The notes beneath the pieces are model-generated. The model saw nothing but the letters and a program-made list of their open reading frames with translations. It ran no database searches and was not told where the DNA came from. Of a DNA stretch of 64,000 bases, positions 1-64,000 are shown piece by piece (position 1 is the first letter of the stretch; each line of letters opens with the position of its first letter). Origin of the DNA: Acidobacteriota bacterium (lineage in GTDB: Bacteria > Acidobacteriota > Terriglobia > Bryobacterales > Bryobacteraceae). Where the stretch lies: contig JAPKZB010000092.1 in assembly GCA_026393985.1 (NCBI GenBank), forward strand, positions 62,001-126,000. The letters run 5' to 3'. The translations under genes were made by a program, and so were the position numbers.

Positions 1-322
1 CGTCGAGATCGGCACTGGCCCCCTCGGCGTTTTGGTGCTTAACGCGGGTACGGAGCCGGCGGCCGGAATCGATGAGGATGCAGCGCATTTCCCGAATGCC
101 ATAGGCTACGAGACGACGGGGGTCCCAGCCGGCCGTCTCCCGGCGCAGAAGACGCAAGACGGCTTCGTTGGCGAGGGCGGTGGGTTGCAGGGTGTGAGAG
201 GAGCGCTCGTTGGACATCAGCGCCCGGGCGATGCGGCGTAACTCCGGGTAGATTGCGCTGAGCGTCTGGCATGGCTCAGCGGTTGGGCACGAAGTAGCGT
301 TGGGGGGTCCGGCGACCTGCAT
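1..322 (-). CDS. ECF sigma factor, sigma-70_ECF family (partial)
   Basis: The reading frame starts at ATG 322 and is open to the left edge (107 codons visible), so only the N-terminal part is seen. The protein reads MQVAGPPNATSC, then QTLSAIYPELRRIARALM, then SHTLQPTALANEAVLRLL, then REMRCILIDSGRRLRTR. This is the usual order of the acidobacterial/planctomycete ECF family (PF07638): a YPELRRIAR-type helix, an HTLQPTALVNEAYLRL-type helix, then a region-2 MRRILVDHARRR-type helix. It would direct RNA polymerase to a dedicated regulon. In this family the gene is commonly next to a Ser/Thr kinase, as here, where the kinase gene points the other way. An overlapping short frame from 272 is a shadow. 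The start is fairly firm because a consensus promoter lies 55 bases upstream. Confidence 0.85.
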   Translation of the reverse strand, partial: MQVAGPPNATSCPTAEPCQTLSAIYPELRRIARALMSNERSSHTLQPTALANEAVLRLLRRETAGWDPRRLVAYGIREMRCILIDSGRRLRTRVKHQNAEGASADLD

Positions 323-340
323 AAAAATTCCGCGCGTATT

Positions 341-370
341 TTGTCTCTGCCGCGCCTTATCGAGTATAGT
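341..370 (+). promoter_or_regulatory. Sigma-70-like promoter for the kinase gene
   Basis: TTGTCT (341-346) and TATAGT (365-370) are 18 bases apart on the plus strand and would start a transcript near 377 that reads into the kinase gene at 447. It overlaps the leftward promoter at 377-405, so the two polymerases would face each other. The leader also holds a short hairpin, GGTGG/CCACC, near 396-412. Confidence 0.45.
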
Positions 371-376
371 GCGATC

Positions 377-405
377 GTATTAACAGCGGAAGGCCGGTGG
401 GTCAA
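377..405 (-). promoter_or_regulatory. Sigma-70-like promoter for the ECF sigma gene
   Basis: On the minus strand TTGACC (400-405) is followed after exactly 17 bases by TAATAC (377-382). Transcription would start near 370 and read leftward into the ATG at 322. The match is by eye and is not experimentally supported. Confidence 0.55.
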
Positions 406-446
406 AACCACCGTAATAGAACCGGTCGCTCCCTCTTACTCCGGGC

Positions 447-3122
447 ATGGAATACACCAACAAAGATCGGGATGTGCTGCGGCAGATTAAGCGGTTACTG
501 GCCGTGGCAATGGCGCGGCCGGAAGGGGAGCAGGCGGCCTTTGTGGCGCGGCAGGAGGGGGTGAGCGAGGAGGTGCGGCAGGGGGTATTGCGGCTGCTGG
601 AGGCGCAGCACGCGTTGCCGGCGCCGCTTGAGGCGGGGACGCTGGCCGCGGTGTTACAGGGGGAACGGCACGAGGAGACGCCGAAGGTGGGGGAGATGCT
701 GGGGGAGCGGTATCGCGTCGAGAGAATGCTGGCGGCGGGGGGGAGTTCGCAGGTGGTGGAGGCGGCCGATCTGCGTCTGGCGGGGGCGCGGGTGGCGATC
801 AAGATTCTGCGGGGAGGGCAGACGGGCGTTGCGGCGGTGCGGGAGCGGCTGTGGCGGGAGATCCAGGCGATTGCGCAGGTTTCGCATCCCGGGGTTTGCG
901 GTTTGGTGGATGAGGGGGTGTGGCGGGAGCGGTATCCGTATGTGGTGCAGCAGTTTCGGGCGGGGGAGAGCTTGCGGGAGCGGTTGGCGGCGGGGCGGTT
1001 GGCGGCGGCGACGGCGCTGGCGATTTTCCGGCAGTTGGCGGATGTGCTGCAGACGTGCCACGAGGCGGGGGTGCTGCATCTGGATCTGAAGCCGGAGAAC
1101 ATTCTGGTGCACGAGGGGGGGAGCGCGGAGCCGCGGGTGACGGTGGTGGATTTCGGGATTGCGCAGGCGGTGGGGGGCGTGCCGGAGGAGGTTTCGCTGG
1201 GAACGGGAGGGTACCGGGCGCCGGAGCAGTTGGAGGGGAGGGCCCATGTCGGTTCGGATGTTTATGCGCTGGCCCGGATTGCGGGGGAGCTGTTTCCGGC
1301 GGCGCCGGGCGGGGTGCGCCGGGAGATCGAAAAGGGGTTGGCGATGGATCCGGCGGAGCGGCCGGAGTCGGTGCGGTGTTTTCGGGAGGGGGTGGAGCGC
1401 GGGTTGCGGCGGCAGCGGTGGGGGCGGCTGGCGGTGGGGGCCGGGTTGGCGACGTTGGTGGTGGGGGTGATTTGGTGGAATACGGGGGGTGCGCCGCGGA
1501 AGCCGGCGGTGGTGCGGGTGCTGACCCAACTGAAGGGCATGGAGTATAGCCCGGAGTTTTCTCCCGATGGTAAGCTGCTCTATTTCTCTCATGGTGTTTT
1601 TCAAGCGGGGAATCGCAATTTGTATGTGCTGGATCTGGCCAGTGGACAGACAAGAGCGTTGACGGCCGGGGATAGCAAAGACGAGCGTCCGGTGGTTTCG
1701 CCGGATGGGCAGTGGCTGGTGTTCCTGAGACGGAAATGGAACGGTCCGCAGACACTGCTGCAGATGCCTGCCGCGGGGGGCACGCCTCGTTTGGTGCATG
1801 CCGGCGAGGTGCAAAGCTATGCGTTCAGCGGCGACGGCCAACACCTGATTCTTAGCGAGGCGGCCATTTCGGGAGGTGCACATACCCTGCGCACCTTGGC
1901 GCTCGCTACAGGTAAGTGGGAGATCTTCCCGGCGCCGCCGGGTTTTATTGACGATATTGATGTGGTCTTGAGCCGCGATGGGCGGCAACTGGCGTTTTGC
2001 CGTTACCAGACGCCGGAGAAGGGGGACGTGTATGTAACGGCGGTGAGTCCGGAGGGCAGGCCGGAGGGCGAGATCCGACGGGTGACCCGGTTAGAGCGGC
2101 GGGTGTTTCATCCGAGCTGGTACGCGGATGGGGACGGCTTGGTTTTCACGGCCGGAACTTTAACTCGGCGGGGGCTATGGAAGCTCCGGATGGGGCGTGA
2201 GCCAGAGGCGATACCGGAGTTTGCCGAGGCGGTTGAGGAGGGAGTGGTGCGGGTGAAGGGGTCCGGTCTGGTGGTGGTGCGGAACCGGGAGGACTGCGAC
2301 ATATGGCGGTTCCGCCGGGGGGTGGCGGGGGAGTACACGGGAGAGCGGCTGGCGTCGACGACGGCGCTGGATGAGGAGCCGCGGTATTCGGCGGACGGTA
2401 GGCGAGTGGCGTTTTTATCGGAGCGATCGGGGGCGCTGCAGGCTTGGGTGAGCGGGGCGGACGGGACGAATCCGGTACAGGTGAGCCGCTTTGACCGGGC
2501 GGAGAAGGCTTGGTTGACGTGGGGGCCAGCGGCGGTGTTGTCGGTATTTGCGCAGCAGCCGGAGCAGGGGGCGGCGTTGTTTCAGGCCGATGGGACGGGA
2601 GGCTCGGCGGTGACGGCGAAGCTGCGGGTTCCGCAAGGCGCGCGACTGGTGGGCGTGGGCAAGGACGGTACGGCAACCTACATCAGTTTTCCGCGGGAGA
2701 ACAGTCCGCTGCTGGAGCGCTGGCCGCTTTCCGGAGAGGGGCGCCGAGAGGCGGTGGCCGCAGTGGAGGCGGCTTTTGTGCGGGAGACTGACGACGGCGA
2801 ATGGATCTACTTTACGAAGCGGAACGAGAGAAACGGGATTTATCGCCTGCGGCGGGGGGGTGGGGCGGTGGAGCAGGTGGTGGGTTCGCTGAGCCACCGA
2901 ACGACGTTTACGCTACGGAACGGGTGGGTTTACTATGCGAGTCCTGTGCCGCGGCCGGGGGTTTACCGGCAGCGGATGAGCGACGGGAAGAACGAGTTTC
3001 TGTTTGCGCTGGACAAGCCGCCGGGATGGGGGATGGATGTTTCACTGGATGAGCGGGATGTTTTGATTCCGCAGTATGAGTTTGACGATGCGGACCTGGT
3101 GATGGTGGAGGGGCTGCCTTGA
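447..3122 (+). CDS. Membrane Ser/Thr protein kinase with C-terminal beta-propeller
   Basis: This 891-residue protein has a cytoplasmic kinase domain (about 84-320), one membrane helix (about 327-344) and a WD40-like/TolB-type propeller (about 355-885) that would lie outside the membrane. Visible kinase motifs are a Gly-rich loop GGSSQVV (98-104), VAIK with K119, the C-helix Glu near 138, HLDLKPEN (211-218, catalytic D213), DFG (235-237) and GYRAPE (255-260). Propeller blades are marked by YSPEFSPDGK, VVSPDGQW and RYSADGRR. The Arg of the usual HRD motif is Leu, so this is a non-RD kinase and may not need activation-loop phosphorylation. It probably senses a periplasmic ligand or stress and signals through phosphorylation. 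It lies divergent from an ECF sigma gene, a common pairing in these bacteria. Its substrate is unknown. Confidence 0.9.
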   Translation: MEYTNKDRDVLRQIKRLLAVAMARPEGEQAAFVARQEGVSEEVRQGVLRLLEAQHALPAPLEAGTLAAVLQGERHEETPKVGEMLGERYRVERMLAAGGSSQVVEAADLRLAGARVAIKILRGGQTGVAAVRERLWREIQAIAQVSHPGVCGLVDEGVWRERYPYVVQQFRAGESLRERLAAGRLAAATALAIFRQLADVLQTCHEAGVLHLDLKPENILVHEGGSAEPRVTVVDFGIAQAVGGVPEEVSLGTGGYRAPEQLEGRAHVGSDVYALARIAGELFPAAPGGVRREIEKGLAMDPAERPESVRCFREGVERGLRRQRWGRLAVGAGLATLVVGVIWWNTGGAPRKPAVVRVLTQLKGMEYSPEFSPDGKLLYFSHGVFQAGNRNLYVLDLASGQTRALTAGDSKDERPVVSPDGQWLVFLRRKWNGPQTLLQMPAAGGTPRLVHAGEVQSYAFSGDGQHLILSEAAISGGAHTLRTLALATGKWEIFPAPPGFIDDIDVVLSRDGRQLAFCRYQTPEKGDVYVTAVSPEGRPEGEIRRVTRLERRVFHPSWYADGDGLVFTAGTLTRRGLWKLRMGREPEAIPEFAEAVEEGVVRVKGSGLVVVRNREDCDIWRFRRGVAGEYTGERLASTTALDEEPRYSADGRRVAFLSERSGALQAWVSGADGTNPVQVSRFDRAEKAWLTWGPAAVLSVFAQQPEQGAALFQADGTGGSAVTAKLRVPQGARLVGVGKDGTATYISFPRENSPLLERWPLSGEGRREAVAAVEAAFVRETDDGEWIYFTKRNERNGIYRLRRGGGAVEQVVGSLSHRTTFTLRNGWVYYASPVPRPGVYRQRMSDGKNEFLFALDKPPGWGMDVSLDERDVLIPQYEFDDADLVMVEGLP

Positions 3123-3461
3123 GGGAGGGGAGGGGGGATAGAGCGGCCAGGAGCAGGCGAGGCCGAGGGCACCGAGGAGCCGGCAGGTGGTCGGGCTGCT
3201 GAGGCATTCCGCGGGCCATCAGCGCAAAGGCGGCTGGCATAAACGGCGACTCCGCGAAGCCGGGCAGCGCGCGGCAGAAGAGGAGGCCATCGCCATAGGG
3301 GGCGAGGCAGGGAGAGCCGCATGAAGAAGATCCAGAGGAAGAGGCCGCCCATGATGCCGAGGATGGTGTTCGGGGGGCCGAACTCGTCTTGGAGACCCGG
3401 GGAAGAGGGTGGAGAGGGCTTGGCGGTCAGCGAGGTTGAGGACCGACGTGGGTTGGCTCAT
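3123..3461 (-). pseudogene. Decayed MFS transporter fragment
   Basis: Pieces of a major facilitator superfamily protein are readable in different frames. From ATG 3461 the first piece is MSQPTSVLNLADRQALSTLFP. After a one-base shift near the CCCCGGG run (about 3396-3402) it continues as GLQDEFGPPNTILGIMGG and LFLWIFFM, which resembles a first MFS membrane helix. A further frame then gives YGDGLLFCRALPGFAESP followed by FMPAAFALMARGM, which resembles the conserved helix-4 region. About 40 residues that should lie between these pieces are missing, and nothing clear follows LLGALGLACSWPLYP. The start codon overlaps the stop of the upstream DUF1501 gene (TCAT at 3458-3461 on the plus strand). It was therefore once translated as the last gene of that operon. 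Confidence 0.7.
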
Positions 3462-4729
3462 AGGAGCTCGTTAAGCGGCTGGCCGGTTTGGTCCTCGAGC
3501 GAATTGGCGATTTTGATGGGGCGGCCGATGGGGGTGTCGTACTCCTTGGTCCAGTCGATGCCGAAGGCTTTATAGATGGTGGCGAAGAGGTCGCCCATGC
3601 TGGTGGCGCGGCTCGAGACCTGAGCGCCGTCAGCATCCGAGGCGCCGACGACGCGGCCGCCGGCGATGCCGCCGCCGCCGATGGCGAGGGACCAGCAGTT
3701 GGGCCAATGGTCGCGGCCGCGATCGTTATTGACGAAGGGCGTACGGCCGAATTCGCCCATGGCGAGGACGATGGTGGAATGGTAGAGGCCGCGGTCTTTG
3801 AGGTCGTCGAGGAGCGTGGAAAGGGTGCGGTCGAGGGGTGGGCAGAGGCGGTCGCGGTGGCCTTCGTCGTTTTTGACGTGGGTGTCCCAGGAGTTGGAGT
3901 GGAAGCCGGCGGCGGTGACGAAGCGGGTGCCGGCTTCGACGAGGCGGCGGGCCATGAGGGCGCTTTGGCCGACGGAGTCGCGGCCGTAGCGGTCGCGCAG
4001 TTTTTCGGGCTCCTGCGACAGGTCGAAGGCTTCGCGGACCGCGGGGTTGAGGAGCATCTTGGTGGCTTGGGCTTGGAAGGCGTCCATTTGGGCGTGCTCG
4101 GCGCCTTCGACCAGGGTGCGGTAGCGGCGGTCGATCATCTGCAGGAAGCTTTTGCGATTTTCGACGGCGGCGGCGGAGACGGACTTGGGGAGGGAGAGAT
4201 CGTTGATCTGGAAGCCGGGCTTGGAGGGATCCGGGATGCACATGGGATCGTACTCGGGTCCGAGAAAGCCGGAGCGGAAGTAGTCTTCGTACTGACGCGT
4301 TTTTTCCCAGTGAGGGGTGAGGACGTGGGGCGGCATGCTGTTGCGGGCGCCGGTTTCCCTGGCGAGGATGGAGCCGATGCTGGGGAACTGCATGGCGGGA
4401 TTTACTTCGTGGCCGGTGATGGCGTAGTGGGTGCCTTGGGGGTGGTCGCTGCCGCGGGTATGCATGGAGCGGACGAGGGAGAGGCGGTCCATGCGGCGGG
4501 CGAGTTGGGGGAGGAGTTCGGAGATTTGAATGCCGGAGACGTTGGTGGAGATGGGTTGGAAGGAGGAGGTGGGTTTGGGGTCCCAGGTGTCCATCTGGCT
4601 GGGGCCGCCTTCGAGCCAGAGGAGGATGCAGGACTGGGCTTTGCCGTTGGGTTTGGCGCGGAGGAGGCCGGCGAGGTTGAGTCCGAGGAAGCCGAGGGAG
4701 CCGGCCGAGAGGAAGCTTCTGCGCTGCAT
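3458..4729 (-). CDS. DUF1501 secreted protein (module 1)
   Basis: This 423-residue protein begins MQRRSFLSAGSLGFLGLNLAG, a twin-arginine-type leader. It then shows the DUF1501 (alkaline-phosphatase/sulfatase-like fold) pattern: LLWLEGGPSQMDTWDPKP, then RSMHTRGSDH, MGEFGRTPFV and RDHWPN. In this family the protein is exported folded and always travels with a DUF1549/DUF1553 cytochrome-like partner. The biochemical role is not established. The partner gene lies immediately upstream (start 7220, stop at 4731), and the stop codon here overlaps the start of an MFS remnant. A 445-residue plus-strand frame over this gene is a composition artefact. Confidence 0.88.
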   Translation of the reverse strand: MQRRSFLSAGSLGFLGLNLAGLLRAKPNGKAQSCILLWLEGGPSQMDTWDPKPTSSFQPISTNVSGIQISELLPQLARRMDRLSLVRSMHTRGSDHPQGTHYAITGHEVNPAMQFPSIGSILARETGARNSMPPHVLTPHWEKTRQYEDYFRSGFLGPEYDPMCIPDPSKPGFQINDLSLPKSVSAAAVENRKSFLQMIDRRYRTLVEGAEHAQMDAFQAQATKMLLNPAVREAFDLSQEPEKLRDRYGRDSVGQSALMARRLVEAGTRFVTAAGFHSNSWDTHVKNDEGHRDRLCPPLDRTLSTLLDDLKDRGLYHSTIVLAMGEFGRTPFVNNDRGRDHWPNCWSLAIGGGGIAGGRVVGASDADGAQVSSRATSMGDLFATIYKAFGIDWTKEYDTPIGRPIKIANSLEDQTGQPLNELL

Positions 4730-4730
4730 G

Positions 4731-7220
4731 TTAGTGGTTCTCCGCGAATTCTCTCGAACAGAGGACGGCCCAGAAGAGATCTTTCCAGGCTTCGTTGCGG
4801 TTCGGTTGGGTGGATAGGGCGTTGAGGATCTGCCGGCGCTCGGCGGGTTCCGGGGGGCGGCTGAGGGCGGTGAGGTAGAGCTCGTTGAGGATCGTGTCGT
4901 CCGTGGCTTGGCTCGTCAGCAGATGTTGGAGACGGCCTTCGGGTGCGGCGAGTTTTTGATTGTAAATGGGCCCGGCGAGCATATGGAGCGCCTGGCCGAG
5001 GTTCGCTTTGCGGGTGCGTTCGGGAAGAGCGAGGCGGTTGGGGCGTCCGTAGAGATCGAGGAAGCGGGAGTGGAACAGGTCGGGCTCGCGGAGGTGGATG
5101 GCGCGGGTGCCGGCGGGGGTTTGCTGGGTGACTTTGCCGTTGGCGGTGACGGTGGTGGTGAAGCGTTCGGCGACGCCGGTGACTTGGCCGACGGCATCGA
5201 GGAGGACCTCGGCGAGGAGGGGGCGGGGGAGGGCGTGGCTGTAGTTGACGCGGTCGGCACGGTTGGTGGGGTTGGTTTCGGCGGAGAGCTGGTAGGTGTG
5301 GGAGGTGACGATTAAGCGCATGAGAGCGCGGAGGTTGTGGCCGTTGCGGCGGAACTCGGCGGCGAGGCGGTGGAGGAGTTCGGGATGGGTGGCGGGGTTG
5401 GTGGAACGGAAGTCGTCGACGGGGTCGACGAGGCCGCGGCCGAAGAACTCGGCCCAGATGCGATTGACGGCAGCTTCGGCGAAGTAGGGGTGTCGGACCA
5501 TCCAATCGGCGAGGGGCTTGCGGGGGTTTTCCTGATCGGAGGGCTGGACGACGCGGCCGTCGAGGAGGGTGGGGGTGAGCTTGGCTTTGGTGCGCGGGTG
5601 GAGGGTTTCGATCTTGCCGTTGACTTCAGCGTTGCCCATGCCTTCGTGCAAGGGGTGGTCGAAGATGACGTACTCGCTGCCGGTATCGCCCATCTTGAAG
5701 AGGCGGCCGAAGAAGGCGGCAAGGCCCCAGAACTGATCCTGGCTCCAGGTTTCATAGGGGTGGTTGTGGCACTGGGCGCATTCGAGGCGACGGCCGAAGA
5801 AGACGCGGACCTCTTCGGACATGGTCTCTTCGGGGGAGCCGATGACGTCGTAGGGTAGGAAGTGGCGGGAGGGGCCGTCGTAGCCCTGGGCGGAGAGGCG
5901 TTCCCAGGCCATGCGGTCGTAGGGCTTGTTTTTGGCGATGGCATCGCGGATCCATTCGCCGTACATCTGGCTCCACTTGGGGTTGATGCCGTTGGCGAAG
6001 AGGGCGACGCGGAAGAGGTCCTGGAAGCGGAAGGTCCAGTAGTCGGTGAACTCCGGGGTGGCGAGGAGGGCGTCGATGAGGCGTTCGCGTTTCCTGGGGT
6101 CGGTGCTTTGGACGAATGCGGTGACGCGGGCGGGGGGCGGGAGGGTGCCGGTGAGGTCGAGGCAGACGCGGCGGAGGAACTCGGCGTCGGCGGAGAGGGC
6201 GGAGGGGAGAATGCGGAGGCGGCGGAGTTTGTCGAAGACGTGTTCGTCGATGAAGTTGGATTTGGGGGGTGCGGGGTAGTTGGCGATGGGATCGCCGATG
6301 ACGCCGACGATGACGGCGGCGGCTTGGCCGGCGGCGCGGATGAGAATGGACGTTTCGCCGAGGGCGACGGGGGAGACGAGTCCGGAGTCGGCGACGGTGG
6401 CGACCTGGCGGTCGCTGGCGACGTACAGAGCCTGGGCGGTGACGTCCTCGCGGCGGCCGTTGGCCATGACGGCGGTGACGAGGAGGCGATGCTGCCGGTT
6501 CTTCTCGAGGGCGAGGATTTTGGGGTAGACTTCGAGGGCAGTGACGCGGCTGGTATCGTCATCGGGGGGACCGAAGGGGGCACCTTGCTGGATCCAGGCG
6601 GTGATGGCGCGGTATTCGGGAGAATCGACGGCGAAGCGCTTGCCGCCGCCGTGGGGCGTAGCGCCGGTGGCCTTGCGAAGGAGGAGGCTTTCGGCGGGTT
6701 TTTGGAGGTTGATGCGGGGGGTGCGCGCGGATTTCGATTCGGGGGAGAGGACCTGGTATTCGCCGCCTTTGACGATCCATTCGTAGTCGTCCTGAGGGAA
6801 GAGCGAGGCGGCGGAGAGCTTGAAGCCGCCGCGGCCTTTGACGCCGCCGTGGCAGGCTGGGGAGTTGCAGCCGCGCTTGGTGAGGATGGAGCCGATGGCG
6901 GAGCGGAAGCGGAACTCGGCGGGGCCGGCGGCGGTTTCGATGCGGCCGTTGGCGGAGGCGCGGAGTTTGCCGTGGGTGGCGTTAACGTGGACGGGACCGG
7001 GGTTGGCGTTGGCGGTGACGAGGCCGGCGGGGGCGTTGGCGGACCACTGCGCGGTATCGGTGAGGTCTTGGGTGGTGCCGTCGGGATATTCGGCGAGGAG
7101 GAGGAGTTGCTGGGCGGCGCCTTGTCGGTGGAGTTCGAAGGTGGCGGGGACGAGGCGGACGGCGACCGGGTCGGCGGCGAAGGCGATGGCGGCGAGGAGG
7201 AGAGCGAGGAGGAGTTTCAT
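4731..7220 (-). CDS. DUF1549/DUF1553 protein with Ig-like domains and haem-type motifs (module 1)
   Basis: This 829-residue protein has a signal peptide (MKLLLALLLAAIAFAADP). Two bacterial Ig-like (Big2-type) stretches follow (about 20-95 and 230-300), flanking the motif CNSPACH (C118, C123, H124). Then come DUF1549 (from about NFIDEHVFDKLRRL) with an internal CAQCH, and DUF1553 (from about KPLADWMVRHPYFAEAAVNR) to the C-terminus. The CX4CH spacing is typical of this subgroup and could bind haem or be a disulfide/metal site. CAQCH is a canonical c-type haem motif. The protein is probably periplasmic or outer-membrane associated. Its ATG overlaps the stop of the upstream PPC gene (TCAT, 7217-7220), which indicates translational coupling. 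The function is unproven. Confidence 0.88.
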   Translation of the reverse strand: MKLLLALLLAAIAFAADPVAVRLVPATFELHRQGAAQQLLLLAEYPDGTTQDLTDTAQWSANAPAGLVTANANPGPVHVNATHGKLRASANGRIETAAGPAEFRFRSAIGSILTKRGCNSPACHGGVKGRGGFKLSAASLFPQDDYEWIVKGGEYQVLSPESKSARTPRINLQKPAESLLLRKATGATPHGGGKRFAVDSPEYRAITAWIQQGAPFGPPDDDTSRVTALEVYPKILALEKNRQHRLLVTAVMANGRREDVTAQALYVASDRQVATVADSGLVSPVALGETSILIRAAGQAAAVIVGVIGDPIANYPAPPKSNFIDEHVFDKLRRLRILPSALSADAEFLRRVCLDLTGTLPPPARVTAFVQSTDPRKRERLIDALLATPEFTDYWTFRFQDLFRVALFANGINPKWSQMYGEWIRDAIAKNKPYDRMAWERLSAQGYDGPSRHFLPYDVIGSPEETMSEEVRVFFGRRLECAQCHNHPYETWSQDQFWGLAAFFGRLFKMGDTGSEYVIFDHPLHEGMGNAEVNGKIETLHPRTKAKLTPTLLDGRVVQPSDQENPRKPLADWMVRHPYFAEAAVNRIWAEFFGRGLVDPVDDFRSTNPATHPELLHRLAAEFRRNGHNLRALMRLIVTSHTYQLSAETNPTNRADRVNYSHALPRPLLAEVLLDAVGQVTGVAERFTTTVTANGKVTQQTPAGTRAIHLREPDLFHSRFLDLYGRPNRLALPERTRKANLGQALHMLAGPIYNQKLAAPEGRLQHLLTSQATDDTILNELYLTALSRPPEPAERRQILNALSTQPNRNEAWKDLFWAVLCSREFAENH

Positions 7221-8842
7221 GGGGTGGGCGCCACGATCATGAGCGGGATGGGCTTTTCGAGAATGGGGGCCGCGAGGTGGCCTTTGCGGACGGGGCGGAT
7301 GGTGAGTTTGGGATAGACGGGCGCGGCAGAGAGCGGGGTGCCTGGGGCGACGTGGAGGAGCAGGGAGAAGCTTTGGGGCTTGGGGGTGTAGCGTTCGATG
7401 CGGCCGGCGTTGGGAAGGGGGGGCCGTTCGACGGGGTTTTCGGCGCCGGGGAGGACGGAGACGCCGGCGGGGAGGCCGGAGAAGGTGGCGACGACGGGAT
7501 CGCGAAAATCCTCTTCCCGTTCGAGTTGGAAGGTGAGGACGCGTGCGGCGCCGGGGGCGAGATTGAGACGGTCGTCGGGGAAGGTGACGCGGCCGGCGTG
7601 GGGGACCTGGGCGCGAAGGAGGACGCGGTAGAAGAAGGCGGGGCGGCCGTGGTCGGTGGTGATGTTGCGGACCTGGAGGGTGTAGTCGCCGGGGGTGAGG
7701 AGGAAGGTGGTCCGGGCGTGGATCATCTTCATCATGTAGAGGCCGTTGTTGTTGCGTTTGGTGTGGACGTTAGTGGCGACTTCGCGGCCGGTGGAATCGA
7801 AGAGGGAGACGATGGGGTTGAATTCGGGGAGGGTGTCTTCGGGGGTTTCGATTTCGAGGGCGAGGGAGAGCGAATGGTCGAAATGGAGGGAGGCTTTGTG
7901 GACCTCGGCAGGCTGGGCGATGCGGCCTTCGAGGATGCCGGGGATGGGGAGGGCAGGGACGCTGGTGGCGGAGGCGACGAGGCGTGCGGGGGGCGGCGGG
8001 GGCTGGCTGTCGTCGCCGGCGCGGCGGTGGAGTTGGGCGAGCCAGTCGGGGCCGAGTTGGCGGACGAAGCTGCGGGGATTCCAGTCGGAGCGCTCGATGG
8101 GATGGCGGAGCGGAAGGGGGGAGATGCTGTCGCGGACGCGGAGTAAGTAGCTGGAGGCGGGGCCGCCGTGGCCGGAGAAGCCGGAAACCTGCAGGCGGTA
8201 CTGTCCGGCCCGCTGGACGGTGTGCGTCAGCCGAGCGTGGGTGGAGAGGCCGGGGAAAAAGAGGTCTTCGTCGTGGACGGCGAGGCGCTTCCAGCTTTTG
8301 GGGGAGAACCAGCTTTCGGGGGCGGGTTCGAGTAGGGTGACGACAGGATCGAAGGCGGGGTAGCCGGAGATGGCTTCGAAGGTGAAGCTCTGGCCGGCCT
8401 GCGCGTCGAGGAGGAAGACGTCGACTTCGCCGGGTTCGGCGAGGACGCCGTTGATGACGAGGGGGGCGCGGAGCGGAAGATCGGGCTGTTCGGTGGTGGT
8501 GGGTTCCGGGACGACGTGCCAGGTGATGGCGTTGGTGATGCCTTGGGGCCCGAGGGCGCGGAGCGTTTTGGGTCCCGATGTTACCGATGTATCGAGCGAG
8601 ATTTCGAGGCGGAGTTGTTCGGGGGTGGCGGAGAGGAGGCGGGCGCGGACGCCGGGTTCGGCGAGGGAGAGCGAGTGGAGGGCGGCGAGGTTGGAGCCGG
8701 TGACGGTGGCCTGGTAGGTGGCGCCGGGGCGGCCGGCGAGGGGCGAGAGCGACTGCAGGACCGGTTCGGCGGCGGGCGCGACGGTGGCGAGCATCCACAG
8801 CATGATCGCGACGCGTCCAGCCAAGCAGCTCATACCCCCCAT
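7217..8842 (-). CDS. Secreted PPC/IPT-type beta-sandwich protein (module 1)
   Basis: This 541-residue protein has a signal peptide (AGRVAIMLWMLATVAPAAEP). An IPT/TIG-like segment (LSPLAGRPGATYQATVTGSNL) is followed by two pre-peptidase C-terminal (PPC)-like domains: LAEPGEVDVFLLDAQAGQ with FDPVVTLLEP, and later IAQPAEVHKASL with FNPIVSLFDSTGREV. No catalytic motif is visible, so it is probably a binding or structural partner of the DUF1549 and DUF1501 proteins encoded just downstream. ATG 8842 and a second in-frame ATG at 8833 (MSCLAGRV) are both possible starts. It is the first gene of the module 1 operon. Confidence 0.75.
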   Translation of the reverse strand: MGGMSCLAGRVAIMLWMLATVAPAAEPVLQSLSPLAGRPGATYQATVTGSNLAALHSLSLAEPGVRARLLSATPEQLRLEISLDTSVTSGPKTLRALGPQGITNAITWHVVPEPTTTEQPDLPLRAPLVINGVLAEPGEVDVFLLDAQAGQSFTFEAISGYPAFDPVVTLLEPAPESWFSPKSWKRLAVHDEDLFFPGLSTHARLTHTVQRAGQYRLQVSGFSGHGGPASSYLLRVRDSISPLPLRHPIERSDWNPRSFVRQLGPDWLAQLHRRAGDDSQPPPPPARLVASATSVPALPIPGILEGRIAQPAEVHKASLHFDHSLSLALEIETPEDTLPEFNPIVSLFDSTGREVATNVHTKRNNNGLYMMKMIHARTTFLLTPGDYTLQVRNITTDHGRPAFFYRVLLRAQVPHAGRVTFPDDRLNLAPGAARVLTFQLEREEDFRDPVVATFSGLPAGVSVLPGAENPVERPPLPNAGRIERYTPKPQSFSLLLHVAPGTPLSAAPVYPKLTIRPVRKGHLAAPILEKPIPLMIVAPTP

Positions 8843-9111
8843 TGTAGGGGCAGTTGCGCCAATCTGATCCGCTGCGTCCAGAAGTCGGGACGTTTCAGGA
8901 AGTTAGGCGAAGAAGGGGGATGGGTGGGAGGTTGGCTTGTTCCAGATGCTGGACGGAAAGTTGCGGTTCCAGCGGTTTCGGATTGACTCTCAAGTTGATC
9001 GGACTGATGCTCAGGACAAAGCCTTTGGGTGTTGTCTGTCTTGTTGGCTCTCCCGTTCTGAGCCGTCCGCCCGCTGTGGCTTTAGATTCAGTTTCGCAAG
9101 GGAGCACGCGT
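8843..9111. other. Divergent intergenic region before the TonB receptor
   Basis: This is 269 bases without a convincing gene. An open frame runs through it into the receptor gene from 8854, but the encoded residues lack any family signature and the receptor has its own signal peptide and ribosome site at 9112. A TTGACT at about 8982 has no good -10 partner. I could not fix a promoter here. Confidence 0.5.
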
Positions 9112-12100
9112 ATGAATAGGGATATCCGAATTGCCTGTCTGACTTCGTTGCTCACGGCTTCAGCGCTGTGGGCGCAACCAACCGCGACGCTTGTGGGCCG
9201 CGTATCCGACCAGACGGGCGCTGTGGTGGCCGGCGCCACGGTGAAGGCGAAGAACGTTTCGACCGGGGCCGAGCGCAGTACCACGACGAGTGAAAACGGA
9301 GATTATGAGCTGCCGCTGTTGTCGATTACGGGCAGCTACATGCTCACGGTTTCCCGGGACGGGTTTCAGGTGCAGGAGATCAAGGGGTTGACGCTGCAGA
9401 TTGATCAGCGGGCGCGCATTGACGTGACGATGACGGTGGGCAGCGTGTCTGAGCGGATCTCGGTGACGGAGGCGGCGCCGATAGTGAACACGGAAAGCGG
9501 CTCCATTGGACAGGTGATTGGGAATCAGAAGATCGTGGATCTGCCATTGAACGGTCGGAATTTTGTGCAGTTGGCGGCGCTGCTGCCGAATGCGGTGATT
9601 GGCACGTCGGGGACGACGGGTGCGTCAGTCGTGGCGGTGAGCGGCGGCCGGCAGAGCAAGACGGAGTTTCTGCTGGACGGCATCAGCATCAACGAGCAGT
9701 TGTTTGACGGGGTGGCGTTGCGTCCGTCGGTGGACGCAATGCTCGAGTTCAAGGTGCAGGCGAATTCGTTTTCGGCCGAGTATGGGCGCGGCAACGCGGT
9801 GCTGAGCGCGACGATCAAGTCGGGCACGAACCAGTATCACGGGACACTTTTTGAATTTCTGCGGAACGATAAGCTGGACGCGCGGAACTTCTTCATTCCG
9901 CGGAAGGCGGCTTACCGGCAGAACCAGTTTGGCTTTGCGTTTAGCGGGCCGGTGGTGATTCCGAAGCTGTTCAACGGGAAGGACAAGAGCTTCTTTTTTC
10001 TGAACTACGAAGGGACGCGGATCCGGCAGGGCCGGACGTCGAACGCGATTGTGGCGTCCGATGCGCTGCGGCGCGGGGACTTTTCGAGTATTGCGGCGCC
10101 GATTCGTGATCCGCTGACCGGGGCGCCGTTTCCGGGCAACATCATTCCGACGAACCGGCTGAACCCGGCGACCACTTATTTTCTGCAGTTTGTGCCGCAG
10201 GCCAATACGGCGCAGGGGACGTTCGTGTACGGGGCACCGTTCCAGAGCGATCCGAACCAAGGCAATGCGCGGTATGACCATGTCTTCAGCCCGAGCGACG
10301 CGCTGGCGGTGCGCTACAGCATTAACCATGTGCAGAACTTCACGCCCGGACCGTTTCCGGCGATGGGCGGTTTCAACCAGCGGCAACGGGTCCAGAACCT
10401 GGTGCTGACGGAGACGCACATCTTCAGCCCGACGACGTTGAATGAGTTGCGGCTGGGCTATACCCGACTGCACAACGCGAACCTGAATCAGGGGTTGGGG
10501 ACGAACCACACGGCGCTATCGGGCATTCGGGGATTCGAAGAGACGAGTCAGAACTTTCCGGGCTTTCCGAACCTGGGGATTACGGGCTTCCAAGGGATTC
10601 CGGGCAATTCGTTTCAGCCGCTGGTAAATCCGACGAACTCCTACCAGATCGTGAATACGGTTTCGTTCATTCGCGGGGCACACACCGTGAAGGCAGGCAT
10701 CGACTTCCGGGACTACCGGCTGACGTCGACGAACTCGGCCAACTCGCGGGGTGCGTTCAGTTTCAACGGCGGCTACACGGGCAACGGGTTTGCGGACTTC
10801 CTGACGGGCTTTCCGGTGAACGGATCGCGGAGTTTTCCGCGGAACCTGTTTGGCCAGTACGAGACGCGCTGGCATTTTTTCGTGCAGGATGACTGGAAGA
10901 TTTCGCGCAACGTGACGCTGAACCTGGGTCTGCGGTACGAGATGAATCTAGCGCCGACGCCGATGCATTCCCAAGCGGCGAATTTCAACTTTCAGACCGG
11001 GCGCTGGGCCGTAGCGACGATCAACGGGAAGGTGAACACGGTGTCGCAACAGGTAGCGCAGTTTGCTTTCCCGCGGTTCCAGAGCCTGATCGATAAGGCT
11101 TCGGATGTGGGCTTGCCGGAGAAGATGGTGAACAACCGGTACAACGATTTCGCGCCGCGCGTCGGTTTGGCGTGGCGGCCATTCGGCAACAACAAGACCG
11201 TGATCCGGGCGGGCGCCGGGGTGTTCTACATGATGTCGAGCGGGAACAATGCGGTGAGCGTGCCGATCATTAACGTGCCGTTTATCGTTGATGAGTCGAA
11301 GCAGCAGCCGACGGTGGGCGGTTTTCCGACGCTCGATGTGCGGAATTTCTTCGAGCCGTTCAGCGCGAATGCGAATTTCACGACGCCGTTGACGTTTGGA
11401 TTGAACCCGAACATGAAGACCCCGACGATGTACCAGTGGAACTTCGCGGTGCAACGGGAATTGGCGCAGAACCTGTCGCTCGAAGTGGCCTACGTGGGTA
11501 ACAAGTCGTCGTATCTCGAACGCTACCTGCCGCAGAACCTGCCGCGGATCAGCGCGACGGATACGCGTCCGTTCCAGCAGCGGCGTCCGTTCCCGCAGTA
11601 CGGTACGGGCACTTATTACGACACGCGGGACAACGCGAATTACAACGGGCTCGAGGCGAAGCTCGAGAAGCGGTTTTCGAAGGGGCTAAGCTTCATGGCG
11701 GCGTATGCCTGGAGCAAGTCGATTGACGGCTCGACCAATGACCAGGGTGGCGGCGATGGCGCGGACAACCCGTTTGATCTGCGGTCGATGCGCGGAAGGT
11801 CGAACCTTGATGTGGGCCAGCGGTTTGTGTTCAGCTACGGCTGGGATCTGCCGTTTGGCAAGGGCCGGCAGTTTCTGACGGATCTGCCGAAGGCGGCGGA
11901 GCTGATTCTGGGCGGCTGGCAGTTGGGCGGCATTTACACGGCGCAGGGCGGCTTCCCGTTTACGCCGGTGATTGCAAGCGACCCGCATAACATCGGGTTT
12001 GCGTATGCGCGGCGGCCGGATGTGATCGGGAGCGGGAAGGTGGACGAGTGCAAGGCGGAGCGGTGTTTCAACATTGCGGACTTCCGGGTGCCGCAACCGT

Positions 12101-12351
12101 TTGTGCCGGGCAACGCGGGACGGAACATCCTGCGTGGGCCGGGCATTAACAACTGGGACTTTTCGATCATGAAGAACTTCTATTTCCGGGAAGGGGTGTT
12201 TCTTCAGTTTCGGACGGAGTTCTTTAACGTGCTGAACAACACGCAGTTTGTGAATCCGAACGCGAACATCGAATTGCCCGCGGTCGGGGGGCGGGTGTTT
12301 GGGGCGCGGGATCCGCGGATTGGGCAGTTTGGCTTGAAGCTGTACTTCTGA
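9112..12351 (+). CDS. Oar-like TonB-dependent receptor
   Basis: This 1079-residue outer-membrane protein starts at ATG 9112, with GGGAG seven bases upstream and a signal peptide MNRDIRIACLTSLLTASALWAQ. A carboxypeptidase-regulatory-like domain follows (about 25-110: ATLVGRVSDQTGAVVAGATV), then a plug region with DLPLNGRNFVQLAALLP and LLDGISINEQLFD. A long beta-barrel comes next, with repeated NVTLNLGLRYE- and YQWNFAVQRELAQNLSLEVAY-type strands. The C-terminus, GQFGLKLYF, ends in Phe as outer-membrane barrels do. Acidobacteria encode many such receptors, probably for uptake of oligosaccharides or peptides, but the substrate cannot be read from sequence. The longer open frame from 8854 was rejected. 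Confidence 0.92.
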   Translation: MNRDIRIACLTSLLTASALWAQPTATLVGRVSDQTGAVVAGATVKAKNVSTGAERSTTTSENGDYELPLLSITGSYMLTVSRDGFQVQEIKGLTLQIDQRARIDVTMTVGSVSERISVTEAAPIVNTESGSIGQVIGNQKIVDLPLNGRNFVQLAALLPNAVIGTSGTTGASVVAVSGGRQSKTEFLLDGISINEQLFDGVALRPSVDAMLEFKVQANSFSAEYGRGNAVLSATIKSGTNQYHGTLFEFLRNDKLDARNFFIPRKAAYRQNQFGFAFSGPVVIPKLFNGKDKSFFFLNYEGTRIRQGRTSNAIVASDALRRGDFSSIAAPIRDPLTGAPFPGNIIPTNRLNPATTYFLQFVPQANTAQGTFVYGAPFQSDPNQGNARYDHVFSPSDALAVRYSINHVQNFTPGPFPAMGGFNQRQRVQNLVLTETHIFSPTTLNELRLGYTRLHNANLNQGLGTNHTALSGIRGFEETSQNFPGFPNLGITGFQGIPGNSFQPLVNPTNSYQIVNTVSFIRGAHTVKAGIDFRDYRLTSTNSANSRGAFSFNGGYTGNGFADFLTGFPVNGSRSFPRNLFGQYETRWHFFVQDDWKISRNVTLNLGLRYEMNLAPTPMHSQAANFNFQTGRWAVATINGKVNTVSQQVAQFAFPRFQSLIDKASDVGLPEKMVNNRYNDFAPRVGLAWRPFGNNKTVIRAGAGVFYMMSSGNNAVSVPIINVPFIVDESKQQPTVGGFPTLDVRNFFEPFSANANFTTPLTFGLNPNMKTPTMYQWNFAVQRELAQNLSLEVAYVGNKSSYLERYLPQNLPRISATDTRPFQQRRPFPQYGTGTYYDTRDNANYNGLEAKLEKRFSKGLSFMAAYAWSKSIDGSTNDQGGGDGADNPFDLRSMRGRSNLDVGQRFVFSYGWDLPFGKGRQFLTDLPKAAELILGGWQLGGIYTAQGGFPFTPVIASDPHNIGFAYARRPDVIGSGKVDECKAERCFNIADFRVPQPFVPGNAGRNILRGPGINNWDFSIMKNFYFREGVFLQFRTEFFNVLNNTQFVNPNANIELPAVGGRVFGARDPRIGQFGLKLYF

Positions 12352-12369
12352 AGTTGATGGATGGGTGAG

Positions 12370-12420
12370 AGAGCGGGGCCCGAGCGTGCGGTGACTGGCG
12401 CTCGGGCCCCGCTCTTTTTA
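12370..12420 (+). terminator. Rho-independent terminator after the TonB receptor
   Basis: Two perfectly complementary 17-base arms (12370-12386 and 12399-12415) enclose a 12-base loop and are followed by TTTTTA. The stem is GC-rich and starts 18 bases after the receptor stop codon. Confidence 0.93.
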
Positions 12421-12438
12421 CACTGACGAGATCCGCTA

Positions 12439-12789
12439 TTGCTCTACGGCCTCATCGGCTTGATCTGGCTGTCCTGTTCGCTGGTGGCCGCTGCGCTGCT
12501 AGTCACGCCACGCCATCGGGCGCGATCGGTCACTTTGTTTGTGGCTGTACCCAGTGGCTTCGTCGGCTCTTGCGGTTTGTCCATTGCGCTGATCAACGCC
12601 GTCGATATTGGCGGCTACGGCCCCTGGTGGGGGTCGGACTTCGGCATTTCGCTCTGGTTGGCCAGTCTTGTGCTTGGCGCCGGGGTCGGGGCGATGATCG
12701 GTCCTGCGGCGGCAAGACGCAGAGGGGGCGCCTACCGCTTCAGCCAGTTGGTCATCCAGCGGAGGTTCCGTTCCATCAGATCGCGCTGA
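12439..12789 (+). CDS. Small hydrophobic membrane protein (tentative)
   Basis: A TTG-initiated frame of 116 residues encodes three hydrophobic stretches (LYGLIGLIWLSCSLVAAALLV; SVTLFVAVPSGFVGSCGLSI; ISLWLASLVLGAGVGAMIG) followed by Arg-rich residues. The hydrophobic pattern looks real, but no family is recognised. The only available start is TTG and there is no clear ribosome site. The last 20 or so residues are antisense to the S9 peptidase gene, so the true C-terminus may have been lost. It lies just past the receptor terminator, so it would need its own promoter. Confidence 0.35.
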   Translation: MLYGLIGLIWLSCSLVAAALLVTPRHRARSVTLFVAVPSGFVGSCGLSIALINAVDIGGYGPWWGSDFGISLWLASLVLGAGVGAMIGPAAARRRGGAYRFSQLVIQRRFRSIRSR

Positions 12790-14522
12790 TGGGGCTTTTC
12801 GGTGATGCCGTGGCCTTCGCGGGGATAGACGACGTATTCGACCGGGATTTCGCGGTCGCGGAGGGATTGGTAGATGGGCGCGGTGTACTGCCAGTCGAGG
12901 GCTCCGATCTGGAGCAGGGTCGGCGTCGTGATGTCCTTCAGCTTGTGGCCGTAGGAGTGGCGCACATAGTTCTCGGGGACTTCGTGGGGCTTGCCGCCGA
13001 AGTAGGTCCAGAGGACTTCGCGGGAGCCGTTGAACTCGCCGTAATAAGCCAGCCAATCAACGGACGGCGCGCCCACGGAGGCGGCCTTGAAACGCTTGGT
13101 CTGCGCGATGGTCGCGCCGGAGAGATAACCGCCATAGCTCCAGCCCATCACCCCGAGCCGGTTGGGGTCGGCGATGCCGCGGCGGACGAGTTCGTCGAGG
13201 CCGGTCATGAGGTCGTCGTAGTCGCCGATGCCCTGCGAGAGCGTGTTTTTGTGCCGGAACTCGGCGCCGTAGTTCGAGCTGCCGCGGAAGTTTGGCGCAA
13301 AGACGGCGAGGCCGTTTTGCAGAAAGAGGGCCGTAGGATAGGTGCGGCCGTTGGGAAACGCCGTCAGCGCCACGCCGGTAGGTCCGCCGTGCAGTTCGGT
13401 GACAACGGGTACGGGATTACCGGGCTTGTGGTCAAACGGCAGCCAGAGGACGCCTTCGACGGCGAGACCGTCGCGGGCCTTCCATTGGACCACCTCGCTC
13501 TTGATGGTGGGGAGCGCGGAGAGCGCGGCAAACGCCTGGGTCAACGGGCGCTCCTGGCCGTTGTCCCAGAGGACGACTTCGGCGGGATGGGCCGGGTTGG
13601 TTTTGAGGAAGACGGCGCGGGCGAGATCGTGGCTGAAGCTGGCCATGCCGGTGACGAACTCGGCGAGGCGCGTGGGCTTGCTGGTCTTGAGGTCGACCTC
13701 CCAAAGATCGTCCTGCGTACCCTGGCCGGCGGTGAAGCGGAGGCGTTGGCCGTCTGGCGACCACGCGTAGGCGTTGCCGTTGCGGAAGACATCGTAGGGG
13801 TGGAACCTGGTGACGTACTGGATGTTGCCGCCGCCCGTGGGGACTAAGCCGATGTGGCGCTCATGGAAGTAGTTGAGCGAGCCGCACTGGGAGTGGAAGG
13901 CGAGGAACTTGCCGTCGGGGGAGTAGCTGGGCTCGGCGTCGCGGCCGGGTTGGGTGACGAGCGGGGTTTCGGCGCCGGTCGAGAGGTCGATTTCAAACAG
14001 GTCGACGTGGAAGATGTCTTCGGGTTTGGGCGTCTGCTGGATGGCGACGGCGGCGCGCTTGCCGTCGGGCGAGAGGGTGTAGGAGAGGACGTGGCGTTTG
14101 GGGCCGGTGACGCGCTTGGGGGCGGCGCCGGAGAGCGGCTGGAGCCAGAGGCTGGTGTAGCGGTTGGTTTCGCGGTTGACTGCGGGGTCGGCGGGGGGCG
14201 GGTTGTCGGTGGCGAGATAGGCGAAGGAGGCGCCGTCGGGGGACCAGGAGTAGGTGTTGACGGCGTTGCCGAAGGTCTTCTTGCCGAGGACGATTTTGCC
14301 GTTGGCGAGATAGGCGAGGAGCTTGCGATCGGGGGACCAGCGGGGTCGGCTGGCTTTGGCGACAAGGACGGGTTTGCCGTTGGGGAGATCGGCGCGATGG
14401 ACTTCGCCGTTGAGGACGTAGGCGTAGGCCTGGCCGTCGGGGCGCATTTGCGGATCGCCGAGGGCGGGTAGGGCCATCAAGGCTTCGATGGTCCAGACCG
14501 CCGCGGCCACGAAGCTAAACAA
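12732..14522 (-). CDS. S9 family prolyl oligopeptidase-type serine peptidase
   Basis: This is about 596 residues from TTG 14522. The first part is a hydrophobic leader (LFSFVAAAVW). A TolB-like propeller follows with PQMRPDGQAYAY, SPDGASFAYLA, LSPDGKRAAVAI and SPDGKFLAFHS, then an alpha/beta-hydrolase domain. The catalytic triad is Ser462 in GWSYGG, Asp543 in GALDWQ and His571 in REGHG. The start was chosen because AAGGAG lies four bases before TTG, within the end of the DUF1501 gene, and the TTG overlaps that gene's stop. The longer frame from 14675 lies wholly antiphase inside the DUF1501 gene. It probably acts on short peptides in the periplasm. It is the last gene of the module 2 operon. 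Confidence 0.88.
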   Translation of the reverse strand: MFSFVAAAVWTIEALMALPALGDPQMRPDGQAYAYVLNGEVHRADLPNGKPVLVAKASRPRWSPDRKLLAYLANGKIVLGKKTFGNAVNTYSWSPDGASFAYLATDNPPPADPAVNRETNRYTSLWLQPLSGAAPKRVTGPKRHVLSYTLSPDGKRAAVAIQQTPKPEDIFHVDLFEIDLSTGAETPLVTQPGRDAEPSYSPDGKFLAFHSQCGSLNYFHERHIGLVPTGGGNIQYVTRFHPYDVFRNGNAYAWSPDGQRLRFTAGQGTQDDLWEVDLKTSKPTRLAEFVTGMASFSHDLARAVFLKTNPAHPAEVVLWDNGQERPLTQAFAALSALPTIKSEVVQWKARDGLAVEGVLWLPFDHKPGNPVPVVTELHGGPTGVALTAFPNGRTYPTALFLQNGLAVFAPNFRGSSNYGAEFRHKNTLSQGIGDYDDLMTGLDELVRRGIADPNRLGVMGWSYGGYLSGATIAQTKRFKAASVGAPSVDWLAYYGEFNGSREVLWTYFGGKPHEVPENYVRHSYGHKLKDITTPTLLQIGALDWQYTAPIYQSLRDREIPVEYVVYPREGHGITEKPHQRDLMERNLRWMTNWLKR

Positions 14523-15957
14523 GGATCTCCTTGATGGGTTTGCCGTAGTCGATGTCGATGCGTTTGCGGCCGGGGATGTCGAGTTTGCGGGGATCGAGTC
14601 CCATCTGGTGGAGCACCGTGGCGTGAATATCGGTGACGTAGTGGCGGTTTTCGATGGCGTGGAAGCCGATTTCATCGGTGGCGCCGTGGACGACGCCGGC
14701 CTTGATGCCGCCGCCGGCCATGAAGACGGAGAAGCCGAAGGGGTGATGGTCGCGGCCGTTGGAGGCTTCGGCGCCGGGGGTGCGGCCGAATTCGGTGGCC
14801 CAGACGACGAGGGTCTCGTCGAGCAGGCCGCGCTGTTTGAGGTCCTGGAGGAGGGCAGCGATGGGCTGGTCGACCTTCATGGCGAGGGAGGAGTGGTTTT
14901 TCTTGAGGTCTTTGTGGGCGTCCCAGGCGTTGCCGGCGCCGCCGTGGTAGACCTGGACGAAGCGGACGCCGCGTTCAGAGAGGCGGCGGGCGGCGAGGCA
15001 GACCTGGGCGAAGGGGCGGGTGATCTCCTGGTCGAGGCCGTAGAGTTTTTGGGTGGCGGGGGACTCTTCCTTGAACTGGATGGCTTCGGGGACGGCCATC
15101 TGCATGCGGAAGGCGAGTTCGTAGGACTTGATGCGGGCGGCGAGGGCGGGGTCGAGGGGGTATTCGGTGGCGGACATGCCGTTCAGCTTGCGGAGCAGGG
15201 CGAATTCCCGTTCCTGGTCGGCCTTGGAGAGTTCGGCGCCGGGGGAGACGAAGGGCAGAGGGTTTTCGGGGTTAACGTCGAGGGAGACGCCGGCGTGTTC
15301 GGGACCGAGGTAGCCGGAGCCGTGGGTGCCGTTGCCGCCGCAGCAGTCGCCGGGCGGTTCACCGAGGACGACGTAGGCGGGGAGGTTTTCGTTCAGGGAG
15401 CCGAGGCCGTAGTGGACCCAGGAGCCGAGAGTGGGCAGGTAGCCGTCGAAGATGTGGCGGCCGGTGTGGAACTGGAGGATGGCGCCGTGGTCGTTGTCGG
15501 TGGTCCAGGTGGAGCGGATGAGGGAGACTTCGTGCATCTGGTTGCCGATGTGGGGGAACCAGTCGGAGACGAGGACGCCGTTTTTGCCGCGGGGCTGGTA
15601 GCCGGTCTGCATGGGATAGAGCGTGAGCTTGATCTGGTGCTGACCGGGGACGAAGGCTTTGAGGTTTTCCTTGACGAAGGGGTTGGTAAGGGTGTCGCGG
15701 TGGGGCGTTTCCGAGAGCTGTTTGCCGGCGTGTTTGTTGAGTTCGGGTTTGGGGTCGAAGGATTCGACGTGGGAGACGCCGCCGAGCATGAAGAGCCAGA
15801 TGACGCGTTTGGCTTTGGGGGCGAAGTGGGGCTGGGCGGTGGCGATGGATTGGGGGGTGAGGAGGGTGCCGAGGGCGAGTCCGGTGAGGCCCATACCGGC
15901 GTCGGCGAGGAAGATGCGGCGGGATTGGGGATTGGAGCAGATGTTACGGCGGGCCAT
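14515..15957 (-). CDS. DUF1501 secreted protein (module 2)
   Basis: This 480-residue protein has a Tat-type leader (SRRIFLADAGMGLTGLALG). The DUF1501 pattern follows: RVIWLFMLGGVSHVESFDPKP, RSTWTTDNDHGA, VYHGGAGNAWDAHKD, WATEFGRTPG and GRDHHPFGFS. It is probably an exported alkaline-phosphatase-fold protein. Its start lies 14 bases after the stop of the DUF1549 gene (15972), and its last bases carry the ribosome site and TTG start of the S9 peptidase. It is closer in layout to the module 3 copy (TEFGRTP, GGGIKAGVVHGATDEIG against SEFGRTP, GGGVRGGVVEGATDEVG) than to module 1. Confidence 0.9.
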   Translation of the reverse strand: MARRNICSNPQSRRIFLADAGMGLTGLALGTLLTPQSIATAQPHFAPKAKRVIWLFMLGGVSHVESFDPKPELNKHAGKQLSETPHRDTLTNPFVKENLKAFVPGQHQIKLTLYPMQTGYQPRGKNGVLVSDWFPHIGNQMHEVSLIRSTWTTDNDHGAILQFHTGRHIFDGYLPTLGSWVHYGLGSLNENLPAYVVLGEPPGDCCGGNGTHGSGYLGPEHAGVSLDVNPENPLPFVSPGAELSKADQEREFALLRKLNGMSATEYPLDPALAARIKSYELAFRMQMAVPEAIQFKEESPATQKLYGLDQEITRPFAQVCLAARRLSERGVRFVQVYHGGAGNAWDAHKDLKKNHSSLAMKVDQPIAALLQDLKQRGLLDETLVVWATEFGRTPGAEASNGRDHHPFGFSVFMAGGGIKAGVVHGATDEIGFHAIENRHYVTDIHATVLHQMGLDPRKLDIPGRKRIDIDYGKPIKEILV

Positions 15958-15971
15958 GGGGAGGTCTCCTC

Positions 15972-18449
15972 TTATCGGATGGTAACGAAGTCGTTGTGGT
16001 TGAGCAGGACGTGCACGAGGCTTTCGCGGCGCTGCAGGGAGCCGTCGAGATAGGCGGCGGATTCGCGGAGTTCGCCGGGCTTGGCGGGGCGGCCGAGGAG
16101 GCGCGCAAAGACGGCCTGGACGAAGGCGTGGGGGTCGGTAACGTTCGCGAGGCTGGCCGCGATGGCGCGGGAGACGGTGAAGCTGAGCTTGCCGTTGGCG
16201 AGGGCGAGGGCCTGCTGGGGGACGATGCTCTGGCTGCGCTCAAAGCACTCGATGGGGCTGGCGGCGTCGAAGACCTTGAGCATGTCCATTTGCAGGTCCG
16301 GGGCGGTGCGGAAGTAGAGGCTACGGCGGAAGACGTCGTGACCTTTGGTTTCGTCGATTTCGGGGCCGCCGCGGGTGGGGTCGAGGAGGCCGGCGACATG
16401 GAGGGCGCTATCGCGGACGACTTCGGCTTCCATGCGGCGGACGTTGGCGCGCCAGAGGGTGCGATTGTCGGGGTCGGCCTGCTGCTGGGCGGGGGCGGGG
16501 GTAGAGGCGAGGCGGTAGGCCTGGGAGGTGACCATGAGGCGGTGCATCGCTTTCATGTCCCAGTTGCGCTGCATGAATTCGACGGCGAGCCAGTCGAGCA
16601 GTTCGGGATGGGAGGGGGGCTGGCCGCTTTTGCCGAAGTTGAAGACGGTGGAGACGAGGGGGGCGCCGAAGTGGCGGGCCCACATGTGGTTCATGGCCAC
16701 GCGGGCGGTGAGGGGATTGTCTTTACTGGCGATCCAGCGGGCGAGCGCGAGGCGGCGGCCGGAGCTGGAGGCGGGGTATTTGGGGCCGATGGGGGTGTAG
16801 CCTTCGGCGGGTTCCTTGAGGAGCTTGGTGGCGGCTTCGAGGCGGGCGGCGGCGGCGGCGTTTTTGTTTTGGGAGAACTCGTGGCGGGCGCGGATCATTT
16901 CGGCGTCGGCCTTGATGGCGTTGGCTTGGAGTTCGAGTTTGCGGGCCTGTTCGGCGAGTTGCTCCATGTTGGCGGGGACGGGGGTTTGGAGGGTGGCGAG
17001 GTCGGCGCGGATGCGGGCTTCGAGGGCGGGGAGATCGGCGTGGCGGAACGCGAGATCTTTGGCGAGCGCGGAGATGATGGCTTCGGGTTCGGGCTTCTCT
17101 TTGGCCTTCTGGAGAGCGGCTTCGGCCTTTTCGATGGCGGTTTTGGCTTGGGCGATGAGGTCCTGAAGGACGAAGGGGCGGGCGTCGGGGAAGGTGTCGG
17201 TGATGGGGAGGGGGACGCGTTCGGGCTTGAGTTCCGGCTTGCCGAAGAACTTCGGTATGCCGGGCTGCATGACGGCGGAGGTGTCGGGGGTGGCCTCGTT
17301 GCCGCGGATGAAGCGATAGGTGACGGCATCGGCGTTAGCGTCGTAGACGCGGGGCAGGCCGTCTTTGAGGGTGTCGGCTTCGCCGGGGACGCGGTCGGTG
17401 CGGATGTCGTGGGATTCGAAGAAGGCGCGGAAGCGGTAGTAGTCGGTGTGGGGGATGGGATCGTACTTGTGGGTGTGGCAACGGGCGCACTTCATGGTGA
17501 CGCCGAGGAAGGAGGCCGCGGTGTACTCGGCGGCTTCCTGGAGCCAGACGTTGCGGTTGAACAGGTACCAGTTGCGGACGAGGAAGCCGGTGGCGCGTGC
17601 GGTGTCGGGGTCGCCGGGGGCGAGTTCATCGCCGGCGAGCATCTCCTGGATCATGCGGTCGTAGGGCTTGTTTTTGGCGAGGGAGTCAATGGTCCAATCG
17701 CGCCAGCGCCAGATGTGGCGGGCGCTGTAGCGGACCTGGCTGGTTTTGCGGTAGCCGTACCAGTCGGAGTAGCGCCAGATATCGAGCCAGTGGCGGCCCC
17801 AGCGTTCGGCGTGTTGGGGACTTGCGAGGAGTTCGTCGACGATGTGTTCGTAGGCGTTGGGGCGTTGATCCGCGATGAAGGCTTGGACCTGGGCCGGGGT
17901 GGGGGGGAGGCCGATGAGATCGAGGTAGACGCGGCGGATGAGGGTGGGGCGGTCGGCTGCGGCGACGGGGGTGACGCCTTTCTTCAAGCGGGGGGCGGCG
18001 AGGAGTTCGTCGATGGTCAATTGAGCCGCGGATTTGGCGGCGGGGCGAACCGGGGACTTGTAGGCCCAGTGGGCGGCGGCGGCGGAGATCCATTCGGGAT
18101 CGGGGTTGGCGGCGGCGTTTTCGAAAGGGACACCGGCTTTCACCCATTCTTCGAAGATTTTGATTTCGGCGTCGGGGAGCTTTTTGCCTTTGAAGGGCAT
18201 GCCGGGTTCGACGACATGCGCGACGACCTTGTAGAGCTGTGACTCGGCCGGGAGACCGACGGTGACGACGGGGCCGTGTTCGCTGCCGGCGAGGAGGGCT
18301 TCGCGGGTGGAGAGATCGAGACCGCCTTGCTTGACCTTGGCGTTGTGACAGCCGGCGCACTTGGCCTTGAGCAAGGCCATCGCCTCATTGGGCGCTGCTG
18401 GTAACAGGCCGACGGTCACGGCACATCCGAGCAACCACCGTATTCTCAT
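15972..18449 (-). CDS. DUF1549/DUF1553 protein with N-terminal cytochrome C domain (module 2)
   Basis: This 825-residue exported protein begins with a signal peptide (IRWLLGCAVTVGLLPAAP). A planctomycete-type cytochrome C domain follows with CAGCH (C31, C34, H35) and a distal GMPFKGKKLPD. DUF1549 (TLIRRVYLDLIGLPPTPAQ) carries an internal CARCH. A charged, probably coiled-coil segment (about 430-540) separates it from DUF1553 (ARWIASKDNPLTARVAMNHM onward). Two canonical c-type haem motifs suggest electron transfer coupled to an unknown reaction. It is the first gene of the module 2 operon, divergent from the amidohydrolase, with a perfect palindrome between them. Confidence 0.9.
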   Translation of the reverse strand: MRIRWLLGCAVTVGLLPAAPNEAMALLKAKCAGCHNAKVKQGGLDLSTREALLAGSEHGPVVTVGLPAESQLYKVVAHVVEPGMPFKGKKLPDAEIKIFEEWVKAGVPFENAAANPDPEWISAAAAHWAYKSPVRPAAKSAAQLTIDELLAAPRLKKGVTPVAAADRPTLIRRVYLDLIGLPPTPAQVQAFIADQRPNAYEHIVDELLASPQHAERWGRHWLDIWRYSDWYGYRKTSQVRYSARHIWRWRDWTIDSLAKNKPYDRMIQEMLAGDELAPGDPDTARATGFLVRNWYLFNRNVWLQEAAEYTAASFLGVTMKCARCHTHKYDPIPHTDYYRFRAFFESHDIRTDRVPGEADTLKDGLPRVYDANADAVTYRFIRGNEATPDTSAVMQPGIPKFFGKPELKPERVPLPITDTFPDARPFVLQDLIAQAKTAIEKAEAALQKAKEKPEPEAIISALAKDLAFRHADLPALEARIRADLATLQTPVPANMEQLAEQARKLELQANAIKADAEMIRARHEFSQNKNAAAAARLEAATKLLKEPAEGYTPIGPKYPASSSGRRLALARWIASKDNPLTARVAMNHMWARHFGAPLVSTVFNFGKSGQPPSHPELLDWLAVEFMQRNWDMKAMHRLMVTSQAYRLASTPAPAQQQADPDNRTLWRANVRRMEAEVVRDSALHVAGLLDPTRGGPEIDETKGHDVFRRSLYFRTAPDLQMDMLKVFDAASPIECFERSQSIVPQQALALANGKLSFTVSRAIAASLANVTDPHAFVQAVFARLLGRPAKPGELRESAAYLDGSLQRRESLVHVLLNHNDFVTIR

Positions 18450-18484
18450 ACCTACAGACTAAGGCAAACTCTAAAAGAACGTAA

Positions 18485-18500
18485 TGGACTGTCCAGTCCA
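18485..18500. promoter_or_regulatory. Perfect 16-base palindrome, candidate operator
   Basis: TGGACTG-TC-CAGTCCA is a perfect 7-2-7 inverted repeat in the 99-base gap between the divergent starts at 18449 and 18549. It has the size and symmetry of a dimeric regulator site. No regulator can be assigned. The nearest regulator gene is the IclR protein at 19374-20150. Confidence 0.55.
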
Positions 18501-18548
18501 GAGGACGTATTCTCCCGCCGGGGGGCTGGCTTGGGCTATGCTGTCGGC

Positions 18549-19400
18549 ATGGTAATTGACGTACACAGCCACTGGTGGGAGTATCCCCGCCACTTTTCTG
18601 ATGATTTCAAGGCGCAGGCGCGGCGGGCGCGGGGTAATGGGGAGGATGTAGACCTGACGGTTCGTTACGAAGACTACCGGGCCGGGGCCACCGCGGTGGA
18701 TAAGACCGTGGTGTTTGGCGGGAAGGCGAAGTTATCGGGCTTGTGGGTGTCGGACCAGGAAGTGGCGGCGTATGTGGCGCAGCATGCGGACCGGTTGATT
18801 GGGTTTATGGCGCTCGACCCGACGCAGCCAGGGTGGCGGGAGGAGTTAGAAGAAGGCCATCGAAACCTGAAGTTAAAGGGCATCAAGTTAATGCCCATGT
18901 ACGCCGGGTTTTATCCGCAGGACCGGAAGCTGGATGATTTGTGGGCGTACGCGCAGAAGCACGGGCTGCCGGTGCTGCTGCATACGGGGACGACGTTTGT
19001 GGCGCAGGCGTCGCTCGACTGTACGCTGCCGCGGCATCTGGACGAAGTAGCGACGCGGTTTCCCGAGGTGCGGATGATCCTGGCGCACCTGGGGCACCCC
19101 TACGAGGGCGAGTGCGTGGCGACGATCCGGAAGCATCCGCACGTGTACGCGGACTGCTCGGCGTTGCATTACCGGCCGTTTCAGAACTATCACTCGTTGA
19201 TGCTGCTACAGGAGTACGGCGTTTGGCACAAGCTGCTGCTGGGGAGCGACTATCCGTTTACTACGATTGACAAGACGATTGCGGGGATGCGGGCGTTGAA
19301 CGACATGCTCGAAGGGACGCGGCTGCCGCGGCTGAACCTGGACCGGATGGAGGAGATGTTTACGCGGGATTCGCTACGTTTGCTCGGGATTGACGGGTAG
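18549..19400 (+). CDS. Amidohydrolase family 2 protein
   Basis: This is 283 residues from ATG 18549 (MVIDVHSHWWEYP). The pattern is that of PF04909 TIM-barrel hydrolases and decarboxylases: HSH near the N-terminus for metal, LPVLLHTGTT, ILAHLGHPYEGECV with HVYADCSA, and LLGSDYPFTT with the terminal Asp ligand. Substrates of the family include aromatic carboxylates and lactones. Here neighbouring enolase-superfamily and acylase-type genes suggest catabolism of an organic acid. A longer frame from 18531 adds MGYAVG, but the family begins with the metal motif, so the later ATG is preferred. The 3' end overlaps the convergent IclR gene by 27 bases. Confidence 0.85.
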   Translation: MVIDVHSHWWEYPRHFSDDFKAQARRARGNGEDVDLTVRYEDYRAGATAVDKTVVFGGKAKLSGLWVSDQEVAAYVAQHADRLIGFMALDPTQPGWREELEEGHRNLKLKGIKLMPMYAGFYPQDRKLDDLWAYAQKHGLPVLLHTGTTFVAQASLDCTLPRHLDEVATRFPEVRMILAHLGHPYEGECVATIRKHPHVYADCSALHYRPFQNYHSLMLLQEYGVWHKLLLGSDYPFTTIDKTIAGMRALNDMLEGTRLPRLNLDRMEEMFTRDSLRLLGIDG

Positions 19401-20150
19401 GCCAGCGGGGGCGAAGATGGCGGCGGCGGTGAGGTGGAGACGTTTGGCGATGGCCTCGGCGTCGGGCATGGGGATCTGGCTGGTGGTGCCGGTGACGGAG
19501 AGGCCGGCGACGAAGCGGCCGGGTTCCTGGAAGACCGGGACGGCGACGCAGCGGACACCGATCTCTTCTTCTTCGTCGTCGAGCGCCCAGCGCTGTTTGC
19601 GGACGACGGCGATTTCGCGCTGGAGGGCCTTGGGGTTGGTGATGGTGTTCTTGGTGTAGCGGATGTAGGTGGGCTTGGCGAGGAGGCGTTCGAGGATATC
19701 GGGCGGGCCCCAGGCGAGGAGGATTTTGCCGACGCCGGTGCAGTGGAGGTCCATGCGGCGGCCGACGTAGGTGTCGAACTTGATGAGGCCGGGGGCGTCG
19801 GCTTTTTGGATGTAGACGCCCTGGTCGCCATCGGGCACGGCGAGGTGGACGGGGAGGCGGAGCTGGTCGGCGAGGGCGCGGAGATGGGGCAGGGCGAGTT
19901 CGGAGATGGACAGGCCGCGCACCATGCCCTGGCCGAGGCCGTAGGCTTTGAGGCCGAGGGTGTAAAAGAGGGAGTCGGTGCGCTTTTGCACGTAGCCGAG
20001 GCGCTCGAGAGTGATGATGATGACGTGAGCCGAACTTTTGGGGATGCTCAGCTTGCGGCTGATCTCCGAGATGTTCAGGCCGCGGCGGGAACCGTCAAGA
20101 TACTCGAGGATGGCGAGGGCCCGTTCGACCGCGGTAGCGTTGGCGGACAT
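19374..20150 (-). CDS. IclR family transcriptional regulator
   Basis: This is 258 residues. The N-terminal winged helix-turn-helix reads VERALAILEYLDGSRRGLNISEISRKLSIPKSSAHV in segments typical of IclR. The C-terminal effector domain (from about ISELALPHLRALADQLRLPVHLA) includes CTGVGKILLAW and GVRCVAVPVFQ. ATG 20150 was chosen because AGGAGAG lies just upstream, while the ATG at 20168 has no site. IclR proteins bind small acids and control adjacent catabolic genes. A spaced inverted repeat lies between this gene and the divergent aspartoacylase-like gene. Expected targets are that gene, the enolase-superfamily gene and perhaps itself. Confidence 0.93.
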   Translation of the reverse strand: MSANATAVERALAILEYLDGSRRGLNISEISRKLSIPKSSAHVIIITLERLGYVQKRTDSLFYTLGLKAYGLGQGMVRGLSISELALPHLRALADQLRLPVHLAVPDGDQGVYIQKADAPGLIKFDTYVGRRMDLHCTGVGKILLAWGPPDILERLLAKPTYIRYTKNTITNPKALQREIAVVRKQRWALDDEEEEIGVRCVAVPVFQEPGRFVAGLSVTGTTSQIPMPDAEAIAKRLHLTAAAIFAPAGLPVNPEQT

Positions 20151-20160
20151 AATCTCTCCT

Positions 20161-20226
20161 TCCAGCATTCTGAACGGCTAGCGGGCGGAGGGCAATTGCG
20201 GGGGCCGAAGCGTTCGGGATGCTGGA
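20161..20226. promoter_or_regulatory. Spaced inverted repeat, candidate IclR operator
   Basis: The left arm TCCAGCATTCTGAACG (20161-20176) and right arm CGTTCGGGATGCTGGA (20211-20226) are complementary at 14 of 16 positions, with 34 bases between. The arm centres are 50 bases apart. The repeat sits in the 122-base gap between the divergent starts of the IclR gene and the hydrolase gene, where an autoregulator would bind. Confidence 0.6.
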
Positions 20227-20272
20227 CGAAATACGCGGGGCAGTTGACCCCGGCGGTGCGGGTCCGTAGGCT

Positions 20273-21286
20273 ATGGCTATGATTGTGGAGCCGCAGGCAG
20301 TGGATTTTGATCGTCCGGGGGTGACGCACTATCAGGTGGCGTTTCCTTTGGACGGGACGTGGGGCTACTCGCTGGTGCCGTTGACGGTGGTGAACGGGGC
20401 GCTGGGGAGGAATGCAAACGGGGTGCTGGTGTTTGGGGGGACGCACGGGAACGAGTACGAGGGGCAGATTGCGGTGAAGCGGTTGTGCCGGGATCTGGAT
20501 CCGGCGCGGATGGCGGGGCGGGTGGTTCTGATGCCGCAGTTATCGGAGAGCGCCTGCGTGGCGAATACGCGGATTTCGCCGGTGGACGGGGTGAACATGA
20601 ACCGGGCGTTTCCGGGTAATGCGCGGGGCACGCTGTCGGCGCGGATTGCGCATTTTGTGACGACGCGGGTGTTTCCGCTGGGGCGAGTGGTGATTGATCT
20701 CCATTCGGGTGGGCGTGAGGGCGCGTTTCCACTGTGTACGTCGTTTCATCCGATTCCGGACGCGGCGCAGGCGGCGGAGATTGAGACGGTGGCGCGGCTG
20801 TTTGATCCTCCGTTTCTGTTTATCTACTCGTCGGCGATGGCTTCCGGGTTGTTGACGGACGAGGCGGAGGCGCTAGGTAAGATTGCGATTGGCGGGGAGT
20901 TCGGGGCGGGCGAGACGGCGGACCCGGTGGGGATACGGCATGCCTACGAGGGGGTTTGGAACGTGTTGCGGCATTACGGGCTGGTGGAGGGTCCGGTGCG
21001 GGCGATTCGGCCGGCGGGGGCGGCGGCTCCGCGGTTGGTGGCGGCGGCGGAGTTGGCGGCTTACGTGCCTTGTCCGCGGGACGGGGTGTGGGAGCCGCTG
21101 GCGGAGCTGGGCGCGGCGGTGGAGGCGGGGGAGTTGCTGGGGCGGCTGCATGATTTCGCGGATCAGGCGGAGGCGCCGCGGGAGATTCGGGCGGACCGGG
21201 CGGGTTATTTGTTGATGACGCACCGGAGCGCCCGGCCGGTGAAGGGGCAGACGTTATTCGTGATTGCGCAGGAGGTGGTGCGGTGA
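20273..21286 (+). CDS. Aspartoacylase/succinylglutamate desuccinylase-like zinc hydrolase
   Basis: This 337-residue protein is of the M14-like AspA/AstE family. GGTHGNEYEG supplies the first His and Glu zinc ligands, VNMNRAFPG the substrate-binding Arg region, and VIDLHSGGREG the second His. The C-terminal part has the small beta domain typical of the family, ending near LMTHRSARPVKGQTLFVIA. Family members remove acyl groups from amino acids or related compounds. ATG 20273 and ATG 20279 are both possible. It is divergent from IclR, and its stop overlaps the GTG start of the next gene by GTGA, so the two are coupled. Confidence 0.88.
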   Translation: MAMIVEPQAVDFDRPGVTHYQVAFPLDGTWGYSLVPLTVVNGALGRNANGVLVFGGTHGNEYEGQIAVKRLCRDLDPARMAGRVVLMPQLSESACVANTRISPVDGVNMNRAFPGNARGTLSARIAHFVTTRVFPLGRVVIDLHSGGREGAFPLCTSFHPIPDAAQAAEIETVARLFDPPFLFIYSSAMASGLLTDEAEALGKIAIGGEFGAGETADPVGIRHAYEGVWNVLRHYGLVEGPVRAIRPAGAAAPRLVAAAELAAYVPCPRDGVWEPLAELGAAVEAGELLGRLHDFADQAEAPREIRADRAGYLLMTHRSARPVKGQTLFVIAQEVVR

Positions 21287-22437
21287 AGATAGCGAGCGTG
21301 GAGTTGATTGTGTTGAAGTCGCCGGGGTTGTACAACAACTCCGATTCGGCGGCGGAGCCGGAGGGGCCGACTTACATGGGTCTCGTGAAGGTGACGACCG
21401 ATACGGGACTGACGGGGTGGAGCGATGTGGAGACGTGCGCGCCGGTGGCGAAGGCGTGCGTGGATGCTCCGAAGTGGAGTTTGGAGCCGGGGATGGAGTG
21501 TTTCGACGGGCTGGCGACGCTGCTGGTGGGGGAGAATCCGCTGGAGGTGGAGCGGCTGTGGTACCGGATGTACCGGGGCAGCATCTATTATGGCCGGCGG
21601 GGCGTAGCGCTGCAGGCGATTTCGGCGCTGGACATTGCCTTGTGGGACATTTGCGGCAAGGCGTACGGGCAGCCGGTGCATATTCTGCTGGGCGGGAAGT
21701 GGCGGGAGCGGGTGCGGGCGTACGCTTCGACACTGTTCCGCGGGAAGCCGGAGGCGATGACGGAGGCGGTGGAGCACTATACGGCGCAGGGGTTTACGGC
21801 GGTGAAGTTCGGGTGGGGCGGATTTGGGCAGAACGAGCGGCGGGACGTGGCGCTGGTGGAGGCGGCGCGGGAGGCGCTGGGGCCGGAGCGTGATTTGCTG
21901 GTGGATACGGGGTGGTTTGTGGAGCGCACGCCGAAGGAGGCGATCCGGCTGGTGGATTCGCTGGCGCCTTACCGGCCGTATTTCGTGGAGGAGTTGCTGC
22001 ATCCGGAGAACTACGACGGGTACCGGCAGGTGGCCGAAGCGGTGCGGGTGCCGATTGCGTGCGGTGAGCAGGAGGCGACCGACTGGGGCTTTCAGCAGTT
22101 GATTGAGCGCGGGGGCGTGGATATTCTGCAGCCGGATTTGACGCGGTGCGGCGGGTTTACGGTGGGGCGGAAGATTGTGCACATGGCCGAGCGAGCTAAC
22201 CGGCTGGTGGTGCCGCATTCGTGGTCGTCGGACCTGTTGACGGCGGCGTCGCTGCACCTGACGGCGTTTGCGCGGCGGGCGGAGTTTGTGGAGTTCAACA
22301 CGTCGCAGGGGCCGTTGAGCCGGGCGCTGGTGAAGAACCCGATAGGGCTCGAGGCGGGGTATCTGCGGGTGCCGGAGGGGCCGGGTTTGGGGGTGGATGT
22401 GGACGAGGAGGTGGTGGAGCGGTACCGGATTACTTAG
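21283..22437 (+). CDS. Mandelate racemase/muconate lactonizing enzyme family protein
   Basis: This is 384 residues of the enolase superfamily. The N-terminal capping domain is followed by the barrel motifs FTAVKFGWG (catalytic Lys side), LLVDTGW (Asp ligand), YFVEELLHPEN (Glu ligand), PIACGEQEAT (Glu ligand), DILQPDLTRCGG and VPHSWSSD. Such enzymes abstract an alpha-proton from a carboxylate, most often dehydrating an aldonate or racemising an acid. The exact substrate is not predictable here. GTG 21283 overlaps the previous stop, so it is translated with the acylase-like protein. It converges on the cytochrome gene, sharing the last bases. Confidence 0.9.
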   Translation: MKIASVELIVLKSPGLYNNSDSAAEPEGPTYMGLVKVTTDTGLTGWSDVETCAPVAKACVDAPKWSLEPGMECFDGLATLLVGENPLEVERLWYRMYRGSIYYGRRGVALQAISALDIALWDICGKAYGQPVHILLGGKWRERVRAYASTLFRGKPEAMTEAVEHYTAQGFTAVKFGWGGFGQNERRDVALVEAAREALGPERDLLVDTGWFVERTPKEAIRLVDSLAPYRPYFVEELLHPENYDGYRQVAEAVRVPIACGEQEATDWGFQQLIERGGVDILQPDLTRCGGFTVGRKIVHMAERANRLVVPHSWSSDLLTAASLHLTAFARRAEFVEFNTSQGPLSRALVKNPIGLEAGYLRVPEGPGLGVDVDEEVVERYRIT

Positions 22438-22892
22438 GCCGGATTGTGGCAGAAGTTACATTCGTTGGGGGCTTTGTGTTCGTCGTGGCAGGCCATGCAG
22501 GCGTTCATGGTGATGGGTTTTTCCTTCTTGATGACTTCGCTTTCGGCGACATTGCCGTGGCATTGGGCGCAGTCGACGACGGCGGTGTGGACTTTGTGGG
22601 AGAACCAGACGAAGCCGGGTAACTTATAGACGCGAACCCAGGGGACGGGCTCTTTCCTGGCGGCGTATTCGGCGAGGAGCTGGATGTGTTTGCTTTCCTT
22701 CTTAATGGCCGTGTGGCAGGTCATGCACTTCGATTCGGCGGGGAAGGTGGCGGCTTCCCCTTTGCCGGGCATGGTGTGGCACTCGTTGCATTTAAGGCCC
22801 ATTTTGAGATGGGTTTTGTGGCTGTAGGGTATCGGCTGGTCCTGGGCGAGGAGCAGGAGCGCGCCGAGGAGGCTAAGGCAGAGCAAACGCAA
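22434..22892 (-). CDS. Pentahaem c-type cytochrome (cytochrome c3/c7-like)
   Basis: This 152-residue protein has a signal peptide (MRLLCLSLLGALLLLAQ) and five CxxCH motifs: CNECH (35-39), CMTCH (56-60), CAQCH (108-112), CMACH (132-136) and CNFCH (145-149). Extra His residues before the motifs (SHKTH at 24-28 and SHKVH at 98-102) fit bis-His ligation. It should be a periplasmic electron carrier. Its start lies 20 bases inside the end of the PQQ dehydrogenase gene, which has no haem of its own. The cytochrome is therefore the likely electron acceptor. Confidence 0.92.
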   Translation of the reverse strand: MRLLCLSLLGALLLLAQDQPIPYSHKTHLKMGLKCNECHTMPGKGEAATFPAESKCMTCHTAIKKESKHIQLLAEYAARKEPVPWVRVYKLPGFVWFSHKVHTAVVDCAQCHGNVAESEVIKKEKPITMNACMACHDEHKAPNECNFCHNPA

Positions 22893-24660
22893 CGTAGGAG
22901 TCTCCGGATTTCGTATCGAGGCGGGCTCCTCCGCCGCAGGCGATGACGACGTACTGTTTGCCGTTGACGGAGTAGGTGGCCGGGGTGGCGTAGCCGCCGG
23001 CGGGGAGCTTGGCTTCCCATAGGATAGCGCCGGTGGCGGCGTCGAAGGCGCGGAACATTTCGTCTTTGGTGGCGCCGATGAAGACGAGGCCGCCGGCGGT
23101 CAGGACGGGGCCGCCGAAGTTTTCCGTGCCTACCTCTTTTTCGGTGGTGCTGTTTTTGCCGAGCACCTTTTGCCAGAGGAAGACGCCTTTATTGAGGTCG
23201 ATGGCGGTGAGCTGGCCCCAGGGGGGCTTGATGCCGGGGTTGCCTTTTTCATCGCGGAGTTTGCGGATGCCGCCGAGTTGGTAGGGGTAGGGGCTGCCGG
23301 GCGGGGCGTCGACGATCTGCATGATGGTGGGTAGATTCTGCGAGTTGACGTAGAGGATGCCTTTGGCGGGATCGACGGCGGCGCCGCCCCAGAGTCCGCC
23401 GCCGACGGTGCCGGGGACGACGGCGGTGCCGCGTTTGCCGGGGGGGATGTAGATGCCTTCGTTGATCCAGTTTTTGGACATTTCGGTGAACTTGGAATTG
23501 GTCTCCGGGGTGACGTCGCTGGGTTCGTAGCGCTGGGGGGAGAAGGGCGGGGGCTTGAGGGGGACGGGTTGGGTGCGGGAGGCGACTTCGCCGGGGATTT
23601 CAGAGGCGGGGAAGGCGCGTTCTTCGACGGGGAGGAGGGGTTTGCCGGTGTTGCGGTCGAGAACGAAGACGTAGCCTTGTTTGGTGATCTGGGCGAGGGC
23701 GGGCTTGCCTTTCCAGGTGAAGAGGTTGGCGTTGACGGGAAGGTCGTAGTCCCAGATGTCGTGGTGGACGGTCTGGTAGTGCCAGAGGCGTTTGCCGGTG
23801 GTGGCGTCGAGGGCGACGATGGAGTTGCCGAAGAGGTTGTCGCCGATGCGGTCGGCGCCGTAGTAGTCGTAGGAGGGGGAGCCGAGGGAGACGAAGACGA
23901 CGCCTTTCTTGTCGTCGACGCTGATGCCGCCCCAGGCGTTGGTGCCGCCGGAGGTTTTCCAGGCGTCCTTGGGCCAGGATTCGTAGCCGAACTCGCCGGG
24001 GTGGGGGATGGTGTGGAAGATCCAGCGGCGCTGGCCGGTGCGGACGTCGTAGGCGCGGATGTGGCCGGGGGCGGCCATGCGGGGGCCTTCGCCGACGCTT
24101 GAGCCCATGATGATGAGGTCTTTATAGATGACGCCGGGCGAGGAGGAGCCGTTCATGGCGCCGGGGGGATCGCGGTCGAGATCTTTGGCTAGGTTGACGG
24201 CGCCGTTATCCCCGAAGGAGGGGATGGCTTTGCCGGTTTTGGCGTCGATGGCGAGGAGCTGGGTGCCGGCGGCGTAAAAGACGCGGGCTTCGGATTTATC
24301 CTGCCAGAACATGACGCCGCGGCTGACGCCGCGGAAGCGGGAGGCGGGCGGGGAGAAGCGCCAGAGGAGTTTGCCGGTGGCGGCGTCGAGGGCGACGGCG
24401 TCGAGGGTGGGGGTGGTGGCGTAGAGGACGCCGTTGACCATGATGGGGGTGCACTGGATGGCGGTACGGCCGCGGGGGTCGGCGTCGCCGGATCGGAACT
24501 CCCAGGCTACCTTGAGCTGCTTGACGTTGGCGCGGTTGATTTGGGTGAGGGGGGAGTAGCGGTTGCCGTCGTTGCCGCCGGCCCAGGAACGCCACTCCTG
24601 CTGGGCGGCTTGTTGAGCGGAGAGGAGGGCGGGCAGGATTAAGAAAATAGCAGTGCGCAT
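22873..24660 (-). CDS. PQQ-dependent dehydrogenase
   Basis: This 595-residue periplasmic quinoprotein has a signal peptide (RTAIFLILPALLSAQQ). A set of PQQ-propeller blades begins with EWRSWAGGNDGNRYSPLTQI and includes GVLYATTPTLDAVALDAATGKLLW, YDVRTGQRRWIFHT and KRLWHYQTVHHDIWDYDLPV in order. The C-terminal GGLVFIGATKDEMFRAFDAATG and YVVIACGGG match glucose/alcohol dehydrogenase-type quinoproteins. There is no CxxCH domain, so electrons must leave to a separate carrier, most simply the pentahaem cytochrome encoded next. The substrate, a sugar or alcohol, is not determinable. It is third in a probable four-gene leftward operon. Confidence 0.92.
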   Translation of the reverse strand: MRTAIFLILPALLSAQQAAQQEWRSWAGGNDGNRYSPLTQINRANVKQLKVAWEFRSGDADPRGRTAIQCTPIMVNGVLYATTPTLDAVALDAATGKLLWRFSPPASRFRGVSRGVMFWQDKSEARVFYAAGTQLLAIDAKTGKAIPSFGDNGAVNLAKDLDRDPPGAMNGSSSPGVIYKDLIIMGSSVGEGPRMAAPGHIRAYDVRTGQRRWIFHTIPHPGEFGYESWPKDAWKTSGGTNAWGGISVDDKKGVVFVSLGSPSYDYYGADRIGDNLFGNSIVALDATTGKRLWHYQTVHHDIWDYDLPVNANLFTWKGKPALAQITKQGYVFVLDRNTGKPLLPVEERAFPASEIPGEVASRTQPVPLKPPPFSPQRYEPSDVTPETNSKFTEMSKNWINEGIYIPPGKRGTAVVPGTVGGGLWGGAAVDPAKGILYVNSQNLPTIMQIVDAPPGSPYPYQLGGIRKLRDEKGNPGIKPPWGQLTAIDLNKGVFLWQKVLGKNSTTEKEVGTENFGGPVLTAGGLVFIGATKDEMFRAFDAATGAILWEAKLPAGGYATPATYSVNGKQYVVIACGGGARLDTKSGDSYVAFALP

Positions 24661-24702
24661 AGGGCGATCCGCGCCACTGTATCAGAAACGCAGGGGGTGG
24701 CG

Positions 24703-24876
24703 TCAGGGAGTGAGCGCGGGGCTATAGGCGGGGCAGCGCAGGACGGGCAGCGGGGGGTATTTCGGGAAGCTGCCGTTAGTGAGAGCGACCTCACAAAGGA
24801 AAAACCGGCTACCGCGGGCGGTTTCGATCCGGCGGCTGTGCTGGCACTTTGCGCACAAGCCGGGTTCGACGCTCAA
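24703..24876 (-). CDS. 57-residue four-cysteine protein
   Basis: A short frame starts at TTG 24876, whose TTGA overlaps the stop of the upstream gene (24873-24875), and ends at TGA 24703-24705. It reads SVEPGLCAKCQHSRR, then IETARGSRFFLCEV, then FPKYPPLPVLRCPAYSP. The Cys pattern CxxC-N17-C-N19-C and the RGSRFxLC and FPKYPPLPV stretches look like a small metal-binding (zinc-ribbon-like) protein that I recall as a recurrent hypothetical in this phylum. The function is unknown. It lies between the LolA-like gene and the PQQ dehydrogenase (42 bases to the latter's start), so it probably belongs to that operon. Confidence 0.7.
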   Translation of the reverse strand: MSVEPGLCAKCQHSRRIETARGSRFFLCEVALTNGSFPKYPPLPVLRCPAYSPALTP

Positions 24877-25619
24877 GGTTGAGGGGCCTCAAACCCGATA
24901 TTGGTATCGGCGCCGAAACGCTGGTAGTTGGAAAACGTTACCTTCATACGCAACCTGAGGGGGCCGGAGCGAAAGGGCAGGGTGTCATCGGCAAAGGTGG
25001 CTTGCGGAAACCAGTCGCCGTGATTCATTCGATGCCGGATGGTGGTGAAACGGGGGAAAAGATTCTCTTCTTTTTTCGTGATGATTTGGGGGACGGCGCG
25101 GCCTTCCGAGCGGACGACGGAGAAATCAGACTGGGCGGCCCAGAGGAGTCCTTCAAACAGGCGCTGGCCGTCGAGAATCTGGCGGGGTTGGACGGCGAGG
25201 ACCCAGCAGGGGACGCCGTCGATGGTCTCTTCGCCGCGGGGCTGGGTTTGGTATAGCCAGAGGCGGTCTTTGGTGAGGAGGAGGGGCTGGATTTCCTGGA
25301 TGTCGCGAAAGTCTTCCGGGGTGAGCTGGAGGCGGACGAGACGGTTGGTGGCGGGTTTGGTGAGCTTTTCGCTGCGTTCGCCGGTGGGGGAGAAGATGAT
25401 TTCGCGTTCTTCGGAGTAGTACCCGACGCGCGCGTTGCGCTGGTCGAACTCTTCGATAAGGAGCTGCTGTTTATAGAGGTATTGGGCGCGGACGGCTTCC
25501 GAGGCGGATTCGCGCTCGGCGATGCGCTTGGCAAGGTCGCGGGGAGGTTGGGCGCCGTGGATTGGCGATACTAAAAGGGTGCAGATGAGGGTGGGGATGA
25601 GGGCGTATTGGGCGAGCAT
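24873..25619 (-). CDS. Exported LolA-like hypothetical protein
   Basis: This 248-residue protein has a signal peptide (YALIPTLICTLLVSPIHGA). An alpha-helical start (LAKRIAERESASEAVRAQYLYKQ) is followed by a beta-rich body with RLWLYQTQPRG, DGVPCWVLAVQP, FSVVRSEGRAVPQ, HGDWFPQATFADDT and KVTFSNYQRFGAD. That order resembles outer-membrane lipoprotein-sorting (LolA/LolB-like) or MucB-type folds, but no defining residue set is visible. It heads the operon with the four-cysteine protein and PQQ dehydrogenase. Its ATG (CAT at 25617-25619) lies inside the start of the divergent CPBP gene. Confidence 0.65.
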   Translation of the reverse strand: MLAQYALIPTLICTLLVSPIHGAQPPRDLAKRIAERESASEAVRAQYLYKQQLLIEEFDQRNARVGYYSEEREIIFSPTGERSEKLTKPATNRLVRLQLTPEDFRDIQEIQPLLLTKDRLWLYQTQPRGEETIDGVPCWVLAVQPRQILDGQRLFEGLLWAAQSDFSVVRSEGRAVPQIITKKEENLFPRFTTIRHRMNHGDWFPQATFADDTLPFRSGPLRLRMKVTFSNYQRFGADTNIGFEAPQP

Positions 25620-26520
25620 GGCGGTGTTGCTGCCGGTGCTGGGGGCTGGCGGCGGAATCTACCTCTCTACGCACAGTATCGCTTGGATGGAGGCGGCGCC
25701 GGCGTTGGTGGCGCTGCTTTTGGAAGCGGCGATGTTTCTTTCGATGGGCAACGAAGCGGCGCGGCGGTGGTGGCGGCCGTGGGTGGTCGTGGTAAGCGTG
25801 GGGGCGCCGGCGTTGCTGGTGGGGGCGCATCCGCTGGTGCTGGCAGTGGGCGGGGTGATGGCGTACTGGTATATCGCGCTGCCGGCGAGCCGGTGGACCG
25901 ATGCTTTGTATGCGCTGCTGTACGGGGCGATTACGCTGGGCAAGCTGAGCGAGCACCTGTATCCGGTGCCTCTCGCGAAGCTGCCGCTGGCGATTCTGGG
26001 GGAGTTGGCATGGGCGCGGATTATGATCTGGGCGGTGCTGGAGGTACGGGGGCAAACGGGGGTAGGTTTCGGGTTTGTGCCGAGCTGGCGGGAGGTGGGG
26101 ATTGGGCTGCGGTGGTACGTGCTGTTTTTGCCGGTGGGGGCGGCGGTGGGTTGGGCGATCGGGTTTACGGGGTTGCGGCAGGGTCCGTGGGTGGTGGAGA
26201 AGCTGCTGCTGAATGCGGTGGGGACGTTTTTCGGGATTTTTATCTTTGTGGCGCTGCGGGAGAATTTTTTATTTCGGGGGATGCTGCTGCCGTGGTTTGC
26301 GGAGTGGATGGGGAGCTTGCGGGGGGCGCAGGTGGTGGTGGCGCTGTTGTGTGGGGCGGCGCATTTGCCGTTCCGGCAGTTTCCGAACTGGCGGTTTGCG
26401 TTGCTGGCCGCGCTGGCGCACTGGGTGTATGGGCGGGCGTTTTTGGAGGCAGGGAGCATCCGGGCGGCGATGGTGTGCCATGCGCTGGTGGTGGTTACCT
26501 GGCGCGTGCTGCTAAGTTGA
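25585..26520 (+). CDS. CPBP family intramembrane metalloprotease
   Basis: This is about 311 residues with several membrane helices. The C-terminal CPBP (Abi/Rce1-like) motifs are visible: RENFLFRGMLL (motif 1, normally EExxxRG, here Glu-Asn), LLCGAAHLPF (motif with His) and GSIRAAMVCHALVVV (last His). Family members cleave prenylated or membrane peptides, and some protect against bacteriocins. The Glu-Asn change removes one of the two motif-1 Glu residues. ATG 25585 has AAAAGGG upstream. ATG 25597 and ATG 25618 are alternatives, the last overlapping the divergent gene's ATG as CATG. The 3' end overlaps the convergent Rossmann gene by 26 bases. Confidence 0.8.
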   Translation: MRVGMRAYWASMAVLLPVLGAGGGIYLSTHSIAWMEAAPALVALLLEAAMFLSMGNEAARRWWRPWVVVVSVGAPALLVGAHPLVLAVGGVMAYWYIALPASRWTDALYALLYGAITLGKLSEHLYPVPLAKLPLAILGELAWARIMIWAVLEVRGQTGVGFGFVPSWREVGIGLRWYVLFLPVGAAVGWAIGFTGLRQGPWVVEKLLLNAVGTFFGIFIFVALRENFLFRGMLLPWFAEWMGSLRGAQVVVALLCGAAHLPFRQFPNWRFALLAALAHWVYGRAFLEAGSIRAAMVCHALVVVTWRVLLS

Positions 26521-27163
26521 GGATTTCGTCGTAGCGGTGGCGGCGGAGGCCCGGTAGGGGGGCGTTGGCAGCGGCGGCCATGGCGGCGGCGACGGTGGAG
26601 GCGGGAATGGCGCGGTAGGGGCGGAGGGGGCCGGGGAGGAGGCAGGGGAGGGCTTGAAGGACGCGCTGGCTGATCCATTCGGCGGGGCGGAGTTCGGGGC
26701 GGGGGCCGAGGAGGACGCTGGGCTGGAAGATATCGAGGGAGGGAAAGTTGAGCGCGGCGAGGTCGCGTTCGAGTTCGCCTTTGACGCGGAGGTAGAGGTT
26801 AGAGGATTGGGGATCGGCGCCGATGGAGGAGACGAGGAGGAGGTGTTGGGCGCCGTGGCGGCGGGCCCATTGGGCGATGCGGAGGGGGATTTCGTAGTCG
26901 ATGCGGCGGAAGGCTTCGGGCGAGCCGGCGGCTTTGAGGGTGGTTCCGAGGGAGCAGAAGAGGGTGGTGGGGGGCGAGAGGGCGTCGATGTCTTCGAAGT
27001 TGGAGACGATTTCAACGAGGTGGGGATGGGTGAGGCCGGAAGGGCGGCGCACGAGGGCGGTGAGGGGGAGGCAGGTGGATTGGGCGAGGAGGAGGTCGCG
27101 GAGGGCGCGGCCGATGAGGCCGGTGGAGCCAAGGAGCAAGGCCGGTTGGGGGGCGGGGGCCAT
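26495..27163 (-). CDS. NAD(P)-binding Rossmann-fold oxidoreductase-like protein
   Basis: This 222-residue protein has an N-terminal dinucleotide-binding motif LLGSTGLIGRALRDLLL (GxTGxIG). TTLFCSLGTTLKAAGS and HLLLVSSIGADPQS follow, the pattern of the atypical short-chain HTATIP2/CC3-like and NAD-epimerase-like proteins. The usual catalytic YxxxK is not obvious: the segment is LYLRVKGELER, which has Tyr and Lys with the right spacing (YLRVK). The reaction is unknown. Only 21 bases separate its start from the divergent hydrolase gene. Confidence 0.8.
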   Translation of the reverse strand: MAPAPQPALLLGSTGLIGRALRDLLLAQSTCLPLTALVRRPSGLTHPHLVEIVSNFEDIDALSPPTTLFCSLGTTLKAAGSPEAFRRIDYEIPLRIAQWARRHGAQHLLLVSSIGADPQSSNLYLRVKGELERDLAALNFPSLDIFQPSVLLGPRPELRPAEWISQRVLQALPCLLPGPLRPYRAIPASTVAAAMAAAANAPLPGLRRHRYDEILNLAARAR

Positions 27164-27184
27164 TGGCTGCTATCGTAACGTAGC

Positions 27185-28069
27185 ATGAGAACCTGTGCCT
27201 GGATTTTCCTTGCCCTGCCCCTGCTCGCCGAAAAAGAGCGGCTGCCCGGGGGCAAAGTGCTGCCACATGACCGCTACGTTCACGCCGTGAGCCTGGCTGA
27301 TGCGCCGGTCGAGCAGGTCTACATCAAGTCCAAAGACGGTGTTTATGTTGCCGCGGCGCTCCGCAAGCCGAAGGGCCCCGGGCCGTTCCCCGTGTTGGTC
27401 CATTTCCACGGTGCGCCGGGCGGGCGGGGCATGGAGAAGTTGGTTACCTGGGTGCGGGGCGACACCGGCGGGCCGGTGTGGGAGCGGTTCCTGCAGGAAG
27501 GCTACGTGGTCGTGGTGGCCGATTACCGCCATCCCACCCCCATGATGGCCAGCGTGGCCGAGGCCAAGAGCCCAACCTATGTCGACGATGGCGTTGCCGT
27601 GGTCGAATGGTTACGGCAGCAAAGCTATATCGACCCGGCGCGGATCTCGGCCTACGGCGTCAGCCTCGGCGGCAACCTGGTGGCGCATCTGGCGGGACGC
27701 ACCAAGCTGCACGCCGCCGTGCTTGGGGCGCCGGCCGTCATCGAGTTTCTCGGGGTACAGGGGTGGACGCGGGACGCCAAAACCGTTCCGGTTGACGAAG
27801 CCATCGCCCGGAAGAACCTGGCCGCGCTGCAGTGCCCCGTGCTGCTGCTCGTGGGAACCAAGGACAATCTGATCGCGGTGGACGAACCGTTTCACGACCT
27901 GGCCGTCGCCATGGGGAGGCCCGTCAAGATGCTGATCTACGAAAACGGCTATCACGACTTCGTCATGGGACCGCAGGGCCACGTCGGCCGGGACGAGCCG
28001 CTGCTTGACGCCACTCTGGACGCGCTCGAACGCACCGTTGCCTTCGTCAAGAAACCGGCAGTACAGTAA
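27185..28069 (+). CDS. Exported alpha/beta hydrolase (dienelactone hydrolase/S9-like)
   Basis: This 294-residue protein has a short signal peptide (RTCAWIFLALPLLA). The hydrolase-fold motifs are VLVHFHGAPGGRG (oxyanion loop), ISAYGVSLGGNL (nucleophile Ser in GVSLGG), LLLVGTKDNLIA (Asp) and NGYHDFV (His). It is probably a periplasmic esterase or peptidase. Codons end mainly in C, unlike the G-rich top strand of its neighbours, so it stands out in composition. No partner gene is suggested by context. Confidence 0.85.
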   Translation: MRTCAWIFLALPLLAEKERLPGGKVLPHDRYVHAVSLADAPVEQVYIKSKDGVYVAAALRKPKGPGPFPVLVHFHGAPGGRGMEKLVTWVRGDTGGPVWERFLQEGYVVVVADYRHPTPMMASVAEAKSPTYVDDGVAVVEWLRQQSYIDPARISAYGVSLGGNLVAHLAGRTKLHAAVLGAPAVIEFLGVQGWTRDAKTVPVDEAIARKNLAALQCPVLLLVGTKDNLIAVDEPFHDLAVAMGRPVKMLIYENGYHDFVMGPQGHVGRDEPLLDATLDALERTVAFVKKPAVQ

Positions 28070-28105
28070 AACCTTTTCCTGCGCTGCCGCGTCTGCTAGG
28101 AGAGT

Positions 28106-30370
28106 GTGCGTGAAATCGTTCTTCTCCTGATAACGTTCTCCTGTGTGTACGCCACGGCCGAACCGGTCTGTCCGGGCGGCTCGGCCGTGGCGCATTTTCG
28201 GCTGCGCGTAGAGCGGCCGGGACAGACGGGCGCCCTGCCCATAGAGAACGTGAACGCGCTGCGCAAAGGGGATACGGTGGTCTATGTGCCCGGCGATCCC
28301 GTGCCGGGAGAGGATCTGGACAAGGCTGAAGTTGTGCTGCTGGTGGCGCCGAAAGAGGGCCAGGAGCTTCAGGTGATGGAGCGGAAGCCGGCGCTGGGCC
28401 GGCAGCGGTGGTCGCTCGGCTACGACGCCGCGGTGGTGGCGCTCGCCTACGGGCCGGCGGGGTTGCGCACCGAGCGGGTTCGCGAGATGGTGAAAAAAGA
28501 TCCGGAACTGGTGGTGCAACTGGCCGAGTACGGGGAGCGGACCACGCAGGTGGAGACGTTGCTGGCGGCCATGAGCCGGCCCTCGTCCGATGCCCAGGCG
28601 ATGGAGGCGGCGCTGCGTGGATTTGCCACAAGCGGGGCCGGGGGCATGCGTCTTGATCGCAACGCCACGCTCGACCAGCAGACGCTGACCATGCTGCGCG
28701 CGGTAAACCCGGCCCTGGCGGCCTACGACCCGCTGTCGCCGGAACCGCGAGTACGCTGGCAGCAATCGGCCGGGCTGGCGGCGGCGGTGGCCGGGCTGTT
28801 TCTGGGCAACACGGTGGCCGTGGCGGCGACGAGCGCGACGCTGTTTTTGAATCTCCGCAGTGTGGCGTTTCCGCGGACGGAGTTCCGCAGCGCGCTGCGC
28901 CGGGAGTCGGCGCTTTGCGCCAAGCGGGAGTCTGGCAGCGGGGTGCGTTTTGCCTATCTGTGGGCGCGGCGCCTGCCAGAGTCGAAAACACCGGCGCTGG
29001 CGCTGCGCGGGGCTTTGCATCTGGGCGCGGGTCTGCCGGCGCGGATCGAGTTGCCGGATCCGGGCGCCGCGTGGGGACAGGTACGGCAGTGGCGCTGGGT
29101 AGATGCTACGGGGAGTGCGGTGCCCGTGTTGGGGGCGGCGCAGGGCGGGACGCTGCAAGTGGCGAAGCCGCCGGCGCCGGGGCGCTATGCGCTGGTGGGG
29201 GACTGGGATTGGCAGGAGTTGAAGGCGCCGGAGCCGGTGACGGTGCACGCGCTGCCGGAGTTGGCGGCGATCCGGTTTACGGAGCCGTCGGCGGATGCGC
29301 TTGAGGCCGGCCGGGGCCGGGTGCGTCTGCGTCTGCACGGGGCGGATCTGCAGTTTGTGACCAAAGTCGAGTTGGAATCGGCGGGTGATGCGCTGGCCGA
29401 GCGGGTGCCGGCGCGGTTTGTGCCGTTGCCGGGTCCGGCGCAGGAGTTGGAGCTCGAAGTGGACACCGACCGGCTGCGGCCAGGGGCGCACCGGGTGTGG
29501 CTGACGCGTGCTGACGGAGCGACCCATGCGTTTGCGGCGATGGTGCACGGCCCGGCGCCGCAGTTGACGGGTGGGACGTGGCGGATCCGGCAGGACGGTT
29601 CGGCGAAGCGGATCCGTTTGGCGGGGGAGCGTCTGGATCAAGTGGAGCGGTGGGAGTTTAGCGGCGGGACGGTGCGATGGGAGCGAGAGCGGCAGGAGGT
29701 CGAGGTACGGCTCCATCCGCAGGCGCTGCCGGGGACGAGTTGGGAGCTGAAGGCGTGGGTTGGGGGCAGGAACCTACCGGTCAGCTGGCCGAACACGGTG
29801 CAGGTGCTTCCGCCGGCGGTAACGGTAAAGAGTGTGCAGCGTGCGGCGCCTCAGGTGGGAACGGTGGAATTGCGGGAGGCGGAGGTGGACGCCGGGACGC
29901 CGGTGAGCCTGGCGATACAACTTTCGGGTCCGGTGGCCGAGGCGCCCCGGGCGGCACAGTGCGCCAAGCTGGAGCGTGCTGACCGGTTAAGTGAGAAGGA
30001 GTGGTTTGTGGTGGTGCGTCCGGAGGGCGCTGACGGGTGCCGGGTGACGGTGGAAGTGGAGTCGGGGGGAGCGCAGGTGGAGGTGGGGACCCTGGTCCGG
30101 CGTCCAGAACTGCTGGGGTTTGCGCTGAGCGGCGATGCGGCGGGGCCGAGCCAGTACTGGGGAGAGCTTACGGGCAATGGCCTCGAGCGGATCGTCCGCG
30201 TGGGCTGGAATGAGCGGGAAGGGGTGGCGGTGACGGAGCTGCCCGGTAGCGCGGAGGGAAGGCAAAAGCTGCGGATGGCGGTGCCCTGGCCGGCTCCGGC
30301 GCCGCACTCGCCGCTCTACATCTGGTTGCGGGGCGAGCCCGCGGGCCGGAGGACAAACGCGCGATTCTAA
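28106..30370 (+). CDS. Exported 754-residue protein of unknown function
   Basis: It starts at GTG 28106 (AGGAGA close upstream) with signal peptide MREIVLLLITFSCVYATAEP. The N-terminal third is mixed (RKGDTVVYVPGDPVPGEDL, then helical VREMVKKDPELVVQLAEYGE). One hydrophobic stretch (SAGLAAAVAGLFLGNTVAVAA, about 225-250) may be a membrane anchor. The C-terminal half is beta-rich and looks like serial Ig/IPT-type sandwich domains (RVRLRLHGADLQFVTKVEL; PQLTGGTWRIRQDG; VGTVELREAEVDAGTP). No catalytic motif or known family was recognised. It may be a cell-envelope or surface-exposed binding protein. It ends 19 bases before the stop of the convergent gene. Confidence 0.7.
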   Translation: MREIVLLLITFSCVYATAEPVCPGGSAVAHFRLRVERPGQTGALPIENVNALRKGDTVVYVPGDPVPGEDLDKAEVVLLVAPKEGQELQVMERKPALGRQRWSLGYDAAVVALAYGPAGLRTERVREMVKKDPELVVQLAEYGERTTQVETLLAAMSRPSSDAQAMEAALRGFATSGAGGMRLDRNATLDQQTLTMLRAVNPALAAYDPLSPEPRVRWQQSAGLAAAVAGLFLGNTVAVAATSATLFLNLRSVAFPRTEFRSALRRESALCAKRESGSGVRFAYLWARRLPESKTPALALRGALHLGAGLPARIELPDPGAAWGQVRQWRWVDATGSAVPVLGAAQGGTLQVAKPPAPGRYALVGDWDWQELKAPEPVTVHALPELAAIRFTEPSADALEAGRGRVRLRLHGADLQFVTKVELESAGDALAERVPARFVPLPGPAQELELEVDTDRLRPGAHRVWLTRADGATHAFAAMVHGPAPQLTGGTWRIRQDGSAKRIRLAGERLDQVERWEFSGGTVRWERERQEVEVRLHPQALPGTSWELKAWVGGRNLPVSWPNTVQVLPPAVTVKSVQRAAPQVGTVELREAEVDAGTPVSLAIQLSGPVAEAPRAAQCAKLERADRLSEKEWFVVVRPEGADGCRVTVEVESGGAQVEVGTLVRRPELLGFALSGDAAGPSQYWGELTGNGLERIVRVGWNEREGVAVTELPGSAEGRQKLRMAVPWPAPAPHSPLYIWLRGEPAGRRTNARF

Positions 30371-30389
30371 GCGTTTCCGCCGGGCGGGG

Positions 30390-31316
30390 TTAGACCGACT
30401 TGGCTTCGAAGGCGAGCGCGAGGAAGGCCTTGGGCTGGAACTCGATGCGAAGCGGGAGCGGGTTATCCGAACCTTTTTCAAACCAGAGGCGGAACTTGCT
30501 GCCGCGCGAGCCGCGCATCTCCTGCAGGCGGCCGTGGACGGCAATGATGCGCTCCGGGAAGCGAGTGAGGCCGCGGGCGGCAAGGCGCTTGGCCACTTTC
30601 TCGTCTCCGCGCTTTTCGGCAACCAGCTTATGCTCGCCGCCGCCGTAGACAAAGGTGCATTCGGTCTTTTCGGCCGGGTCGCGGATAGTCTGCATGATGG
30701 CGGAAAGGAACGACCGCGAGGCGCTGCGGGCGTAGAGAACGACCTCTTTGCCTTTGGGCGCGGCTTGGCGGATCATCTGCTCGGCGAAGGGATAGAGTTC
30801 CTCAAAGCGGGTCCAATTCCATTCGGCTGGAGTTTCAAAGCGGACCGAACGGGAGCGGGCGGCGCCGGATTGAATTTGCCCCTCGATGGCCTGATATTGC
30901 AGTTTCTCGGCTCCGGCTTCGAGGGCCGATTTGGCCTGGGCGAAACTCTGTTCGTCCGAGGCGGTCATGAAACCCGTGTAAACGCTTTCGGCGGGCGAGC
31001 CGCCTTCGGACTTTACGGTCTCTTGAATGAAGCCGAGCCGATTGAGCCCCCGAGCGCGATCGGGGTCAGAACCGGCGGCGAACTGAAGCGATTCAATTGT
31101 CTGGCCGGGCTCATTCTGCAGGCGGGCGGCGGCGAACCCCCCGCCGACCCCCTCGCGGGTGTAGATGGGGAGCGAGAAAAGAAGGATGACGGCATCAGCG
31201 CGGTAGTCGCGGCGGAGCACGGGCTTCATGGCAGAAACCGCGGGCAGAGGGGCTGAAGCGGCAGTGAGGGCCTGCAGGAACAGACGTCGGGTATAGGAGG
31301 CGCAGAAAAGTTTCAT
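30390..31316 (-). CDS. Exported protein of unknown function
   Basis: This is about 308 residues from ATG 31316, with a leader MKLFCASYTRRLFLQALTAA that resembles a Tat or Sec signal. A TTG seven codons upstream is an alternative start. The mature part opens RRDYRADAVILLFSLPIYTREGVGGG and includes DEQSFAQAKSALEAGAEKL, KGKEVVLYARSASRSFLSA, LTRFPERIIAVHGRL and a C-terminal FRLWFEKGSDNPLPLRIEF. The end resembles a DUF3108-like periplasmic fold, but I cannot confirm it. It may be transcribed with the TPR gene upstream (about 170 bases away). Confidence 0.65.
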   Translation of the reverse strand: MKLFCASYTRRLFLQALTAASAPLPAVSAMKPVLRRDYRADAVILLFSLPIYTREGVGGGFAAARLQNEPGQTIESLQFAAGSDPDRARGLNRLGFIQETVKSEGGSPAESVYTGFMTASDEQSFAQAKSALEAGAEKLQYQAIEGQIQSGAARSRSVRFETPAEWNWTRFEELYPFAEQMIRQAAPKGKEVVLYARSASRSFLSAIMQTIRDPAEKTECTFVYGGGEHKLVAEKRGDEKVAKRLAARGLTRFPERIIAVHGRLQEMRGSRGSKFRLWFEKGSDNPLPLRIEFQPKAFLALAFEAKSV

Positions 31317-31489
31317 CAGCGTCGATACAGAAGCCAATCGGCAGTTTGGGGATAAACCTTAAGAGAGATTCGCGCGAGGACGACCATGGAGCGAACGCCT
31401 CCCCAGCGGCAGACGCCTCCGAGCGGCAGGCGGTTCCCAGAAAACAATTGAAGAATTTATTGTCCGCAGCGGCGGAGGTGGAAGTCAAC

Positions 31490-33112
31490 CTAACGCGTCG
31501 AGAGCGCGACGGCTTTGGCCAGGTCCTCGTCCGCCTGCGCCGTCTGCCCGAGGGCGCGGTAGGAGGCGCCGCGATTCTGGTAGGCGTTGGCGTATTTCGG
31601 GTTCAGCCGGATGGCTTCGGTGAAATCGGCGATCGCTTTCTGGTACTGGCCGAGCCGCATCCAGGCATAACCGCGGCCGTTGAAGGCCATGGGGAAGTTG
31701 GCGCGGAGGCTGATGGCCTGGTCGAACTCGGCGAGCGCCTCGGGGAACTGACTAGCTTGGGAGAGGGAGCGGGCGCGTTGGTGGGCGCTATCGGCGGTGG
31801 GCTTCGCCGGAAGAGGCGTCGGCTTGGTCGGGGGGGCGCTGGGCCGGATCGACGGAGCGGGCATCGGGGTGGCCGCCGTGGCGACTACCGGTTGGGGTGC
31901 CGGTTCGTTTGCCGGTGCCGGGGCGGGGGCCGGCTCCGGTGGGGGTGGCAGCGTATTTTGGGCGTTGATACGTTCGAGGGTCCGGTCGAGGACGGCGCGA
32001 ATCTCTTCGCTATCCGGTTCCAAACGGAGAGCTTCCTGCAGGTCGGACTCTGCTTTTTCAAAGGCGCCGGTTAGAAAATGGGCGCTGCCGCGCGCCAGCC
32101 AGCCTTCGGCGAGCCGGGGCGCGAGTTCGATGGCCTTGGTGCGATCGGCGAAGCCCTCCTCGTGGCGGTCGAGCAGATGGTAGGACCCTCCCCGGGCGAT
32201 GTAGGCGCGCGGATTATCCGGCTGCAGGCGAATTGCTTCAGAGCGATCGGCGAGGGAGGCTTCGATCTTTCCCAGCTGGACGAGGGCGCCGGAACGGGCC
32301 ATATAAAGGTTGGCGTCGTCCGGGGTGAGTTGGATGGCGGCGGTGAGATCGTCAACCGACTCCTGCCACTGGTTCAGTCGCTTGCGCGCTTCCCCGCGCA
32401 GGAAGAGGGCCCGCACCAGGCGGGGCGATAGCTCCAGAGCGCGGGTAAGATCGGCGACCGCACTGGGGAAGAGGCCCATTTGACCATGGGCAAAGCCGCG
32501 TTCGAGGTAGGCTTCGGCCCACTCAGGTCGGAAGTCAATGCAGCGGTTGAAATCGTCGATGGCGTCCCGCCAGCGCTGCAGAGCGATGGCGGCCCCGCCG
32601 CGTTCGAAGTAGGGTTGCGGGTCGTCGAGGCGGAGGCGGATGGCCGCGGTGAGGTCGGTGATGGCTTCGGCATACTGCTTCTGCCGGAGGTGAGCCTGAG
32701 CGCGGGCGTTGTAGGTTTTGGTGTTGGCGGCGCCGGCCTCAAGGGCCTGGGTCAGCCGGGTGATGGCCGGTTCCCATCGGCCGCGGTGCAGGTGGAGAAG
32801 ACCGAGCGCCTGCAGGGCGTCTGCATCGGCGGGTTGCAGGCGGAGCGCCTGTTCCAGGTCCGCGGCGGCGCGCGCCGGTTCGTTGCGCTGGACGAACACC
32901 TTGCCGCGCTCCCGGTAGGCGTTGGCGAAGTCGGGGGCGTAGAGGATAGCGGTGGTGAGGGACTCGAGAGCTTCGGCCGGGCGATTCTGGGCGGCGGCGG
33001 CGAGGCCGAGTTCGTAGGCTTTCTGGGCGCGCTTGGGGTCGGTCTGGCTGGCGGGGGCCAGCGCGGAGAATAGGAGGAGCGCGCCGGAGAGCAGACGCCG
33101 TGGTTGTACCAT
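31490..33112 (-). CDS. Exported TPR-repeat protein
   Basis: This 540-residue protein has a signal peptide (PRRLLSGALLLFSALAPAS) and roughly a dozen tetratricopeptide repeats. They are visible as AYELGLAAAAQNRPAEALESL, ANAYRERGKVFVQRNEPARA and AYLERGFAHGQMGLFPSAVADL, up to about residue 365. A Pro/Ala-rich linker (about 385-445, PPPPEPAPAPAPANEP) precedes two or three more repeats (FPMAFNGRGYAWMRLGQYQKA; YANAYQNRGASYRALGQTAQA). It is probably a periplasmic scaffold for protein-protein contacts. The partner is unknown. Confidence 0.88.
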   Translation of the reverse strand: MVQPRRLLSGALLLFSALAPASQTDPKRAQKAYELGLAAAAQNRPAEALESLTTAILYAPDFANAYRERGKVFVQRNEPARAAADLEQALRLQPADADALQALGLLHLHRGRWEPAITRLTQALEAGAANTKTYNARAQAHLRQKQYAEAITDLTAAIRLRLDDPQPYFERGGAAIALQRWRDAIDDFNRCIDFRPEWAEAYLERGFAHGQMGLFPSAVADLTRALELSPRLVRALFLRGEARKRLNQWQESVDDLTAAIQLTPDDANLYMARSGALVQLGKIEASLADRSEAIRLQPDNPRAYIARGGSYHLLDRHEEGFADRTKAIELAPRLAEGWLARGSAHFLTGAFEKAESDLQEALRLEPDSEEIRAVLDRTLERINAQNTLPPPPEPAPAPAPANEPAPQPVVATAATPMPAPSIRPSAPPTKPTPLPAKPTADSAHQRARSLSQASQFPEALAEFDQAISLRANFPMAFNGRGYAWMRLGQYQKAIADFTEAIRLNPKYANAYQNRGASYRALGQTAQADEDLAKAVALSTR

Positions 33113-33281
33113 TAGCCTACCTCTTCCCCGTCCTGCTTAGCCGACCGTGGACCGGTAACGGGACGGGTTTGACACGGGAAACAGGGCCCAGCAGGGAGCA
33201 TAGCCTCTTCGTTATCTTACCACTCGGGACAATCTGATCTTCTGAACGACGTGGTGGAGGCCGATAGATTCCGTAGCATCG

Positions 33282-34586
33282 ATGCGGAGTCTGTACGTTC
33301 ATCTTGAGGGATCTCCCCCCGCGCCGGCGGGGTGGGAGAGCGGTTCGAGTGGCTGGCAGGGGTTGCAGCTTTTGCAGCAACACGGGTTTGCCGTGGCGAT
33401 TGTGGAGTTACCGCTCGCCGGAATGAGTCCGGAAGAGTGGCTGGCGGCGGCATTGCGGCTGCGGCCAGCGCTGCAGGTGGTCTTTATGGGCCGTCATGTG
33501 CGGGAGGCGGTGGGTCTGCTGCGATCCGGGGCCATGGACTACGTGGACACGCGGGAGGCGGCGTTGGCCTCCGTGGCTCGGATGCCCGCGCCGGCCCCCC
33601 GGGCGCCCGAGCCCTGGCGCCGTCTTCTGATCGGGAATAGCCCGGCAATGCGGCCGGTCTTGGAAACGATTCGGCTGCTCGGTCCGCGCCGGAGCACGGT
33701 GCTGATCTCCGGCGAGACCGGGACGGGCAAAGAGGTGGTGGCCAAGGCGATTCACGCCGCGAGCCTGCGGGCGCGGGAGGCGATGGTATCGGTCAACTGC
33801 ACGGCACTGCCGGAGGCGCTGCTCGAAGCCGAACTGTTCGGGCACGTCAAGGGGGCGTACACGGGGGCGTTCCAGGCCAGAAAGGGCCGCTTTGAGGAAG
33901 CGGACAAGGGGACGATCTTCCTGGACGAAATTGGGGATATGCCGGTTGAAACCCAGGCTAAGCTGTTGCGGGTGCTGCAGGAGCGGGAGTGTCAGCGGTT
34001 GGGTTCGAGCGAAATGGTGAAGCTCGATGTGCGGGTCGTGTCGGCGACCAACGCCAATCTGGAGGAGCGGATTGACCGGGGCCGGTTCCGGGAGGATCTT
34101 TACTACCGGCTCAATGTGGTGCCGCTGCAACTGCCGCCGTTGCGGGAGCGCGCCGAGGACATCCCCATGTTGCTCGATCACTTCGTAGAAAAGGTCTGCC
34201 GGGCCGAGGATCTGCCGCGGAAGCGGGTGGCCGCCGATGCGCTCGAACGGTTACAGGAGTATCCTTGGCCCGGTAATGTGCGTCAGTTGGAGAATACGGT
34301 CGAGCGGGCCATTGCGTTAAGCGGCGATCGCCCGATGCTCCATCTGGGCGACTTCAACCTGCCTGCCCGTTCCACTGCCACTCCGCCGGCGCCGCCGGCG
34401 CAGACCATGACCAACCTACCCGAGCAGGGGCTGGACTTCGCCGCCACCATCCAGCGCCTGGAGCGCACGTTGATTGAACAGGCGCTGCGCCGGAGCAACG
34501 GCAACAAAAAACAGGCGGCAGATATGCTGCGGCTAAAACGAACCACGCTGAGCGCCAAGCTCAAGAGTCTCGATGAGGTAGCCTAA
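33282..34586 (+). CDS. Sigma-54-dependent activator with degenerate receiver domain
   Basis: This 434-residue protein is built like NtrC. A receiver-like N-domain (1-100) is followed by an AAA+ domain with GETGTGKE (144-151), GAYTGAF loop 1 (191-197) and TIFLDEIG (211-218). GRFREDLYYRLNV and YPWPGNVRQLEN come next, then a Fis-type helix-turn-helix (NKKQAADMLRLKRTTLSAKL). In the receiver the phospho-acceptor Asp is replaced by Glu42 (VELPLAGM against the usual xDxxMPGM). The acidic pair near the N-terminus is absent and the Lys after DYV is missing. It is therefore probably not controlled by phosphorylation. Regulated genes would have -24/-12 promoters. None was found nearby by eye. Confidence 0.9.
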   Translation: MRSLYVHLEGSPPAPAGWESGSSGWQGLQLLQQHGFAVAIVELPLAGMSPEEWLAAALRLRPALQVVFMGRHVREAVGLLRSGAMDYVDTREAALASVARMPAPAPRAPEPWRRLLIGNSPAMRPVLETIRLLGPRRSTVLISGETGTGKEVVAKAIHAASLRAREAMVSVNCTALPEALLEAELFGHVKGAYTGAFQARKGRFEEADKGTIFLDEIGDMPVETQAKLLRVLQERECQRLGSSEMVKLDVRVVSATNANLEERIDRGRFREDLYYRLNVVPLQLPPLRERAEDIPMLLDHFVEKVCRAEDLPRKRVAADALERLQEYPWPGNVRQLENTVERAIALSGDRPMLHLGDFNLPARSTATPPAPPAQTMTNLPEQGLDFAATIQRLERTLIEQALRRSNGNKKQAADMLRLKRTTLSAKLKSLDEVA

Positions 34587-34590
34587 GACG

Positions 34591-35514
34591 CTAGGAGGCC
34601 ACCCGGCGCTTGCGGAACTCATCGACCGCCACAAAAACAATAATCATCGCCCCAATCAACGCCTGCTGCACATACGGGTTGATGCCGAGCAGGTCGCTGC
34701 CATTAGCGAGCAAACCCATGATGAAGCCGCCGACCAGCGTGCCAATTACCGTACCCTCGCCGCCCCGCAGCGAACCTCCGCCGATGACGACGGCGGCAAT
34801 CGCCTGCAGCTCATAGCCCTGCCCCGCAGTGGGCTGCCCGGTCGACAGCCGGCTGGCTTCAATCAGTCCGGCCAGACCCGCCAAACCACCGCACAGCGCG
34901 TAGATGGCCACCGTATGGAAGTTCACCGGAATGCCTGCGTACACGGCCGCCTCGGCATTGCTGCCAATCGCAAATACATAGCGGCCCAGCCGGGTGTGTT
35001 CGAGAATGAAGTGCACCAGAATGGCGCAGGCAATCAGCACCACCAGCACGAAGGGAAAGCCCAATACCGTTCCCTCCCCCAAAAACTGGAAGCCTTTGGG
35101 CACGTCGTGGACGGGCATGCCGTCCGAGATGATCAGCGCGAGCCCCCGCAGGACCCCCATCATGCCGAGCGTCACAATGAAGGGAATAATCCGCAGCTGC
35201 GTAATCAAAATCCCGTTCAGCAAGCCGCACAGCAGGCCGGTGGCGATGCCCAGCAGCACCCCGATCGGGATCGGAACACCCTTGGCCATGGCCATCGTGC
35301 CCCCGAGTCCGCCCAAGGCTACGATCGAGCCGACCGAAAGATCGATACCGCCCGAGATGATAATCAGGGTCATCCCCAGCGCGAGCGTATTGAAAACCGC
35401 CGTTTGCCGGACCACGCTCGACAGATTCTGCGAGGTCAGAAACGAGGGGCTGGCAATGCTCAACGCCACAAACAGGGTGAGCAACGCCAGAAAAGGCAGC
35501 AAACGCTTAATCAT
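34591..35514 (-). CDS. ABC transporter permease, ribose/sugar type (RbsC-like)
   Basis: This is 307 residues of the BPD_transp_2 family with eight or more hydrophobic helices. LSVGSIVALGGLGGT, FIVTLGMMGVLRGLA and AIAAVVIGGGSLRGGEG are diagnostic for the RbsC family. It forms the membrane channel for a sugar, autoinducer-2 or similar ligand. Its ATG overlaps the stop of the RbsA-like gene upstream, so the two are coupled. No periplasmic binding protein gene is adjacent. Confidence 0.92.
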   Translation of the reverse strand: MIKRLLPFLALLTLFVALSIASPSFLTSQNLSSVVRQTAVFNTLALGMTLIIISGGIDLSVGSIVALGGLGGTMAMAKGVPIPIGVLLGIATGLLCGLLNGILITQLRIIPFIVTLGMMGVLRGLALIISDGMPVHDVPKGFQFLGEGTVLGFPFVLVVLIACAILVHFILEHTRLGRYVFAIGSNAEAAVYAGIPVNFHTVAIYALCGGLAGLAGLIEASRLSTGQPTAGQGYELQAIAAVVIGGGSLRGGEGTVIGTLVGGFIMGLLANGSDLLGINPYVQQALIGAMIIVFVAVDEFRKRRVAS

Positions 35515-37010
35515 TGCAACAGATCTCCCGACTCCGGCGGCGCCGTGGCCAGCCGCATAATGTCTTCCTGCGAACAGCCGCGCGGGAGTTCGCCCACCAG
35601 ATGGCCCTGACTCATCACCAGAATCCGGTCGGCCACCTGCAACAGTTCCGGCAGTTCGGAACTCACCATCAGGATCGCGGCGCCTTGGCGCGCCAGCTCG
35701 TCCATCACGGCAAAAACCTCAACTTTCGCTCCCACGTCGATGCCCCGCGTTGGTTCGTCGAACAAAAACACCCGCGCCCCGCGGTTCACCCACTTCGAAA
35801 TCACCACCTTCTGCTGGTTGCCCCCGCTCAGCCGACCGGCGCGCTGCCGGCCATTTTCGCAGCGGATGCGGAGGCGGTCGATCGCCTCCCGTGTCACCCG
35901 CTCCTCTTCCGGGTGCCGGATTACCCCGCCGGGGCTCACCGCCTCCAGGTTGGCCATCGTGACGTTCCAGCCAATGGGCAGTTCGCGGGCCAGGCCCGTC
36001 CGCTGCCTATCCTCCGGAATCAGCGCAATTCCAGCGGCGACGGCTTGGCGGGGGTTGCGGAGCGCCAGCGGGCGGCCGTCCACCTCCACCGTGCCGCTGC
36101 TTACCGCGTCCAGGCCAAAAATCGCCCGGCACAGCTCCGTGCGCCCGGCACCCATCAGTCCGCCGAGCCCGACAATCTCGCCGGCGCGCAGCGTCAGACT
36201 GACGTGGCGAAGCAGAGAGGGCGTCGAAACCCCGGTCACGGTCAATAACCGTTCACCCGGCGGCACCGGTTCGCGGCTGTAAATTGCATTCACCGCCCGG
36301 CCGACCATACATTGGATCATCCGGTCCCGGGTGAGCGTGGCCAGCTCCTCGGTGTGTACGGTGGCGCCGTCCCGCAAAATCGTCACGCGGTCCCCTACGC
36401 TGCGCAACTCCTCCATGCGGTGGGTAATGTAGATCACCCCCGTCCCGCGCTCGCGCAGTTCCCGGACGATGCGGAAGACCTCGTGCGTTTCGGCTTCCGA
36501 CAGCGACGAGGTCGGCTCATCGAAGATCAGCAGCGAGGTCCCGTTCTGAATCGCCCGGCAGATCTCCACCAGCTGCTTGCCCGCCGGGCTCAACCGCCCC
36601 ACCATCCAGTCAGCCTGCAGGCGAAAGCCATACTGGGCGATCAACCGCGTCGCCTCGGCCAGCATCTTGCGGCGGTTCACCGTCCCGAGCGGCCCGGGAA
36701 TCTCCCGCCCCAGAAAAATGTTTTCCGCCACACTCAGATGCGGCGCCAGCAGCGACTCCTGATGGACCATCGCGATACCCATCTGCGCTGCCTGCTTCGG
36801 GTTTTCGAAATCGACGGTCTGGCCCTGCCAGATCATCGCGCCGCCATCGCGCTTCTGCATCCCGGCGATGATTTTCATCATCGTAGACTTACCGGCGCCG
36901 TTCTCGCCCATCACCAGATGGACCTCTCCCGCCCGGATTTCGAGATCCCCCTGCCGGAGTGCCGTCACCCCTCCGAAGCGTTTCTCGACGCCCTTCATTT
37001 GCAGCAACAT
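35511..37010 (-). CDS. ABC transporter ATPase, ribose/sugar type (RbsA-like)
   Basis: This 499-residue protein carries two ATP-binding domains. The N-terminal one has Walker A GENGAGKS (35-42), a signature-region LSPAGKQLVEICRA and Walker B LLIFDEPTSSLSEAE. The C-terminal one has the degenerate Walker A GGLMGAGRTEL usual for this family, signature LSGGNQQKV and VFLFDEPTRGIDVGAK. It energises uptake through the RbsC-like permease. The gene starts only 20 bases from the divergent SRPBCC gene. In most Rbs operons a binding protein is encoded alongside, but it is missing here. Confidence 0.93.
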   Translation of the reverse strand: MLLQMKGVEKRFGGVTALRQGDLEIRAGEVHLVMGENGAGKSTMMKIIAGMQKRDGGAMIWQGQTVDFENPKQAAQMGIAMVHQESLLAPHLSVAENIFLGREIPGPLGTVNRRKMLAEATRLIAQYGFRLQADWMVGRLSPAGKQLVEICRAIQNGTSLLIFDEPTSSLSEAETHEVFRIVRELRERGTGVIYITHRMEELRSVGDRVTILRDGATVHTEELATLTRDRMIQCMVGRAVNAIYSREPVPPGERLLTVTGVSTPSLLRHVSLTLRAGEIVGLGGLMGAGRTELCRAIFGLDAVSSGTVEVDGRPLALRNPRQAVAAGIALIPEDRQRTGLARELPIGWNVTMANLEAVSPGGVIRHPEEERVTREAIDRLRIRCENGRQRAGRLSGGNQQKVVISKWVNRGARVFLFDEPTRGIDVGAKVEVFAVMDELARQGAAILMVSSELPELLQVADRILVMSQGHLVGELPRGCSQEDIMRLATAPPESGDLLQ

Positions 37011-37030
37011 AACGAATTCCCCAGTTTACA

Positions 37031-37474
37031 ATGCGTTTCGAAATGATCACGCAAATTAACGCCCCGGCGGAGAAAGTTTTCGCCTTCCACGAGCGCGCCG
37101 ACATCTTCACCCTGCTGACGCCGCCCTGGCAGAAGGTCCAGCTCGTCAGCCGCCACGGGGGCCTCGAAACCGGAGCGCGCGTGGTCTTCCGCGCGTTTCT
37201 GGGCCCCTTCCCCGTCACCTGGGTCGCCGTCCACACCGATTACGAGAAAAATCGCCTGTTCGTTGATGAGCAGGAGAGTGGCCCCTTCGCCTACTGGAAA
37301 CACCGCCACGAGTTCCTCCCGCAGGGAACGGGCTCCCTACTGGCCGACCGGATCGAATTCCGGCTCAAGGGCGGTCCGCTGGCCGATGTGCTGTTCGGCT
37401 GGGCCGCCAAACTCCAGTTGACCCTCATGTTCCGCCACCGCCACGCCGTCACCAAACGGCTCTGCGAAACCTAA
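37031..37474 (+). CDS. SRPBCC family protein
   Basis: This is 147 residues of the START/Bet v1-like (polyketide cyclase/dehydrase) fold. It begins MRFEMITQINAPAEKVFAFH and contains LLTPPWQKVQLVSRHGGLETG, WVAVHTDYEKNRLFVDEQ, GPFAYWKHRHEF and ADRIEFRLKGGPLADVLFG, ending with FRHRHAVTKRL. Such proteins bind a hydrophobic ligand. In some genomes a similar protein is fused to or paired with an epimerase, which is not seen here. The stop overlaps the convergent dnaB stop by four bases. Confidence 0.85.
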   Translation: MRFEMITQINAPAEKVFAFHERADIFTLLTPPWQKVQLVSRHGGLETGARVVFRAFLGPFPVTWVAVHTDYEKNRLFVDEQESGPFAYWKHRHEFLPQGTGSLLADRIEFRLKGGPLADVLFGWAAKLQLTLMFRHRHAVTKRLCET

Positions 37475-38847
37475 TTCGGCGGACCGTCCTCGCCCGGAAT
37501 ATCGTCCAGGCGGTTCTCAAACCGGGTGAATTCGTGCATGAAGCTCAGCTTGACGATGCCGGTGGGGCCGTTGCGCTGCTTAGCGAGAATCAGCTCGGCC
37601 AGTCCGTGCAGCGAGGCGTCAAAGCGCTTGTAGTACTCTTCGCGGAAGACGAAGGCCACCATGTCGGCGTCCTGTTCGATGGACCCGGATTCGCGCAGGT
37701 CGCTCAGCACCGGCCGGTGATCCCCGGGGCGCGTCTCGCTCGCACGGCTTAGCTGCGAAAGCACGAGGAACGGGCACTCCAACTCTTTTGACAGCAGCTT
37801 CAGGCCGCGCGACAACGCGCTGACCTCCTGGTTGCGGTTCTCAACGCGCCCCTTGCTCGTCATCAGCTGCAGATAGTCGACCACCACCAAGCCAAGATCA
37901 GCCTGCGACTTCAACCGCCGCAGTTCAGCGTGGATCTCCATCAGGCCGATCGTCGAGCTGTCGTTGATAAAGATCGGCGCCTTGACGATATCGACAAGAC
38001 CCTTCTGCAACCGGCGGCGTTCGTCGTTGTCAAGGAACCCCTCCCGGAACTTGGTCTGCGAAACCCGGGCTTGCGCGCACACCATGCGCTGCAGCAGCGA
38101 TTCGCTCGACATTTCGAGCGAAAACACGGCCACGGCCCGCGGATTGGTGGGGTTCATGGCAACGTGCTGGGCCACGTTCAGGGCCAGCGCGGTTTTGCCC
38201 ATCGCCGGCCGCGCCGCCAGAATGATCAGCTCGCCGGGGCGGAAGCCGCCGGTCATCTCGTCCAACTTTAAGAAGCCGGTGGCCGTGCCGCGGATGCGCT
38301 TGGTCGGATCGAGAAACGCGTTGACGCCGCCTTCGGCCTTGCTCAGAATGTCGCGGGCGTGCAGCAGTTTATTGGCGACGTGGGATTCGCCTAACTGCAG
38401 CAGATCGGTCTCGGCGCTGGCCAGAATCTCATCGGCGCTCTCCTGCCCGCCGACGGCCCGGTCAATCAGGGCCTGGCTGGTCAGAATCAGCCGCCGCCGC
38501 AGCGAATGCTCGCGCACGATCATCGCGTAGCGTTCGAGATCGTACAGCTTGGGCATCCCGTCGTCGAGCGAGACGAGATAGCTCAGCCCGCCCACGGTTT
38601 CCAGCTCCCCGTGGCGCATGAGCTCATTGGCCAGCGTGACGCGGTCGATGTGGCTGTTGGCCTCCGACAGCTCAATCATCCGCGTGAAGATCAGCTGATG
38701 GGACTGTACGGAAAAGTCGGTGGGCTGAATCAGGCTGGCGACGTTGAGAAACGCCGAGGGGTCGACGAGGATCGCGCCCAGCAGGTAGCGTTCAATCTCC
38801 AGATTGGCCGGTAGGCCTTTCTGAAGGACAAGATCATTGGCAGCCAT
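37471..38847 (-). CDS. dnaB: Replicative DNA helicase DnaB
   Basis: This is 458 residues, the normal length. The N-terminal domain starts at about 15 (ANLEIERYLLGAILVDPSAF), and a linker helix region follows. The RecA-like domain has Walker A ARPAMGKT (212-219), Walker B LGLVVVDYLQLM, SQLSRASETRPGDHRPVLSDLRESG in two segments and DADMVAFVFREEYY. It unwinds DNA at the fork in the cytoplasm. A DnaA-box-like nonamer lies 54 bases upstream. It is flanked by unrelated genes on both sides and is probably monocistronic. Confidence 0.97.
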   Translation of the reverse strand: MAANDLVLQKGLPANLEIERYLLGAILVDPSAFLNVASLIQPTDFSVQSHQLIFTRMIELSEANSHIDRVTLANELMRHGELETVGGLSYLVSLDDGMPKLYDLERYAMIVREHSLRRRLILTSQALIDRAVGGQESADEILASAETDLLQLGESHVANKLLHARDILSKAEGGVNAFLDPTKRIRGTATGFLKLDEMTGGFRPGELIILAARPAMGKTALALNVAQHVAMNPTNPRAVAVFSLEMSSESLLQRMVCAQARVSQTKFREGFLDNDERRRLQKGLVDIVKAPIFINDSSTIGLMEIHAELRRLKSQADLGLVVVDYLQLMTSKGRVENRNQEVSALSRGLKLLSKELECPFLVLSQLSRASETRPGDHRPVLSDLRESGSIEQDADMVAFVFREEYYKRFDASLHGLAELILAKQRNGPTGIVKLSFMHEFTRFENRLDDIPGEDGPPN

Positions 38848-38900
38848 AAAACGAAAGTAGCCGACTCCAGCGCGCGGCGCAAAAGCCGGCTGTCCTCAGG

Positions 38901-38909
38901 TTTTCCACA
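38901..38909 (+). promoter_or_regulatory. DnaA-box-like nonamer upstream of dnaB
   Basis: TTTTCCACA fits the relaxed DnaA-box consensus TTWTNCACA. It is the only obvious copy in the 68-base gap between dnaB and the TolC fragment. A single box could couple dnaB transcription to DnaA level, or it may be chance. Confidence 0.3.
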
Positions 38910-38915
38910 GGCCGC

Positions 38916-40134
38916 CTAACGCAGGCGGATCTCCTTGGTTTCGAGTGTCCGACCGCGCGCCTGTTCAAGGCGCGCCGCCGACTTGTTGTACTCCAAATGT
39001 GCCACCACGGCCCGGCGACGCGATTCGAGCAGCTCGTTCTGCCGCTGCAGGACAAAAAAGTTGGTCGATTCGCCCGTCTGAAAGAGCCGGACTTCGCTGT
39101 TCAACTTCTCCTCGGCCGCCTTGGCCGACGCTTCGGCCGCCGCAATCCGCTCACGGGATGCCACCAGCCCTTGCAGCGCGTTCCGCACCTGCGCGTCGAT
39201 GGCCTGTTCAAGGCGCGTCCGTTCGAGGCCCAGCCGTTTTTCGGCAATCGCCGTTTGCGCCAGCGCCGCCTCCGCGGTCCGGTTGCGCAGATTGAGTTCA
39301 AACTGCATGCCTACCTGCACGGTCGGAAACCGGCCCGTGAACACGTTCGACAGCGCCGACCCGTACCCGCCCAGCAAAAACGGCGGCAGCGAACCCTGCA
39401 CCGGCGGCAGCACCGGCGCCAGACCCGCCAGGCCGCTCAGTTGGTTCAGCCGGCTGTAGATGCCCGCGCTCTGGCCTTCAAACGGATTGGGCGCCGTGCT
39501 CAGCGTCCCCGCCAACCCGCTGTTGGCGTAGCCCGCCACCAGGTTCACCTGCGGCTTCAGCTGGTCCCGGTTCAGCTCTTTTTCGATCTCATTCACCGTC
39601 CGCCGCTGGCTCAACAGCCGCAGTTCGGGCCGCTTGGCCAGGGCGGTCTGGACGACCGCGCCCAGCTCCTCAGCCTCCGGCTTGCCGGTGGTCTCCGCAT
39701 CGGCCGGCACGAGCTCTTCGTTCCAAACGGCGTTCGCCCGTCCGTTGGCCATCAGCAGTTTCAGGTTGTTTTCGGCGGCGGTCAGAATGTCCTGTGTTGC
39801 ATAGAACGAGTCCCGGCGCCGTTCAAACTCGGACCGCGCGAGCGAAATCTCGACCGGCGCGAGCGTGCCGGCCGCAATCTGCCGTTCGGTGCGCGCCAAC
39901 TGCTCCTGCCCCAGCTTCACCCCGTCCTCGGCCACCTGCACCGCCTGCCGGGCCGCCACCAGGTCCCAGTAGGCCTGCTCGACCCGGGCGACCACGTCGA
40001 TGACGCGCAGCTCAAAGTCGGTCTCCGAGATTCCCACCTGCTTGCTGCGAATCCTGATCTGCGCGCGTTCGCGATCAATCAACCGCTTCCGCAGCACCGG
40101 CCGCGTGTAGGTCAACAGCAGCCCCCAGCTCAGA
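38916..40134 (-). pseudogene. TolC-family efflux protein, C-terminal fragment (frame-disrupted)
   Basis: This frame continues a TolC-type protein whose N-terminal part is fused to the RND permease (40130-43609). It opens with FLSWGLLLTYTRPVLRKRLID, then VIDVVARVEQAYWDLVAARQAV, GTLAPVEISLARSEFERR, ALAKRPELRLLSQRRTVNEIEK, LNLRNRTAEAALAQTAIAEKR and a final coiled-coil region. The visible 400 residues hold both structural repeats of the outer-membrane factor. They are out of frame with the upstream part, and about 25 residues between the GVRF strand and LLLTYTRP seem to be missing. Only TTG codons (about 40115) could restart translation, without a signal peptide. An indel or assembly error is the likely cause. 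Confidence 0.75.
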
Positions 40135-43100
40135 AACGGACGCCCAGGCTCATGCCCTGCCAGGGCGCCCGCGTGCGCACCCCGGCGTTGTTGTTGATAA
40201 ATCGCTCTTCGAGCTTGCCCGTGGCGGCCTGCAGGACGGAGGCGGCCGGGGTGTCCCGCCGCTCGTAGCTGGGCGTGTAGGAGAAGACGGGGTCGAAGAC
40301 GCCCTTGGCCGCGTTCAGCAGCTGCTGGGCGGTGGCGATGTTGGTCCGCTCGATCTCAATCTCGATGTTGTTCTGCAGCGCGGTTTCGACGGCCTCCTTG
40401 AGCGTCAGCTTCCGCGCCGCCAAGGTCACGCCTACCCGCTGCTTGTTCAGCTCCTCGGCCCCGTGCGCGAGCGGCGTCAGGACGGCGGCCAACGCCAGCA
40501 GCGCCGCTGTCGGGCCGGCCGCCTTCCGCCACGGCAACCACCGGCTCCAGCGGCGGAGCCACGACGTGCTCGCCAGGTCGTCAAACAGACTGTAGGAGAC
40601 GGGCGTAATCAACAGCGTCAGCAGCAGGCAGAGCGTCTGGCCGCCGATGACGACAATCGCCACCGTCCGCCGCGTCCCCGCGCCCGCGCCCTGGCCGAGC
40701 GCCAGCGGCAGCATGCCGGCCACCAGCGCCGCCGTCGTCATCAGAATCGGCCGCAGGCGGTCCTCGCAACCCTTCAGAATCGCCTCGAGCCGCGGCAGGC
40801 CCTCGCGGCGCAGCGCCTTAATATGGTCCAACTGCAAAATCGAGTTCTTCTTCACAATGCCAAACAACACGAGAATCCCCACAGAGCTGTAGATAATCGA
40901 AAAGTTCTCCCGCATGATGATCAGCGACAGCAGCGCAAACGGCATCGACAACGGCAGACTGAGCAGAATCACAATCGGGTCGACGAAGCTCTCAAACTGC
41001 GCCGCCAGAATCATGTACATGAAAATGATCGACAGCAGAAACGCAATGACGAAGCTCGCGCCCGCGCGGCCCAGCTCCTTACTGCGTCCGATGGTGCCGT
41101 TGCGGTAATCCGGCGGCATCTGCAACTCCTTCATGGTGTTATCGGCCACGGCCAGCACCGTCGACAGCGACTGCCCGCCCACCACGCTCGCGCTGATCAG
41201 AATCTGCCGCTGCCGGTTCCGCCGGTCGATGCCGATGGGGCCCGTGTCCTCCCGCAGCGTGGCGACGTTCGACAGCGCCACGTTGCCGAGCGTAGCCGAC
41301 GGCACATACAGCCGGCTCATCGCATCCGGCGAGTTGCGGAACTCGCGCGTCACGCGCAGGCCGACGTCGTAGCGGTCGTCGCCTTCGCGGTAGGTGGTCA
41401 CCTGCTCATCGCCGGCCACCAGCGTCCGCAGCGCCGTCGCAATCGAAGCCACATTCACGTTCAAATTGGCCGCCTTTTCGCGGTTGACCAGCACGCGCAC
41501 CTCGGGCTTGCCCGCTTCATAGGAGCTCTCCAGGTCCGCCACGCCCGGCGTGGCCGCCAGCTTCGCCATCAGCTTGCGGGCGTAACCGTCCAATTGCGCC
41601 AGGTCCGGCCCCTGCAGAAAATACTGAAAGTCGCGGTTGGGCCCGGCCCCCTGGATCACCGCCGGTAGCTGCACGGCGATAATCAGGTCCTTATACTTCC
41701 GCAGCGTCTCCCGCGCCATATCCATCACCTGAAACTGGTTTTCGCGCCGTTGCCCGGGCTGCACCAGGGCCACCAGAATCGTGCCGCGGTCCACCTGCTG
41801 CCGGGGGTCGCTGCCAATCTGCGTCAGCAGGTTCTTCACGCCCGGCAAGCGCCGCAGGTCCGCCTCCACCTGCCGCATCAATTCATCCGTACCCGCCAGC
41901 GACGAACCCGGCGGCATCCGCACCGTCACCTCAAACTCAGACTGGTCATCCTGCGGCAGAAAATCGACGCCCAGGAACCGGAACAGCAGCCCCGTCGAAA
42001 GAAAGGTCACCAGCGAAATGGTGACAATCACCCACCGGTGCCGCATCGACCAACGCAGCATCACCTGATACGGCACATCCACCATCCGGAAGATCAGCGT
42101 CTGCTTGGTGGCGCTCGCGTCGTGGCCCGGGGTCAGCTTCAGGAACCGGGAGCAGAGCATCGGCGTCAGCGTGAAGCTAACGACGAGCGACACCATGATC
42201 GCAAAGGCGGCCGTGAACCCGAAGCTCGACATGAAACGGCCGACAATGCCGCTCATAAACGCCACCGGCAGAAAGACCACCGCCAGCGACAGCGTTGTCG
42301 CCAGCACGGCCAGACCAATGTCGCGCGTACCCTCAATGGCGGCCTCAATTGGCGTCATCCGCTTCTCTTCAAGAAACCGGAAGATGTTCTCGAGCACCAC
42401 AATCGCATCGTCAATCACAATGCCCACCATCAGCGTCAACGCCAGCATCGTAATCTGATTGAGCGTAAAACCCATCAGGTTCATCAGCGTGTAGGTGGCA
42501 ATAATCGAGGTCGGAATGGACACCGCCGCAATCAGCGTCGACCGCCAGCTCCGCATAAACAGCAGCACGACCACCCCGGCGAGCAAGCCGCCCAGAATCA
42601 GGTGCTCCTGCACGGCATGGAACGACTCGACAATGAAGAACGACTGGTCGCCCACATACGCAATCTCGAAGTCCGGCGGCAGCAGCGGACGAATCTCGTC
42701 GATGCGCTCCTTTACCTTTTCAATCACGGACAGGGTGTTCGTCCCGGCCTGCTTGCGAATCTGCAGCACCACGGCTTCCCGGCCGTCGAGACGCGCCAGC
42801 GTCCGCTGCTCCTTGAAGCCGTCCTGCACAGCGCCAATGTCCTCCACCCGGATGGGTCCACCCGGGGTATTGGCCACAATCAGAGTCGAAAAATCGCCCG
42901 GCCGCAGGATCCGGCCCAGCGTCCGGACGCTCAACTCGCGGTTGCCCTGGTCGAGACGCCCACCCGGAATCTCGGCGTTCTGCGCGCCAATCGAAGCGCG
43001 AATCTGGTCGATATTCAGGTTGTAGGAGTACAGCTTCTGGCCGTCGAGCCAGATCTGAATCGCTCGCTCCCGGTCGCCGATAAAACGCACCTGCCCCACG

Positions 43101-43609
43101 CCATCAAGCGACTCGATGCTCTTTTTGATCCGGTCATCCACCATCTTGGTCGTCTCCCGCAGGTCGCGGTTAGCCGAGACGACGACGTTGATCACCGGCG
43201 AAGCGTCGGTCGAGACCTTCTCGACCACCGGCGGATCGGCGTCCTGCGGCAGCTGGCCGAGAATGGTCGAAATCTTATCGCGCACCTCCTGCGCGGCCAC
43301 CTCGGCATCTTTTTCGAGGGTGAACTGAATGGTCACCCGCGACAAGCCCTCCGAGGAGTTCGAAAACAGCTCATCGATGCCCGAGACCGTGTTGACGGCC
43401 TCTTCAATGCGCTTCGATAGCTGCGTCTCCACCTCTTCGGGCGAGGCGCCGCGCAGCGTGGTCGTAATCGAGACGATCGGAAACTCAATCTTCGGAAACA
43501 GGTCGACGCCCAGTTTCCGGTAGCCGTCCAGGCCCAGCACGACGAGCATCAGAATGAGCATCGTCGCGAACACCGGGCGTTTAATGCAGATCTCAGCAAG
43601 TCTCTGCAT
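40130..43609 (-). CDS. RND efflux permease (HAE1/AcrB-like) fused to the start of TolC
   Basis: This is 1159 residues. Residues 1-1024 form a complete inner-membrane RND permease: ICIKRPVFATMLILMLVVLGL (helix 1), FPKIEFPIVSITT, GIVIDDAIVVLENIFRFLEE with the proton-relay Asp pair, PLSMPFALLSLIIM, VLFGIVKKNSILQLDHI and LITPVSYSLFDDLA. With no stop it runs into LPWRKAAGPTAALLALAAVL, a signal-peptide-like segment. The N-terminus of a TolC-type protein follows (KLTLKEAVETALQNNIEIEIE and FDPVFSYTPSYERRDTP) and stops at TGA 40130. An in-frame TTG at 40537 with GGAG upstream could start TolC separately. It lies downstream of the adaptor gene in the TetR-led operon. Confidence 0.88.
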   Translation of the reverse strand: MQRLAEICIKRPVFATMLILMLVVLGLDGYRKLGVDLFPKIEFPIVSITTTLRGASPEEVETQLSKRIEEAVNTVSGIDELFSNSSEGLSRVTIQFTLEKDAEVAAQEVRDKISTILGQLPQDADPPVVEKVSTDASPVINVVVSANRDLRETTKMVDDRIKKSIESLDGVGQVRFIGDRERAIQIWLDGQKLYSYNLNIDQIRASIGAQNAEIPGGRLDQGNRELSVRTLGRILRPGDFSTLIVANTPGGPIRVEDIGAVQDGFKEQRTLARLDGREAVVLQIRKQAGTNTLSVIEKVKERIDEIRPLLPPDFEIAYVGDQSFFIVESFHAVQEHLILGGLLAGVVVLLFMRSWRSTLIAAVSIPTSIIATYTLMNLMGFTLNQITMLALTLMVGIVIDDAIVVLENIFRFLEEKRMTPIEAAIEGTRDIGLAVLATTLSLAVVFLPVAFMSGIVGRFMSSFGFTAAFAIMVSLVVSFTLTPMLCSRFLKLTPGHDASATKQTLIFRMVDVPYQVMLRWSMRHRWVIVTISLVTFLSTGLLFRFLGVDFLPQDDQSEFEVTVRMPPGSSLAGTDELMRQVEADLRRLPGVKNLLTQIGSDPRQQVDRGTILVALVQPGQRRENQFQVMDMARETLRKYKDLIIAVQLPAVIQGAGPNRDFQYFLQGPDLAQLDGYARKLMAKLAATPGVADLESSYEAGKPEVRVLVNREKAANLNVNVASIATALRTLVAGDEQVTTYREGDDRYDVGLRVTREFRNSPDAMSRLYVPSATLGNVALSNVATLREDTGPIGIDRRNRQRQILISASVVGGQSLSTVLAVADNTMKELQMPPDYRNGTIGRSKELGRAGASFVIAFLLSIIFMYMILAAQFESFVDPIVILLSLPLSMPFALLSLIIMRENFSIIYSSVGILVLFGIVKKNSILQLDHIKALRREGLPRLEAILKGCEDRLRPILMTTAALVAGMLPLALGQGAGAGTRRTVAIVVIGGQTLCLLLTLLITPVSYSLFDDLASTSWLRRWSRWLPWRKAAGPTAALLALAAVLTPLAHGAEELNKQRVGVTLAARKLTLKEAVETALQNNIEIEIERTNIATAQQLLNAAKGVFDPVFSYTPSYERRDTPAASVLQAATGKLEERFINNNAGVRTRAPWQGMSLGVRF

Positions 43610-43612
43610 GGC

Positions 43613-44824
43613 CTACATCCTCACCTTGGTGCCGTTGGTCAGGGTGCCGAGTTCGGAGACCGCCACGCGGTCGCCCGGCTTCACCGCTCCGTCCGGCACC
43701 TCCACCCAGCCATCAGTTTCGAGCCCCGGGGTAAACGTCACCAGCCGCGCCGCCCCGTTTTCAATCACGAACAGTTTGGTCAAACCCGCGACGCTGTAGA
43801 GCGCCTGCCGCGGCACGGCCACCATAACGGCCGCCGCCTGCGTCACCAGCTTCACCTGCACGAACATCCCCGGCCGCAGCCGCGCGTCGCCCCGCTCGAG
43901 CCGGGCTTCGACGGAAAGCGTCCGCGAACGCGCGTCGAGCCCCGGGTTCCGCTGCCGCACAACGGCCGTAAACTCCGCCCCCGGCAGGGCGTCGGTGGTG
44001 AAGGTGAGCTGCGTGCCCAGCTTCACGGCGTCCGAAGCCGCCTCCGGAATCTCCGCCCGCAGCCGCAGCGGGTTGGTTTTCACAAGACGAATCAGCGGCG
44101 TATTGTCTTTGACGAACTGCCCCACCGCAGCGATCTTCTCGCCCACTTCGGCGTCGAAGGGCGCCCGCACCACCGTATCGTTGCGCCGCTTCTGCACAAT
44201 TTTCAAATCGGCTTCGAGCGCCGTCACGCTCATCCACGCCACGCGCATCTCGTCCCGCGCCAGTTCGACCGCCGCCTGCCGGGCCCGGTAGGCCTTCTCG
44301 GCCTCGGTGAACCGCTCCTGCGAAACATCGCCGGTCTTCACCAGCTTGGCCGCGCTCTCGTACTTGAACCGCGTGTCCTCCAACTGCGCCAGCACTTGAC
44401 GCAGCGAGGGCGTCGACTCCGGCGGACTCACCTTGCCCGTGTAGGCCGCGAGGCCCAGCCGCGCCAAAGCTTGGTTCAACGCCCCGCGCGACCGTTCAAT
44501 CTGCAGGTCGTACTCGGTCGGGTCGAGCTCCACCAGCACGGCGCCCTGCCGCACGGCCTGGCCGAAATCGTAGTGAATCTTTGCTACGCGGCCCTGCACC
44601 TCCGAGCTAATCGTCACCGTATCGTCCGGCAACAGCGAACCGGTCGCCACAATCGAGCGTTCCACGCTCCGCTGCTCGGCCGCCGCCGTCCGCACCGCAA
44701 GCGGCGCCGCCTCTGGCCGGGGGGCCGCCTCGGTTTTTCCGGCCGCCGCCGGAGCTGCCTGGCGGCCGCAGCCGGCCGCCAGCAAACCAAACAACGCGCA
44801 CAACAAAGCAGGAGAGAGTTTCAT
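43613..44824 (-). CDS. RND efflux periplasmic adaptor (membrane fusion lipoprotein)
   Basis: This 403-residue protein has a lipobox LLAAGC (Cys19) after the signal peptide. The usual order follows: a barrel/lipoyl half TVTISSEVQGRVAKIHYDFGQ, a helical hairpin (about 110-210), a lipoyl half RAPFDAEVGEKIAAVGQFV and a beta-barrel (NPLRLRAEIPEAASDAVKLG). The C-terminal membrane-proximal part includes VPRQALYSVAGLTKLFVIE. It links the RND permease to the outer-membrane channel. Its ATG overlaps the TetR stop (44821-44824), and the permease gene starts three bases after it ends, so the genes are tightly co-translated. Confidence 0.93.
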   Translation of the reverse strand: MKLSPALLCALFGLLAAGCGRQAAPAAAGKTEAAPRPEAAPLAVRTAAAEQRSVERSIVATGSLLPDDTVTISSEVQGRVAKIHYDFGQAVRQGAVLVELDPTEYDLQIERSRGALNQALARLGLAAYTGKVSPPESTPSLRQVLAQLEDTRFKYESAAKLVKTGDVSQERFTEAEKAYRARQAAVELARDEMRVAWMSVTALEADLKIVQKRRNDTVVRAPFDAEVGEKIAAVGQFVKDNTPLIRLVKTNPLRLRAEIPEAASDAVKLGTQLTFTTDALPGAEFTAVVRQRNPGLDARSRTLSVEARLERGDARLRPGMFVQVKLVTQAAAVMVAVPRQALYSVAGLTKLFVIENGAARLVTFTPGLETDGWVEVPDGAVKPGDRVAVSELGTLTNGTKVRM

Positions 44825-45435
44825 TTCAGAATTCCATTCAAAAAGAGGTCCACAATACCTTCGAGGGCGCGCTTCTTACTCGCGCGCACCGTGCGGAAGC
44901 CAAAGTGGAGTTCAAACAGGCAGTACTGCATTACGGCCCCGACCATGGCCCGGGCGGCAATCGTCGGATCGAGCGGGCGCAACTGGCCGGCGGCCATCCG
45001 CGCCTTCAAATACGCGGATACTTTGGCGTAGACGGGGCCCGAGTTCCGCTCAAAACACAAATCGGCCAGCGCATGCCCCTCGAGCGCGGCAAACAGTACC
45101 TGCCGGATGTACTCCGGGTTGCTCGTGTGAAACTCGGCGATCAGATGAGCCAGTTTCTGAAAGTAAACGCGCGGGTCTTCAATCACCGCCAGCGCGTCGA
45201 GCAGCGCGTGCGGGTCTTCGCCGGCCACCTTCTGCTGCGAGCGGTCAATGATGGCCGAGTAGAGCTCTTCTTTAGTGCGGAAGTGCTCGTACAGCACCGG
45301 CTCGGAGACGCCGGCGCTGCGCGCCAACTCGCGCGTCGTCACGCCGCGAAAGCCCCGTTCGGCAAACAGCGCCGAGGCCGTATCGACAATCACCTGCCGC
45401 CGCTCGGCGCGATTGAGCTTCGTTTTTCCGGCCAT
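44821..45435 (-). CDS. TetR/AcrR family repressor
   Basis: This is about 204 residues from ATG 45435 (MAGKTKLNRAERRQVIV). An ATG two codons upstream (45441) is an alternative. The N-terminal helix-turn-helix is typical: ASALFAERGFRGVTTREL, then ARSAGVSEPVLYEHFRTKEEL. The C-terminal ligand domain is helical (YIRQVLFAALEGHALADLC). As first gene of an operon with an RND adaptor and permease, it should repress its own operon and release it on drug binding. Two tandem copies of a near-palindrome lie at its start and are the likely operator. Confidence 0.93.
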   Translation of the reverse strand: MAGKTKLNRAERRQVIVDTASALFAERGFRGVTTRELARSAGVSEPVLYEHFRTKEELYSAIIDRSQQKVAGEDPHALLDALAVIEDPRVYFQKLAHLIAEFHTSNPEYIRQVLFAALEGHALADLCFERNSGPVYAKVSAYLKARMAAGQLRPLDPTIAARAMVGAVMQYCLFELHFGFRTVRASKKRALEGIVDLFLNGILK

Positions 45436-45465
45436 TAGCATTCACTAGGTTAGCATTTGCTAGGT
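45436..45465. promoter_or_regulatory. Tandem 15-base repeat, candidate TetR operator
   Basis: TAGCATTCACTAGGT (45436-45450) is followed directly by TAGCATTTGCTAGGT (45451-45465), 13 of 15 positions identical. The second copy holds a perfect inverted repeat TAGCA-TT-TGCTA, and the first is imperfect. The pair sits between the TetR start and the divergent sugar transferase start at 45496. It could control both. Confidence 0.65.
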
Positions 45466-45495
45466 AACGGGCGCAGGGCCCAATCTGTTAGTCTG

Positions 45496-46914
45496 ATGAG
45501 CGAAGTGTACTCCCGGCGTCAGCGAAAGCTCCGTTTATTTTTTGGACTCGCCGATGCCGCTCTCGTCTGGGCGGCATATGAAGTGGCCTACCAGACCCGC
45601 AGCGGCTGGCACCTCGCCCGGCAGTTCTACATCGATACCCCGATGAAGTACCTGCTGCTGCTCGTTGCCGCCCTCGCCTTTCTTGGCGCCGCCGCCTGGT
45701 TCGGCACCTACGAGCGCCTCGAATCCGCCCGCCGCCGCGACGTCGTCAAAGAGACCCTCCGGCAGACCCTGCTCGCCGTCGTCATCGTCGTGCTGACCCA
45801 GTTTCTACTCCGGCTCGACGTCAGCCGCGCCTTCCTCGGCCTGTTCGGCGCACTGGCCTGCCTCGGCCTGCTTGTCTTCCGCTGGAACGCCGGCCCCCTG
45901 CTGCGCTGGTTCCGCCAGCGGTTCGGGGCCCAGCACTATGTGATGATCGCCGGTACCGGGGAAAGCGCCCGCCGCATGGCCCACTTGGTCGAAGAGGCCG
46001 AATCGTTCGGCATGCGCCTGCTGGGCTTTCTCGAAGAGCGGCCGGCCGTCGCGGCCCTGCAACTCGCTCACGAGTATCCCGTGCACCCCCTCGACGAACT
46101 CCCCCAGATCCTCCGCCGCCGCGTCATCGACGAGGTGATCTTCGCCGTACCCGCCGCCGACCTGCCCCACCTCGAGGAGACCCTCTTGTTATGCGACGAA
46201 GAGGGCGTCCGCACCCGCGTCGCGCTCGATATCTTCCCTCATGTCCACAGCGACGTCTATCTCGACCGCCTCGGCCCCGCCCCCCTGCTCACCTTCTCCG
46301 GCGCCCCGCACGACGAACTCCGCCTGCTCCTCAAGCGCGCGACGGACATCGCCTGCAGCGCCCTCGCCCTCGTCGCCCTCGCCCCCTTCCTGCTCGCCAT
46401 CGCCCTCGCCGTCAGGCTTACCTCCCCCGGGCCCGTCATCTTTTCGCAGATCCGCTGCGGCCTCAACGGCCGCCGCTTCCGGCTCTATAAGTTCCGCTCC
46501 ATGGTCGCCAACGCCGAAGCGCTCAAGCAGGAGTTGATGAGCCGCAACGAACGCGAGCTCGTCTTCAAGATCCGCAACGATCCCCGGCTTACGCCCATCG
46601 GCAGATGGCTCCGCAAGTTCTCCATCGACGAGCTCCCGCAGCTGTGGAACGTCCTCGCCGGCGACATGTCCCTGGTCGGCCCCCGGCCGGCCATTCCCGA
46701 AGAAGTGGAACAATATAAGCGGTGGCAACGGCGCCGTCTGCGGATGCGCCCGGGCCTCACCTGCCTCTGGGTGGTGGAGGGCCGCGACACCGTCGACTTT
46801 GAAACTTGGATGACCCTGGACATGCGCTACATCGATAACTGGTCTTTAGCCCTCGACTGGAAAATCATCCTGCGCACCATCCCCCAGGTCGTCATCGGCA
46901 GAGGAGCTCATTGA
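45496..46914 (+). CDS. Polyprenyl-phosphate sugar-1-phosphate transferase
   Basis: This is 472 residues from ATG 45496 (MSEVYSRRQRKLRLFFGLAD). Four to five N-terminal membrane helices are followed by a CoA-binding-like Rossmann domain (about 145-270: VMIAGTGESARRMAHL). A bacterial sugar transferase domain (PF02397) completes it: LLLKRATDIACSALALVAL, SPGPVIFSQIRCGLNGRRF, LYKFRSM, FSIDELPQLWNVLAGDMSLVG, PRPAIPEEVEQY and RPGLTCLWVVEGRD. It starts lipid-linked exopolysaccharide synthesis by moving hexose-1-phosphate onto undecaprenyl phosphate. The longer frame from 45457 would run through the operator repeat and was rejected. Confidence 0.92.
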   Translation: MSEVYSRRQRKLRLFFGLADAALVWAAYEVAYQTRSGWHLARQFYIDTPMKYLLLLVAALAFLGAAAWFGTYERLESARRRDVVKETLRQTLLAVVIVVLTQFLLRLDVSRAFLGLFGALACLGLLVFRWNAGPLLRWFRQRFGAQHYVMIAGTGESARRMAHLVEEAESFGMRLLGFLEERPAVAALQLAHEYPVHPLDELPQILRRRVIDEVIFAVPAADLPHLEETLLLCDEEGVRTRVALDIFPHVHSDVYLDRLGPAPLLTFSGAPHDELRLLLKRATDIACSALALVALAPFLLAIALAVRLTSPGPVIFSQIRCGLNGRRFRLYKFRSMVANAEALKQELMSRNERELVFKIRNDPRLTPIGRWLRKFSIDELPQLWNVLAGDMSLVGPRPAIPEEVEQYKRWQRRRLRMRPGLTCLWVVEGRDTVDFETWMTLDMRYIDNWSLALDWKIILRTIPQVVIGRGAH

Positions 46915-46917
46915 AGT

Positions 46918-47532
46918 ATGGAACTGATTCCCACGCAGGAAGAGGTATTGAAGCTGCTGCGCCAGACCGGCGCTTTGCGCGAGGGCAATTTCGTCTATCC
47001 GAACGGTCTCCACTCGGACCAGTTCCTGCAGATTCCCCTCGCTTTCCGCTACTTCCAGCACGCCAAAATGCTGAGCGTAGCGCTGAGCCGCAAGGTGCGC
47101 GCCAACCCGGAAATTCGCGCCAACATCGACAAGCTCAGCATCTTCACCCCCGCCGGCGGCGGCCTCCCCGTGGCCTTCGGCGTCTGTGAAGCGCTGCGGG
47201 CCTACGAGGTCTACTGGGCCGAACGCCAGAACGCCGATGAACCGCTGCAGCTCCGCCAGTTCTTTGATATCGACCCCGGCGAGAAGGTCCTCCTGGTCGA
47301 CGACATTCTCCGCACCGGCGCGAAGCTCCTCGAACTCAAAAAGATGGTGGAAGACGCCGGAGCCGAAGTGGTCGGTATCGCCGTCATCGTGGCCCAGCCC
47401 GCCCCGGGCTGCCCCGACTTCGCCCCCATTCCCGTCTATTCGCTGGCTACCCTCGACCCGCTCTACCTGTTCGACGCCACCAAGAACAGCCTCAAATATC
47501 CCGATCAACCCGTGGAGATCATCCGCGCATGA
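46918..47532 (+). CDS. Phosphoribosyltransferase, orotate PRTase-like
   Basis: This is 204 residues. The PRPP-binding motif VLLVDDILRTGAKLLEL sits at about 124-140. The start EVLKLLRQTGALREGNFVYPNG and HSDQFLQIP resemble PyrE (GALLFGEFTLKSG, SPYFFNLG), as does TPAGGGLPVAFGV. It might be the pyrimidine enzyme orotate phosphoribosyltransferase or a paralogue used elsewhere. The residues that contact orotate are less conserved than usual, so I give no symbol. It starts three bases after the sugar transferase stop, and its stop overlaps the next start by ATGA. Confidence 0.75.
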   Translation: MELIPTQEEVLKLLRQTGALREGNFVYPNGLHSDQFLQIPLAFRYFQHAKMLSVALSRKVRANPEIRANIDKLSIFTPAGGGLPVAFGVCEALRAYEVYWAERQNADEPLQLRQFFDIDPGEKVLLVDDILRTGAKLLELKKMVEDAGAEVVGIAVIVAQPAPGCPDFAPIPVYSLATLDPLYLFDATKNSLKYPDQPVEIIRA

Positions 47533-48863
47533 AAGCCCTTCTGTTTCTGCTCACCCTGCCGCTGCTCGCGGCCGACTACAAAGCCGGCTTCGGCCGCATC
47601 GACATCACCCCGGCCCAGTCCATCTACCTCTCCGGCTATGCCGCCCGCAAGAAGCCCAGCGAAGGCGTGCTGCAGAAGATCTGGGCCAAAGCCCTCGCCA
47701 TCGAAGACAACAAAGGCCACCGCGTGGTCATCGTTACGACGGACCTGATCGGACTGCCTCGCCCGGTGGCCGACCAGATCGGCGCCGAAGTGGACAAACG
47801 CTACCGCCTCCGCCGCAATCAACTTCTGCTCAACTCCTCGCACACGCACAGCGGTCCGGTGCTGCGGGACAACCTGATGACCATGTTCGACCTCACCCCC
47901 GAACAGAAGCGGGCCATCACGGACTACAGCCAAACGGTGACCAAACAGATCGCCGACGTCGTCGGCGCCGCGCTCGGCAACATGCAGGCCGCCCGCCTCG
48001 ATCTCGGCCACGGCACCGGCAGCTTCGCCGTCAACCGCCGCGTCCTTACCCCCACCGGCGTCAAAGGCGGTGTCAACCCGGCCGGCCCCGTCGATCAGGA
48101 TATTCCCGTCCTCCGCGTGGCCGGGGTGAACGGCCAACTGCTCGGCGTCCTGTTCGGCTACGCCTGCCACAATACAACCCTCGGCGGCGATTTGTATAAG
48201 GTCAACGGCGACTACGCCGGCTTCGCGCAGGCCAACTTCGAAGCGGCCCACCCGAACGCTACCGCCATGTTCATGCTCCTGTGCGGCGCCGACGCCAATC
48301 CGAATCCGCGCGGCACCGTCGCCCTCGCCGAGCAGCACGGCGCCTCGCTCGCCAAAGAGGTCACCCGCGTGCTCGCCGGCAAGCTCACCCCGGTCACCGG
48401 CCAGCTCCGCAGCGCCTTCCAGACGGCGGAACTCGCCTTCGCCCCCCACACCCGCGAAACCTTTGAAGCCGAAAGCAAAGAGTCCAACTGGTTTAAGCAG
48501 CAGCGCGCCGCCGAGATGCTCGCCGCCTACGACCGCCGCGCCCCCGTGCGCGCCATTCCCTACCCGGTGCAGGGCATCCGCCTCGGCAAGTCGCTCACGC
48601 TCGTCGCCCTCGGCGGCGAAGTGGTCGTGGACTACAACCTGCGCCTGAAGCGCGAGTTCCCCGGCGAAGAGCTGATTGTCGCCGGCTATTCGAACGACGT
48701 GATGTGCTACATCCCCTCGCTCCGCGTTTTGAAAGAAGGCGGCTACGAGGCCAACGACAGCATGATCTACTACGGCCAGCCCGGCCCCTTCGCCGAAGAC
48801 GTCGAGGACCGGGTGATGCAGATGATCTATAAAGTGATGGACCGCATCGGCCGCAAACGCTAG
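47529..48863 (+). CDS. Neutral/alkaline ceramidase-like exported protein
   Basis: This 444-residue protein has a signal peptide (MKALLFLLTLPLLAADY). The neutral ceramidase N-domain (PF04734) pattern follows: GFGRIDITPAQSIYLSGYAAR, VVIVTTDLIGLPRPVADQI, NSSHTHSGPVLRDN with His metal ligands, GYACHNTTLGGD and FMLLCGADANPNPRG. It lacks the C-terminal immunoglobulin domain of true ceramidases, which are over 600 residues, so it is a short family member of uncertain substrate. It is third in the operon with the sugar transferase and PRTase. Its end overlaps the convergent aminotransferase by CTAG. Confidence 0.82.
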   Translation: MKALLFLLTLPLLAADYKAGFGRIDITPAQSIYLSGYAARKKPSEGVLQKIWAKALAIEDNKGHRVVIVTTDLIGLPRPVADQIGAEVDKRYRLRRNQLLLNSSHTHSGPVLRDNLMTMFDLTPEQKRAITDYSQTVTKQIADVVGAALGNMQAARLDLGHGTGSFAVNRRVLTPTGVKGGVNPAGPVDQDIPVLRVAGVNGQLLGVLFGYACHNTTLGGDLYKVNGDYAGFAQANFEAAHPNATAMFMLLCGADANPNPRGTVALAEQHGASLAKEVTRVLAGKLTPVTGQLRSAFQTAELAFAPHTRETFEAESKESNWFKQQRAAEMLAAYDRRAPVRAIPYPVQGIRLGKSLTLVALGGEVVVDYNLRLKREFPGEELIVAGYSNDVMCYIPSLRVLKEGGYEANDSMIYYGQPGPFAEDVEDRVMQMIYKVMDRIGRKR

Positions 48864-50020
48864 CGCGTCAGGTGCCGCCGCATCCGGTCCACGGCTTCCA
48901 TCAGATTTTCGAGCGAGTTCGCGTAACTGAAGCGCAGGTACCCGTTGCCGAACTCGCCGAACGAGCCGCCGTTGAGCGAAGCAACGCCGGCTTCGTACAG
49001 CAGTTCGTCGGCCAGCTGCTTCGAGGTGCGGCCCGTGCCCTCGATGTTCGGGAAGGCGTAGAAGGCGCCCGCGGGCTTGGCGCAGCGGAAGCCGGGCAGC
49101 GTGTTCAGGCCGTCGATGAAGGCGTCGCGGCGGCGATGGAACTCGGCCACCATGGCCAGCGGCTCGTCCTGCGGGCCGGTGAGCGCGGCCAGCCCGGCGC
49201 GCTGCGTAAAGCTCGCCGTGCAGGAGTTGGAGTTGACCATCAACTTATTGACGGCCTCCACCAGCCATTCGGGCATCACGCCGTAGCCGAGGCGCCAGCC
49301 GGTCATGGCGTAGATCTTCGAAAACCCATCCAGGATGATCGTCTTCTCCTGCATGCCGGGCAGCGAGGCGATCGATAGGGGCGGTTCGTTGTAGTAGATC
49401 CGCGAGTAGATCTCGTCGCTGAGCACGATCAGGTCGCGGTCGCGGACGAGGTCGGCGATCACGCGCAGGTCGTCGGGAGGGATCACGCCGCCGGTCGGGT
49501 TCTGCGGCGAGTTGAGGATCACCATCTTGGTCCGCGGCGTGAGGCTGTCGCGGAAGCGGTCGAGGTCGAAGCTGAAGCCCCGGCTCTCGACGAGCGGAAT
49601 CGGCACCGGCGTCGCGCCCAGAAACCGGGTCATCGACTCATAGATCGGGAAGCCCGGATTGGGGTAGATCACCTCATCGCCCTCTTCGAGCAGCGCCATC
49701 ATCGGGAAGAAGAGGATCGGTTTGCCCCCGGGCACCACGCAGACCTGCGAAGCCTTGGCCGGGATGCCGCGGGTCTCACTGACGTGGGCGGCAATGGCCT
49801 CACGGAAGTCGGGGTAGCCCTGCGTCGGGCCGTAGTGGGTCCAGCCCTCGTCCAGCGCCCGCTTGCCGGCGGCGATCACGTGCGCCGGCGTCTCAAAGTC
49901 CGGTTCCCCAATCTCCAGGTGCACAATGTGCTTGCCCTGCGCCTCCAGCGCCCGGGCCTTCACCAGGACTTCAAAGGCCGTCTCGATGAGAATGCGGTCC
50001 ATCCGCGATGCGAGTTTCAT
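48860..50020 (-). CDS. PLP-dependent aminotransferase, class I/II
   Basis: This is 386 residues. Visible landmarks are HLEIGEPDFETPAHVIAAG near the start, YPDFREAIAAHVSETRG, NSPQNPTGGVIPPDDL, LSDEIYSRIYYNEPP, DGFSKIYAMTGWRLGYG (Lys that binds pyridoxal phosphate) and a C-terminal LRFSYANSLENL with the carboxylate-binding Arg. It transfers amino groups between an amino acid and a 2-oxo acid in the cytoplasm (aspartate/alanine-type). It lies 10 bases downstream of the thiolase gene and is probably co-transcribed with it. Confidence 0.92.
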   Translation of the reverse strand: MKLASRMDRILIETAFEVLVKARALEAQGKHIVHLEIGEPDFETPAHVIAAGKRALDEGWTHYGPTQGYPDFREAIAAHVSETRGIPAKASQVCVVPGGKPILFFPMMALLEEGDEVIYPNPGFPIYESMTRFLGATPVPIPLVESRGFSFDLDRFRDSLTPRTKMVILNSPQNPTGGVIPPDDLRVIADLVRDRDLIVLSDEIYSRIYYNEPPLSIASLPGMQEKTIILDGFSKIYAMTGWRLGYGVMPEWLVEAVNKLMVNSNSCTASFTQRAGLAALTGPQDEPLAMVAEFHRRRDAFIDGLNTLPGFRCAKPAGAFYAFPNIEGTGRTSKQLADELLYEAGVASLNGGSFGEFGNGYLRFSYANSLENLMEAVDRMRRHLTR

Positions 50021-50030
50021 CAGCTTTTAG

Positions 50031-51119
50031 TTATACCCTTCCTAACACCGTCACCACACTGGTGGCGCCCGTGCCGCCCAGATTCTGCGCCAGACCCAGT
50101 TCGCCGAGCCCGTCCCGCAGCTGCCCAACGACATCAACAATCTGCGCCACCCCGGTCGCGCCCACCGGGTGGCCCTTGCTCTTCAAGCCACCGCTGCGGT
50201 TGATGGGCCGGGCTTCGCTGGCGGCATAAGCGCCGCCTTCCCCGCGCGGGCAAAAGCCGAGCTCTTCCATCGCGATGATCTCAGCAATGGTGAAGCAGTC
50301 GTGAACTTCGGCAAACTGGATATCGGCGGCGGCGACCCCGGCCATCCGGTAGGCCTTTTCGGCCGAGCGCCCGACGGCGGGGAGGCGCGTCAGGTCCGGC
50401 TTGCCGGCCAGCGCTACTGCGTCGGAGGTCTGGGCGATGCCGAGGACGCGGCAGCGGCCTTCGGGCGCCAGCACTACGGCGGCGGCCCCATCGGAAACCA
50501 GCGAACAGTCATAGAGCGTCAGCGGGTCGGCGATGACGCGGCCCGCCAGCGCCTGTTCGAGCGTGATCCGCTTGCGCAGGTGCGCGTAAGGGTTGGCAAA
50601 GCCGTGGCGGTGGTTCTTCACGGCCACGGTGGCCATCTGCTCCCGCGTGGTGCCGTAGCGGTCCATGTGGGCGCGCGCGATGCGGGCAAACAGCTCCGGG
50701 AAGGTTTGCCGGTCCTGTTCGACGTCGCCGGCCATGGCGAGAATCTCGCCGACGCGGTCGGTCGGCTGGTTGGTCATCTTTTCGACCCCGCAGACGACCA
50801 CCAGATCGTACACCCCGGCCGCCACCGCCTGCCAGGCGTGATGGAAGGCGACGCCCGAGGAGGCGCAGGCGTCTTCAAACCGCGTGGCCGGGATCCCCGC
50901 CAGCCCACAGGCGCCGGCCACGTAGGGAGCCAAGTGACTTTGTCCCGTAAAGCTTGGCCCCGCGAAGTTCCCCAGGTAAAAAGCCTCCACCTGCGCGGGG
51001 GTAACGGCCGCGTCCGCGAGCGCCGCGGCGACAGCGGTTTGGGCCAGCGAACGGATTCCCTGGTCGGCGAAGGCGCCAAAGAGGGTTTTTCCGGTCCCGA
51101 GAATACCAACGGCTCTCAT
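50031..51119 (-). CDS. Thiolase family protein (acetyl-CoA acetyltransferase, SCP-x type)
   Basis: This is 362 residues. The nucleophile Cys is in FEDACASSGVAFHHA (about residue 85). The second active-site region reads FAEVHDCFTIAEIIAMEELG, and SGGLKSKGHPVGATGVAQIV holds the catalytic His. The HDCF and GHPVGATG forms are those of SCP-x-like thiolases, which are often degradative or work on sterol or other acyl-CoAs. No second Cys in a CGGG motif is present, as usual for this subgroup. It is upstream of the aminotransferase in one operon and divergent from the ECF sigma gene. Confidence 0.9.
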   Translation of the reverse strand: MRAVGILGTGKTLFGAFADQGIRSLAQTAVAAALADAAVTPAQVEAFYLGNFAGPSFTGQSHLAPYVAGACGLAGIPATRFEDACASSGVAFHHAWQAVAAGVYDLVVVCGVEKMTNQPTDRVGEILAMAGDVEQDRQTFPELFARIARAHMDRYGTTREQMATVAVKNHRHGFANPYAHLRKRITLEQALAGRVIADPLTLYDCSLVSDGAAAVVLAPEGRCRVLGIAQTSDAVALAGKPDLTRLPAVGRSAEKAYRMAGVAAADIQFAEVHDCFTIAEIIAMEELGFCPRGEGGAYAASEARPINRSGGLKSKGHPVGATGVAQIVDVVGQLRDGLGELGLAQNLGGTGATSVVTVLGRV

Positions 51120-51216
51120 ATACTCAGAATAGCGCCGGAAAAAAAACCTCCACGCTTCGCAGACCCCAACCGTCTCGGCATGTAAGGTGATTCATACGGC
51201 TCAGGAACATATCCGC

Positions 51217-51768
51217 ATGCCCGACCCCACCCGCGACTCAACCGGCGTCAACAGCCCGGAGGAGGCGGAGCGGCAGAACCGCTTCGTGCAGGAAAACCTG
51301 CGCCGCGTGTTCTTAATCATCTATCGAATTGTCGGTAACGTGGCGGATGCGCAGGACTTAACGCAGGAGGCCTTTATCAAGGCGCTGCAGCGCGGCGACC
51401 AGTTGAAGGATACACAGAAAGCGTCCCAGTGGCTGTCGCGCATTGCGCACAACACGGCGATCGACTTTCTCCGGCGTCACGGCCGGGTGAATTTTACCGA
51501 GATTGACGCTCTGATCGATCCGCTGCAGATGCCCGCCGAGCGGAATCCGGAGAGCCAGTTGCTTCGGGGCGAGCAGCAAAAGTATCTCGAGGACGGTCTG
51601 CGGCTGTTGACGGTCAAGGAGCGGACCGCGCTGCTGCTGCGCGATGTCGAAGATCTTCCCGCCGAGCAGGTGGCGCAGCGCCTCGGTTGTTCGATGGCGA
51701 CGGTGCGCAGCCACATCGCCAACGCTCGCATTAAGTTTAAGAGGTACATGGAAAGGAGGAAAGCCTGA
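51217..51768 (+). CDS. RpoE-type ECF sigma factor
   Basis: This is 183 residues from ATG 51217 (MPDPTRDSTGVNS), which has AGGA ten bases upstream. A GTG start at 51187 adds ten residues and is possible. Region 2 reads VFLIIYRIVGNVADAQDLTQEAFIKAL and ASQWLSRIAHNTAIDFLRRH. Region 4 reads LTVKERTALLLRDVEDLPAEQVAQRLGCS and MATVRSHIANARIKFK. It redirects RNA polymerase under envelope stress. The stop overlaps the next start (TGATG), whose product is its likely anti-sigma factor. Confidence 0.93.
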   Translation: MPDPTRDSTGVNSPEEAERQNRFVQENLRRVFLIIYRIVGNVADAQDLTQEAFIKALQRGDQLKDTQKASQWLSRIAHNTAIDFLRRHGRVNFTEIDALIDPLQMPAERNPESQLLRGEQQKYLEDGLRLLTVKERTALLLRDVEDLPAEQVAQRLGCSMATVRSHIANARIKFKRYMERRKA

Positions 51769-52361
51769 TGCAACATCCCGATCTTGCCGATCTGGCCCTG
51801 TTTGCCGGCCGAGACCTTCCCTGGTTCCAGCAGTGGACGGTGGGTCGCCACGTCTCCCACTGCCCGGCCTGTTCGGTCGAGGTGGCTTCGTTTCGCAAAA
51901 TGCTGTCGACCGGGCTCGATGGAGAGATGGCGCCGCCGGTCGCCTGGGAGCCGCTGGCTGCCGAGATGAGCGCCAATATCCGGCTGGGCCTCGAGGCTTC
52001 CGAAGCCATTGCCGCCTACCGGCAGCCTGCCTCGGCCCCTTCCCCGCGTGAGGAGCGGTGGTTGAACTGGCGCGCCGCGGCCTTGGTCGCCTCGCTTACC
52101 GTGGTGGCGAGCACCGGTTGGTGGTTTGCCGTGAGTGAGAAAAAGCTAAACCAGCCCGTGGCCGTGGTTACCGAGCCGGCGGTGGTGGAGGCGACCGATT
52201 CTGGAGTGGAGATCTCGGATGGCAACGGGACGCTCGAGCTGCGCACCCCTGCCTCGCGGGCCTCGTTTGTCTCGGTCAGTACCCACGGCGCCGCGACCAC
52301 GCGCTACACCGACGCCGAAACCGGGCAAATCACGATCAATCATGTCTATCTGGATGATTAG
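51768..52361 (+). CDS. Membrane anti-sigma factor with zinc-finger-like motif
   Basis: This 197-residue protein has an N-terminal HxxxCxxC motif (H28, C32, C35 in GRHVSHCPAC), as in zf-HC2 anti-sigma factors. A membrane helix follows (about 101-122, WRAAALVASLTVVASTGWWF) and then a short extracytoplasmic tail. It should bind and hold the ECF sigma factor encoded just upstream. It is translationally coupled to that gene, and its end overlaps the next gene by about 20 bases. Confidence 0.85.
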   Translation: MQHPDLADLALFAGRDLPWFQQWTVGRHVSHCPACSVEVASFRKMLSTGLDGEMAPPVAWEPLAAEMSANIRLGLEASEAIAAYRQPASAPSPREERWLNWRAAALVASLTVVASTGWWFAVSEKKLNQPVAVVTEPAVVEATDSGVEISDGNGTLELRTPASRASFVSVSTHGAATTRYTDAETGQITINHVYLDD

Positions 52362-53493
52362 AGTCCTCCTCGCCGTTCTTCTGGCTGCTTCCGCCTTCGG
52401 GCAGGAGACGGTGCTCGACCCGGCGTCTTCGTTCAAGATCAACTTCCCGCAGGATTCGCCGGTGACGCTGGTGAGCTTCGACCTGGGCGGTTCGAAGGCG
52501 ACGGTGCGCGGCGGGGCGATGGCGCTCGATCTCAACTCTGGCCTGCTGCTGCGCAACAGTTCGGGTAAGCGCATCCGGGGCGTCACGCTGCTCGTACTGG
52601 CGCAGGATTTCTCTCCGGGCGGGCGGGGTTCGGTGGCGGTGCCGGCGGTGGATGTGGCGCCGGGGGAAAACTTTCCGGTCCGGATCGACCTGCGGATGCT
52701 GCGGCCGCTGGCGGCGGGCCACGGACCGCTCGTGCAGGTGCTGCTCGATGGGGTGCTGTTCGAAGACCTTTCGTTTTTTGGGGAAAACCGCCTGAACTCG
52801 CGCCGGTCGCTGACGGTTTGGGAGCTCGAAGCCCGGCGGGACCGCAAACACTTCCAGCAGCTGCTCGAGGCGCGCGGCCCCGAGGCGCTGCAGCGGGAGT
52901 TGGTGGCCTCTGTGGGCCGGTTGCAGGAGCGGCCGCGGCTTGACGTGCAGATCTCCCGGCGAGGCCGGCTGCCGCGTCCGGCCGGGGCGCCGGCGACGGT
53001 CTATGAACCGGAACACGCCGTGCAGTTCTCCTTCCTCCGCCTGCCGGACGCTCCGATTGGACTGACCGGCGGCGCGGCCAAAGTGGCCGGCAACGAAGCC
53101 AAGGCTCCGAGCATCGATATCGTCAATAAGCAGAGCAAGGCGATTCGCCATCTCGAGCTCGGCTGGGTGGTCGGGACGCGCGACGGGGCGGAGTTTCTGG
53201 CCGGGACGCTGCCGGCCGATGTCCAGCTGGCTGCCAACGGCAAGACTACCGTTCTCGACGAGGCGGCGCTGCGGCTGACGAGCCGCACGGGCTCGCGCGT
53301 GGTGATCGATAATCTGGTAGGGTTTGCGCACTCGGTGGAGTTTGCCGATGGCCAGTTATGGATTCCATCGCGGGCGGCTCTTGAAGATCCCCGCCTGGCC
53401 CGGCTGCTGCCGCCTTCGCCCGAAGAGCAGCGGTTAGTAGAGCTGTACCGGAAGTCCGGCCTCAAAGCGCTGCTGGCCGACCTGCGAAAATAG
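52342..53493 (+). CDS. Exported protein of unknown function in the ECF sigma operon
   Basis: This is about 383 residues from ATG 52342 (MSIWMIRVLLAVLLAASAFG). ATG 52354 is an alternative. After the signal peptide the protein is beta-rich: SPVTLVSFDLGGSKATVRGGA, GVTLLVLAQDFSPGG, IDIVNKQSKAIRHLELGWVVG and SRTGSRVVIDNLVGFAHSVEF. The two halves look alike (fibronectin/Ig-like sandwiches). A final helical part ends EEQRLVELYRKSGLKALLADL. Operon position suggests it is a sensor or effector of the envelope response. A longer frame from 52219 runs antiphase through the anti-sigma gene and was rejected. Confidence 0.75.
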   Translation: MSIWMIRVLLAVLLAASAFGQETVLDPASSFKINFPQDSPVTLVSFDLGGSKATVRGGAMALDLNSGLLLRNSSGKRIRGVTLLVLAQDFSPGGRGSVAVPAVDVAPGENFPVRIDLRMLRPLAAGHGPLVQVLLDGVLFEDLSFFGENRLNSRRSLTVWELEARRDRKHFQQLLEARGPEALQRELVASVGRLQERPRLDVQISRRGRLPRPAGAPATVYEPEHAVQFSFLRLPDAPIGLTGGAAKVAGNEAKAPSIDIVNKQSKAIRHLELGWVVGTRDGAEFLAGTLPADVQLAANGKTTVLDEAALRLTSRTGSRVVIDNLVGFAHSVEFADGQLWIPSRAALEDPRLARLLPPSPEEQRLVELYRKSGLKALLADLRK

Positions 53494-53497
53494 AGGC

Positions 53498-53725
53498 GTG
53501 GACTTTTCGAGCCTCATTGGAACTTCGCCCGAGCAGCTTTCCATCGCCCAGCGTCGCGCCTTGACGGGGCTGTGGGGCGCTTACCTGCTCTACACGCCCC
53601 AAAATCTGGCGCTCCGGGAGATTGCCGCCATCGGCCCCACCGTGGCCGACTGCGCCGGGCAGTTGGCGCAGCGTGGACTCAACCCCGGCGAGTACGAATT
53701 CCTGCCCTTCACGCCGGCTTATTAG
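53498..53725 (+). CDS. 75-residue conserved-looking small protein
   Basis: GTG 53498 begins MDFSSLIGTSPEQLSIAQRR, followed by ALTGLWGAYLLYTPQNLALRE, IAAIGPTVADCAGQLAQRG and LNPGEYEFLPFTPAY. Composition is balanced and protein-like, mostly helical, soluble, with no signal peptide. It starts four bases after the exported protein's stop, so it probably belongs to the sigma/anti-sigma operon. No family is recognised. Confidence 0.6.
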   Translation: MDFSSLIGTSPEQLSIAQRRALTGLWGAYLLYTPQNLALREIAAIGPTVADCAGQLAQRGLNPGEYEFLPFTPAY

Positions 53726-53768
53726 TGCGGCGCCTTGCGCGCCCGGGCCTGCGCCAGCGCGTCGCGGG

Positions 53769-54161
53769 TTACCCCGACTGCTTTGCGAGGCGCGCGGCAA
53801 AGCGTTCGACGTTGATGATGAACCGTTCGTGCGTGCCCTCGCCGACAATGCCGTGCGGCCCGTGGCACTCGACGCGGTAGTAGACCCGCCGTTCCCGCGC
53901 TTCGAGCACCTCGGCCGTAAAACGGACCGCCGCGCCCAGCGGCGCGGCCGCGACGTGCCGGACGTTCACCATGGTGCCCACCGTGTCGTAACCCTCCGGC
54001 AGCAGATTGACAATGGCGTCGCGGGCGGTCATCTCCATCGAGGCGATCATCCACGGGGTGCCGAGCACGCGAGCGTTCTCGTTGCCCAGAAACCGGATGG
54101 CGTTTTTGTCATCGACCGTGAGTGTGATCTCGTGCTTGACCCCAACGGGAATGAAAAACAT
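53769..54161 (-). CDS. Hotdog-fold thioesterase (FlK-like)
   Basis: This is 130 residues. Segments are VGVKHEITLTVDDKNAIRFLG, TPWMIASMEMTARDAIVNLLP, TVGTMVNVRHVAAAPLGAAVR and FTAEVLEARERRVYYRVECHG, with EGTHERFIINVERF at the end. The arrangement of TPWMIASME, V-N-V-R-H and G-x-G-T-H-E is that of the fluoroacetyl-CoA thioesterase-like family (Thr, Glu and His catalytic residues). It probably hydrolyses a short acyl-CoA in the cytoplasm. It is divergent from the LacI gene. Confidence 0.85.
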   Translation of the reverse strand: MFFIPVGVKHEITLTVDDKNAIRFLGNENARVLGTPWMIASMEMTARDAIVNLLPEGYDTVGTMVNVRHVAAAPLGAAVRFTAEVLEARERRVYYRVECHGPHGIVGEGTHERFIINVERFAARLAKQSG

Positions 54162-54216
54162 GGTGAATCCATCATGATGCCCTATTCGCGGACGGTTTGG
54201 GGCGCGGCTGGCTCGC

Positions 54217-54222
54217 TATACT
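54217..54222 (+). promoter_or_regulatory. Consensus -10 element before the LacI gene
   Basis: TATACT lies 11 bases before the ATG at 54234. TTGGGG (54197-54202) is only 14 bases upstream, and an offset -35 near 54193 fits better. Transcription would start within about five bases of the ATG, giving a nearly leaderless message. An AGGG also precedes the ATG, so another upstream start is possible. Confidence 0.35.
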
Positions 54223-54233
54223 ACAGGGTAACG

Positions 54234-55229
54234 ATGCCGACCATCTACGACGTCGCCAAACGGGCGGGCGTCTCGACCTACACGGTCAGTTCCGTGCTCA
54301 ACAAATCGGCTTTTGTCAGCCCCGAACTGACGGCGCGTGTAGAGAAAGCGGTCCGGGAGCTCGACTACACGCCCAACGCGGTGGCCCGCAGCCTGCAAAC
54401 GCGGAGCACGCGGACGATCGGGATGTTGATCCCCGACATCGGGAACCCGTTCTATGCCATTGTCGCGCAGGGCGTCGAAGATACGCTCCGCCAGGAGGGT
54501 TACTCGCTCATCCTGGGCAGCACTTACGACCATGTCGAGGAACAGTCGCGGTATCTGGGCGTGTTCCGGTCGAAGTTGATTGACGGGCTGTTGATTTACG
54601 TTGCCGCCGGCGATCAGAGCGAGGTGCAGCGGATGGTGGAGGCGCGCAAGCCGGTGGTTTTCGTGGGCCGTCTGCCGCGGGGCTACACCGCCGATTCGAT
54701 TACGGCCGACAATGTAAAGGGCGTTCAACTCATGCTCGATCATCTGATCGGCAAGGGGCACCGGGACATCGCCATGCTGCTCGGCCACCACTCGCTGTCG
54801 ACGGTGACCGAACGTGTCGAGGGCTGGAAGCGGGCTATGAAGCGGCACGGCATCAAAGCGCGGCCGGAGCTGATTATCGAAGGCGATTGGAGCGAGGCCT
54901 CGGCCTACGCCGCCACGCAGGGGCTGTTGCAGTTGCCGGGGCGGCCCACGGCCATCTTTGCCGTGAACTTTCCCATGCTCACCGGCGCGCTGCGGGCGAT
55001 TCGCGAGGCGGGCTTGCGCTGCCCCGAGGATGTGGAGGTCGCCTGTTCGGACGACTACGACTGGCTCGACCTGTTTCATCCGCCGATCTCGACCATCATC
55101 CAGCACAACTACAACATTGGGGAAGAGGCGGCGCGGATGGTGCTGCAGCGCATCCGGCAGCCGGAGCGGCCGTTTCAGCAGACGACGATTGAGCCCCATT
55201 TACGCATCCGCGGCGAGAGCGCGCCATGA
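54234..55229 (+). CDS. LacI family transcriptional regulator
   Basis: This is 331 residues from ATG 54234. The helix-turn-helix and hinge read MPTIYDVAKRAGVSTYTVSSV, SPELTARVEKAVRELDYTPN and AVARSLQTRSTRTIGMLIPDI. The periplasmic-binding-like effector domain follows, with NPFYAIVAQGVEDTLR, GHRDIAMLLGHHS and VACSDDYDWLDLFHPPIST. It lies 12 bases upstream of the third DUF1549 gene and in the same direction. It probably controls this operon in response to a sugar-like ligand, the only functional hint for any of the three modules. The frame from 53622 that includes 204 extra residues is a shadow extension. Confidence 0.93.
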   Translation: MPTIYDVAKRAGVSTYTVSSVLNKSAFVSPELTARVEKAVRELDYTPNAVARSLQTRSTRTIGMLIPDIGNPFYAIVAQGVEDTLRQEGYSLILGSTYDHVEEQSRYLGVFRSKLIDGLLIYVAAGDQSEVQRMVEARKPVVFVGRLPRGYTADSITADNVKGVQLMLDHLIGKGHRDIAMLLGHHSLSTVTERVEGWKRAMKRHGIKARPELIIEGDWSEASAYAATQGLLQLPGRPTAIFAVNFPMLTGALRAIREAGLRCPEDVEVACSDDYDWLDLFHPPISTIIQHNYNIGEEAARMVLQRIRQPERPFQQTTIEPHLRIRGESAP

Positions 55230-55241
55230 AATAATGGTCGC

Positions 55242-57365
55242 GTGACCCTGCGGATTTTCAGCCTTGTCCTGTTTGTTGCCGCCCTTCCGGCGCAGCCTCC
55301 CAAGCTGAAGCTGTGGTCGCTGCAGCCGGTTGCCCCGCCCGCCGTTCCGGCGGGCGCCCCGCATCCGGTGGACGCCTTTATCGGGGTGCAGCACCAAGCC
55401 AAAGGTCTGCGGCCCAACGGCCCGGCCGATAAGCTGACGCTACTGCGCCGCGCGACGTTCGACCTCACCGGACTGCCGCCAACGCCCGCCGAACAGGACG
55501 CTTTTCTGGCCGACAACTCCCCCACGGCCTACGAAAAGCTTCTCGACCGCCTGCTGGCCGACGAGCAGCACGGCGTTCGCTACGCCCGCCACTGGCTCGA
55601 CGTCCTGCGCTACGCCGATATGGATGGCAACGACGGCGGGGTGATGCCGGCGAGCGGCAGCATCTGGCGCTGGCGCGACTGGATGATTCAGGCGCTCAAC
55701 GATGACATTCCCTATGACCAGTTCGTCCGGGCGCAGATCCTGGGCAATCGCCACGGCGGCCGGCCCACGCTGACCGTCTTTGGCACCCGCGCCCGCGCCG
55801 AGGCGATGCCGCAGGATCAGTTTGCGCTCGGGTTTCTCTCCCGCGCCGCGCTCACCGGCAACGACCGCGATCAGGACATCGCGATTCAGGCCGTCGAAAC
55901 CATCTCCTCGGCCTTCCTGGGCATGACCGTGGCCTGCGCCAAATGCCACGACCATCGCTTCGACCCGATCAAGCAGTCCGACTACTACGCCATGAAAGCG
56001 CTGTTCGATCCGCTGGCGCTGCGGACGGTGTCGCTGGCGACCCCCGAACAGATCTACGCCTACGGCAAGGCGGTGGACGCTTACCGGCGGCGGAAGGAGC
56101 CCGTGGACCAGGCGATTGAAAAGCTCATTGCCCCCTACCACGAGAAGCTCTACGCCGAGCGCGTTTCGATGTTGCCGCCCGACGTCCGGGCGATCGTGCT
56201 GAAGCCCGAACGCAAGCGCACCGAAGCCGAACAGAAGATTGCCGACGACTACTTTCCGGTGCTCCGCATCGATCCGCCGAAGATGAAGGCCATCATGCCG
56301 GCCGAGGTGGTGAAGGCCTACGATGCGCTGCTCAAAGAGCAGCGGGAGATCAAGGCGCCGGCGGGCTTGGAGTCGCACGTCATTGTAGAAGAGGACGCCG
56401 CGCGCCTGCAGCGACCCACCTACATTCTCACCTCGGGTGACCCGGCCAAGCCGGAGAAGGACAAACCGGTGGCCCCGGGCTTTCCCTTTCAACCGGCGGA
56501 CACGGACTTCCGCTACGGCCGCCGCGAAGGCTTTGTGGACTGGCTGACGGACAAGGAGAATCCGCTGTTTGCCCGGGTGGCGGTGAACCGGGTGTGGCAG
56601 CGGCATTTCGGCCAGGGGCTGCAGAAGTCGCCGAGCGACTTCGGGCTGCTCGGCGGGCGCCCCACCCATCCGCAGTTGCTCGACTATCTGGCCAGCGAGT
56701 TCACGCGCCATAACTTCAGCATGAAGTGGCTGCACAAGTTTCTGATGACCTCGGCGGCCTACCGGATGGACTCCCGGCCTGTTGCGGCCAATCAGAAGAT
56801 CGACCCGGCCAATGACCTGCTCTGGCGCTTCCGGCTGCAGCGCCTTGAAGCCGAACCGCTGTGGGACGCAATTTTGTCGAGCGCCGGCGAGCTCGACCGG
56901 ACCATTGGCGGCAAGTCCTTTCAGATAGTGAAGACCGACAGCAAACAGAGCATCTTCTTGCCGAAGGACGGGACGTTTGCAGCGCGGAAGAATCGCCGGG
57001 CAGCGTACATGACGCGCGGCTACATCCCAAGTACTGAGGTGATGGCGCACTTCCTGCAGTCGTTCGACGTCGATGACGGCCGGACGCCGTGCCCGGTGCG
57101 GACGCAGACCGTGACGGCGCCGCAGGCGCTGTTTTCGATGAACGATCCATTGATTGAAGACGCCACGGCGAAGCTGGCCGCGCGGGCCCGGAAGGCCGGG
57201 GACCTGCCGGCGGCGGTGCAGTTGGCGTATCGCGAAACGATCGGCCGTCCGCCGTCGCCAGCCGAACTGGACCGGGCGCTGAGCTACCTGGGCGGTGACG
57301 CGGCGAAGTTGGAGGGCCTGGCGTGGCTGCTCTACAACCTGGATGAGTTCCTGTTTGTCCGCTGA
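55242..57365 (+). CDS. DUF1549/DUF1553 protein (module 3)
   Basis: This is 707 residues from GTG 55242, with signal peptide TLRIFSLVLFVAALPAQP. DUF1549 begins almost at once (VDAFIGVQHQAKGL, LLRRATFDLTGLPPTP, YARHWLDVLRYADMDGNDGG) and contains CAKCH (C232, C235, H236). DUF1553 runs from about GFVDWLTDKENPLFARVAVNR to FLFVR. It lacks the N-terminal cytochrome C domain of the module 2 copy and the Ig-like domains of module 1, so it has just one haem-type motif. It is cotranscribed with LacI upstream and DUF1501 downstream. Confidence 0.9.
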   Translation: MTLRIFSLVLFVAALPAQPPKLKLWSLQPVAPPAVPAGAPHPVDAFIGVQHQAKGLRPNGPADKLTLLRRATFDLTGLPPTPAEQDAFLADNSPTAYEKLLDRLLADEQHGVRYARHWLDVLRYADMDGNDGGVMPASGSIWRWRDWMIQALNDDIPYDQFVRAQILGNRHGGRPTLTVFGTRARAEAMPQDQFALGFLSRAALTGNDRDQDIAIQAVETISSAFLGMTVACAKCHDHRFDPIKQSDYYAMKALFDPLALRTVSLATPEQIYAYGKAVDAYRRRKEPVDQAIEKLIAPYHEKLYAERVSMLPPDVRAIVLKPERKRTEAEQKIADDYFPVLRIDPPKMKAIMPAEVVKAYDALLKEQREIKAPAGLESHVIVEEDAARLQRPTYILTSGDPAKPEKDKPVAPGFPFQPADTDFRYGRREGFVDWLTDKENPLFARVAVNRVWQRHFGQGLQKSPSDFGLLGGRPTHPQLLDYLASEFTRHNFSMKWLHKFLMTSAAYRMDSRPVAANQKIDPANDLLWRFRLQRLEAEPLWDAILSSAGELDRTIGGKSFQIVKTDSKQSIFLPKDGTFAARKNRRAAYMTRGYIPSTEVMAHFLQSFDVDDGRTPCPVRTQTVTAPQALFSMNDPLIEDATAKLAARARKAGDLPAAVQLAYRETIGRPPSPAELDRALSYLGGDAAKLEGLAWLLYNLDEFLFVR

Positions 57366-57378
57366 CGAAACGAAGCCA

Positions 57379-58734
57379 ATGCTTACCCGACGCAAACTCC
57401 TCCGCCTGGCTAACGGTTTTCTCGGCACCGCCGTGGGCAGCCTGTGGGCCGCCGATGGCCGGCTGCCCGCCGCGCTGCTGCCGGGAGCGCCCCGGGCCAA
57501 ATCGGTCATCTACATCTTCCTGTGCGGCGGCATGAGCCACATCGACACCTTCGACCCGAAGGACAACAAGTACGCCGGAACGATGATGGACGCCATCGGC
57601 TTTGGGGACAACAACGCGCCGATGAAGCGGCCGGTGATCCCGATTCTGCGGACCTATAAGCGGTACGGCCAGGCGGGGATTCCGGTGTCGGACTGGTTTC
57701 CGCACGTGGGCGGGGTGATTGACGAGTTTGCCGTGGTGCGGTCGATGTACTGCCACCAGACGAACCATTTTCCGGCGGTGATTGAGCACAGCACGGGCAA
57801 GCCGCTGCGGCAGTTTGAGCACCCGTCGCTCGGCAGTTGGGTGACGTATGCGCTGGGGTCGGCGAACAAGAACCTGCCGAGTTTTGTGAACATCGGGCGG
57901 CCTTCGTCGCCGGTGCAGCTGACGGGCGGCTACCTGGGGGCGCGCTACTCGGCGACGCCGTTTCAGCCAGGGGATACGCCGATTCCGAACCTGGCCGCGC
58001 CGGCCTCGGCGACGCGCGCCGAGCGGGACCGGCAGATGGAGGCGCTGACTGCGTTGAACGCGGAGTTCCGGGCCGAGTATGCGCTCGACTCCGAGATTGC
58101 GGCGCGGGTGCAGGCGTATGAGTTAGCAGGGAATCTGATGCGAACGGCCCCGGCGATTGTCGATTTTGAGAAAGAGCCGGGCCACGTGAAGGCGCTCTAC
58201 GGAGTTGGCGAGAAGGAGACGGACGACTTCGGCCGGCAGCTGCTGCTGGCGCGGCGGCTGGTGGAAAACGGGGTGCGGTTTATTCAGCTGTGTCACGCCG
58301 GGGGCGGCAACGGGTCCTGGGACGCGCACGGGGATATGGAGACGCACGCGCCGCTGTGCCGGGCGGTGGATAAGCCGGTGGCGGGGCTGATTCAGGACCT
58401 GAAGCAGCGCGGCTTGCTTGATGAGACGCTCGTTGTGTTTACGAGCGAGTTCGGGCGGACGCCGTGGTCACAGAACACGACCGGGCGGGACCACAACGGC
58501 AAGGGGTTTTCGACGCTGCTGGCCGGGGGCGGCGTGCGGGGGGGCGTGGTGGAAGGGGCGACGGATGAGGTGGGCTACAAGGCGGTGGACAAGCCGCACT
58601 ACATCAGCGATTTGCAGGCGACCATATTGCAGCAGATGGGCCTGAATTATAAGAAGATGGACTTCAATACGAACGGCCGGGCCTTCCATCTGATCGAGGA
58701 AGGCACCGGACCGATCCAGGCGATTCTGCGTTAG
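57379..58734 (+). CDS. DUF1501 secreted protein (module 3)
   Basis: This is 451 residues from ATG 57379. The leader MLTRRKLLRLANGFLGTAVG is Tat-like. The family pattern follows: SVIYIFLCGGMSHIDTFDPKD, PVSDWFPHVGGVIDEFAVVRS, GGNGSWDAHGDMETHAPL, FTSEFGRTPWSQ and GRDHNGKGFSTLLAGGG. It starts 13 bases after the DUF1549 stop, and its end overlaps the RidA gene by four bases on the other strand. The upstream extension to 57295 lies inside the DUF1549 gene and was rejected. Confidence 0.9.
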   Translation: MLTRRKLLRLANGFLGTAVGSLWAADGRLPAALLPGAPRAKSVIYIFLCGGMSHIDTFDPKDNKYAGTMMDAIGFGDNNAPMKRPVIPILRTYKRYGQAGIPVSDWFPHVGGVIDEFAVVRSMYCHQTNHFPAVIEHSTGKPLRQFEHPSLGSWVTYALGSANKNLPSFVNIGRPSSPVQLTGGYLGARYSATPFQPGDTPIPNLAAPASATRAERDRQMEALTALNAEFRAEYALDSEIAARVQAYELAGNLMRTAPAIVDFEKEPGHVKALYGVGEKETDDFGRQLLLARRLVENGVRFIQLCHAGGGNGSWDAHGDMETHAPLCRAVDKPVAGLIQDLKQRGLLDETLVVFTSEFGRTPWSQNTTGRDHNGKGFSTLLAGGGVRGGVVEGATDEVGYKAVDKPHYISDLQATILQQMGLNYKKMDFNTNGRAFHLIEEGTGPIQAILR

Positions 58735-59168
58735 AGGATTTCGAAGATCGCTTCGACTTCGACGGCGGCGCCGGTGGGCAGCGAGGCGAAGCCAAGGGCG
58801 GAGCGGGCGTGGAAGCCGTCGCCGGTTTTGCCGAAGACTTCGTGGAGGAGGTCTGAGGCGCCGTTGATGACGAGGTGCTGTTCGATGAACTCGGGGGCGG
58901 AGTTGACGCAGCCGAGGACCTTAAGGACGCGGAGGCCGTCGAGGGTGCCGTGGGTGTTCCAGACGGAGTTGAGAATTTTGGCGGCGCATTCGCGGGCGGC
59001 GGCGTAGCCTTCTTCGGTGGTGACGCCGGCGCCGAGCTTTCCTTTGAGGGTGCTGACGTGGCCGGAACTGAGCAGTTGGTTACCGGAGCGGATGCAGAGG
59101 TTTAGGTAGCCGGGGGTCTGTTTTTCAAAGACGAGGCCGAGGCTTTCGGCGCGTTGTTGGGGGGTCAT
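58731..59168 (-). CDS. RidA/YjgF family protein
   Basis: This is 145 residues. NLCIRSGNQLLSSGHVSTLKG, GYAAARECAAKILNSVWNTHG and LKVLGCVNSAPEFIEQHLVIN are typical RidA segments. GARSALGFASLPTGAAVEVEA-like text (HARSALGFASLPTGAAVEVE) holds the Arg and the terminal Glu of the active site. RidA-type proteins hydrolyse reactive imines. This copy has the longer N-terminus of the YjgF-like paralogues. It is divergent from the metal-efflux locus. Confidence 0.88.
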   Translation of the reverse strand: MTPQQRAESLGLVFEKQTPGYLNLCIRSGNQLLSSGHVSTLKGKLGAGVTTEEGYAAARECAAKILNSVWNTHGTLDGLRVLKVLGCVNSAPEFIEQHLVINGASDLLHEVFGKTGDGFHARSALGFASLPTGAAVEVEAIFEIL

Positions 59169-59293
59169 CGCTTCATTGTAATGGGTTCGATGGCGATGGG
59201 CGGGGGGTAACTATCTTGGATTGCAGTGGCGTTTTTTATGGCGATCGGGTTACGCTTAATTTAAGTCCGTTAGTTAAAGTTTTTTCTTTATCT
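59169..59293. promoter_or_regulatory. AT-rich divergent promoter region of the metal-efflux locus
   Basis: This 125-base gap between the RidA and TolC-type starts becomes strongly AT-rich from about 59228 to 59300, in sharp contrast to the GC-rich surroundings. It includes the near-palindrome CTTAATTTAAG (about 59253-59263). No exact -35/-10 pair can be fixed. The region is the natural place for metal-responsive control of the locus. Confidence 0.4.
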
Positions 59294-60520
59294 ATGCGAT
59301 TTTTTCGCCGCTTTGCGGTTTTCTGCTGCTGTACTTTATTGATGCCGGCGCAGGAGCCGCAGCGTTTAACTTTGGAGCTGGCGCTGGCGCTGGCCTTGGA
59401 GCACAATCCGCAGCTGCGGGTGGCGGCGGCGCAGCGGGAGGGGGCCGAGGCGGGGGTGGTTACCGCCCGTGCCTATCCGAACCCGGAGATGACGACGATG
59501 GTGGGTCCGCAGTTTTCGCGGCCGAACGCGTTGACGGGTCCGGGGGCGCGGGGGCTGCTGCAGCACCACAGCATTCACCAGCCGATTGAGCTGCCGGCGG
59601 TGCGGGCGGCGCGTCTGCGGACGGCGCAGGCGGGCCGGGAGGGGAGCTTGCACGCTTTGCAGGAGGCGCGGCTGGCGGTGCGGGCGATGGTGAAGCAGGC
59701 GTTCTACCAAGTGCTGCGGCGGCGGAACGAGATTATTCTGGCGTCGGAGAATCTGCGGCTGATTGAAGACCTGCGGCGGCGGATTCAGGTGCAGGTGGAG
59801 GTGGGCGAGGCGGCACGGCTCGAGTTGATCCGGGCGGACGCGGAGGTGGCGACGGCGCGGACGTTCGCCACCAGCGCACAGTTGCGGTATACGAACGCGC
59901 TGGCGTATCTGCGGACGGTGGTGGGGGCGCCGTTGGGTACGAACGTGGAGTTGGAAGGACAGCTGGACACGCGGCAGCCGCTGCCGGCGCTCGAGTCGCT
60001 GCGGGAGGAGGTGGCGGCCCGCCATCCCGCGCTGTCGCTGGCCAAGGCGGAGATTCAGCGGGCCGAGGGGCGCTTACGGACGGAGCAGGCGCTGCGCCGG
60101 CCGGGGTTGACGGCGCACTCTGAGTACGAGCACCAGCCGGATCTGCAGTTTTGTCGCGCCGGGATTTCGGTGCCGCTGCCGTTGTGGAACAAGCGGGAGG
60201 GTCCGATTGGCGAGGCGGCCGCGGGGTTGCGGCAGGCGACGGCGCTGGCGGATCTGCGGCGATTGGAGATTAACGCGAGTCTGGAGCGGGCGTATGGATT
60301 GTACGAGGTTGCTACGCAGTAGTTGGTGTCGTTTGAGGATGGGGTGTTGCGGGAGGCCGAGGCGGCGTACCGGTTTGGGGAGCGGGGCATTCTGGACGTT
60401 TTGGACGCGCAGCGCGTTTTGCGCATGGTGCGCGCCGATTATTTGAGCGCGCAGTACGATTTGCAGGCCGCGCTGATTGAGATTGAACAACTGCGTGCAG
60501 TGGATCCGGAGCAGAGATGA
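59294..60520 (+). pseudogene. Metal-efflux outer-membrane factor (CusC/CzcC-like), interrupted by in-frame TAG
   Basis: The frame from ATG 59294 encodes signal peptide FFRRFAVFCCCTLLMPAQ and a TolC-type protein: LTLELALALALEHNPQLRVAA, ARAYPNPEMTTMVG, ELPAVRAARLRTAQAG, VGEAARLELIRADAEVATART and GISVPLPLWNKREGPIGEAAA. It stops at TAG 60320-60322 after YEVATQ. The same frame continues without a break: LVSFEDGVLREAEAAYRFGE, then RGILDVLDAQRVLRMVRADYL and IEIEQLRA, the normal end of this family. Total length with the tail would be 407 residues plus the stop codon. One base change or a base-call error explains it. It is first gene of a three-gene pump operon. Confidence 0.85.
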
Positions 60521-61683
60521 GGAAACGATCGGCGGGATTGATGGGCGGATTGGGGCTTTGCGCCCTGCTGGCGGGTTGTGGGCTGTTGCCCAAGGAGGCG
60601 GCCAAGCCGGCCGAGGCGCCGGGGCCGGCGAAGGACCCGATGGCGGTGCGGCCGAACGGGGAGTTGCTGCGGCAGATTCAGGTGGGTGTGCCGGTGAGGA
60701 AGGCGACGACGGCGAGCCTGCGGGTTTCCGGGCGGGTGGAGGCGGATGAGACGCGGATGGCGCGGGTGAGTGCGCCGGTGACGGGCCGCATCATGGAGCT
60801 GGAGGTGTTTCCGGGGCAGACGGTGAAGCGGGGGCAGGTGCTGGCGAAGCTCTACGGTACGGAGCTGTCGACGGCGCAGTTTGCGTTTGTCAAGGCGGTT
60901 TCGCAGCAGGGATTGATGCAGCGCGCCGCGGCGCGGGCGCAGCAGTTATTGAAGGCCGATGTGATCGCCGCCGCCGAGGTGCAGCGGCGGGAGGCCGAGC
61001 TGCTTGAGGCCAACGCGGAGCTTTCCTCGGCCCACGATCAGCTACGCGTGCTGGGCATGAGCGAAGAGGCGATTACGCAGTCGCAGCAGGGGCGGACGGT
61101 GAACAGCCTGACGCAGATTGTGGCGACGATTGACGGTACGGTGCTCGAGCGGAAGGTGACCACCGGTCAGGTGGTCCAGGCGGCCGATACGCTCTTTGTG
61201 ATTGCGGATCTTTCGCGGGTTTGGCTGGTGGCGGATGTACCGGAGCAACAGGGTGGGGCCATTGAGTTGGGTAAGACCGTGGAAGCCGAGGTGTCGGCGT
61301 TTCCGGGCCAGATGATCCGGGGCAAGTTGAGTTTTGTGAGTTCGATTATCGATCCCGAGACGCGGACGCTGCGGACCCGGATGGACCTGGCCAATCCGCG
61401 GGGGCGGTATAAGCCGGCGATGCTGGCGGTGATGGAGCTGAAAGACAATCCGCAGCAGGAGACGGTGATTCCATTGACGGCCGTGGTGCGCGAGGAGGAC
61501 AAGGACTATGTCTTCATCGAGAAGGCGCCGGGCGAGTTTGTGATGCGGACGGTGAAGCTGGGGGCCGAGCATGCGGACGCGCGCGTGCTGGAGGAGCCGT
61601 GGCCGGCCGGGCAGCGTCTGGTGCTGGATGGCGCGTTTCACTTGAACAACGAGCGGCGGCGGCTGGCGACGCAGGGGAGCTGA
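60517..61683 (+). CDS. Metal RND periplasmic adaptor (CusB/CzcB-like lipoprotein)
   Basis: This is 388 residues with lipobox LLAGC (Cys21). Adaptor segments include RVSAPVTGRIMELEVFPGQTV, a helical hairpin (about 120-185), IVATIDGTVLERKVTTGQVV, LSRVWLVADVPEQQGGAIELG and DPETRTLRTRMDLANPRGRYK, ending VIPLTAVVREEDKDYVFIEK. The order and the DVPEQ and NPRGRYKPGM-like forms fit heavy-metal efflux adaptors. The ATG overlaps the end of the outer-membrane gene (60517-60520), so translation may be coupled to a frame that the TAG interrupts. Confidence 0.9.
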   Translation: MRKRSAGLMGGLGLCALLAGCGLLPKEAAKPAEAPGPAKDPMAVRPNGELLRQIQVGVPVRKATTASLRVSGRVEADETRMARVSAPVTGRIMELEVFPGQTVKRGQVLAKLYGTELSTAQFAFVKAVSQQGLMQRAAARAQQLLKADVIAAAEVQRREAELLEANAELSSAHDQLRVLGMSEEAITQSQQGRTVNSLTQIVATIDGTVLERKVTTGQVVQAADTLFVIADLSRVWLVADVPEQQGGAIELGKTVEAEVSAFPGQMIRGKLSFVSSIIDPETRTLRTRMDLANPRGRYKPAMLAVMELKDNPQQETVIPLTAVVREEDKDYVFIEKAPGEFVMRTVKLGAEHADARVLEEPWPAGQRLVLDGAFHLNNERRRLATQGS

Positions 61684-61687
61684 GACG

Positions 61688-64000
61688 ATGCTGGGTGCTC
61701 TGGTCCGTGCCTGTTTGCAGCAGCGCATTGTGGTGGTGGTGGTCGGGCTGATTCTGCTCGTGTTTGGTCTCGATGCGTCGCGGAAGCTATCGGTGGACGC
61801 TTTTCCGGATGTGACTAATGTGCAGGTGCAGATTGCCACCGAGGCGCCGGGCCGGTCGCCGGAGGAGGTGGAGCGGTTTGTGACGGTGCCGGTGGAGATT
61901 GCGATGACGGGGCTGCCGGGGTTGACCGAGATGCGGTCGCTCAACAAGCCGGGCTTGTCGCTGATCACGCTGGTGTTTACGGACTCGACCGATGTGTATT
62001 TTGCGCGACAGTTGCTGATGGAGCGGCTGGCGGAGGTGCGGAACCGGTTGCCCGAGGATGTGACGCCGGTGCTGGGGCCGGTGTCGACGGCGCTGGGTGA
62101 GGTGTATCAATATACGCTCGAGAAGCCGGGGGACGGCGAGCGGGCGCTGACCAAGGAAGAGTTGGTAGACCGGCGGATGGTGCAGGACTGGGTGGTGCGG
62201 CCGCTGCTGCGGTCGATTCCCGGGGTGGCGGAGATCAATTCGACGGGTGGGTATGTGCGGCAGTATCAGGTGCTGGTGGATCCGGACCGGCTGCTGCACT
62301 ACGGCATCGGGCTGCAGGAGGTACCGCAGGCGCTGGCGCGGAACAACGCGAACGCGGGCGGCGGGATTCTGCGGCAACATGCCGAGCAGTATCTGATTCG
62401 GGGCATAGGACTGGTGCGCAATCTGGATGATATCCGGTCGATTATTGTGAAGGAGGTGCGGGGGACGCCGGTGTATCTGCGGCAGGTGGCGACGGTGCAG
62501 CTGGGCGAAGAGGTGCGCTACGGGGCGATGATCAAGGGCGGGTACACGGAGGCGGCGGGCGGCATTGTGATCATGATCGCGAGCGGCAACGCCAAGGCGG
62601 TGGTGGAGAAGATCAAGGCCCGGGTGAAGGAGATCAACGAGAAGGGGATGCTGCCGGCGGGGCTGCAGATTGTGCCTTACTATGACCGGTCGGAGCTGGT
62701 GGACGCGGCGCTGATGACGGTGGCCAAGGTGCTGGTGGAAGGGATTGTGCTTGTCATCGTGATCCTGTTCCTTTTCCTGGGGGATTTACGGAGCAGCGTG
62801 ATTGTGATTGCGACGCTGGTGTTGACGCCGTTGCTGACGTTTCTCGTGATGAATCAGTACGGGCTTTCGGCGAACCTGATGTCGCTGGGCGGGTTGGCGA
62901 TTGCGATTGGGTTGATGGTGGACGGGTCGGTGGTGGTAGTGGAGAATGTGTTCGCCAAACTGGCGCACGGGGGGCGGCAGGACCGGCTGCAGATTGTGCG
63001 GGAGGCGGTGATGGAGGTGGGTACGCCGGTGATCTTCGGCATTGGCATTATCATTCTCGTGTTCCTGCCGCTGATGACGCTTGAGGGCATGGAGGGCAAG
63101 ATGTTCTCGCCGCTGGCGTATACGATCGCCATTGCGCTGGGGATTTCGCTGGTGTTGTCGTTGACGCTGTCGCCGGTGCTGTCGTTCCTGCTGCTGAAGG
63201 GGGGCGCCGAGCACGATACGTTTTTGGTGCGGATGCTGAAGCGGGCGTTTGAGTGGCTGTTGGGGTTGGCGCTGGGGAATCCGTACAAGACGATTGTGAC
63301 GGTGATGATCGCCTTTGTCGCGTCGGTTTCGTTGTTCCCGTATCTGGGGACGGCGTTTATTCCGGAGATGAAGGAGGGGTCGATTTCGCCGAACATCGAC
63401 CGAGTGCCGAATATCTCGCTGGAAGAGTCGATCAAGATGGAGATGGCGGCGATGCGAGCGGTGCGGGGGGTGCCGGGGGTGGAGCGGTTGGTGTCGCGGA
63501 TCGGGCGGGGTGAATCGCCGGCGGACGCGGCGGGGCAGAACGAGGCGGACGTGATTGCGACGCTGACGCCGGTGGAGCGGCGGCCGAAGGGGATGACGCA
63601 GGATACGATTGCCGAGGAGATCCGGCGGCGGCTGGCGAGCGTGCCGGGGGTGAATCTGGTGATGGCGCAGCCGATTTCAGACCGGGTGGACGAGATGGTG
63701 ACGGGGGTGCGGGCCGATGTGGCGGTGAAGATTTTTGGTGATGATCTGGAGATGCTGATCCGGAAGGCGAACGAGGTGGCCAAGGTGGCGTCGACGATCC
63801 GGGGCATGCGCGATTCGCGGGTGGACCGGGTGGGTGGGCAGCAGTATCTGAACATCGAAATCGACCGGCAGGCGATAGCCCGGCATGACCTGAATGCGGC
63901 GGACATCCACGATGTGATTGAGACGGCGATTGGCGGCAAGGTGGCGACGGAGATCTACGAGGGGGAGCGGCGGTTTCAACTGGTGGTGCGCTACCCGGAG
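61688..64000 (+). CDS. Heavy-metal RND efflux permease (CusA/CzcA-like), partial
   Basis: The frame starts at ATG 61688, four bases after the adaptor stop, and is open for 771 codons to the right edge. The family is normally about 1030-1050 residues, so roughly a quarter is missing. Diagnostic HME-RND text is visible: VDAFPDVTNVQVQIATEAPG, SPEEVERFVTVPVEIAMTGL, GIGLQEVPQALARNNANAGG and GLMVDGSVVVVENVFAKL (charged residues of helix 4), then VFLPLMTLEGMEGKMFSPLA and GTAFIPEMKEGSISPNID. It pumps metal ions such as Cu, Zn, Co or Cd out with the adaptor and outer-membrane partner. The specific metal is not decided. Confidence 0.93.
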   Translation, partial: MLGALVRACLQQRIVVVVVGLILLVFGLDASRKLSVDAFPDVTNVQVQIATEAPGRSPEEVERFVTVPVEIAMTGLPGLTEMRSLNKPGLSLITLVFTDSTDVYFARQLLMERLAEVRNRLPEDVTPVLGPVSTALGEVYQYTLEKPGDGERALTKEELVDRRMVQDWVVRPLLRSIPGVAEINSTGGYVRQYQVLVDPDRLLHYGIGLQEVPQALARNNANAGGGILRQHAEQYLIRGIGLVRNLDDIRSIIVKEVRGTPVYLRQVATVQLGEEVRYGAMIKGGYTEAAGGIVIMIASGNAKAVVEKIKARVKEINEKGMLPAGLQIVPYYDRSELVDAALMTVAKVLVEGIVLVIVILFLFLGDLRSSVIVIATLVLTPLLTFLVMNQYGLSANLMSLGGLAIAIGLMVDGSVVVVENVFAKLAHGGRQDRLQIVREAVMEVGTPVIFGIGIIILVFLPLMTLEGMEGKMFSPLAYTIAIALGISLVLSLTLSPVLSFLLLKGGAEHDTFLVRMLKRAFEWLLGLALGNPYKTIVTVMIAFVASVSLFPYLGTAFIPEMKEGSISPNIDRVPNISLEESIKMEMAAMRAVRGVPGVERLVSRIGRGESPADAAGQNEADVIATLTPVERRPKGMTQDTIAEEIRRRLASVPGVNLVMAQPISDRVDEMVTGVRADVAVKIFGDDLEMLIRKANEVAKVASTIRGMRDSRVDRVGGQQYLNIEIDRQAIARHDLNAADIHDVIETAIGGKVATEIYEGERRFQLVVRYPE

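Follow-up and report, generated by a model that had tools for sequence, protein, structure and literature searches.

In this study, we found that the DUF1501 and DUF1549-DUF1553 genes of a soil bacterium are inseparable and have evolved together. The DUF1501 product has the alkaline-phosphatase/sulfatase fold, with an invariant His at the position of the nucleophile. Profile comparisons indicate that two further gene pairs, DUF1501-DUF1800 and DUF1552-PSCyt3, share this core. Three unexplained gene pairs are thus joined into one homologous system, so one solved case would help to explain all of them.

Three modules in the window

The window, the whole 64-kb stretch of DNA that was analysed, contains three DUF1549/DUF1553-DUF1501 pairs, and Pfam searches and the sequence bore out the positions and Cys-His motifs given in the first-pass annotation. 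In all three modules, the DUF1549 and DUF1553 domains and DUF1501 (PF07394) passed the curated Pfam cut-offs. No RNA elements were found in the 64-kb window.

Module 1 lies on the reverse strand in a three-gene operon, the first gene of which encodes a PPC-type protein (7217..8842). It is followed by the gene for a DUF1549/DUF1553 (PSCyt2-PSD1) protein with a signal peptide and two Ig-like domains (4731..7220), whose AlphaFold model had a pLDDT of 90.3. The N-terminal haem-type domain of this protein carries the CX4CH motif CNSPACH (6849..6869), and His190 (6651..6653) is its candidate second haem ligand. One Ig-like domain is a Big_2 domain (6345..6545, Pfam 2.4e-5) with LigA as the best structural match (Z 10.5, rmsd 1.1, 87 residues); the other is a beta-rich stretch in the model (residues 20-94) that had no Pfam match. 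The DUF1549 (PSCyt2) domain (5703..6251, Pfam 6e-41) contains the second motif, CAQCHNH (5760..5780), of the CxxCH type, and the DUF1553 (PSD1) domain lies at 4821..5522 (Pfam 3e-40). The DUF1501 gene (3458..4729, Pfam 3.4e-101) encodes a protein of the alkaline-phosphatase superfamily fold, modelled with a pLDDT of 88.7.

Module 2, also on the reverse strand, consists of a DUF1549/DUF1553 gene with a PSCyt1 haem domain (15972..18449) and a DUF1501 gene (14515..15957, Pfam 3e-130). The first protein has two CxxCH motifs (18345-18359 and 17475-17489), and its N-terminal domain matched PSCyt1 and cytochrome families in Pfam. An S9 peptidase gene (12732..14675, start possibly 14522, Pfam 1.2e-40) adjoins the module downstream on the same strand. 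Module 3 is on the forward strand, where a LacI regulator gene (54132..55229) precedes a DUF1549/DUF1553 gene (55242..57365) with a single CxxCH (55935-55949) and a DUF1501 gene (57379..58734, Pfam 5.8e-119). For the latter, the start at 57379, which gives the Tat-like MLTRRKLLRL, was a better fit than 57295.

Pairing and co-evolution

The genome contains 74 adjacent, same-strand DUF1501-DUF1549 pairs with a median intergenic gap of 4.5 bp. DUF1549 adjoins 74 of the 75 full DUF1501 genes, and the 75th adjoins DUF1800. The DUF1501 and DUF1549 trees were correlated with a Mantel r of 0.948 (0.81 inside the core group), while the shuffle maxima were 0.31 and 0.13, respectively. These results bear out the constant pairing of an exported haem-like protein with a phosphatase-fold protein that had been proposed. 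In 25 genomes of other Acidobacteriota, 57/59 DUF1501 genes adjoined DUF1800 (47) or DUF1549 (10).

Such strict one-to-one pairing and co-evolution would also be expected if DUF1501 were a non-enzymatic maturation or metal-delivery partner and the DUF1549 or DUF1800 protein the real catalyst. The degenerated hydrolytic site of DUF1501 and the invariant residues that DUF1800 has of its own (Glu355, Asn356, Arg359 and Glu360 in the numbering of L106) point the same way. However, one factor could serve 74 clients, yet every pair has its own, and three invariant His residues with acids at the old active site would be superfluous in a chaperone. We therefore regard a maturation role as unlikely.

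The 74 pairs, to which no function has been assigned, take up about 5% of the genome. Close relatives are similarly rich, as the other genomes of the genus gave 79 to 97 DUF1549-type matches, except for one fragmentary genome. With 74 pairs in the genome, 0.81 are expected per 64 kb. The probability of three or more in a given window is 0.049 before correction for the many possible windows, and the three modules were rejected as a clustering signal. A 1254-residue open frame on contig C47 was likewise rejected as a DUF1549-DUF1501 fusion: the stretch between its domains is in the wrong frame, which indicates a frameshift instead. A search for viral relatives gave four pattern matches, none of which was confirmed.

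The pair might instead contribute to cell structure or to the envelope, for instance in cells with internal compartments, as has been suggested for the DUF1501 module of such PVC bacteria. This module is reported to occur preferentially in compartmentalised PVC species (Kamneva et al. 2012, via PMC4452313 and PMC4960237). However, the pair is common in Acidobacteriota, was also found in Caulobacter in a control search, and conserves residues resembling an active site, which makes such a role very improbable.

Fold and active site of DUF1501

A structure search with the predicted model supported the phosphatase-type fold that had been assigned to DUF1501. The closest structures were nucleotide phosphodiesterases and sulfatases, and a nucleotide pyrophosphatase was matched with Z 18.4 and rmsd 3.3 over 246 residues. 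In addition, hhalign of DUF1501 against sulfatases gave 98.4% in global mode, and controls gave less than 1%.

We then compared the catalytic positions. In the profile alignment, His96 (4442..4444 in module 1) takes the place of the catalytic Cys of sulfatases. The Cys, Ser or Thr nucleophile of active sulfatases and phosphodiesterases is absent from DUF1501; an invariant His stands there instead. Neither His96 nor His341, the latter in the RDH motif with Asp340 (3707..3715), varied among 113 proteins drawn from three families, and His284 is common to the three families as well. Asp282 and His284 of the WDTH motif (3878..3889) were invariant in 73 + 21 DUF1501 proteins. The DHG/DNG of sulfatases corresponds to EFG (3746..3754) in DUF1501. 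Here Glu326 aligns with the metal-binding Asp, and Phe327 stands in for one of the canonical metal ligands. The strand-1 Asp of the superfamily is not conserved, and DUF1501 thus lacks the canonical metal-ligand set of active sulfatases and phosphodiesterases. Asp282 and Glu326 are not kept in DUF1552; the site therefore differs among the families, an observation that counts against the mechanism proposed below.

It is possible, though we consider it rather unlikely, that DUF1501 works as a conventional superfamily hydrolase (a phosphatase, phosphodiesterase or sulfatase) with His96 as the covalent nucleophile. The partner would then be a substrate-binding or localising subunit, and the haem would serve only for sensing or electron storage. 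The fold with its closest structures, the location of His96 exactly at the nucleophile position, and the existence of haem-free DUF1800 pairs all agree with this. Against it stand the change to Phe327 and the loss of the strand-1 Asp, and the invariant Cys-His motif of 74 pairs would need another reason. Moreover, we know of no member of the alkaline phosphatase superfamily with a His nucleophile.

The twin-arginine (Tat) motif of module 1 DUF1501 is located at 4718..4723. The RR was aligned in 74/74 and 73/74 pairs and was present in 21/21 DUF1800-linked DUF1501 proteins and 19/19 DUF1552 proteins. This alignment supports the earlier assignment of a conserved Tat-type signal.

The partner scaffold

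DUF1800 is a homologue of DUF1549-DUF1553 from which exactly the CxxCH loop is missing. The two profiles were aligned by hhalign with 91% in local mode and 97.5% over 417 columns in global mode, and controls remained below 1%. The CxxCH segment of DUF1549 is an insertion relative to DUF1800, and 28/28 DUF1800 proteins were without CxxCH. The DUF1553 region of module 1 gave a sub-threshold DUF1800 match (4.9e-4; 19.8 bits against the PF08811 cut-off of 26.1), so the relationship holds at the profile level only. A PDB sequence search with the module 1 DUF1549-DUF1553 protein matched its Ig domains only, and the matches of the structure search with its model were filled by the Ig domain at residues 217-309.

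DUF1552/PSCyt3 is, as judged from the alignments, a third homologous pair. DUF1552 is homologous to DUF1501 (E 2e-15), and in this genome it adjoins a PSCyt3/PSD2 gene in 19/19 cases. Since haem-free DUF1800 takes the place of the haem protein beside DUF1501, the haem lies outside the shared core. The haem-free pairs also weigh against our preferred mechanism, as they show that the core activity does not need electron transfer by this haem.

Haem motifs and the CX4CH subtype

The Cys-His motifs were conserved as had been predicted: in 74/74 pairs of the genome, DUF1549 has one CxxCH with C, C and H all present, so the motif is more than a chance occurrence. No cytochrome Pfam match was found around this motif inside DUF1549. 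At the sequence level, the N-terminal haem domain has the marks of a c-type cytochrome (CxnCH plus an axial Met or His), and cytochrome c assembly genes were found in the genome. A Met-Pro was present in 51/51 N-terminal CX2CH domains, compared to 8% for random stretches. The N-terminal CX4CH domains had a His without Met-Pro in 7/7 cases in the genome and in 76/79 relatives. His190 of module 1 stands where the CX2CH type has its Met-Pro and was invariant in 79 sequences.

The CX4CH motif was found in 79/80 relatives; these loci were selected for the second motif and for resemblance to module 1, with CX4CH itself playing no part in the choice, and the count is valid for the CX4CH subtype only. 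A PPC-type third gene adjoined 7/7 CX4CH pairs and 0/67 other pairs in this genome, and the association is conserved across phyla. Module 1 therefore belongs to a CX4CH subtype with an obligate PPC-type gene. Its own third protein gave no PPC match in Pfam; 4/7 homologues in the genome did (best 7e-9), so the PPC label holds by relationship.

Neighbouring genes

It had been suggested that one core reaction is aimed at different substrates by accessory genes (the peptidase, LacI and PPC). Neighbours did differ between pairs, and the CX4CH subtype has its own third protein, both in keeping with this idea; however, the PPC-type gene, being obligate, does not vary as an accessory would. For the non-CX4CH pairs, no family was seen in more than three of the 99 operon neighbours, other DUF-pair genes aside. 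No recurring operon partner was found for CX2CH pairs, and 22/74 pairs had no operon neighbour at all. The S9 peptidase beside module 2 was kept in four congeneric genomes and absent next to distant orthologues, and the LacI gene beside module 3 was kept in the three nearest congeners only. In distant orthologues these neighbours were lost while the pair persisted. As both are local, substrates directed by neighbours are weakly supported except in the PPC subtype, and we consider the suggestion quite improbable as a whole. No carbohydrate gene clearly recurred next to the pairs, and this absence of substrate evidence from the neighbourhood also counts against the mechanism described next.

Proposed mechanism

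Our best guess, a tentative one, is that the pair is a haem-coupled metalloenzyme acting on carbohydrates. Each module would be an exported two-protein unit in which DUF1501 crosses the membrane folded, via Tat. Its catalytic site has been rebuilt, with His for the nucleophile, Glu for the metal Asp and the Asp/His/Asp-His set remaining. Such a His-rich metal site would not carry out the usual ester hydrolysis but may support metal-centred chemistry on a substrate of the carbohydrate type. DUF1549-DUF1553 would be the dedicated partner, built on a helical scaffold common with DUF1800. This branch may have gained the CxxCH loop, and in many members a cytochrome c domain at the N-terminus as well, so that the partner could pass electrons to the DUF1501 site or take them from it. 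CX2CH with Met-Pro would give a normal His/Met haem, and CX4CH with the invariant His is probably a His/His haem of lower potential. The PPC-type protein and Ig-like domains of the CX4CH type are expected to bind the substrate or the cell surface. The exchange of the nucleophile for His and the haem insertion provide precise mutants for testing.

A broader reading is speculative and, in our view, rather unlikely. DUF1501, DUF1552 and their partners may together make up a single, so far undescribed class of exported metalloenzymes with two subunits, in which the exchange of the nucleophile for His turned the sulfatase fold into a His-rich metal site that is probably redox-active. The partner subunit would be interchangeable, either electron-carrying (DUF1549, PSCyt3) or haem-free (DUF1800).

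Comparison with known systems

The first-pass annotation went too far in calling the pair undescribed: a PSCyt2 gene with a neighbour of unknown function is already in the literature (PMC5615132; Kamneva et al. 2012, via PMC4452313). The DUF1501-DUF1549 pair is thus already described, without a function. PSCyt2-PSD1 (DUF1549-DUF1553) genes adjoining DUF1501 were reported in planctomycetes and Verrucomicrobia, with the same domains, adjacency and high copy number as here; the sections of these reports available to us contain no fold-level analysis of the site, link to DUF1800 or DUF1552, or CX4CH/PPC subtype (PMC5615132, PMC2754498, PMC4452313).

Among other places, the DUF1800-DUF1501 pair is found in the chitin synthase loci of bacteria (PMC5122149). 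It has the same DUF1501 core and histidines and a partner homologous to DUF1549-DUF1553, but unlike DUF1549, DUF1800 has neither CxxCH nor its loop. The DUF1552-PSCyt3/PSD2 pair shares the RR and the histidines of DUF1501, and the C-terminal part of its partner is homologous to PSD1, whereas its Pfam families differ and Asp282 and Glu326 are not kept. Cbp2D (DUF1587) of Cellvibrio japonicus presumably belongs to the PSCyt3 branch, judging from its Pfam architecture. This protein carries c-type haem domains, of which a proven one reduces an LPMO, and the knock-out strain lacking the genes for Cbp2D and Cbp2E grew poorly on cellulose (PMC8981238). As a member of a sister branch, it speaks in favour of the mechanism proposed above. 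Type I sulfatases and nucleotide pyrophosphatase/phosphodiesterases share the fold and the active-site position with DUF1501. However, they use a Cys, Ser or Thr nucleophile, whereas DUF1501 has His and changed metal ligands.

DUF1549/DUF1553-DUF1501 pairs in the window and the host genome

Three DUF1549/DUF1553-DUF1501 modules had been proposed in the first-pass annotation, and sequence and Pfam searches found all three with the domains and Cys-His motifs ascribed to them. Module 1 (minus strand) consists of DUF1501 (3458-4729), DUF1549/DUF1553 (4731-7220), and a gene described as a PPC protein (7217-8842), which has no Pfam match of its own and is PPC-type via its homologues. Module 2 (minus strand) comprises DUF1501 (14515-15957) and DUF1549/DUF1553 (15972-18449). 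In module 3 (plus strand), DUF1549/DUF1553 (55242-57365) is followed by DUF1501 (57379-58734), for which 57379, encoding the Tat-like MLTRRKLLRL, is the likelier start. The gene adjoining module 1 (447-3122) encodes a Ser/Thr kinase with a fused PD40 (WD40-like) propeller. The window also contains a PQQ-dependent dehydrogenase with a beta-propeller (22873-24660; Pfam 6e-190), likely a further periplasmic redox enzyme, and two AcrB-type efflux transporters (40130-43609 and 59342-64000), the latter directly past module 3 with CusB/HlyD and OEP partners.

Across the 5.9 Mb of the host genome, assembled in 96 contigs, 75 full-length DUF1501 genes and 76 DUF1549 matches were found; sorted by position, they gave 74 adjacent same-strand pairs, with DUF1549 leading in 70 and a median intergenic gap of 4.5 bp. 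The 75th DUF1501 gene adjoins the sole above-cut-off DUF1800 gene. Since the 74 pairs occupy about 5% of the genome, three pairs per 64 kb are unremarkable. They fall into five architectural classes, with two CxxCH (46 pairs), one CxxCH (11), CX4CH plus CxxCH (7), three CxxCH (5), or a divergent CxxCH[N/D]G (5), and the window happens to hold three of these. One motif had an invariant Cys, Cys, and His in 74/74 pairs. Single-motif proteins are scattered over at least four separate places on the tree, which suggests repeated loss of the N-terminal haem domain.

A seeming DUF1549-DUF1501 fusion (G000:C47:118749-121718; L092:7231-10992) was rejected, as an apparent frameshift runs the DUF1549 frame into the neighbouring DUF1501. 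A further DUF1549 gene, some 110 kb downstream of the window, carries an in-frame TAG and seems broken; its DUF1501 match is full length (G000:C16:235679-238411). Only one DUF1549 match away from a contig end had no same-strand DUF1501 within 6 kb (G000:C54:197390-198007).

Co-evolution and neighbouring genes

The DUF1501 and DUF1549 trees were strongly correlated (Mantel r 0.948 over 72 pairs; shuffle maximum 0.31), also inside 59 core pairs (r 0.81; shuffle maximum 0.13). The CX4CH class and the divergent class each formed one clade in both trees. The two arginines of the Tat motif were found in 74/74 and 73/74 DUF1501 proteins. On these comparisons of sequence, the two genes of each pair form one unit.

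Genes were called around all pairs, and for the 67 pairs outside the CX4CH class, 99 operon neighbours were scanned against Pfam. No recurring partner was found among them: the neighbours spread over 160 families with at most five members, and the four commonest (3-5 members each) were genes of other DUF pairs. Of the 74 pairs, 22 had no operon neighbour. The S9 peptidase beside module 2 was retained in 4/4 congeneric genomes with a covered flank (66-91% identity) and missing next to module 2 orthologues at 44-47%. The LacI gene before module 3 was retained in the three nearest relatives and missing in two further relatives with covered flanks (74-75%), while the pair was retained in 8/8. Both neighbours are local, because they are missing beside more distant orthologues where the pair persists.

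The PPC-type protein adjoined 7/7 CX4CH pairs versus 0/67 others in the host genome (Fisher 6e-10). We collected 80 related loci outside the host genome (Acidobacteriota, Planctomycetota, Verrucomicrobiota, Omnitrophota, Hydrogenedentota, and Armatimonadetes), picked by the second motif and similarity to module 1. All three genes lay on the same strand in 33/41 fully flanked loci, in several gene orders. This togetherness despite changing order argues for a functional link of the three genes. The view that changing accessories aim a constant core at different substrates is not supported by the local neighbours; the PPC-type protein is an exception, being a stable companion of CX4CH pairs rather than a changing accessory. 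The original observation was confirmed, and its interpretation was borne out in part only.

Proposed haem types and the common system

Met-Pro near a CX2CH motif is the usual location of the axial Met. It occurred within 75 residues of the motif in 51/51 N-terminal CX2CH domains, compared to 8% of random stretches of the same proteins. His-x-Gly-Gly without Met-Pro was found in 7/7 CX4CH domains and 76/79 relatives, and His190 (module 1 numbering) was invariant in 79 aligned sequences. We infer a His/Met haem for the CX2CH type and a His/His, lower-potential haem for the CX4CH type. Cytochrome c assembly genes were found.

In 25 other Acidobacteriota genomes, selected for having DUF1800, 57/59 DUF1501 genes adjoined DUF1800 (47) or DUF1549 (10). 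Profile alignment of DUF1549-DUF1553 with DUF1800 (91% local, 97.5% global over 417 columns; controls <1%) indicates that they are homologous. The CxxCHxHxxDP segment of DUF1549 aligns to a gap in DUF1800, and CxxCH was found in 0/28 DUF1800 proteins. DUF1552, homologous to DUF1501 (2e-15), adjoined PSCyt3-type genes in 19/19 cases in the host genome as a third pair type, and the PSCyt3-type C-terminus is homologous to DUF1553 (1.6e-7). The common system would be a Tat-exported phosphatase-fold protein with a helical partner, in which haem is optional because DUF1501 also pairs with the homologous, CxxCH-free DUF1800.

Fold and rebuilt site of DUF1501

The DUF1501 AlphaFold model (pLDDT 88.7, pTM 0.87) matched sulfatases (Foldseek 1.9e-7) and nucleotide pyrophosphatase/phosphodiesterases (VIA-align Z 18.4, rmsd 3.3, 246 residues). 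Global profile alignment with 30 host-genome sulfatases gave a probability of 98.4% (unrelated controls <1%). The host genome has 53 sulfatase matches. In module 1 numbering, the invariant His96, where a helix starts in the model, aligns with the catalytic Cys of sulfatase C-x-P-S-R, and Glu326-Phe327-Gly328 aligns with the metal motif DHG/DNG. His96, Asp282, His284, Arg329, and His341 were conserved in 73 DUF1549-linked and 21 DUF1800-linked DUF1501 proteins; in DUF1552 proteins, His96 and His341 were found in 19/19 and His284 in 16/19. With His96 at the catalytic Cys position, DUF1501 therefore lacks the nucleophile for ordinary sulfatase or phosphodiesterase chemistry, whereas it retains a histidine- and acid-rich residue set. 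These conserved DUF1501 residues may meet in space and bind metal. The main rival, a hydrolase in which an invariant His96 at the Cys position serves as the nucleophile, accords with that alignment; we consider it somewhat less likely than the metalloenzyme proposed below.

Comparison with known systems

In Verrucomicrobia, PSCyt2 genes are reported to adjoin a family of unknown role, with functions described as wholly unknown (PMC5615132), and a DUF1501 module is cited for PVC bacteria in PMC4452313. Bacterial chitin synthases are accompanied by DUF1800-DUF1501 (PMC5122149). As the best explanation, we propose that the pair may be an exported two-protein metalloenzyme with optional haem and carbohydrate substrates. 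This whole chain is tentative, a possibility we rate short of even; we place far more confidence in the pairing, the fold, and the replaced residues. By its Pfam architectures, we take Cbp2D of Cellvibrio japonicus to lie in the PSCyt3 branch, a sister branch. Annotated with DUF1587, Cbp2D has a proven c-type haem domain, which reduces LPMOs, and knockout of the Cbp2D and Cbp2E genes led to poor growth on cellulose (PMC8981238). With His96 at the catalytic Cys position, DUF1501 therefore lacks the nucleophile for ordinary sulfatase or phosphodiesterase chemistry, whereas it retains a histidine- and acid-rich residue set.
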